DNA of 33,568 nucleotides from Alphaproteobacteria bacterium. Lineage in GTDB: Bacteria; Pseudomonadota; Alphaproteobacteria; UBA7887. This document shows, one piece after another, positions 1-33,568 of this stretch (its first letter is position 1; every line of letters begins with the position of its first letter). A program made the translations under genes and the position numbers. The stretch covers positions 1 through 33,568 of the forward strand of contig JANQOH010000347.1 of assembly GCA_028289725.1 (NCBI GenBank), written 5' to 3'. Under the pieces are notes generated by a model that was not told where the DNA came from, did no database searches, and was given only the letters and a program-made list of their open reading frames with translations.

Positions 1-2
1 TC

Positions 3-1055
3 CGCGTTGCGATCGAGGAATTGTTTGGCGATGCCCGCACGGGCGACGCACGCCCAATTGACCTTCGCGAGGCATTGACCCTGGCGACTGAAAAAGTGCT
101 CGAGAGTGATGATCCGACCGCGGTGCTCGGTTCGAGCATGATTTTGCTGGTGACCGGCGCATCGCTCGCCAGCGATGTTGCGCAGCTGGAGGTGATGGCG
201 CACCGAATCGCGGTCGGCGGCGTTCCCATGAGCGTTGTGTCGGTGGGCCGCGGCGAAACGCTTGAACACATCGATCGCCTGGTCGCCGCCGGACAGGGCA
301 ACCGTCGTATTCTCGACACGGCGCGGGCGGCTGAAGCCGTGATTGACCGTGAACTCTATGCCGCCAGCCGCGCCGTGGCGCGCGCCTTGCGGTTGCGCAT
401 CCGGTTGGCGCCGGACATTCAACTAATTGATGTGCTGGGATCGGCACGCTTGGCAGAGCCCGATGCCCAACGTGTGCGTGAAGCCGAGCAATCGATCGAT
501 CAGCGCTTGGCGCGCAACTTGGGCATCGCAGCAGACCGCGGCGAGGACGAAGACGGCATTCAGATCGTCATCCCGAACTTCTATGCGGGCGATAGCCATG
601 TCGTTTTGCTGGATGTGATCGCGCCAGGCCCTGGTCCGATCGCGGACATACGCGTGCGCTACAAAGACGTCGTCCATTCGCGCAATGCCGTTGCCGAGGC
701 GAGCTTGTCCATTGGCGACGAGCGGCGCACGGCCGGACCGCTTGAGCGCAACGTGTTGGAAAACCTGGTTGCGTGGGAACTTTCACGACAATTGCGCGAC
801 GCCGGGCGCACTTTGGCGGCCGGCGACGTTGTCGGAGCACGCGGATTAATCGCCGCGTTGCGGTCGGACATTAGCGACCTAAGAAATCGCATCGCCGGAT
901 GGTCGAACGAAGCGGGTCTGAGCCGCGACCAAGCGGTCCTGGACGAATACGCCATCGCATTGAACGCGCAAACGCTCTCGGATCCCGCCCAACGCCGCAA
1001 CTTGGCCGACTCTTTGAACTACGCTGCGTTCCGCAAAACACAGCCCAAATTTTAA
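3..1055 (+). CDS. VWA-domain-like protein, C-terminal part (5' truncated by window edge)
   Basis: Frame is open from base 3 to the TAA at 1053-1055. The segment AQLEVMAHRIAVGGVPMSVVSVGRGETLEHIDRLVAAGQGNRRIL resembles the C-terminal half of a von Willebrand A fold. No start is visible. Confidence 0.55.
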   Translation, partial: RVAIEELFGDARTGDARPIDLREALTLATEKVLESDDPTAVLGSSMILLVTGASLASDVAQLEVMAHRIAVGGVPMSVVSVGRGETLEHIDRLVAAGQGNRRILDTARAAEAVIDRELYAASRAVARALRLRIRLAPDIQLIDVLGSARLAEPDAQRVREAEQSIDQRLARNLGIAADRGEDEDGIQIVIPNFYAGDSHVVLLDVIAPGPGPIADIRVRYKDVVHSRNAVAEASLSIGDERRTAGPLERNVLENLVAWELSRQLRDAGRTLAAGDVVGARGLIAALRSDISDLRNRIAGWSNEAGLSRDQAVLDEYAIALNAQTLSDPAQRRNLADSLNYAAFRKTQPKF

Positions 1056-1094
1056 TTGGATCGCGGCACGCCGCCGCGGACGGAGATTTGTACC

Positions 1095-4000
1095 ATGCGA
1101 TTCCTTGCCATTCTTTTCGCCTTTACGTGCGCGCTTTCGTTTATCGCTGAAGCACGCGATATCGCCCCGGTTGAGGGCGGTGAGGTTACGGTGCCGCTTG
1201 CGCAATATACCGCGCTCTTGCAACAACTCGCTTTGGAACCGCGACCGGCTCCGACATCACATGCTGTCGGGCAATCGGACATAGTCGTCAGCGTGAGTGA
1301 TCAGGACGGCCGTTTCGCGGCGACCGTCAACGCAACGCTTTCGATCGAAGTATTCGAAGATGAATGGACGCTCGTCCCGATCTTGCCGCCGGGCACGGCG
1401 CTGCGCCAGGCGACGGTGGATGGGTCGCCCGTGCAATTGGTTGAAGGCCCCGACGGCCTTGGATGGAGTACCAACCAAGCCGGCACCTACGGCATGACAT
1501 TGACCTATGGCGTGAATGCTGAGCGCTACGAAAACGGCTTCGTGCTCCCGCTCGCTGTTCCGCGCGCCGCCGCGACGCAGCTAAACCTTAGCTTGCCGGC
1601 ACCCGACTTGGACGCGACCGTGGTTCCCGCGGCCGATGTCCACACGAGCCAGGGCAGTGAAGCGACCCAAGTGACCGCCTCGATCCCGGCTACCTCGCTC
1701 GTCCTCGTGTCCTGGCAGTCGGCACACATCCGGCCCTATGCCGTTAGCCGAGCGCAGTACACCGGACAGTTGCGCAACGAAACACTGGAGTGGAAAGGCG
1801 TTTTCCAAGTCCAGCTGTTCGAGAGCGGTCGGATCACACTGCCGATCTTGCCCAGCAATGTGACGCTCAACAACCTGACCATCAACGGCGCGCCCGCGAC
1901 CGTCCTTGTTCAAGACGGTCACTTCGCAACTTTGGTCCAAGGCCGCGGACTGCACAGCATCGAAGCCGCGTTTCAGGTGCCGGTGGTGACCGACAATGGT
2001 CCGCCGCAGGCGCAATTTCACATCCCGCGCATTCCAGTCTCTCGCTTCGACCTCGTGTTGCCGGGCCAAAAAGACGTGAAAGTGACCCCCGGCGTCGATG
2101 TCGTCACGACGGAACAAGCGGACGGAACCAAAGCGACCGCGTTCATCCCGATGACCAATCTGGTCACGTTTAGCTGGACGGAAGCCATTCCGACGGATCT
2201 GCGCGGTCAGGTCCGGGCGAACGCCGACCTTTACCACACCGTTCATGCCGAGGAAGGCGTGCTGCACGCGCACGCCGTGATTGCCTACGAGATCACGCAT
2301 GGTGAAGCGGAAAGTCTGATTTTGTCACTGCCGGAGGTCGCGCAAGTGAACCGAATCGTGGCGCCATCCGGCGGTGTGTCTGATTGGGCGGTGACGGGGA
2401 CCGACGAAACCGGCCGAAAATTAATCACCGTATTCCTGGAAAGGGCGATATCCGGTGGGTATCAGCTCGAGGTCTCCTACGAGCTCTTGTTGGGCGCCGG
2501 GCCGGAAGCCATGGCCGCGATTGATATTCCGCTACTGCATGCCGAGGAGGTACGGCGGCAGCGCGGCATGATTGCCTTGCTAACGGGCGACGAGTTGACT
2601 CTCACACCGGTCACGGAAGTGCTTTTGTCCGCGGTCGGTGAGAATCAGCTTCCGCCGGCGATCCGCAATCAAATCGACCTGCCCGTCAGCCACACCTACA
2701 AATATACCAGCGCATTGCCGACACTGGTGGTGGCGGCCGCGGCGCCCGAGCGCAAACAAGGCCGATTTGACGCGCAAGTCGATACCCTGATCTCGCTCGG
2801 CGACGTCACGATGAAAGGGGCCGCGACGGTCGGAATCGAGGTCAAATCCGGCTCGCTCCTGGATCTCGCCCTTCGTGCGCCCGGCAACGTCAATGTGCTG
2901 GACGTGACGAGCCCATCTTTGCGCGCATACGAGGTCCAGGAAATTGATGGCGCACAACTCATTCAATTGGCGTTTACGCGCCAAATGGAAGGTCAGTTCC
3001 GTGTTGAGATCGTCTATGAGCGGATCATGGCGAGCGGCGCGACCGGCTCAATCGTGCCAACAATTTCCGTGGCGGACGCCGAAGTCGAACACGGCCGCAT
3101 TGCGATCGAAGCGACGACGGCGGTGGAGGTGCGCGCCAGTACGGTCGAAGGGCTGTCGAATCTCGAAATCAATGAGCTGCCCCAGCAATTGGTGCTGAAG
3201 ACGACAAACCCAATTTTGCTCGCCTTTCGCTATGTGAGTGCCGAGGCGCCGGTGAAATTGGGCCTAACCATCACGCGCCACCAAGAGATCGAAGTTCAGG
3301 TCGCGGCGATCGAGCAGGCCGAATATCAAACTTTGATCACGCGGGACGGATTGTCGGTGACGACCGCACGGCTCACCGTTCGCAATAGCCGTCGCCAATT
3401 CTTGCGGCTCGATTTGCCGCCCGAGTCCGAAGTGTGGTCGGTGTTTGTCAATGGGCGCGCGGAAAAACCGGCTTATGCCGGCGAGGATCCGGCCGGCGGC
3501 GCATCGGCGGTGTTGATTCGAATGATCAATTCCGCCGACGGTTTCCCCGTCGATATCGTCTATGCCACGCCTGTCGAGGCCATGACGGAACTTGGAACGA
3601 TTTCCAGTCGTTTGCCGCGCCCGGATATGGTGGTCACGAACAGCCGGTGGGACGTCTTTCTGCCGAAGGGCCCGCGCTATCGGATGCCTGATACCACAAT
3701 GGACTTGGTGGTCCGAGGCGTACACGCGAATCCGCGCCGCATGCAGGCCGAAGCACTGGCGCGCGCCGGGGCAGACGCTCAAGCGCAATTGGGCCAACCG
3801 CTTCGCATTACCGTGCCTACGCAAGGCATCCGCTTCGGGTTCGAAAAACTCTACGCCAACGAGTCCCCCGACGAAGCCGAGTTCACGGTTCGCTACGCCT
3901 CGGCGGGGGCAAACAAGATTGGGTTGGGCGCAAGTCTCTTGGGCATGGCTCTTCTGTGGGTCGGCATCATCGCCTTGGCTGGTCGCTGGTTACCGCTGCC

Positions 4001-4184
4001 GCGATCCGGTGTCGTCGGCGCGCTCGGCGGCGGCGTGACGCTCCTGATTGCGACCATTGGCTACCTCGGCACAAGTCCGGTGCCCGCATCGATCCTTGCC
4101 GTACTAACGGCTGTCGGGTTCGGCGGCTGGGCGTTGTTTTCCAGATTCCGCGCTTGGCGCCTTGGCCGCACCGTGGCGAATTGA
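1095..4184 (+). CDS. Large exported protein with tandem beta-sandwich-like repeats and C-terminal transmembrane helices; function unknown
   Basis: Long ORF. ATG at 1095 gives a clean signal peptide (MRFLAILFAFTCALSFIAEA); the listed TTG start at 1056 is less likely. Internal repeat near 1365-1725 and 1834-2187. Two hydrophobic segments near the C-terminus. Confidence 0.8.
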   Translation: MRFLAILFAFTCALSFIAEARDIAPVEGGEVTVPLAQYTALLQQLALEPRPAPTSHAVGQSDIVVSVSDQDGRFAATVNATLSIEVFEDEWTLVPILPPGTALRQATVDGSPVQLVEGPDGLGWSTNQAGTYGMTLTYGVNAERYENGFVLPLAVPRAAATQLNLSLPAPDLDATVVPAADVHTSQGSEATQVTASIPATSLVLVSWQSAHIRPYAVSRAQYTGQLRNETLEWKGVFQVQLFESGRITLPILPSNVTLNNLTINGAPATVLVQDGHFATLVQGRGLHSIEAAFQVPVVTDNGPPQAQFHIPRIPVSRFDLVLPGQKDVKVTPGVDVVTTEQADGTKATAFIPMTNLVTFSWTEAIPTDLRGQVRANADLYHTVHAEEGVLHAHAVIAYEITHGEAESLILSLPEVAQVNRIVAPSGGVSDWAVTGTDETGRKLITVFLERAISGGYQLEVSYELLLGAGPEAMAAIDIPLLHAEEVRRQRGMIALLTGDELTLTPVTEVLLSAVGENQLPPAIRNQIDLPVSHTYKYTSALPTLVVAAAAPERKQGRFDAQVDTLISLGDVTMKGAATVGIEVKSGSLLDLALRAPGNVNVLDVTSPSLRAYEVQEIDGAQLIQLAFTRQMEGQFRVEIVYERIMASGATGSIVPTISVADAEVEHGRIAIEATTAVEVRASTVEGLSNLEINELPQQLVLKTTNPILLAFRYVSAEAPVKLGLTITRHQEIEVQVAAIEQAEYQTLITRDGLSVTTARLTVRNSRRQFLRLDLPPESEVWSVFVNGRAEKPAYAGEDPAGGASAVLIRMINSADGFPVDIVYATPVEAMTELGTISSRLPRPDMVVTNSRWDVFLPKGPRYRMPDTTMDLVVRGVHANPRRMQAEALARAGADAQAQLGQPLRITVPTQGIRFGFEKLYANESPDEAEFTVRYASAGANKIGLGASLLGMALLWVGIIALAGRWLPLPRSGVVGALGGGVTLLIATIGYLGTSPVPASILAVLTAVGFGGWALFSRFRAWRLGRTVAN

Positions 4185-4361
4185 TCCTGCGTCTCCGGGC
4201 CGCCGAAACTTAATGAGGTGAAATTGCTGAAAAATGGGAACTTATTTCGATACCGAATGTTTTTGTGACAAGGCGGGGAATGCCCTTCGTCGCCAAAAGG
4301 TCCGGCAGCCCTCCGCATTATCGATTGGGCGATAGGACCGCAAAGATCTTTAGCGCTTGCA

Positions 4362-4404
4362 GCCGCGCTCTACTACCCGTCTCGGTAGGGCGCGGCTTTT
4401 TTTT
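4362..4404 (+). terminator. Rho-independent terminator
   Basis: GCCGCGCTCTAC / GTAGGGCGCGGC stem (12 bp, one G-T pair) with an 11-nt loop, followed by T8. Confidence 0.85.
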
Positions 4405-4469
4405 GTTAAATCGTCAGGCGCGCCGTTGGGCCGCACTTTTCGGCGCCCAGCCTATTGACGGAAAGTCCG

Positions 4470-4523
4470 GAACGGCCACGGTTTGGTCGGGAACTTCAAT
4501 AGCTCTATAAAACCGGGCCGTTC
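4470..4523. repeat. Intergenic inverted repeat
   Basis: GAACGGCC-A-CGGTTT ... AAACCG-GGCCGTTC: 14 paired bases with one bulged A and a ~25-nt loop. Confidence 0.7.
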
Positions 4524-4635
4524 TTGATTCCTTGCTGAATCTTCCGCACGCGGCTACCACCATAGTCATATCGCGCCGCAAGGTCGGCCAATCCCACCTC
4601 ATATTTCCGTATATTTTATCGAGTATCATCAAGAA

Positions 4636-5637
4636 ATGGATCCATTGACCCAAGGCGCGGTGGGCGCGGCGCTGCCGCAAGCGACGCGCAACCAGTTCCA
4701 TGTCGGTATCGCCGGCGCGCTTGGGTTTGTCGCGGGCATGGCGGCGGACGTGGACGTTTTCATCCGCTCCAAGTCCGACCCGCTTATGTTTCTCGAATAT
4801 CACCGCCAATTCACCCACTCGCTGATTTTTGTTCCAATTGGCGGCCTGCTCTGCGCGCTGGCTCTCCATTGGGTCATGGGTCAGCGGTGGAAATTGACGT
4901 TTGCGCAAAGCGTTCTGTTCTGCGCGCTGGGCTACGCAACGCACCCGCTGCTCGATACGGCAACGTCCTACGGCACCATGTTGTTTTGGCCGTTCAGTGA
5001 TGCGCGGTTTTCGTGGAGCATCATCTCAATTGTCGACCCGCTTTTTACCGTGCCCATACTCACTTTGGTCATCGTGGCCGGGCTCCGTCGAAAACCTGTC
5101 TTGGCGCGCATCGCTCTTGTATGGGCCGGAGTCTACTTGACCGTGGGCACGCTACAGCACAGGGCGGCCCACGAGATGGGTGAGGGGATCGCGGCCTCCC
5201 GCGGACATGCGCCGATCCGTCTTGAGGTCAAGCCAAGCTTCGGCAACATCTTGGTTTGGAAAACGATCTACGAAACCTCGGACCGGTTCTTCGTGGATGC
5301 CGTCCGCGTCGGCGTCGCGCCACGTGTCTTTCCCGGCGTTTCAGTTCCAACACTCGATCAGGTCCGGGACCTGCCGTGGCTCGACCCAAATTCGCAGCAG
5401 GCGCGCGACGTCGAGCGTTTCCGATGGTTTAGCGACGGCTTTGTGGCCAAGGATCCTGACCACCCTAACCGGGTCATCGATGTGAGATACTCAATGATCC
5501 CGAACATCGTGAGCGCACTTTGGTCGATCGAGCTCGATCCGGATGCGCTGCCTCAATCGCACGCGCGCTACCGAACCCACCGTGAACAGGCGCGTGAGAG
5601 TTTAGGCGCCCTTTGGCAAATGGTGTCTGGTGATTAG
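4636..5637 (+). CDS. Membrane-bound metal-dependent hydrolase, YdjM-like (DUF457-type)
   Basis: MDPLTQGAVGAALPQ...GMAADVDVFIRS...YHRQFTHSLIF: characteristic N-terminal D/H motifs and several TM helices. Confidence 0.8.
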   Translation: MDPLTQGAVGAALPQATRNQFHVGIAGALGFVAGMAADVDVFIRSKSDPLMFLEYHRQFTHSLIFVPIGGLLCALALHWVMGQRWKLTFAQSVLFCALGYATHPLLDTATSYGTMLFWPFSDARFSWSIISIVDPLFTVPILTLVIVAGLRRKPVLARIALVWAGVYLTVGTLQHRAAHEMGEGIAASRGHAPIRLEVKPSFGNILVWKTIYETSDRFFVDAVRVGVAPRVFPGVSVPTLDQVRDLPWLDPNSQQARDVERFRWFSDGFVAKDPDHPNRVIDVRYSMIPNIVSALWSIELDPDALPQSHARYRTHREQARESLGALWQMVSGD

Positions 5638-5810
5638 GTTTCTCATGGAAAAGTCGGACCACACGTTATCAATCCTGCAGCGCCACACAGACAAACAAAT
5701 GCGAACAATGCTTTCGCCATCGCGCCGCGATCACGGCTTGCGCGTCAGATGTAGCCGGGAGACCCGTCCACGCCTCAGGCGTCAGTCGTTAATGGCCTTA
5801 TGTTTCAGCA

Positions 5811-6539
5811 ATGAGTGAATTGATCGCGACGGACTATCCGAATGCGGCGCCGCTTTCCGACACAGGCTCGGAAATGGCGACAAGTTCCCTCAAGATCATC
5901 ATAGCGAGATCCGGCACATTCGGCGTTATGGGACGCAAGCGAACGGCATTTGTCGTCGGCCCTCGAACCTCGCCACTTCGGGTTACGTACGCGCCCGAGG
6001 TTGATTGCCGCGAGTGGTCTTTGCCGCCTTGGATGTCGTCCGCCCTTCTTGACGTTCCCGGCGGCGAGCTTTCGGGGCGGGTTTTCGATTTGGCCGACCT
6101 TCCACTATCACCTTTCGCCAAGTCGCTGATGGAGAATGACGCCGGTTCACTTCAGATTGCGCGAGCTGCTCTTGCCGACCAGAGCGCGACGCGACGACGC
6201 TCGGATTCGATGATTGCCAATGCCGTATGGGACCTATTGCAAGAAGATCCGCATCGTTCCATACGCGCTGTCGGGGAACGCCTCGGCGTCAGTACGCGGC
6301 GACTCCAGCAGGCGGCCGGACGGGAACTCGGACTATCTCCGAAAGAAATCGGACGTCTGGTTCGCCACGACCGCGCAGTCAAAATGGTTCTCGGACGGGA
6401 TTTATCTCTTGCTAAGATTGCGCATGACGCTGGGTATGCGGACCAGAGCCATATGACACGAGAATTCGTGGAGTTCGGCGCAATCACACCCGCCCGTCTT
6501 AGAAAAGCGTCACACCACGGTGCAAAAGCGGTCCCTTAG
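5811..6539 (+). CDS. AraC-family transcriptional regulator
   Basis: C-terminal double HTH: RAVGERLGVSTRRLQQAAGRELGLSPKEIGRLVRHDRAVKMVL...LAKIAHDAGYADQSHMTREFVEFGAITPARLR. Confidence 0.85.
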   Translation: MSELIATDYPNAAPLSDTGSEMATSSLKIIIARSGTFGVMGRKRTAFVVGPRTSPLRVTYAPEVDCREWSLPPWMSSALLDVPGGELSGRVFDLADLPLSPFAKSLMENDAGSLQIARAALADQSATRRRSDSMIANAVWDLLQEDPHRSIRAVGERLGVSTRRLQQAAGRELGLSPKEIGRLVRHDRAVKMVLGRDLSLAKIAHDAGYADQSHMTREFVEFGAITPARLRKASHHGAKAVP

Positions 6540-6619
6540 ATTCGGATTTATTCAATACAGCCATCCGCAATACGCCGATGCTCGTCGGGACCGTTTTCAC
6601 AGCCTGAAAGAAGACTTTC

Positions 6620-6943
6620 ATGAAAGCATCTTATCTTGAGATTGGCGCGCCCGATGGCGAACGTGCCCAATCCTTCTTCGGAGATCTGTTCGGCTGGACA
6701 TTCAACCCGATGGCGGAGGGCGGATGGTTCAACTCCGGAGAAATCATATCCGGTTTACATGGAAACGATGACCGTCCGGCGATAATCGTCTACTTCGAAG
6801 TACCGGACCTTGAGGCGGCCATAACGAAAGTGCGAGCCCTGGGCGGAACAGCCGACGACCCAACGCCGGAAGTGCCGGAGTTCGGACGTTTTTCGACGTG
6901 TGCCGACCCCCAAGGCATCCGGTTCGGTTTACGACAGCTTTAA
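6620..6943 (+). CDS. VOC (glyoxalase/bleomycin-resistance fold) family protein
   Basis: YLEIGAPDGERAQSFFGDLFGWTF...VYFEVPDLEAAITKVRALGGT...GRFSTCADPQGIRFGL. Confidence 0.85.
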   Translation: MKASYLEIGAPDGERAQSFFGDLFGWTFNPMAEGGWFNSGEIISGLHGNDDRPAIIVYFEVPDLEAAITKVRALGGTADDPTPEVPEFGRFSTCADPQGIRFGLRQL

Positions 6944-7048
6944 GGGGCCGACGCACGCCACTTTGCTTGACGGTGGCGTGGACTTTGTCCGACGAACGGA
7001 TCGGACGCAGGCCGACGCCCCGATTGCTAAATCCACTCGTCCATAGCG

Positions 7049-7528
7049 CTAGGCGCGCCAGACAAGTTCGATCTCACCCTCAAGCCGACGCCCGGTCGGC
7101 GTGAATCCGAGGTTCTTGTACAACGGCAACGCGTTGCCGGGCTCATCATCCCTGGTTGTCAACGACACGCCCTTTAGGCCGACAAGGCCCGCGTAACCAC
7201 GTGCGAATTGGATAGCCTGGGTTCCAAATCCAAGCCCGCGATGGTCTCGGTCGACCATGACACGCCAAACATACAAACAATCGATTTGAAAGGGTTCGCG
7301 ATCCTTATCACTCTCGAACAACCGAGGATCGATGAGTGTTAATAGACCGACAGCCTGCTCGCCTGCGAACAGCCCAAAGCTCAAGGACTCATCGACAAAC
7401 GCGGCCTGGGCGATCCATTCCGGAACCGGGGCAATCAACCGTCTTTCCTTGTCGTGGATTTTCAGCCCCTGCACGTCGTCGATGTTTGCGCGACAAAGCC
7501 GAAGGAAGGCCAGTGAACTCTCTTGCAT
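7049..7528 (-). CDS. GNAT family N-acetyltransferase
   Basis: LYVWRVMVDRDHRGLGFGTQAIQFARGYA...LYKNLGFTPTGRR motif A/B. Confidence 0.85.
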   Translation of the reverse strand: MQESSLAFLRLCRANIDDVQGLKIHDKERRLIAPVPEWIAQAAFVDESLSFGLFAGEQAVGLLTLIDPRLFESDKDREPFQIDCLYVWRVMVDRDHRGLGFGTQAIQFARGYAGLVGLKGVSLTTRDDEPGNALPLYKNLGFTPTGRRLEGEIELVWRA

Positions 7529-7951
7529 AGGCTGTCCCTATTTCTGCCCGCGCCGTGCCAAGTCTAGCGTGAGCGATAGTCCAAATTCGGTCCCTAAAGG
7601 GTCGGGGCGAAGACATGGCGTCACGTCGCGCAAGCGACGACGCATGTGGCGTTGATCCGAGGCGCGTGACCCAAGGCCGCCGCTGGGCCGGCCGGAGCCT
7701 ATCGCATCGATAATCCGCTCGACCCAACGGTCCGCCTTGTAATGGCACATCTCGATCCGGCTAATCAAAGCACGCGTTTGGCGGACGTTCTCAGTCAGGG
7801 GTGCGAGCGTCGCTTCGACGCGATCCAATTCCGCTGTCTCTCGATCGGTCGTACCGCAATTAACCCACCAAACCATCGGCGTCTCTCGCTGACCTCGGCT
7901 GACCAGCGTAGGCAAGGCCTCAGTTTCGATCAAACAACGAGAACGAGGCGA

Positions 7952-8485
7952 CTACCGGCAATTCGATGTCAAAGCTCGAGTTGCTATACGCCAAACTTCG
8001 CCCGAATACGCATTGGGCTTCGGGCACGAGCATGTTTCGTTTTCGCGACCAGCGGCAATACTATTAATTAGCCTTGAGTTTATCTCGTCAATTTGCGTGC
8101 GAATAACCGAAAGGCGCTCTGCCTGAGCTTCAATCGGCAACCTGCCGTTTTCCCAACCGGCGATGTAATCCCTCTGTATTAGTTTCGCCGCTTCAATCTG
8201 ATCAACAATAATGTTCTCTACATATTCCTTTGGTAAATTTTGCAACTGCACTGCGGTGGAAAATCGTTCAACAACTTTCTTTTCGCGATCACGATCCTCA
8301 ATAGGTAACCCCTGTTCGTACTTATACGCCGCAACATCCTTCATAACGGAAAGACGGTCTGCGATTACACGGCAGGTGCTGTCTGAATTTGAAATATTGC
8401 TGCGCTGAGTATATGGGCTGGAAGCGCACCCAGCCTGCCAAGCAAGAAGTATCGACAAGGCTGCATTGAGCATAGTTTTGTTCAC
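7952..8485 (-). CDS. Hypothetical lipoprotein
   Basis: GTG start gives VNKTMLNAALSILLAWQAGCASS, a signal peptide with a lipobox. No family recognised. Confidence 0.6.
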   Translation of the reverse strand: MNKTMLNAALSILLAWQAGCASSPYTQRSNISNSDSTCRVIADRLSVMKDVAAYKYEQGLPIEDRDREKKVVERFSTAVQLQNLPKEYVENIIVDQIEAAKLIQRDYIAGWENGRLPIEAQAERLSVIRTQIDEINSRLINSIAAGRENETCSCPKPNAYSGEVWRIATRALTSNCR

Positions 8486-8809
8486 GTGTCCCCCTAGACT
8501 TTCTTGGCGTGAGACTAAAGGCGCGGACCCCACCGTCGCGTCATAGCTCGGGGAGAGTAGGGTGGCGGGCCGTGCGATCCGAAAATGCGAACTATTCCTT
8601 CCCTATAGCACTACGATAACGCTAGCCTTGAATACGCGGTAGTTCCTGGTTTTGCGAAATGGCGCGCCATCAACAGGCAGTCGCGGCGCGCTGGCGGCAT
8701 TCGGCAAGATGCAACCTGTTCGACTCTCAACAATGAGAGCATTGCGCCGTACCATGAAGTTCATGGACCAGTTTGGGTCCGAAGAACGAGGAGCTGACGA
8801 GGAAAGACG

Positions 8810-9586
8810 GTGACGAAGACCCTGCAAAGCGAAGTGGCTTATGCGATGGAGGCGCCGGAGTGCCTGCTGCCGTATTTGCCATATCTGCTTCAGGACTTGC
8901 CCTCATTGAGCGGCGCAGAGGACGACGTTGTCGACGTGCTGAGCGAGGTCGGCTTCCCAAGTGGCGGCACTGTTTTGGATCTCGGATGCGGACGAGGCGA
9001 CATAGCAATCCGGGTGGCGCGGGCTTTCGGAGCCGAGGTCACAGGCGTAGACGGTTATCCACCGTTCATCGAGATCGCGCGGCAGTCGGCGAAGCAAGCG
9101 AGGCTGCAACAGCGCTGTAGATTTGTCGCAGGCGATCTGCGCAAGTCGCTGGCCAAACCCGCGCGCTTCGACGCCGTATTGATGATCGCGGTCGGACCGG
9201 TGCTGGGCGATTCTGCCAAGACTATAAGCATGCTGCGCACCGTCGTGCGCGATGGTGGCTGGATCATCATCGACGATGCATATCTGGATGACGGCGTGCC
9301 TTCATCGGCGGCCTACGAGGACTATGTCGAACGGGAAGCGATGGAGGCCGGGGTGACACAATTCGGCGACACAATCGTCGCGCGGCGGGTACGAAGCCCG
9401 GCCGGTAGGTCGTTCAATGCGCTTACGCTTGAGGCCATTCCCAAGCGCGCCAAGGCACTAGCAGAACGGCATCCGGAACTCTCGGATGCGATCAGCCATT
9501 ATGTCGCGAGACAGTTTGAGGAAGTTGCACTGATGGACGGCCCGATGGTCCCGACACTGTGGGCGATCCAGAAGACTTTCGCTTGA
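8810..9586 (+). CDS. Class I SAM-dependent methyltransferase
   Basis: VLDLGCGRGDIAIRVARAFGAEVTGVDGYPPFIEIAR motif I; GTG start. Confidence 0.85.
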   Translation: MTKTLQSEVAYAMEAPECLLPYLPYLLQDLPSLSGAEDDVVDVLSEVGFPSGGTVLDLGCGRGDIAIRVARAFGAEVTGVDGYPPFIEIARQSAKQARLQQRCRFVAGDLRKSLAKPARFDAVLMIAVGPVLGDSAKTISMLRTVVRDGGWIIIDDAYLDDGVPSSAAYEDYVEREAMEAGVTQFGDTIVARRVRSPAGRSFNALTLEAIPKRAKALAERHPELSDAISHYVARQFEEVALMDGPMVPTLWAIQKTFA

Positions 9587-9794
9587 GATTACGCGGCACA
9601 TCGCTTCAGACTCCCAAATGTGCCTTATGCCGAACGTGGCGGACGAGCGCGCTTCGGGAAGCGTGGTTCTTTCTTGATGACATCTCGGAAGGACAATTGA
9701 ATGCCATCAAACTGTGGCTTTGTCCGCAGACCGGCCATCAATCCGGCGTAGCGGAACGTCACACAAACGGCGGCGAATGGCCCGATGCGGAATG

Positions 9795-10217
9795 TCAGCT
9801 AAGATACCTCACAAACACGACTTCGGGATCGTCCGGGTCCAAATGATCGATGACGCCTGCTTTTTGGTAACCGCGCGTTTCCAACAGCGCCTGCATGGGG
9901 CGATTGGATTGATTCGTGGAAGTGAAGAGCTGACGGGTTGTGGCGCTGGTCTCCGCCGCCTGAAAGAGGGCGGTAGCTAGACCTCGACGCCGCGCGCTAC
10001 CTTTCACCACCACAAGCGAAACAAAGTCTCTGCCAAAGAAGTGACGGTGCGACAAGACTAAATAGCCTTCTGGGAGATTACCGCGCCCTGCTACCCAGCA
10101 GCCGTCCTGTGCAATCGCCTGCGAAACGAGCGCGCGCCTATCCGCATCAACGCCTGCAACGGGATCAATGCGGGCGATGTCTTCAAGATCACTTTCGGTC
10201 GATAGTCGTGCCCACAT
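9795..10217 (-). CDS. GNAT family N-acetyltransferase
   Basis: FVSLVVVKGSARRRGLATALFQAAE...MQALLETRGYQKAGVI. Confidence 0.8.
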   Translation of the reverse strand: MWARLSTESDLEDIARIDPVAGVDADRRALVSQAIAQDGCWVAGRGNLPEGYLVLSHRHFFGRDFVSLVVVKGSARRRGLATALFQAAETSATTRQLFTSTNQSNRPMQALLETRGYQKAGVIDHLDPDDPEVVFVRYLS

Positions 10218-10310
10218 ATTTGCAACATATGTACTATGCTCGAGTGATCGAAATCGGCGAGAATTTGTCGTTGCAGAAAGCTCCGAGAAGTAATGGCACG
10301 TTCTCGGGCA

Positions 10311-10401
10311 TGGCGGAGGGGGTGGGATTCGAACCCACGGTAGGGGGTTACCCTACAACGGTTTTCAAGACCGTCCCGTTAAACCACTCCGGCACCCCTC
10401 C
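10311..10401 (-). tRNA. tRNA-Ser (anticodon TGA)
   Basis: Reverse complement GGAGGGGTGCCGGAGTGGTTTAACGGGACGGTCTTGAAAACCGTTGTAGGGTAACCCCCTACCGTGGGTTCGAATCCCACCCCCTCCGCCA: full cloverleaf with long variable arm, encoded CCA and CT-TGA-AA anticodon loop. Confidence 0.97.
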
Positions 10402-10785
10402 AGTTTTAAATATCAGTAGGTTATTCGGATTTCCGACGAACCAAGAATGGCAACTGCACCCCTGTCACTCGCGGATATTTCTTCTAACGCAAGGCCAAGC
10501 GCAGCGTCTAGCCGTTCGGCTGCACCCTTCGAATGTTCCTCTCCAGCGACAACATGATTGATCTAGATACGCCGGGCCTCATGTGAGCGAAATCTGACGC
10601 CTCAAAGAATGCTCTGAATAGGCCCAAGTCATGCCATGAAGATTCTTTGGCGCGCCGTCCAGTGACGTCAATGGGGTCAGCGGCCATTGCTAGCGCGCAA
10701 CGGCAATGCGGGTTCTCGAAGCCTGCATTGGACAGGCAACTCGTACTGATCTCGCTTCGGAGATCACCGAATCCGCCGATGTCTC

Positions 10786-11334
10786 CTAGTAATTGGTCTC
10801 AAAATACTCGCGCGTAATGAACGCGATGTAGTCGTGCAAATTGTCATCGCTTTTGCCAATGGACCATCCGCCGGCCATGGCATCCGCGTCACGTTGAATT
10901 CTGGGCGCCGCGATAACCTCCCCGCCTTCCTCCTCGCTAATCTTGAGATCCAAATCGATGTTCGAATCTCCGGCGAACGCTCCGACCCAAAAGCGGGCGC
11001 CGCCGCTCACGATCCTGATCGATACCAATTCAGGTTGAACAATAAGTTTGCCGGACCGTTCAGCGGGGTCCGCACGCGACCACATGTCGAATAGCGGAAG
11101 CAATTTTTCGCTGATGTGTTCTTCGAGTATTTTTGCCTCAACCACTTTATCTGCGTCTTCGGTGACAGCCGGGCTCAAGACAAACGGTTTGAGTTCATAA
11201 TCGGCGAAGGTAGCAAAGGCTTTTGTTGGCTTGGGGAGTCTCGCAGCCTCCTCAACCGCGACCGAATTAAGCTTCTCTGGGTCTGCGGCACACCCGGTGA
11301 GAAGTAGAACCACAATGGGGAGACATTTTTTCAT
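10786..11334 (-). CDS. Hypothetical lipoprotein
   Basis: ATG at 11334 gives MKKCLPIVVLLLTGCAADPEKL (signal peptide plus lipobox). The upstream extension in the ORF track is unlikely. Confidence 0.7.
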   Translation of the reverse strand: MKKCLPIVVLLLTGCAADPEKLNSVAVEEAARLPKPTKAFATFADYELKPFVLSPAVTEDADKVVEAKILEEHISEKLLPLFDMWSRADPAERSGKLIVQPELVSIRIVSGGARFWVGAFAGDSNIDLDLKISEEEGGEVIAAPRIQRDADAMAGGWSIGKSDDNLHDYIAFITREYFETNY

Positions 11335-11718
11335 CACGGGTCCGCCAATTCGAAACGTCAATGATTTCAGACGGCTAAGGTGACCCGATCGGTTGGTTTT
11401 TTCAATATTTAATTGAACCAATGCATCGAACCACAACATTGAGGCTGGTTCCGCTGCGGCTTTAGCGAACGCCGGTGGCCCAAGAGGTGGACTGTTCATG
11501 CCAGGAACGGGTCAAGGGCGCACCGCAGCGCACTTGGCTGCAAGTTGAAAAGGGTCGTGGGGTGGGAATTTTCACTTTAGAGTTGTGCCGATTTTCCACT
11601 AGTCTATGCCCCAGCTTCGGTTGAATTGGGGCGACGTGCCTGGCGAGCACAGACAAATCGGAATTTCTCGGCCTTGCGCGACGGCGCTGGCTCAGCAACT
11701 GATCTGAGGAGACAATCC

Positions 11719-12177
11719 GTGAAAATAGTGTGGCGATTTTTCGTTGGTTCGTTGTTCGCAATGTCACTGGCGGCTTGCGAGCCATTGCTGATTCCCATGT
11801 ACGAACTCAGCAATCAACCGGTCGGGTCGGCGGCGACGCAAGACGAGGTGCGCGATGCGATCGAATCCGGCGCGGCGGCCGCGGGATGGGAAACGCAGGA
11901 AGCCGGCCCTGGCAACATTTTGGCGACTTACAACATTCGTGTTCATACAGTCGTTGCGGACATTCAATACTCAGCGTCGGGCTACAGCATCAACTACGAC
12001 ACGAGCAATCAAATGAAAGTCCACTGCACGGAGGACGAAAAGAAGAACAGCCGGATAAAGATCACGAGTTCGGATATCTGCCCGGGAGGCGCCAAGCCGC
12101 TGTACATTCACAAAGCGTATAAGCAGTGGGTCGATCAGCTGGATGCGTCGATCGCCCAGGCGCTAGCCGCGGGATGA
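11719..12177 (+). CDS. Small lipoprotein, paralogue of 13132..13539
   Basis: GTG start after a TGAGGAG-like RBS. VKIVWRFFVGSLFAMSLAACEP is a lipobox signal peptide. Confidence 0.8.
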   Translation: MKIVWRFFVGSLFAMSLAACEPLLIPMYELSNQPVGSAATQDEVRDAIESGAAAAGWETQEAGPGNILATYNIRVHTVVADIQYSASGYSINYDTSNQMKVHCTEDEKKNSRIKITSSDICPGGAKPLYIHKAYKQWVDQLDASIAQALAAG

Positions 12178-12953
12178 TCTGAGGCGAACGCACGGCTTCG
12201 GGGGCGCGATTGGTTTGAGCGAATTGGCTTAAGGGTCAGCTCGGCGTGCGGGTCATAACCCATGCCTTGGCTGGCGGGCGGCAACGCGACTGCGATTCCG
12301 AGAGCATAGTTCGTCGCGCACACGCGCTGCTCCACTAGGAACTCACGGTCGTCCAATCGCACCCGCGTGACCACCGGGTTCACATTCGTGCCGCGGAGGG
12401 GCCGCTTGTGTAGAGTGGCCAAATCGACACCGGCTGCTTTCGCGATGGCCTCGCGCATCGTCCATATTCGATAGAAGGCATTGGCGCCGCCGGCACAGAC
12501 AGCGTCAATCTCGTCATCGGCAAAGGCGAAGGCGGCAAGTGCCTCCACATCTCTGTCGGGACGGCAATGTTCGACATCGATACCGACTGCGCGGTCAATC
12601 GAGACCGCGCAGGCAATCAAGCTCTGGCTATGCGAGACGCTCACAAACGGTCGCTCGGCAAGACCATGGGGCAAACAGGACTGAGCCCGGCGCGAACTGG
12701 CGTCGAAGCGCCAAGCCTTTCCCGGTATCTGAGTCACGGTTTCGATCAAGAAGCGCAGCGCGCAACGGGCCGTTAAGCTCTGAATTCGCCGGTTTGAGGA
12801 ACGGTATCGGGCGGCGCGCCGATGGTCCTCTGATGTCGCGAAAGATGTCCGAATACGCTCGGCTTCGCGATCGTGCACGTCCGAGACCGCGACGGCAATC
12901 TCACCCTGTTCGGACTCTCGATTCAGCGCGACTGAGCTCAATATTTCAAACAT
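12135..12953 (-). CDS. 4'-phosphopantetheinyl transferase (Sfp/AcpT superfamily)
   Basis: SVSHSQSLIACAVSIDRAVGIDVEHCRPDRDVEAL...FYRIWTMREAIAKAAGVDL: canonical GIDVE and W-x-x-[KR]EA motifs. Confidence 0.92.
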   Translation of the reverse strand: MFEILSSVALNRESEQGEIAVAVSDVHDREAERIRTSFATSEDHRRAARYRSSNRRIQSLTARCALRFLIETVTQIPGKAWRFDASSRRAQSCLPHGLAERPFVSVSHSQSLIACAVSIDRAVGIDVEHCRPDRDVEALAAFAFADDEIDAVCAGGANAFYRIWTMREAIAKAAGVDLATLHKRPLRGTNVNPVVTRVRLDDREFLVEQRVCATNYALGIAVALPPASQGMGYDPHAELTLKPIRSNQSRPRSRAFASDHPAASAWAIDASS

Positions 12954-13131
12954 TGATCCTTAGGGATAGTCAGATTTTGACAAGCGAAATGAAACTAACA
13001 ATTGTGACTTGGCTGGCATATGCAATATATACGAAAAGAAAAAGAGACCGGTTCGGTCCGCGTCGGATTGCGTGGTTCTGTGTGAATGGTTTGAGAATTT
13101 GGAACACACTCGTCACGGCTGGGGGAATGCC

Positions 13132-13539
13132 ATGCGAAATTTGCAGTATCTTGTCGCGATCTTCGTCTCATTCGCGGTGCTTAGCGCGTGCACGCGAGAC
13201 GCACCGATTTACAATGTGAACAGCCACCCAGTGCCTCAGCCGGCGCAAGCCCTTTCGCTCACGGAAATCAAGAATATCATTATGTTGGCGGGAGCGGACC
13301 GTGGTTGGGTAATGGAGGAACAAGGTCAGGGAAGATTAGCCGGCACCTTGCTCGTAAGAACCCACACGGCAAAAGTAGACGTGCAGTATTCACAAACGGA
13401 ATACAGCATCCAATACAAAGACAGTGATAATTTACGCTATACGGGCTCAACAATTCATCGAAATTATAACAAGTGGATTATGAAACTTGAGCAGGACATC
13501 GAACGCGACCTCCAAAGAAAAGCGCTCCAACGGCAATAG
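13132..13539 (+). CDS. Small lipoprotein at the head of the APE operon, paralogue of 11719..12177
   Basis: MRNLQYLVAIFVSFAVLSACTRD is a lipobox signal peptide. Overlaps the start of the downstream KS-like ORF. Confidence 0.8.
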   Translation: MRNLQYLVAIFVSFAVLSACTRDAPIYNVNSHPVPQPAQALSLTEIKNIIMLAGADRGWVMEEQGQGRLAGTLLVRTHTAKVDVQYSQTEYSIQYKDSDNLRYTGSTIHRNYNKWIMKLEQDIERDLQRKALQRQ

Positions 13540-14311
13540 TCCGTCATTTGGTAGGGAGTCAGGTCGCGCGGATATTGGCACACCCATAATCGATTTGACT
13601 GTGACTGCTTGGGCGGCTTGGACACCAGGCGTCGTGACGCAAAAAGATTGGCGCGCGTGGTGCCACGGGTGCCTGGACATGCCGGACGATGACAACAGCC
13701 AGCCCGACTTGCCGGAAGTGCCGATGATGATGCGCCGGCGCTTAAACAGAATGGGCCGGATGGCCGCCCGCGTCGCCTACGATGTCGGAGGGCTAGACGA
13801 AGCCGTCATTGCATATTGTTCGCGATACGGTGATAGCGTTCTGACCTTGTCGCTACTCGATGACATTGTCGACGGTGAATTACCATCGCCCGCGGGCTTC
13901 AGCATGGCGGTCCACAATGCGATCGCAGGCTGGCTATCGATTGTTGCAAAGAATAGGAATGCGCACACCGCGGTTGCGTCGGGTCCCGAAAGCCTTGCGG
14001 CCGGTTTGCTGGAGGCGTCCATGTTGATCACGGAGCAACCTGACCGCGCCGTGATGGTGCTTTATTGCCACGAACCCTTGGCACCGACCTATCGGAAATT
14101 TCAAAGCCCCAGTGATCGGCCCATTTCTTTGGCATTGATGGTCGGTCGAACGCAGACGCGCGCCGGCATTCATTTGTCAGCAAAGCCGCGAAATAGTGGC
14201 GGGAACGATGCGACAGAACCGGAAGCGTTGTCCTTTATCCGGTTTCTCCTGTCTGCTCGGCCAGAAGGGACGTTTGCCGGCGTAGGCCTTGAATGGATGA
14301 GGATGGCGTAG
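13487..14311 (+). CDS. apeC: Beta-ketoacyl synthase-like chain length factor (ApeC-like)
   Basis: FSMAVHNAIAGWLSIVAKNRNAHTAVASGPESLAAGLLEASMLI, typical of the N-terminal KS-like/CLF family. No active-site Cys. Start uncertain. Confidence 0.8.
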   Translation: MSRTSNATSKEKRSNGNSPSFGRESGRADIGTPIIDLTVTAWAAWTPGVVTQKDWRAWCHGCLDMPDDDNSQPDLPEVPMMMRRRLNRMGRMAARVAYDVGGLDEAVIAYCSRYGDSVLTLSLLDDIVDGELPSPAGFSMAVHNAIAGWLSIVAKNRNAHTAVASGPESLAAGLLEASMLITEQPDRAVMVLYCHEPLAPTYRKFQSPSDRPISLALMVGRTQTRAGIHLSAKPRNSGGNDATEPEALSFIRFLLSARPEGTFAGVGLEWMRMA

Positions 14312-14313
14312 CG

Positions 14314-15108
14314 ATGTCGGCCGTGGCGCGTCAGGCTAACTATGCCTGGAGGCTATTCGGCACCGGGTCGGCGTTTCTCTTGTTCAGTCTGGGAGGCGCT
14401 TTGATGTCGGTGACGGTGTTTCCCCTCATCAATCTGGCCGTCCCAAACGATATCAGTCGCGTTTCCCTGACCCGGCGTGTCATCCGAGGTTCATTTCGGC
14501 TGTTTGTTGGCTTTCTTATCGGCATGGGCATTATTCGGTTTAGCGTGCGTGGCTCGGAACGTTTGCGCGAACTGAACGGCGCGATGGTGATTGCCAATCA
14601 TCCGTCATTGTTGGACGTGGTTTTGCTCATGTCGCTAATGCCTGAGGCGCAATGCGTCGTTAAGTCGAGATTATGGCGCAATCCGTTTCTCGGCGGCGTT
14701 GTGCGCGCGGCCGGTTACGTCAGAAATGACGGTGATCCGGAAGCACTGCTCGACGACTGTGTCGACGCGTTAAATGGCGGCCAAAACCTGGTCATTTTTC
14801 CCGAAGGTAGCCGGAGTGTCCCCGGGGAAAAGCCAAATCTCAAGCGCGGGTTTGCTCATGTCGCGTTGCGCGCGGAAGCTGATATTGTACCGATCGCGAT
14901 CTCTTGCAAACCAACCACGCTAACCAAGGGCGAACCATGGTACGCGATTCCGGAACGCCGCATTGTTTATCAATTTGAAGTCTTGGAGCCGATAGAAATA
15001 CGCGCGTATGCCAACCTCGACGTGCCAACGATCGCAGCGCGCAGGCTCTGCCAAGACGTCGACCGGATTTTCGAAAGAGAGCTGGGCTATGAGCGACCTG
15101 GAGCTTGA
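14314..15108 (+). CDS. 1-acylglycerol-3-phosphate (PlsC-like) acyltransferase, ApeD position
   Basis: VIANHPSLLDVVLL (H-x4-D) and IFPEGSRSVPGEKPNLKRGFAHVAL motifs. Confidence 0.87.
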   Translation: MSAVARQANYAWRLFGTGSAFLLFSLGGALMSVTVFPLINLAVPNDISRVSLTRRVIRGSFRLFVGFLIGMGIIRFSVRGSERLRELNGAMVIANHPSLLDVVLLMSLMPEAQCVVKSRLWRNPFLGGVVRAAGYVRNDGDPEALLDDCVDALNGGQNLVIFPEGSRSVPGEKPNLKRGFAHVALRAEADIVPIAISCKPTTLTKGEPWYAIPERRIVYQFEVLEPIEIRAYANLDVPTIAARRLCQDVDRIFERELGYERPGA

Positions 15109-15361
15109 AATAAAATCTTTGATAATCGAGACGCTGAATCTGGAGGAAATTGGGCCTCAGGATATCGACAGTGCCGAGCCGCTTTTTGTGGAAGGTTTGG
15201 GCTTGGATTCGATCGACGCGCTGGAACTCGGTATGGCCATTCAGAAGACATACGGACTTAAATTCGATCCAGACAAGGACGACGTAAAATCGCATTTCGC
15301 GAGTGTCCGGAATCTGGCCCAGTTCGTTGCCGCGGGTACCGGAAAGGCCGCATCTGAATGA
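15089..15361 (+). CDS. apeE: Acyl carrier protein (ApeE-like)
   Basis: GLGLDSIDALELGMAIQKTYGLK phosphopantetheine-site motif. Overlaps the upstream gene by 20 nt. Confidence 0.92.
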   Translation: MSDLELEIKSLIIETLNLEEIGPQDIDSAEPLFVEGLGLDSIDALELGMAIQKTYGLKFDPDKDDVKSHFASVRNLAQFVAAGTGKAASE

Positions 15362-15603
15362 CACGGGACGAAATTTTCGCGACGCTGAAGAAATATCTCC
15401 ACGAAATCTTCGAAGTTGCGGAGTCCGACATCACGCTTGAATCGCGATTGGTCGAGGACTTAGACCTCGACAGTATCGACGCCGTCGACTTGATGGTGAA
15501 GCTTCAGGAATTGACGGGGCGAAAAATTCCTCCGGACGAGTTCCAGACCGTCCGGACGGTGGGCGATGTTGTTGAACGGGTTCATACGCTTCTCAGTGCG
15601 TAA
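15358..15603 (+). CDS. apeF: Acyl carrier protein (ApeF-like)
   Basis: DLDLDSIDAVDLMVKLQELTGRKIP; ATGA overlap with the first ACP. Confidence 0.93.
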   Translation: MTRDEIFATLKKYLHEIFEVAESDITLESRLVEDLDLDSIDAVDLMVKLQELTGRKIPPDEFQTVRTVGDVVERVHTLLSA

Positions 15604-16159
15604 GAAGCGGGTTCTCGGCATTGTCTTTGTCTGCGTCAGCATTCTCTACCCGTTTCTGGTTTATTTTGGTCTTAGCCACGTCGGCCCCTCAACGATCGTC
15701 GTGATTCTTCTGTGCCTGCTAGCCTGTCGAACGCTTTGGTCCAGCGAGGAGCGGGGCCTGCCCATCAGATCAACCTCTGTCATTGCCCTGGCCGGCATAG
15801 CGGGCCTGTTTCTAATCGATAGCGTGGCCGCGGTGCGCGCGTATCCGGTTTTAATCAATTTGGGGTTGGCGCTGGTATTCGCGCTATCGCTCATGAATCC
15901 GCCATCGGCGATCGAGAGGATCGCGCGTTTGACGGAACCTACCCTTGATGATTTCGGCGTTGCATATACTCGAAAAGTGACGTGGGTGTGGTTGGCCTTT
16001 TTCCTTGGCAATGGAACTATTTCGGTGTGGACGGCGGTGTACGGCACGCTCGATCAGTGGACGCTATACAACGGCGTGATTAGCTATCTTCTCATCGTAT
16101 TGCTCTTCGCTGGCGAGTATTTGGTTCGCCGCACAGTTCGGTCGCGTGCGAAAACATGA
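15596..16159 (+). CDS. Multi-pass membrane protein (ApeG position)
   Basis: GTG start overlapping the ACP stop. Several hydrophobic helices. Collinear with the membrane protein found between ACPs and ligase in APE clusters. Confidence 0.75.
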   Translation: MRKKRVLGIVFVCVSILYPFLVYFGLSHVGPSTIVVILLCLLACRTLWSSEERGLPIRSTSVIALAGIAGLFLIDSVAAVRAYPVLINLGLALVFALSLMNPPSAIERIARLTEPTLDDFGVAYTRKVTWVWLAFFLGNGTISVWTAVYGTLDQWTLYNGVISYLLIVLLFAGEYLVRRTVRSRAKT

Positions 16160-17871
16160 GCGGTTACATACCGCTTGCAGAAATCATGAGCCGGCGGGGA
16201 TCGCCGGAGCGTACGGTGTGCCGCCGCGCCTCGGACCCGATCCCTCTGAAGCAACTGCAATCTGACGTCGCTCACAATTCGGTTCGGTTGAAGCAATGCG
16301 TGGAACCGGGCGCAGGCGTGCTGCTGACATGTTCCGATAGCTATTGGTTTGTGGCCGGGCTTTGGTCGGCACTTTACGCGGGTGCGCGTGTGATTTTACC
16401 ACCGAATGTTCAGCCTGGGACCATCGATGAGTTTCATCGTCGCGCCGCCGTTACGGTTCAGGACGCAGGTGCGCACAATGTTCCGAACAGGTTTGTTTGC
16501 GAACCGGGATCGCAGGTGGGTCATTTAGAGCCGTTGGATGCGGCCGACTGCCTATTGGAGTTCTTCACCTCGGGTTCGTCGGGAGAACCGAAATGCGTTG
16601 CGAAGACCCTCAAGCAGTTGGAGGTGGAAGTTAGAGACCTCGACGAGCAATGGGGGCGGGACGTGGGCGACGGATTGGTGCTCACGACCGTTTCACATCA
16701 ACACCTATACGGGCTTACGTTCGGTTTGCTCTGGCCGATCGCGTCTGGACGTCCCTTTGATGTCGAAATTCACCGGATTTGGGAAACCCTGATCAAGCGG
16801 CTTGAAGTCGGCAGCGTGATAGTGTCCAGCCCGGCCCACCTAAGCCGAATGCCGGACCGGCTTGCCGATCAGGTCAGCCAAGAACCTCAGACAGTCCTGT
16901 CCGCGGGCGCGCCACTACCGTGGTCATCCGCGCAGTCCTGTTTTGAGAATTTCGGGTCCTGGCCACTGGAAATATATGGCAGCACGGAAACCGGCGGCGT
17001 CGCCTATCGCCTGCGGTCGTCCGAGGATCCGGCATGGACACCCTTTCGCGGCGTCGAGGTTCGTCCGGGTGCGGAAGGCGTTCTAGCAATTCGGTCGAGC
17101 TATTTGCGTGATCCATCCTGGCATGATCTCGACGATAAAGTTGAGTTCGAGACCGACCGGACTTTCCGGTTAAAGGGCCGCACCGATCGCGTGGCAAAAG
17201 TTGAAGGAACACGCGTCTCTCTGACGGATTTGGAGGCACGCATCATCGCGCTCGCGGACTTCAGCGACGCGGCGGCCGTGGTAATCGACGGCCCGTCGCC
17301 AACGATTGGTGTCGCAGGTGCTTTAAGCGATGTTGGTCGCCGCCGGCTTGCGGAACTCGGACCATTCCGGTTTGGGCGCCGGACCAACGCAAATTTGCGG
17401 CAGCATTTCGAACCGGCAAGCCTACCACGAAGATGGCGCTATATTGACCGCATCCCGACAAACGAACAAGGCAAGCGCGTAACGAGCACCATCAGTAAGT
17501 TGTTCGAGATGAAACCGACCAAGAAACTCACGACGCCAGACGTAAAGGGTATTCGACGATCCGACGAGGGCATCGAGATCGATTTATTCATACCCGGCGA
17601 GATTATGTATTTCGAAGGGCATTTCCCGGACCTGCCAGTTTTACCCGGGATCGTCCAGCTCGATTGGGCTGTTATTGAAGCCAGACGGCATTTCGGGTTG
17701 AGCGCGCCAGTCACCAATGTACAAAATCTCAAATTCCGAAAACTACTTCGGCCTAATACCGACGTTACTTTGACGCTGCGCCATCGCGCAGAAGACGATC
17801 GATTTATCTTTGAGTATCGAGATGGCGAAACGGTCTATTCGTCCGGTCGCTTTGTTTTTGCCGCGACATGA
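16156..17871 (+). CDS. apeH: AMP-dependent acyl ligase fused to C-terminal hotdog dehydratase (ApeH-ApeI fusion)
   Basis: N-terminus LEFFTSGSSGEPKCVAK (P-loop), EIYGSTETGG, FRLKGRTDRVAKVEGTRVSL. C-terminus MYFEGHFPDLPVLPGIVQLDWAVIEARRHFG, a FabZ/ApeI-type dehydratase. Confidence 0.9.
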   Translation: MSGYIPLAEIMSRRGSPERTVCRRASDPIPLKQLQSDVAHNSVRLKQCVEPGAGVLLTCSDSYWFVAGLWSALYAGARVILPPNVQPGTIDEFHRRAAVTVQDAGAHNVPNRFVCEPGSQVGHLEPLDAADCLLEFFTSGSSGEPKCVAKTLKQLEVEVRDLDEQWGRDVGDGLVLTTVSHQHLYGLTFGLLWPIASGRPFDVEIHRIWETLIKRLEVGSVIVSSPAHLSRMPDRLADQVSQEPQTVLSAGAPLPWSSAQSCFENFGSWPLEIYGSTETGGVAYRLRSSEDPAWTPFRGVEVRPGAEGVLAIRSSYLRDPSWHDLDDKVEFETDRTFRLKGRTDRVAKVEGTRVSLTDLEARIIALADFSDAAAVVIDGPSPTIGVAGALSDVGRRRLAELGPFRFGRRTNANLRQHFEPASLPRRWRYIDRIPTNEQGKRVTSTISKLFEMKPTKKLTTPDVKGIRRSDEGIEIDLFIPGEIMYFEGHFPDLPVLPGIVQLDWAVIEARRHFGLSAPVTNVQNLKFRKLLRPNTDVTLTLRHRAEDDRFIFEYRDGETVYSSGRFVFAAT

Positions 17872-19562
17872 CCTTTAGCCCGTGCGCGGTCATACCGAGC
17901 CGCAATCATTACCTTGGCATCGAATTGTTGGTCGCGCGCCTTCGTGCCGAGGGGTTGCCGATTATCATTGTCGATGATGCCAGTTCCGAACCGGCGCGAT
18001 CCACGCTTGCCCAACTTGATAATGAGGATGACCAGATTTCGGTCATCCGAAACGACGTAAATCGCGGCAAGGGCGGCGCCGTCCTGCGCGGCATCGAAGC
18101 GGCTGTCGATCGTGGCTTCTCACATATCGTGCAAATCGACGCTGACGGCCAGCACGATTTGGAGGCCGTGCCCGCGCTTGTGGACCTGGCCCGCCATAAC
18201 CCCGATGCGGTGGTAAGTGGCGTACCGGTCTATCGCGATGGCCAGGCGATCGGACGACGGCTTGCGCGTTGGCTCACCCACGTCTGGATTTGGGTGGAAA
18301 CCCTGTCTTTTCAGATTCGCGACGCCATGTGTGGGTTTCGCGTATACCCGGCTTCGGCCGTTCTGGAGGTGGCGCGCGACGAGCCGCTGGGCCGGTGGAT
18401 GGATTTCGATCCCGAGATCTTGGTGCGCTTGTTTTGGCGCGGTGTCCCGATCGCGCCTCTTCCGGTGAATGTGAAGTACATCGAAGGCAATCCTTCTAAT
18501 TTCGCATTGATCCGTGACAACTGGCGGATCACCAGAATGCATTTTCGGCTCGTCTTTACGATGTTGGCGCGGCTTCCGACCATTTTGCGCAATCGGCCGC
18601 GCCGAATTCGTCAGACCGATGACCACTGGTCCGAATTCGAGGAACGCGGCCTCTATCTCGGGTTGAGAATTCTGGCTTGGATTTATCAATTGCTGGGCAA
18701 GCGCATATGCTTAGCCATCATGGCGCCGGTCGTGCTGTACTTTTACGTGAGTGGCGGGGCGCAACGCCGGGCGTCCGAAGCCTATTTGCGACGCATTGGC
18801 CAGGCCCGAGGCAACCCCTTTCGCCGTTTGCGTTTATCGAGCTTCAAACATTTCTTCCATTTTGCCGCCCTCTCTCTCGACAAGTTTGCCGCATGGACAG
18901 GCGACGTAAGCGGGGAGACGATCGTATTCGAAGACCTTGCCGCCATCGATCGCCTAACTGAGCGCGGTGAGGGCGTGCTGGCTCTCTGTTCGCATCAGGG
19001 AAATGTCGAGTTGAGCCGAGCAATGTCCCGGGCCCTTCATGCGGGGCTTGTGGTCAATATTCTGGTGCATACGAAGCATGCCGCGCGTTTCAATCGCCTC
19101 ATTCAGAAGTTCAATCCTGAGGCCGGCGTCAACGTGGTCCAAGTGACCGAGGTCGGACCGGATACCGCGCTCGACCTGAAACAACGGATCGAACGGGGTG
19201 AGTGGGTCGTCATCGCCGCAGACCGCACTGCGATTGCAAGCGCAGGGCACTACAGCATGGCGGAGTTTCTTGGCGCACCAGCGCCGTTTCCGCATGGCCC
19301 TTTCATCATTGCAAACTTACTGAAATGCCCCGTTTACCTGCTGTTTTGCATAAGGGAGGGCGCACGATATCGTTTGTACTTTGAGCCGTTCGCCGACCAA
19401 GTCAGATTGGCTCGTAGCAATCGGATTAACGATTTGAAGGCGCTGACGCGGCGTTTCGCGCAACGTCTTGAGCATTACTGCCTGTTGGCACCGCTGCAGT
19501 GGGGTAATTTTTACGATTTCTGGGCGGTTCCATCGAACGAACCCGAGAACGCCAAGGGATAG
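17868..19562 (+). CDS. Family 2 glycosyltransferase fused to lysophospholipid acyltransferase-like domain (ApeJ-like)
   Basis: N-terminus IIIVDDASSEPARS...NRGKGGAVLRGIEAA...VQIDADGQHD (GT2). C-terminus LALCSHQGNVELSRAMSRAL...IAADRTAIASAGHYS (LPLAT-like). Confidence 0.9.
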   Translation: MTFSPCAVIPSRNHYLGIELLVARLRAEGLPIIIVDDASSEPARSTLAQLDNEDDQISVIRNDVNRGKGGAVLRGIEAAVDRGFSHIVQIDADGQHDLEAVPALVDLARHNPDAVVSGVPVYRDGQAIGRRLARWLTHVWIWVETLSFQIRDAMCGFRVYPASAVLEVARDEPLGRWMDFDPEILVRLFWRGVPIAPLPVNVKYIEGNPSNFALIRDNWRITRMHFRLVFTMLARLPTILRNRPRRIRQTDDHWSEFEERGLYLGLRILAWIYQLLGKRICLAIMAPVVLYFYVSGGAQRRASEAYLRRIGQARGNPFRRLRLSSFKHFFHFAALSLDKFAAWTGDVSGETIVFEDLAAIDRLTERGEGVLALCSHQGNVELSRAMSRALHAGLVVNILVHTKHAARFNRLIQKFNPEAGVNVVQVTEVGPDTALDLKQRIERGEWVVIAADRTAIASAGHYSMAEFLGAPAPFPHGPFIIANLLKCPVYLLFCIREGARYRLYFEPFADQVRLARSNRINDLKALTRRFAQRLEHYCLLAPLQWGNFYDFWAVPSNEPENAKG

Positions 19563-19572
19563 GCGAAACTAC

Positions 19573-19980
19573 ATGATTTCCGCAGATATCCAAGTCCGAG
19601 CCCACTTCTATCATTTGGATCCCATGAACATTGTGTGGCATGGCAATTATGCGACGTTTCTCGAGGAAGCGCGGTGCGAGCTACTCGAAAAAATCGACTA
19701 TGACTACGATCAAATGGCTGAATCCGGTTACCTTTGGCCAATCGTTGATATGCGAATTAAGTATGTTCGCCCGATCAAGTTCCGCCAAGATGTACGGGTT
19801 CGCGCCACGCTGAAGGAATTCGAAACACGCCTTAAGATCGACTATTTGATTAGCGATGCCGAGACCGGCGAACGATTGACCCGCGCCCATACGGTTCAAG
19901 TGGCCGTCGACGCGGCAACGCAGGAAATGTGCTTCGAGTCGCCCGCGGTTTTTCGTCGGAAGGTCGAAGCTCTTCTATGA
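19573..19980 (+). CDS. apeK: 4HBT-type acyl thioesterase (ApeK-like)
   Basis: IQVRAHFYHLDPMNIVWHGNYATFLEEARCELLEKIDYDYDQM. Confidence 0.9.
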   Translation: MISADIQVRAHFYHLDPMNIVWHGNYATFLEEARCELLEKIDYDYDQMAESGYLWPIVDMRIKYVRPIKFRQDVRVRATLKEFETRLKIDYLISDAETGERLTRAHTVQVAVDAATQEMCFESPAVFRRKVEALL

Positions 19981-20612
19981 GGCGCGCCGGGTATCACGTT
20001 TTCGCCGTAGCGGCGGTTTGCATTTTCGCGTCGGCCTTGTTGGCGGCGGGCCCCAGCCTTGTTGTAGAACCAGACCAGGTGTTGCGCGGACGCTTTGAGC
20101 AGCAACGTCAACTGAGTGGATTCGAAACGCCGTTGGTGTCGAATGGCCGGTTCGTTGTCGTGGGGGACCGTGGCGTACTTTGGCGAACCGAAGATCCGCT
20201 ACAGTTTGATCTGGTGATCACACCGTCTCGGTTCGTGCAAGTATTGCCGGGAGAACCGCCGGTGGATGTGGTGCCGGCCGAAGCGGCGACTATAGATATT
20301 TTTGGCATCATCACGGGATTGTTGCGCGGCGCGCCGGCCGACGAGATGGATGCGGCATTTCACATCGTGTCCACGGAAGTCGCCGGAACTTCGTGGGCTT
20401 ACGCGCTGACACCGAAGTCGGAATATCTGACCAAACAAATGGAAGCGATATCGGTTGCCGGTTCGGATTTTGTGGAGAATGTTGAGGTGCGGAAGCCGAA
20501 CGGTGACCGAGATACCCTTAGTTTCACCGATCACGTTTTGTCTGATCGATCCTTGACGGATGATGAAGCTGCACTGCTGGACATTGTTTACGGAAGCGCT
20601 GCAGCGCCGTGA
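19977..20612 (+). CDS. LolA-like outer-membrane lipoprotein carrier (ApeL-like)
   Basis: Signal peptide then LRGRFEQQRQLSGFETPLVSNGRFVVVGDRGVLWRTEDPLQFDLVITPSRF, a LolA-type N-terminus. ATGA coupling. Confidence 0.88.
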   Translation: MRRAGYHVFAVAAVCIFASALLAAGPSLVVEPDQVLRGRFEQQRQLSGFETPLVSNGRFVVVGDRGVLWRTEDPLQFDLVITPSRFVQVLPGEPPVDVVPAEAATIDIFGIITGLLRGAPADEMDAAFHIVSTEVAGTSWAYALTPKSEYLTKQMEAISVAGSDFVENVEVRKPNGDRDTLSFTDHVLSDRSLTDDEAALLDIVYGSAAAP

Positions 20613-22966
20613 GGCTGGCTTCGGCTCTCTTTTGGCTTGTTCTCGTCGGTGGCTCCTTGGTCCATGTCGCGGACCGATTTCGTGATGGTGTTGCGCTCTC
20701 ATCAGATCTGATGGCTCTCCTGCCGGAAGAAGATGGCCAAAGTGTTAGAGCGGCCGTCAGCCAAGCCAGCGCGGATAGTCTGTCACGAGACATCATGTTC
20801 CTATTTGGTCATGAAGACGCGGCTGTGGCCGAGTCTACGGCCGCCGCGTTTGCGCGCGCGCTTGCGGATAGCGATTTGATCTCGGAAACCGGTGATCAAA
20901 GCCGCCGCGCGGCTGAACAAGAACTGAGCGCGCTCTTGTTCAGACATCGCTCCGGGCTGCTCTCCGATACGGACCGTCTCGTTTTACGATCGGGCCAGGT
21001 TTCGGCTTTGTATCAGCGCGCGCTCGCGCAGATTTTTTCACCCATCGGGTCCGTCGATTCGCGACTCTTGCTTGCTGATCCGTTTCAGCTGTTTTTCAAT
21101 TACGTCGCCACGCTTGGCGCTCTCAGAGATAGTCTTGTTTCTTCGGCGGGCGGTACCGTATCCGGGTCCAATGGCAAGACCTATGCGGTCGTCTCGGCGA
21201 AGTTGGCGGGCGAACCCTACGCGCTTTCGTTCCAACGCCGATTCATGGCTTGGTTCGACTCATGGGAAGCGGCGCACACCGCCACGCTTTCGGGCGATGG
21301 ATCCGCAATCGAGATCTTGCGTGCCGGCGCGATTTTCTATGCCTACGAGGGAGCTCGGCAAGGTCTCAATGAGGCGACGGTCATCGGCGGTTTTGCGCTC
21401 GTCGGCGTAATCGTACTTGTCCTCCTGGCATTCGGCAGTTTGCAGCCGATCGGTCTCACCCTTCTGTCGATTTTGTCGGGTCTCATTGTTGCGCTGTCGG
21501 TCAACTTACTGGTTTTCGACAGCCTCCATTTCATCGCGGTGTTGTTCGGCGCCGGGCTCATTGGAATTTCGGTCGATTATTCCCTGCACTATTGCTGCGA
21601 GCGATTTGGTGCTGTCGCGAAACCGCGGGAACGACTCGACAATATATTGCCGGCGGCAACGCTCGGCTTAGTGACGTCCAGCATCGGGTTCTTGACGCTG
21701 GCATGGGCACCGTTTCCCGGTCTGCGGCAGATTGCGCTATTTGCCGCGATTGGCTTGGCGGCGGCTTATCTCACCGTGGTGATCTGGTTTCCTGTGCTCG
21801 ACCGATCACCAGATCGAAAAGCCAACGCTTGGCTGATGCGCGTGGCGACGGAGCCAAGAGCGCTTTGGCACGACGGAACGAGGCGCCTTTATCGGTATGT
21901 GGCCTTGGCCGTGCTCGCAGTTGCTGCGATCGTCGGCGGTTCCGCGCTCAATGTCTCAGACGATCTCCGACGGTTTCAGGCTTTGTCGGCCGATCTGGTC
22001 TCGCAGGAACAGGCGATCCGGGAAATCACAGGATTGGAACCAGGTCTGCAGTTTTACGTTGTTACCGGCTCGTCAGACGAAGAGGTTTTGGCGACAGAAG
22101 AACTCTTGCGCGAGCGATTGGCGGCATTGCGCGAGAGGGGTGGAGTCACGAAAGTCCTAGCGATCAGTCAATTCGTCCCGTCCGAGGCGCGTCAGGCCGA
22201 GAATGCGGCCCTTGTCCAACAACATCTAGGGACAGCTGCTCGAGAACGGTTAAGAGCCGACACAGGCTTGCCAATTGACATCGATGATGCGCCAGAAAAT
22301 GGCCCGGCCTTAACTCTGGATGAATTTCGTGCCCATGCCCCGCGTGCCCTCGTCGATCTGCTGATCCCCAACCTTGGCGTGGACCAACACGTGAGCATTG
22401 TTCTGCTCCGCGGCGTGTCTGATGTCGATAAGGCCCAGGCCGCCGCCGCGGACATCCCGGGCGTGGAGTATGTCGATCCGGCAGCCGACATCAGTGCCTT
22501 GTTCCGGACATATCGCAAGGTCGCGCTGATTTTGCTGGGCGTTTCGGTCTTGGTGATGGTGCCGGTCTTGGTGTGGCGCTATCGCCCACACGGCGCCTTC
22601 CGGATACTTCTGCCGCCCGTTGCGTCGGTCGTGATCGCGCCTTGCGTCGTCGCGTTGACCGGCGAGCCCATCACCTTCTTCAATGTGATGGCATTAGTGC
22701 TGGTGTTCGCAATCGGGATCGACTACGCGTTTTTTTGTCGCGAATCGCACCCGTCTCGGCTCAATATCAACGCCCTAGCCAATGGCTTGGCGGCAGCGTC
22801 GACGATTTTGTCGTTCGGATTGCTCGCATTCAGCGGAATTCCCGTGGTTCACTCGTTCGGATTGACCGTATTTGTCGGTATCTTGATCGCATTTTTGCTG
22901 GCGCCGCTCGCCGAACGGACGAACGGCAAGGACGAGGGTCTTGGTGGCAGCGCACGAAACACGTGA
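20609..22966 (+). CDS. MMPL/RND-type exporter (ApeM-like)
   Basis: 785 aa with two TM blocks. AVLFGAGLIGISVDYSLHYCCERFG and MALVLVFAIGIDYAFFCRES are typical MMPL GxxxDY helices. Confidence 0.92.
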   Translation: MRLASALFWLVLVGGSLVHVADRFRDGVALSSDLMALLPEEDGQSVRAAVSQASADSLSRDIMFLFGHEDAAVAESTAAAFARALADSDLISETGDQSRRAAEQELSALLFRHRSGLLSDTDRLVLRSGQVSALYQRALAQIFSPIGSVDSRLLLADPFQLFFNYVATLGALRDSLVSSAGGTVSGSNGKTYAVVSAKLAGEPYALSFQRRFMAWFDSWEAAHTATLSGDGSAIEILRAGAIFYAYEGARQGLNEATVIGGFALVGVIVLVLLAFGSLQPIGLTLLSILSGLIVALSVNLLVFDSLHFIAVLFGAGLIGISVDYSLHYCCERFGAVAKPRERLDNILPAATLGLVTSSIGFLTLAWAPFPGLRQIALFAAIGLAAAYLTVVIWFPVLDRSPDRKANAWLMRVATEPRALWHDGTRRLYRYVALAVLAVAAIVGGSALNVSDDLRRFQALSADLVSQEQAIREITGLEPGLQFYVVTGSSDEEVLATEELLRERLAALRERGGVTKVLAISQFVPSEARQAENAALVQQHLGTAARERLRADTGLPIDIDDAPENGPALTLDEFRAHAPRALVDLLIPNLGVDQHVSIVLLRGVSDVDKAQAAAADIPGVEYVDPAADISALFRTYRKVALILLGVSVLVMVPVLVWRYRPHGAFRILLPPVASVVIAPCVVALTGEPITFFNVMALVLVFAIGIDYAFFCRESHPSRLNINALANGLAAASTILSFGLLAFSGIPVVHSFGLTVFVGILIAFLLAPLAERTNGKDEGLGGSARNT

Positions 22967-24176
22967 CGTCGCGGTCATCGGCGCCGGACCGGCCGGCGCG
23001 GTGGCGGCCGTCATGCTGGCGCGTCGCGGCACGGATGTTTTGGTTCTCGAAAGAGAAACGTTTCCGCGCTTCAGCATCGGTGAAAGCCTGTTGCCGCAAT
23101 CCATGCCGGTCTTGGAGCGTGCGGGCGTCATCGGTGCGGTAACCGATCACGGTTTCCAACTCAAAAACGGGGCATCGTTTCGGCGCGGCCCCAAGACCAG
23201 CGTGATCGATTTTCGAGAAAAATACACCGAAGGTTGGGGAACAACCTTCCAAGTCCAACGTGCGACGTTCGACAAAATTCTCGCCGATCAAATCGAACCG
23301 GTCGGCGGCGCGTTGCGTTTCGGCCAGACCATCACCGGCGTGGCGTTCGATGCGCGTTCCGCGGTGCTGAATGTACGCGACAGGGCCGGTCGTGATTACG
23401 AAGTCCGCGCGCGGTTTGTCCTCGACGCCAGCGGATTCGGGCGCGTGTTGCCAAGATTGCTGGGACTTGAAGAAGACGCGAAGCTGACCAATCGGCAAGC
23501 GTTATTCGTTCACGTTCGCGATCGGATCACCGATGAGCAATTCGACCGAAACAAAATTCTGATCACGGTACATCCGGACGAGCCCGATATTTGGTATTGG
23601 TTGATCCCGTTTTCGGATGGCACGTCCTCGCTCGGGGTGGTCGGGCGTCCGGCGCAAGTGGCGGCACGCGGCACTGGGCATCGTGACCAGCTTTGGGGAT
23701 TGGTGACCGAAGCTGTAGAACTGAAACAGCTGCTGAATGACGCTGAAGAAACTCGGGACGTCGGCAGCATTGCCGGATATTCGCGCCGTGCCTCGGCATT
23801 GCACGGACGGAATTACGCATTACTTGGCAATGCCGGAGAATTCTTGGACCCGGTTTTCTCGTCGGGTGTGACCATCGCGCTGAAATCCGCGGATTTGGTC
23901 GTCGATCCCGTTATGCGGCACTTAGCGGGCAAAACTGTCGACTGGGAAGAAGAGTATTCGAAATCTCTGCGCGTGGGCATCGACACATTTCGGCACTTTG
24001 TCCAGGCTTGGTATGACGGTTCGCTCCAAAAGATCATTTTCAGTACGCCTGGCGACAATCACTCCATTCAAAGAATGGTCGTGTCCGTTTTGGCAGGTTA
24101 CGCTTGGGATCAGAGCAATCCGTTCGTCTCCGAAACCGAGCGATATTTGTCGGCCTTAGCGGGCCAACTGTCCTAG
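22941..24176 (+). CDS. FAD-dependent oxidoreductase, flavin-dependent halogenase-like
   Basis: VIGAGPAGAVAA (GxGxxG), FPRFSIGESLLP, FQLKNGASFRRG (catalytic-Lys-like region), WYWLIP (WxWxIP) at 23592-23609, FLDPVFSSG (FxxPxxSxG) at 23841-23867. Start TTG 22941 or GTG 22944. Confidence 0.85.
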   Translation: MVAAHETRDVAVIGAGPAGAVAAVMLARRGTDVLVLERETFPRFSIGESLLPQSMPVLERAGVIGAVTDHGFQLKNGASFRRGPKTSVIDFREKYTEGWGTTFQVQRATFDKILADQIEPVGGALRFGQTITGVAFDARSAVLNVRDRAGRDYEVRARFVLDASGFGRVLPRLLGLEEDAKLTNRQALFVHVRDRITDEQFDRNKILITVHPDEPDIWYWLIPFSDGTSSLGVVGRPAQVAARGTGHRDQLWGLVTEAVELKQLLNDAEETRDVGSIAGYSRRASALHGRNYALLGNAGEFLDPVFSSGVTIALKSADLVVDPVMRHLAGKTVDWEEEYSKSLRVGIDTFRHFVQAWYDGSLQKIIFSTPGDNHSIQRMVVSVLAGYAWDQSNPFVSETERYLSALAGQLS

Positions 24177-24178
24177 AT

Positions 24179-24754
24179 GTGCGACTGACATTTTTTTCAT
24201 TAATTGGATTACTAATGATCGCGGGCTGCGTGAAGGATCCACCGCTTCCAAGTGCGCGGATCGCGCCCGGGGTGAGTTTCTCCTTGCCGCCCCTTACCGG
24301 CGACATGGCGTCGATAGAAGCCGCGCAGGCCGTGCTTGGTGAGGCGGGCGGATCGCCGGTTCAGTTCCAATCGCAAATCAAGGCGGCGGATGGAAAGGTC
24401 GTCGTGGTGATGGTCGATCCCCTCGGCCGGCGCGCGTTGGAAATCGAATGGAGCGCCGACGGCATCGCAATCGACGCCGCGCCGTGGCTGCCTGAGCAAG
24501 TCCGGCCTCTGAATGTTCTGGCCGACATTGTGATCGCGCACTGGCCCGCCGAGGCGGTGAGAGCGGGTCTGGCCGAGACCGGTGCACGCTTGCGCGTTGC
24601 CGGCAATGCGCGCGAGATTGCGATGGCGGACGACCTGCTCATGCAAGTTGAGTATGGGGAGGATTTTCAGCCCCCGTGGCATGGATCTCTGGTGGTTCGC
24701 AATTTCGCTTTAGACTATAGCCTTAAGATAATATCGACGCCGACAGGCCCATGA
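24179..24754 (+). CDS. Lipoprotein, DUF3261-like (ApeN position)
   Basis: GTG start; VRLTFFSLIGLLMIAGCVKDPP lipobox. KVVVVMVDPLGRRALEIEWSADGI resembles the lipoprotein family found in APE clusters. Confidence 0.75.
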   Translation: MRLTFFSLIGLLMIAGCVKDPPLPSARIAPGVSFSLPPLTGDMASIEAAQAVLGEAGGSPVQFQSQIKAADGKVVVVMVDPLGRRALEIEWSADGIAIDAAPWLPEQVRPLNVLADIVIAHWPAEAVRAGLAETGARLRVAGNAREIAMADDLLMQVEYGEDFQPPWHGSLVVRNFALDYSLKIISTPTGP

Positions 24755-25941
24755 ACGATCGGATCTACCTAAACGCGCTCGGCATCGTTTGCCCGCTCGG
24801 CAACGACAAAGCCGCTGTCGCCGCAGGCCTATTCGCAGGAGACGGTCACGGCTTGCGGATGTCCGACGCGCACATCCCGGGTCGATCCGTGCCAGTCGGC
24901 GCGCTAGCGGGCGAGTTGCCGGCCCTCCCGCCGGAATTCGGCAAGGTGAACAGCCGCAACAATCGCGTCTTGCTGGCGGCCCTAAACCAAATCGATGCAG
25001 AAATCCGGGAAGCCGTCGAACGGTGGGGCGCCGATCGCATCGGTATCGTGCTGGGTACGAGCACTTCCGGCGTGGCGGAAGGGCAGCGCGCTTTGGCAGA
25101 CTTGAGGGCCACCGGTGAGTGGCCCGAATGGTTCGACTATCAGCAACAAGAACCGGGTAGCCTTTCGGATTTTGCGGCGCGCTACCTGTCCATATCCGGG
25201 CCCGCTTACACGATCTCGACCGCTTGTTCGTCGTCCGGGAAAACTTTCGCCTCGGCCCGCCGACTGCTACGGCAAGGTCTGTGTGATGCCGTTATCGTCG
25301 GCGGCGCTGACACGTTGTGTGGCCTTACGCTGACAGGTTTTGCGGGGATGGAGGCGGTGTCGAACCGTGTCTGCAATCCATTTAGCGCGAACCGCGACGG
25401 CATTACGATCGGCGAAGGCGCAGCGGTTTTTCTGGTGACCCGCGAACCGGCGGCGGTTGAACTGCTGGGTGTGGGCGAAACTTCGGACGCGCATCATGTA
25501 AGCGCACCGGATCCAACAGGTGCGGGCGCGCGGGAGGCCATGAAGCTTGCTCTGGCCATGGCTGACTTGGCGCCGTCCGACGTCGCTTATGTCAATTTGC
25601 ACGGCACCGCGACGCCTTTGAACGACGCCATGGAATCCTTGGCCGTCTCAGAATTGTTCGACCGGACAACCCCGGTCAGCTCCACCAAGCCCTTGACGGG
25701 TCATTTGCTGGGCGCGGCGGGGGGCGTCGAGACCGCGTTTCTGTGGCTCGCGCTGCATCCGGATTTTGACGACCGGCTGCCGCCGCACCGTTGGGACGGT
25801 GTCGCGGACCCGGCGCTTCCTGCTCTCGAATTTGTCGACGAAACTCAGCCGATCCGAATTCCAGCGCGGACGACCATGGTGAGCAATTCGTTCGCGTTCG
25901 GCGGCAGCAATGTCAGCGTGCTGTTGGGGCGCGGCTGGTGA
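24751..25941 (+). CDS. apeO: Beta-ketoacyl-ACP synthase (ApeO-like)
   Basis: ISTACSSSGKTFASARRLL (active Cys), NLHGTATPLNDAMES and STKPLTGHLLGAAGGVE (both His). Confidence 0.92.
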   Translation: MNDRIYLNALGIVCPLGNDKAAVAAGLFAGDGHGLRMSDAHIPGRSVPVGALAGELPALPPEFGKVNSRNNRVLLAALNQIDAEIREAVERWGADRIGIVLGTSTSGVAEGQRALADLRATGEWPEWFDYQQQEPGSLSDFAARYLSISGPAYTISTACSSSGKTFASARRLLRQGLCDAVIVGGADTLCGLTLTGFAGMEAVSNRVCNPFSANRDGITIGEGAAVFLVTREPAAVELLGVGETSDAHHVSAPDPTGAGAREAMKLALAMADLAPSDVAYVNLHGTATPLNDAMESLAVSELFDRTTPVSSTKPLTGHLLGAAGGVETAFLWLALHPDFDDRLPPHRWDGVADPALPALEFVDETQPIRIPARTTMVSNSFAFGGSNVSVLLGRGW

Positions 25942-25942
25942 G

Positions 25943-26392
25943 ATGGACCCGAAGCGCTACAGCCTTGAGGACCTCCTGCCGCACGCGCCGCCGATGATCT
26001 TGCTGGACGAGGTCATCGACTATGACGGCGACACCCTGACCGCTGCGGTGACTATCCGCAAAAATAGCCACTTCCTGCAATCGGAAGGTGTCCCCTCGTA
26101 TGTCGGGATCGAATACATGGCCCAGGCCATCGCCGCCTACGGCGGTTTTGAGGCCTTGGACGAGGGCCGACCGGTGCGCGTCGGCTTCCTGCTCGGGACC
26201 CGGAAGTTTGAACCGAAAACCGCCCATTTTCGCGTGGGCGAACGCCTTGTTGTCCAGGTCTCGGCCATCTATAAGGAAGCATTGTCGTCGTTCTCTTGCC
26301 ACATTCAGATTAATGAGACGGTCGTGGCGGAGGCAAACCTTAGCGTGTATCAGCCGGCAGACTCATCGGAGCAGTCGCTGATCGACCATTGA
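25943..26392 (+). CDS. apeP: Hotdog-fold 3-hydroxyacyl-ACP dehydratase (ApeP-like)
   Basis: LLPHAPPMILLDEVIDYDGD...GVPSYVGIEYMAQAIAAYGGFEA. Confidence 0.9.
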   Translation: MDPKRYSLEDLLPHAPPMILLDEVIDYDGDTLTAAVTIRKNSHFLQSEGVPSYVGIEYMAQAIAAYGGFEALDEGRPVRVGFLLGTRKFEPKTAHFRVGERLVVQVSAIYKEALSSFSCHIQINETVVAEANLSVYQPADSSEQSLIDH

Positions 26393-26396
26393 ACTG

Positions 26397-27122
26397 ATGG
26401 AAAAGCGGATACTGGTGACCGGCGCAAGCAAAGCGATCGGCCGGGCAATTGCGGTTCAGCTGGGACGTGACGGGTTTTCCGTTACCGCACATTGTCACCG
26501 CGATACGGAGGGGGCGACAGAAACCGTCGATGCGATTAAGTCGGACGGCGGGACGGCTCAAATGATCCAGTTCGATGTATCGACCCGAGACCAGTGTCGG
26601 GAAGTGTTGGAGCACGATGTCGCCGCACACGGTGCTTATTATGGGGTCGTTCTCAACGCCGGTATTGCTCAGGACGCCGCTTTTCCCGCGATGAGCGACG
26701 AGGCCTGGGACGCGGTCTTGGCCACCAATTTGGACGGCTTTTACAACGTCTTGCACCCATTGATAATGCCTATGGTTCGCGCGCGCGCGGGAGGCCGAAT
26801 CGTTGCTATGTCATCCATTTCCGGTTTGATGGGCAATCGTGGCCAAGTGAATTATAGCGCATCAAAAGCCGGGCTCATCGGCGCGGTGAAGTCTCTCGCG
26901 ATTGAATTGGCAAAGCGAAAAATCACCGTCAATTGCGTGGCGCCCGGACTCATTGACACGGAAATGATCCAGGATTTGCCGTTGGACGAAGTCTTGGCCA
27001 TGGTGCCCATGCGGCGCGTCGGCACGCCTGAAGAGGTCGCTGCATTGGTCGGCTTTCTTGCTTCGGACAAAGCGTCGTACATCACCCGGCAAGTGATCTC
27101 GGTTAATGGAGGCATGGCATGA
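26397..27122 (+). CDS. apeQ: 3-oxoacyl-ACP reductase, FabG-like (ApeQ-like)
   Basis: ILVTGASKAIGRAIAVQL, MSSISGLMGNRGQVNYSASKAGLIGAVKSLA (S-Y-K). Confidence 0.93.
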   Translation: MEKRILVTGASKAIGRAIAVQLGRDGFSVTAHCHRDTEGATETVDAIKSDGGTAQMIQFDVSTRDQCREVLEHDVAAHGAYYGVVLNAGIAQDAAFPAMSDEAWDAVLATNLDGFYNVLHPLIMPMVRARAGGRIVAMSSISGLMGNRGQVNYSASKAGLIGAVKSLAIELAKRKITVNCVAPGLIDTEMIQDLPLDEVLAMVPMRRVGTPEEVAALVGFLASDKASYITRQVISVNGGMA

Positions 27123-28348
27123 GCCGGCGTGTCGTGGTGACCGGCATGGCCGGTCTGACCGCGCTTGGAGAGGTGTGGTCCGATATTCGCGCCGCCATGG
27201 AACAGGGGCGGACCGGAACCCGAACCATGCCGGAATGGGACAAGTTCGACGGCCTTAGCACCCGGCTCGCCGCCCCGATCGAAGGGTTCTCGGTGGAAGG
27301 CCGGTATCCACGCAAAAAATTGCGCAGCATGGGGCCGGTAGCGCGCATGGCTGTATACGCCACGGAAAAGGCCTTGGAATCCGCTGGGTTGCTTGAGGAC
27401 CCGGTCGTGCAATCCGGTCGCATGGGGATCGCCTATGGTTCGTCATTTGGCAGCACGAACCCAGTTCTCGATTTCGCTGCTATGCTAACCGAAGGCACCA
27501 TGCAGAAACTGAACGGAACCAGCTACATCCGAATGATGAACCATACGGCCGCAGTGAATATTGGGGTATATTTCGGATGCACCGGACGTATAATTCCAAC
27601 CTCAAGCGCATGTACGTCGGGCAGCCAAGGCATTGGTTATGCCTATGAAGCAATCAAGTTTGGCCGCCAAGATTTGATGGTCGCGGGCGGCGGTGAAGAG
27701 CTTTGTCCGTCGATGGCGGCGGCGTTCGATGTTCTCTATGCGACCAGCGTTCAGAATGACAAGCCAGAGACAACGCCACGGCCGTTCGACAAGGATCGTG
27801 ATGGCCTGGTGGTTGGGGAAGGCGCGGCGACTCTCGTGCTGGAGGAATTGGAGCACGCAAAGGCGCGCGGCGCGACCATCTGCGCGGAAATTGTCGGTTT
27901 CGGCACAAATTCGGATGGCAATCATATAACCCAACCGGGCCAAGAAACGGTAGAGCAGGCGCTTCGCTTGGCACTGGCGGATGCGGATTTGCAGCCTGAG
28001 GCGATCCGATATGTCAGCGGCCACGGCACCGCCACCAAGCAGGGCGACATCGCTGAAAGCCACGCCACCGCAAATGTGCTAGGCGAAGGAACCGCGATCA
28101 ATTCGCTAAAGAGCTATTTCGGGCACAATTTGGGGGCATCTGGCGCTGTCGAAGCTTGGCTTGCTATCGAAATGATGCGGGACAATTGGTACGCGCCGAC
28201 GGCAAATCTTGAAAACGTCGATCCCGAGTGCGCGAACCTGAATTACATTATGGGATCCGGAATAGAAATGGACAATGAGTATATTATGACCAACAACCTG
28301 GCATTTGGCGGGATCAACACCTCAATCATCTTTAGAAAATCTCAGTAG
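27119..28348 (+). CDS. apeR: Beta-ketoacyl-ACP synthase (ApeR-like)
   Basis: TSSACTSGSQGIGYAYEAI (Cys), SGHGTATKQGDIAES and LKSYFGHNLGASGAVEAW (His). Confidence 0.93.
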   Translation: MSRRVVVTGMAGLTALGEVWSDIRAAMEQGRTGTRTMPEWDKFDGLSTRLAAPIEGFSVEGRYPRKKLRSMGPVARMAVYATEKALESAGLLEDPVVQSGRMGIAYGSSFGSTNPVLDFAAMLTEGTMQKLNGTSYIRMMNHTAAVNIGVYFGCTGRIIPTSSACTSGSQGIGYAYEAIKFGRQDLMVAGGGEELCPSMAAAFDVLYATSVQNDKPETTPRPFDKDRDGLVVGEGAATLVLEELEHAKARGATICAEIVGFGTNSDGNHITQPGQETVEQALRLALADADLQPEAIRYVSGHGTATKQGDIAESHATANVLGEGTAINSLKSYFGHNLGASGAVEAWLAIEMMRDNWYAPTANLENVDPECANLNYIMGSGIEMDNEYIMTNNLAFGGINTSIIFRKSQ

Positions 28349-28383
28349 GCTCGCGGCGCGCTGGCCTTGCACTGTCTTCGTCG

Positions 28384-28929
28384 TCAATTCAATGAAATCG
28401 GCAGAGAATAATTGACGATGATGAACTCTTCTCCGGGGTTCGAATCGTAGATGTGTGCGTTTGAGAGATGGCCAAATTGCAGGCCCACGCGCGACTTGTT
28501 GTCGAAGCGATAGGCCAATTCGATTGCCGAGCGAAACTCAACCACGCCGCCGAGGTCCTTACCGCCGCCGTCATGATAGGCGCCAACGCTGATACTGGGG
28601 CTGAGGATCAAGCGGCTGCCGAGGTCGAAATCCGAATAGAACCCGACGTGCCCATATAAGGCACCATCCGATGTCGCGAAAACACCCGCTTGTGGCAGAA
28701 ATATCCACAAGCCGCGATTGAGCCGGAGCTGAAGGTCAAATTCCGCGGCAGTCTGGTCGTCGAATATGTCAAAGGCGCCAACCCCGAACGTAACGTAACT
28801 TGGATCGTCACCTGCGATCGCGGCTTCGGTCGAAGCGAGCAGCATTGTGGCGAAGAGAACCGCGGCCCAAGCCCTGCCACGACCACTTGCGGTTATGACG
28901 CGAGACAGGCAAATCGAAAACAGGCCCAT
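28384..28929 (-). CDS. PagL-like lipid A 3-O-deacylase / acyloxyacyl hydrolase
   Basis: Signal peptide, short beta-barrel-like protein. C-terminus SRVGLQFGHLSNAHIYDSNPGEEFIIVNYSLP matches the PagL H-S...NPG-E pattern. Confidence 0.85.
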   Translation of the reverse strand: MGLFSICLSRVITASGRGRAWAAVLFATMLLASTEAAIAGDDPSYVTFGVGAFDIFDDQTAAEFDLQLRLNRGLWIFLPQAGVFATSDGALYGHVGFYSDFDLGSRLILSPSISVGAYHDGGGKDLGGVVEFRSAIELAYRFDNKSRVGLQFGHLSNAHIYDSNPGEEFIIVNYSLPISLN

Positions 28930-29343
28930 TCGGGTTCTCCATTCCAAAGCATAGAGTGTGGAAGGCGCCGCTCAGATTGTTGGTCGGACAATCGTGACGG
29001 GTTCAATGCAAAATCACGCCGACCGCAAACTATCCGATTCGAAATGACGAGACACCAGCGCGACCGGGACCCGCGGGTACGGACCCCGATGGGTCAGGCA
29101 AGAAGATTACATATGAGGGAGAGTGAAGCGCGGCTTTCCCGATTGGTGGGTGAGGCCAGTAGCTCACCGACGCGAATCTGTGATCGCCGTCACAAAGGGG
29201 CAGGTTGAGCGCCAAATTAGACCGTCAATTTGTGCCAAGTTGCCCGATCCAGACCATTTTTCATCAAGGGAAGAGCAAAAAGTCGAGGCCTGAGACGAGC
29301 GCGCTCCACATCGTCTGGTGCGCGCCGTGCTCGGCAAGGTGGT

Positions 29344-29769
29344 ATGGTGAATAATCAGCAGATCATCAGTCATTCGCTGCGTTGCATCGCGGTGGTTTTT
29401 ATTTTCGGTCTTCAGGGGTGCGTCGCGCTTGCTATCACCGCCGGCGGCGTTGTCGGTGGCGCCGGCGTCGACCACACAATCAATGGCGTCGCCTACAAGA
29501 CCTTCAATCACACAGTCGACGAGCTGCGAGGTGCCACGCTTACGACCTTGTCCGATATGGACATGAAAGTGGTAAGCGACCAGGAGAACGATGAGGGTTG
29601 GGAAATCGCCGCGACCGCCGTTGAACGTGAAATCGACATCGAATTCGAACGGATCAGTTCAAGAACCACGCGCATGAGAGTGGTCGCCCACGAAGGCGTG
29701 ATCTTCTTGAAAGACCGCGCAACTGCGACCGAGATTATTGTCGGCACCACGGGCAACTTGCCGAGCTAA
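29344..29769 (+). CDS. DUF3568-type lipoprotein
   Basis: MVNNQQIISHSLRCIAVVFIFGLQGCVALAITAGGVVGGAGV lipobox, then NGVAYKTFNHTVDELRGATLTTLSDMDMKV. Confidence 0.8.
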   Translation: MVNNQQIISHSLRCIAVVFIFGLQGCVALAITAGGVVGGAGVDHTINGVAYKTFNHTVDELRGATLTTLSDMDMKVVSDQENDEGWEIAATAVEREIDIEFERISSRTTRMRVVAHEGVIFLKDRATATEIIVGTTGNLPS

Positions 29770-30125
29770 TTGCCAAAAGAACGGTGCCCGTCGGCACGAA
29801 CGGGAAGACCCGATATCCATTCTATAGACCGCCCCGCTAAATCGCTCTGGGCGCCGCTCCGGCGGGCCGCGGGACGAGCACGTCACGGGATCTTTGACCT
29901 GCTGATACGATAGTCGCTTTGCGCCGATCTAAGAAATCGGAACACCCCATCGACACAGTGCTTGATAGGCGATAGGTCCAACCCGCAAATTGGCTGTACA
30001 GACACTGCAATTGTCACCAAATAGAAACCCATGACCCATACACGGTCCTTTGGGTAATCGAAAATTGGACAACGCGCGCCAAACCGGGACACGAGGGCAC
30101 CATCGATACGATCCAGTTTGAGTCA

Positions 30126-31571
30126 TTGGGTACGATCAGCGACCTAAGCACCGGAATAACGGTAGAGACGAACGCGCTAAAACGCCGGGTCGCCGCCGGC
30201 GCGACGGTGCTGGCGGAGCACGGAATCGGTCCCGGCGACCGGGTGATGATCGTTCACGGCGACAGCCCGGCTTTCTTCATCGATTTGCTGGCGGTTTGGC
30301 GGCGTGGCGCCTGCGCCGTTTGCACCAATCCGGGATCCAGTACGAATGAGCTGGAGAACCTGTGTGACTTTACCGAACCTTCGCTCATTTTGGTTTTGGA
30401 CGATGGCAAGACCGACTGGGATGCCCGATTGGGTTCGATTTCGATCGCGCGGCAGGCTCTCGGTACAGCGGCGCCAGTAAATCAAGCCGAGGCTCAGGAG
30501 CCGATGCCGGACGATCCGGCGTTAATTCTGTTTACGTCCGGTTCGACCGGCGTCCCGAAAGGCGTGGTTCACAGCTTTCGATCGCTTGGCGCGCGTCTGG
30601 ATCTGAATCGAAGGCATATCGGATTGGACGATATGGCGCGTACCATGTGCGTGCTGCCGACCCATTTCGGACACGGCCTGATCGGCAATTGCCTCACGCC
30701 GCTCTTGGCAGGATGTGATTTGTATTTGATGGCGGGCGACGCCCTTCGCGCGGCCAGCAAACTAGGCGCCCTGATCGATGAGCACGCGATGACCTTCATG
30801 TCGTCGGTGCCTGCCTTTTGGCGGCTCGCCCTCAAGGCGGGCCGCCCGCCGACCGCCGGAACGATGCGGCGCATTCACATCGGATCCGCGCCGCTGTCAG
30901 CCGATCTATGGAATCAGGTGATCGCCTGGTCCGGAACGAAGAACGTCGTGAACATGTACGGACTAACCGAAACGGCAAACTGGGTCGCCGGTGCCTCGGC
31001 ACAGGATTACGCACCGGAAGACGGCTTGATCGGAAAACTCTGGGGCGGGCGGGCCGCGGTTTGCGACGACGCCGGCCGACGGCATGAAAGCGGCGAAGGC
31101 GAATTGGTGCTGCAGGCGCCATCTTGCATGACAGGGTATTTGAAGCAGCAGGACCTGACAGACAGCGTCTTGCGGGACGGCTGGTTTCGCACTGGTGACG
31201 TGGGCCGTATTGAGTCCGACGGCACATTACGGCTGACCGGCCGGAAGCGCACCGAAATCAACCGTGCCGGTATTAAGGTGCATCCGGAAGAAGTCGACCT
31301 CATGATCGAACGGCACCCGGCCGTCGCGGAAGTTTGTACTTTCGGGGTACCGGACCCGGTGGCCGGCGAGATTGTCGGCGTCGCGGTTCGTTTGGAAGAC
31401 GGCGAGGATGTTAAAGAGCAGGAGTTAAGGTCTTGGTGCAGCCACCAGATTCGAAAAGAGGCGCGACCGGACCGGTGGTTCTTCGTGTCACAAATCCCAA
31501 GAACCGACCGGGGCAAAGTGAATCGCGCGTCGGTTCGCCAAATGTGCCTATCGGAAAACCAAAGAAGGTAG
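30126..31571 (+). CDS. AMP-dependent acyl-CoA/acyl-ACP synthetase
   Basis: LILFTSGSTGVPKGVVHS (P-loop), NMYGLTETANWV, GWFRTGDVGRIESDGTLRLTGRKRTEINRAGIKVHPEEVD. N-terminus uncertain (TTG start). Confidence 0.92.
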   Translation: MGTISDLSTGITVETNALKRRVAAGATVLAEHGIGPGDRVMIVHGDSPAFFIDLLAVWRRGACAVCTNPGSSTNELENLCDFTEPSLILVLDDGKTDWDARLGSISIARQALGTAAPVNQAEAQEPMPDDPALILFTSGSTGVPKGVVHSFRSLGARLDLNRRHIGLDDMARTMCVLPTHFGHGLIGNCLTPLLAGCDLYLMAGDALRAASKLGALIDEHAMTFMSSVPAFWRLALKAGRPPTAGTMRRIHIGSAPLSADLWNQVIAWSGTKNVVNMYGLTETANWVAGASAQDYAPEDGLIGKLWGGRAAVCDDAGRRHESGEGELVLQAPSCMTGYLKQQDLTDSVLRDGWFRTGDVGRIESDGTLRLTGRKRTEINRAGIKVHPEEVDLMIERHPAVAEVCTFGVPDPVAGEIVGVAVRLEDGEDVKEQELRSWCSHQIRKEARPDRWFFVSQIPRTDRGKVNRASVRQMCLSENQRR

Positions 31572-32140
31572 CGGCGAAACCCGGTCCGCCGGTCATCTTG
31601 GAGACGGAGAATTACCTGCTGCGCTCGATGCGGGAGGAAGATGTTTCCGAAAAATATATCGCTTGGGCCAAAGATCCCGAACTTATGGAAGGCCTGAACG
31701 CGCCGGCCCGATCGGTGAATCGGACGCAATTGAAGCGGTACATCAAGTCCTTTGATAATCGGACCAAATATCACCTAGGTGTCTTCACCGAACCGGGCGG
31801 CGTGCACATCGGATTCTTCACAATTTATGTCGACAATAAATTCCGGTCCGCGCAAACCAATGTGGTCATTGGGGACCGTGACTATTGGGGCAAAGGCGTG
31901 GTGCTGGAAACGCGTGCCGCCATCATCGATTTTCTGTTTGAGGTTGTAAAAGTCGACAAAGTCTGGGGCACGCCCTACGAACGGAATTTTCCTTCTATTT
32001 TCAATTACAAAGCCCAAGGTTTTACGTGCGAAGGTGTACTGCGCAAACATATCGTCAATGTCAAAGGTCAACGTATTGACCAGTATGTATTTGGACTATT
32101 GCGCGAAGAGTGGCTCGCGAGTCGGGAAACGGACGAATAA
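31544..32140 (+). CDS. RimJ/RimL-like GNAT acyltransferase
   Basis: ETENYLLRSMREEDVSEKYIAWAKDPELMEGL...IGDRDYWGKGVVLETRAAIIDFLFE...NFPSIFNYKAQGFTCEGVLR. GTG 31544 is a plausible start overlapping the ligase gene. Confidence 0.82.
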   Translation: MPIGKPKKVAAKPGPPVILETENYLLRSMREEDVSEKYIAWAKDPELMEGLNAPARSVNRTQLKRYIKSFDNRTKYHLGVFTEPGGVHIGFFTIYVDNKFRSAQTNVVIGDRDYWGKGVVLETRAAIIDFLFEVVKVDKVWGTPYERNFPSIFNYKAQGFTCEGVLRKHIVNVKGQRIDQYVFGLLREEWLASRETDE

Positions 32141-32397
32141 TGACGAATCCACACGATATTGAAGCGCTTGAAACCGCCCGACGCTTGCTCGCGGCCGCGA
32201 CTGGTTGCGCCACCGCGGACGTTGGCGACGATGCGGCGATCGGCGCATTTGAGCCTTGGGACAGTCTTGCACATATGAGACTAATCATGGCGATCGAGGA
32301 AGAAACGGCTGGGGAAGTGCCGCCGGAGATGGTCGTCGCGTTCGGCACGCTAGCGGACATCGCAGCGTATCTAGAAAGCGCGCAAACGCCGGCCTAA
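32140..32397 (+). CDS. Stand-alone acyl carrier protein
   Basis: IGAFEPWDSLAHMRLIMAIEEETAGEVPPEMVVAFGTLADIAAYL. DSL phosphopantetheine site; TAATG overlap with the GNAT. Confidence 0.87.
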   Translation: MTNPHDIEALETARRLLAAATGCATADVGDDAAIGAFEPWDSLAHMRLIMAIEEETAGEVPPEMVVAFGTLADIAAYLESAQTPA

Positions 32398-32700
32398 TCT
32401 ATGCCCGTCATCGATGACGCGGGAGCACGGCGCGTACGGTCGAAGTGGATCAATTCGATCTGCTCGCATCGAGGCAAATAATTCCCGATACAGTCGATAT
32501 TCTTTAATATAACTCGCCTTTAAGGACCCAATATCCCGGATCAGGTTGGCTCGGTGAGGCGGCAATCTGGTCGAACAGCCAAATTCGCCCGACCGCGTAA
32601 CGATCCCGGCCCGCAAATACATTCGAAAGGTCTGCCGAGACGGGTCCGTTCCCGTCGGACGTTCGGCGCGCCTTTACCGTAGAAAATTTCAATAAAATGC

Positions 32701-32721
32701 GATGCATAGTGCATATGCATC
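32701..32721. promoter_or_regulatory. Perfect inverted repeat, candidate regulator-binding site
   Basis: GATGCATA-GTGCA-TATGCATC, 8-5-8 perfect dyad, ~210 bp upstream of the adhesin ATG. Confidence 0.5.
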
Positions 32722-32932
32722 ATGCGGTCGCGTGGACTTCGGGGCAAAATCCCGACGCCTGAAGGATTCGCTAGGCGGTTTCGCGGTGGTTGAGCGGCAC
32801 CAAGACAACCGGGTCCAGAGGGGGAAGCAGGGCGCTTCGGCGCGAAATATTATAAAGCCAAATCAAGGCATTAACGTTTGATAGGGACCTAACAAAGAAG
32901 TCCCTTCGAACTGAAAAAAGGGCAAGCAAAAA

Positions 32933-33568
32933 ATGGCACTCGTACATGTCATCGACATCGCCACTGGGGAAGTAGTCGCAGCGTATCCGGTCCCGCCAGT
33001 CACGAACATTCCGGTTGAAGAAGGCCAGGAAGTTCAGTTCGTCGACATTCCATACGGCAACCCGGCAGCGCCGAACGTGATTGTCGAGGTGATCGGCGAT
33101 CAAGACGTCCAGGTGACAACCGATGACGGCACGGTGCTCATCGAAGGCCTGTTTGCGCTGTTGGAAGAAGGCGCGCAGGTCCGCATGGTGTTCTCGGACA
33201 CCGGCCAAACCTATGGCGACGGCCAATCGGCATTGACGGTTCCTGAGTTTGCCAGCCTTGACGCATTTGCGCCCACCGCGGCGGGCGGCACCGATGGCGG
33301 CGCGGGCGGCACGCCCAGCGGCACCGGCGGCCGCGGCAATGACGGTTCGATCAACCCGGCTGACTTGAATGAGCCGCATATCCGCGCGGTTGGTATTGAT
33401 GGCCTCATTCCACGCCCTGAATTCGATATCGAAACCGATATTGAAACCGACAACATTCAGCAGCCCGCAGAGCCGATCATCCTGACGCCCACCACCGCGA
33501 TGGTTTGGGAGAAGGGCTTGGACGGAAGCAGCCGCCCGCAAGAATTCATTTACGTCGCCGACGGCAAC
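32933..33568 (+). CDS. N-terminus of a large secreted/surface adhesin-like protein (3' truncated by window edge)
   Basis: ATG at 32933, open for 212 codons to the window end and absent from the ORF track because no stop is reached. MALVHVIDIATGEVVAAYPVPP...GDQDVQVTTDDGTVLIEGLFALLEEG..., Gly/Thr linker with TAAG, then VWEKGLDGSSRP like the start of VCBS/RTX-type giant proteins. Confidence 0.75.
   Translation, partial: MALVHVIDIATGEVVAAYPVPPVTNIPVEEGQEVQFVDIPYGNPAAPNVIVEVIGDQDVQVTTDDGTVLIEGLFALLEEGAQVRMVFSDTGQTYGDGQSALTVPEFASLDAFAPTAAGGTDGGAGGTPSGTGGRGNDGSINPADLNEPHIRAVGIDGLIPRPEFDIETDIETDNIQQPAEPIILTPTTAMVWEKGLDGSSRPQEFIYVADGN

Follow-up and report, generated by a model that had tools for sequence, protein, structure and literature searches.

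A candidate flavin-dependent halogenase encoded in a conserved slot of aryl polyene operons

Introduction

Aryl polyenes (APEs) are yellow membrane pigments of bacteria, and the forms described from Escherichia coli are unhalogenated. Few families of bacterial pigments are as widespread as the APEs (PMC8253772). Here, we analyzed a 33,568-nucleotide stretch of alphaproteobacterial DNA (contig JANQOH010000347.1, the window in the following), in which a gene resembling flavin-dependent halogenases (FDHs) lies within an APE operon, and asked whether its product is a halogenase and whether the pigment is its substrate.

Results

A complete APE operon with an additional gene between ApeM and ApeN

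Pfam and NCBIfam profile searches of the window identified a complete APE operon on the + strand (13487-28348), with all expected components in order: ketosynthase/chain length factor, acyl carrier proteins (ACPs), AMP-ligase, ketoreductase, ApeI and ApeP dehydratases, thioesterase, LolA-like protein, MMPL exporter and DUF3261 lipoprotein. The features are as follows.

12135-12953, - strand: 4'-phosphopantetheinyl transferase, which probably arms the ACPs (Pfam ACPS, 1.5e-10)
13487-14311, + strand: ApeC-type ketosynthase N-domain/chain length factor (Pfam PF13723, 2.4e-47)
14293-15108, + strand: ApeD-type acyltransferase (TIGR00530, 4.8e-18)
15008-15361, + strand: acyl carrier protein 1, whose actual start is probably further inside the ORF (homology to ACPs of related clusters)
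15358-15603, + strand: acyl carrier protein 2 (homology to ACPs of related clusters)
15566-16159, + strand: ApeG-type membrane protein (position and homology)
16156-17871, + strand: fused AMP-ligase/ApeI-like dehydratase, starter activation (Pfam AMP-binding, ApeI-like)
17868-19562, + strand: ApeJ-type glycosyltransferase/acyltransferase (Pfam PF00535, PF03279)
19468-19980, + strand: ApeK-type thioesterase (Pfam 4HBT_2)
19929-20612, + strand: ApeL-type LolA-like protein (NF053544, weak, 6e-5; homology in related clusters)
20609-22966, + strand: ApeM-type MMPL/RND exporter (HpnN/HAE3 transporter models; slot of E. coli ApeM)
22941-24176, + strand: FDH-type halogenase gene (catalytic-type lysine, K75; WYWLIP, 218-223; FLDPVFSSG, 301-309)
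24182-24754 (ORF listed from 24104), + strand: ApeN-type DUF3261 lipoprotein (Pfam DUF3261, 1.1e-24)
24751-25941, + strand: ApeO-type ketosynthase (NF006618, 7e-153)
25910-26392, + strand: ApeP dehydratase (Pfam ApeP-like, 2.1e-19)
26397-27122, + strand: ApeQ-type ketoreductase (TIGR01831, 1.4e-121)
27119-28348, + strand: ApeR-type ketosynthase (NF006587, 3.9e-205)

The halogenase ORF encodes a full-length FDH-type protein of 411 amino acids. Its start codon is TTG, with the ribosome-binding-site-like sequence GGACGAGGG immediately 5' of it, although translation could equally well begin at the GTG at 22944. The first-pass annotation had placed the gene between the exporter and DUF3261 genes with a 26-nt overlap with the exporter, and the coordinates and profile matches agree with this, the overlap being 23 nt if the GTG is used. 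The lipoprotein likely starts at the in-frame GTG at 24182, past the halogenase stop, and the overlap of the halogenase with the DUF3261 ORF listed from 24104 is therefore a start-codon artifact.

No flavin reductase or halide transporter gene was found within the APE cluster; a flavin reductase is encoded on a different contig of the same genome. Directly beyond the operon lies a gene for a PagL-like lipid A 3-O-deacylase (28384-28947, - strand), which may relate to outer-membrane adaptation, and further downstream (30126-32140, + strand) a second AMP-ligase gene (30126-31571) is followed by an overlapping GNAT acetyltransferase ORF.

Motifs, profiles, and predicted fold place the protein with the halogenases

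All the sequence features previously claimed for the protein were located in the translated ORF: GxGxxG, K75 within FQLKNGASF, WYWLIP (residues 218 to 223) and FLDPVFSSG (residues 301 to 309). These motifs align with their counterparts in CndH, Mpy16 (PDB 5BUK), ChlB4, and FasV (PDB 8ZOP). The Pfam Trp_halogenase profile (PF04820 type) matched with an E value of 3.5e-22 (79.3 bits against a cut-off of 21). By phmmer, the best match among solved structures was 3NIX (1.8e-96), and the next solved relatives were Mpy16, FasV, CndH, ChlB4, PltA, and CmlS. Both the profile and the phmmer matches are far above chance. The NCBIfam cut-offs for CmlS (151 of 900 bits), QhpG (91 of 240), LodB (72 of 400), and geranylgeranyl reductase (112 of 158.8) were not reached by the window protein.

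An AlphaFold model built with 20 sequences had a pLDDT of 91.1 and a pTM of 0.91. When this model was compared with the PDB using Foldseek, the top match was again 3NIX (TM 0.93), followed by halogenases only (ChlB4, PltA, Mpy16, RadH, FasV, Bmp2, CmlS, CndH, CtcP, and PltM). The first reductase, 3OZ2 (TM 0.67), ranked below all of them. From the alignment to solved enzymes and the fold match, we infer that K75 would lie in the tunnel that connects the FAD with the substrate site.

The protein belongs to a clade of APE-associated FDH-type proteins

In a tree of 75 rows (quick search, SH-aLRT support only), the window protein fell inside a clade of APE-associated FDHs (APE-FDH; support 96). This clade is sister, with support of 100, to a group formed by AltN, 3NIX, a Bacteroidota protein, and one myxococcal protein, within the block of lysine-bearing halogenases. 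The QhpG/LodB proteins and the geranylgeranyl reductases lie outside the FDH block, and the xanthomonadin-type halogenases form a separate clade (SH-aLRT, 99). In the alignment, K75, WxWxI, and FxxPxxSxG are kept in every row of the APE-halogenase clade, while the QhpG, LodB-like, and geranylgeranyl reductase controls are without the lysine, WxWxIP, and FxxPxxSxG. A further signature is N297 (GNAxEF.DP), common to all APE-FDH, AltN, and 3NIX rows and replaced by D in all 28 other FDH rows; this D-to-N change beside FLDP is unusual among FDHs, and AltN has the same N. Residues Q73, W357, Y387, and W389 are also common to the APE-FDH, AltN, and 3NIX rows.

The tree with characterized halogenases thus bears out the proposed FDH class, placing the protein among halogenases and not among reductases or oxygenases. 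Identity as a geranylgeranyl reductase or hydroxylase was discarded on the motifs, the tree, and the profile cut-offs. A true QhpG is encoded in the window genome itself (L148), providing a useful internal control. Two Myxococcota loci (L036 and L045) harbor a further halogenase lineage (33 to 34% identity) beside APE-type ketosynthase and ketoreductase genes, which branches below the APE-FDH/AltN clade.

The ApeM-ApeN slot is occupied in many APE clusters

About 30 APE clusters carry a homologue (44 to 55% identity) in the same ApeM-ApeN slot, including those of Pseudoalteromonas, Acinetobacter baumannii, and Cupriavidus. A genome scan returned 49 loci, about 24 of them at 45 to 54% identity to the window halogenase; most of these belong to APE clusters, where their position is nearly always the same. 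The slot is filled in A. baumannii CP035931, Pseudoalteromonas shioyasakiensis, and Cupriavidus metallidurans CH34. Members of the clade are spread over many nonmarine bacteria, and the homologues show approximately 50% identity across phyla with K75 invariant. In a survey of 385 genomes of the class, the halogenase gene was detected in 9 and ApeP above the cut-off in 19, all 9 halogenase carriers being among those 19 (Fisher P = 2e-13, a guide only, since the genomes are not independent). Among the class clusters that were extracted, the halogenase-bearing ones all have the gene between M and N, and in at least five clusters without it M adjoins N.

These observations modify the description of the gene as inserted in the APE operon. 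The term is fair relative to E. coli and several relatives in the class, where M and N abut, but the insertion is an old and widespread variant, and the implied singularity of the gene was wrong. A one-off insertion in the window genome was discarded, given that the same slot is filled in many APE clusters, as was phage carriage, with no match among phages. In the Neisseria gonorrhoeae record NZ_CP119140, the halogenase homologue (L138) is split in two pieces, and no APE genes were detected within 10 kb on either side of it. This 2.17-Mb record is filed as a plasmid, although it looks like a chromosome.

Starter unit and the link with an aromatic amino acid lyase

Most halogenase-bearing clusters contain an aromatic amino acid lyase gene between J and K, which implies a coumarate-type 4-hydroxyphenyl starter there. 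The lyase is missing from the window cluster, from that of Cupriavidus, and from those of three class relatives. A strict link between halogenase and lyase was rejected in both directions: the halogenase occurs without the lyase in the window, L011, L106, L188, L191, and L195, and the lyase occurs alone in L200 and L205, two APE clusters without halogenase in which the genes are seen to be separable. No aromatic amino acid lyase, chorismatase, or methyltransferase gene adjoins the window APE cluster, and the ApeB methyltransferase had no match outside E. coli among the loci compared. Coumarate from a lyase elsewhere in the genome is unlikely, as the sole PF00221 protein (C106; L057, 727-2382) shares 22% identity with the APE lyase. 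It has an apparent signal peptide and GSMGDADL at the expected MIO-forming ASG motif, and is possibly a nonlyase relative. By analogy with E. coli, the simplest guess for the starter acid would be 4-hydroxybenzoate from ubiquinone synthesis.

Discussion

The window protein is a real FDH-family enzyme, as shown by the gene and its motifs, by the fold of the model, by the clade, and by a position that is conserved across APE clusters. Its activity as a halogenase is suggested by the sequence and the model, and an aryl polyene substrate by the analogy with AltN. On these grounds, we consider it probable that the gene product halogenates the aryl head group of the APE.

In FDHs, FADH2 and O2 form a C4a-hydroperoxyflavin, halide attack on which yields HOX, and a lysine steers the HOX to a substrate about 10 Å away, with the WxWxIP motif proposed as a shield of the substrate from direct hydroxylation (PMC10696468). 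The window enzyme would be a two-component-type FDH built into the APE operon, binding free FADH2 supplied by a general flavin reductase encoded elsewhere in the genome. Bound FADH2 would react with O2 to give the C4a-hydroperoxyflavin, which would oxidize bromide or chloride to HOX. The HOX would then travel down the internal tunnel, where K75 might orient it toward the electron-rich ring of the polyene head group, the favored site of attack being ortho to a phenolic OH. A free aryl acid or an ACP-bound aryl polyene is the likely substrate, and the halogenated pigment would subsequently reach the outer membrane via ApeL, ApeM, and ApeN.

Among the other readings, an oxygenase built on the FDH scaffold, which hydroxylates or oxidizes the aryl head or the polyene and adds no halogen, has the most in its favor but is still unlikely. 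QhpG and LodB are halogenase-like FAD oxygenases that score on the same profiles, the clade is found across many nonmarine bacteria, and the Azoarcus pigment is nonbrominated despite a halogenase gene in its cluster (PMC3949708). Nevertheless, the lysine and both motifs are retained without exception in the clade and missing from the QhpG, LodB-like, and geranylgeranyl reductase controls, which also branch beyond the FDH block, and the proposed shielding role of WxWxIP speaks against hydroxylation (PMC10696468). Moreover, the sister clade holds AltN, a brominase by genetic evidence (PMC5577590).

We regard as very improbable that the enzyme does halogenate but acts on something other than the head group of the pigment, such as a free phenol or a different aromatic of the cell envelope, so that the APE operon would be a mere host locus. 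FDHs can be promiscuous, and about half of APE clusters are without the gene, which is therefore not needed for making the polyene; however, the strict co-occurrence with APE clusters and the fixed slot argue against an unrelated target, and the chain modified by AltN is itself an aryl polyene (PMC5577590). We give the same small weight to a nonhalogenating remnant retained in the operon, able to bind FAD and devoid of useful activity. Such decay might be illustrated by the gonococcal homologue in two pieces, and the literature that was found reports no halogenated product of such operons, but the window ORF is full length with every catalytic motif present, and the identity kept across phyla together with the invariant K75 implies purifying selection.

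The main interest lies in the commonness of the operon subtype and in a halogenase that is not of the xanthomonadin type. About half of the APE clusters in the class, plus those of A. baumannii, Cupriavidus, Pseudoalteromonas, and others, carry an FDH of a non-Xanthomonas lineage. Whether this FDH is dedicated to the head group and halogenated APEs are a widespread, overlooked default, bromo- or chloro-APEs being common bacterial membrane pigments, we regard as an even bet. Should the products of this operon subtype prove to be halogenated, much of the APE family would have been misdrawn, the light absorption, redox behavior, and membrane fit of the pigments could differ, and many FDHs annotated merely as NAD(P)/FAD-dependent oxidoreductases would gain a testable substrate.

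Comparison with known systems

The E. coli APE cluster (apeA-R) matches the window order gene for gene from ApeC to ApeR (PCN033; CFT073 table in PMC8253772). It differs in having no halogenase, with ApeM and ApeN abutting, and in having the methyltransferase ApeB, absent from the window. The closest solved structure both by sequence and by fold, 3NIX, is a flavoprotein/dehydrogenase from the Bacteroidota bacterium Cytophaga hutchinsonii; the entry assigns no function. The carrier-protein pyrrole halogenases PltA, ChlB4, Mpy16, and Bmp2 share fold and motifs with the window protein (TM 0.80 to 0.87) but have 24 to 28% identity, act on pyrroles, and are distant in the tree.

The xanthomonadin, arcuflavin, and alterochromide systems provide earlier examples of halogenases encoded in APE-type clusters. 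Xanthomonadins are brominated aryl polyenes (PMC3691225), and the Xanthomonadales enzyme is likewise an FDH encoded beside APE-type genes. However, it shows 33 to 37% identity to the window protein, forms a separate clade, has D for N, and its gene is divergent to its own neighbors; it is not an orthologue of the window protein. The nonbrominated pigment of Lysobacter enzymogenes, which is without the halogenase gene (PMC3691225), fits the gene being responsible for halogenation. In Azoarcus BH72, the arc cluster has an annotated halogenase (ArcA) and arcuflavin is a nonbrominated aryl heptaene (PMC3949708), so that the presence of a halogenase is suggestive and not sufficient.

AltN of the bromoalterochromide pathway groups with 3NIX and a Bacteroidota protein in a clade that is sister to the APE clade and not part of it, and its gene stands beside nonribosomal peptide synthetase (NRPS) genes, absent from the window, for a lipopeptide and not a membrane-anchored APE. 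We identified AltN in Pseudoalteromonas genomes as the homologue of 39 to 42% identity directly downstream of giant NRPS genes, because this position matches the altM-altN order of the alterochromide cluster (PMC7333567). That identity extends over the full length, with the same lysine, WxWxIP, FxxPxxSxG, and rare N before EF.DP. The AltN pathway has a phenol-headed polyene chain, and deletion of altN abolishes bromination of the alterochromides while nonbrominated forms remain (PMC5577590).
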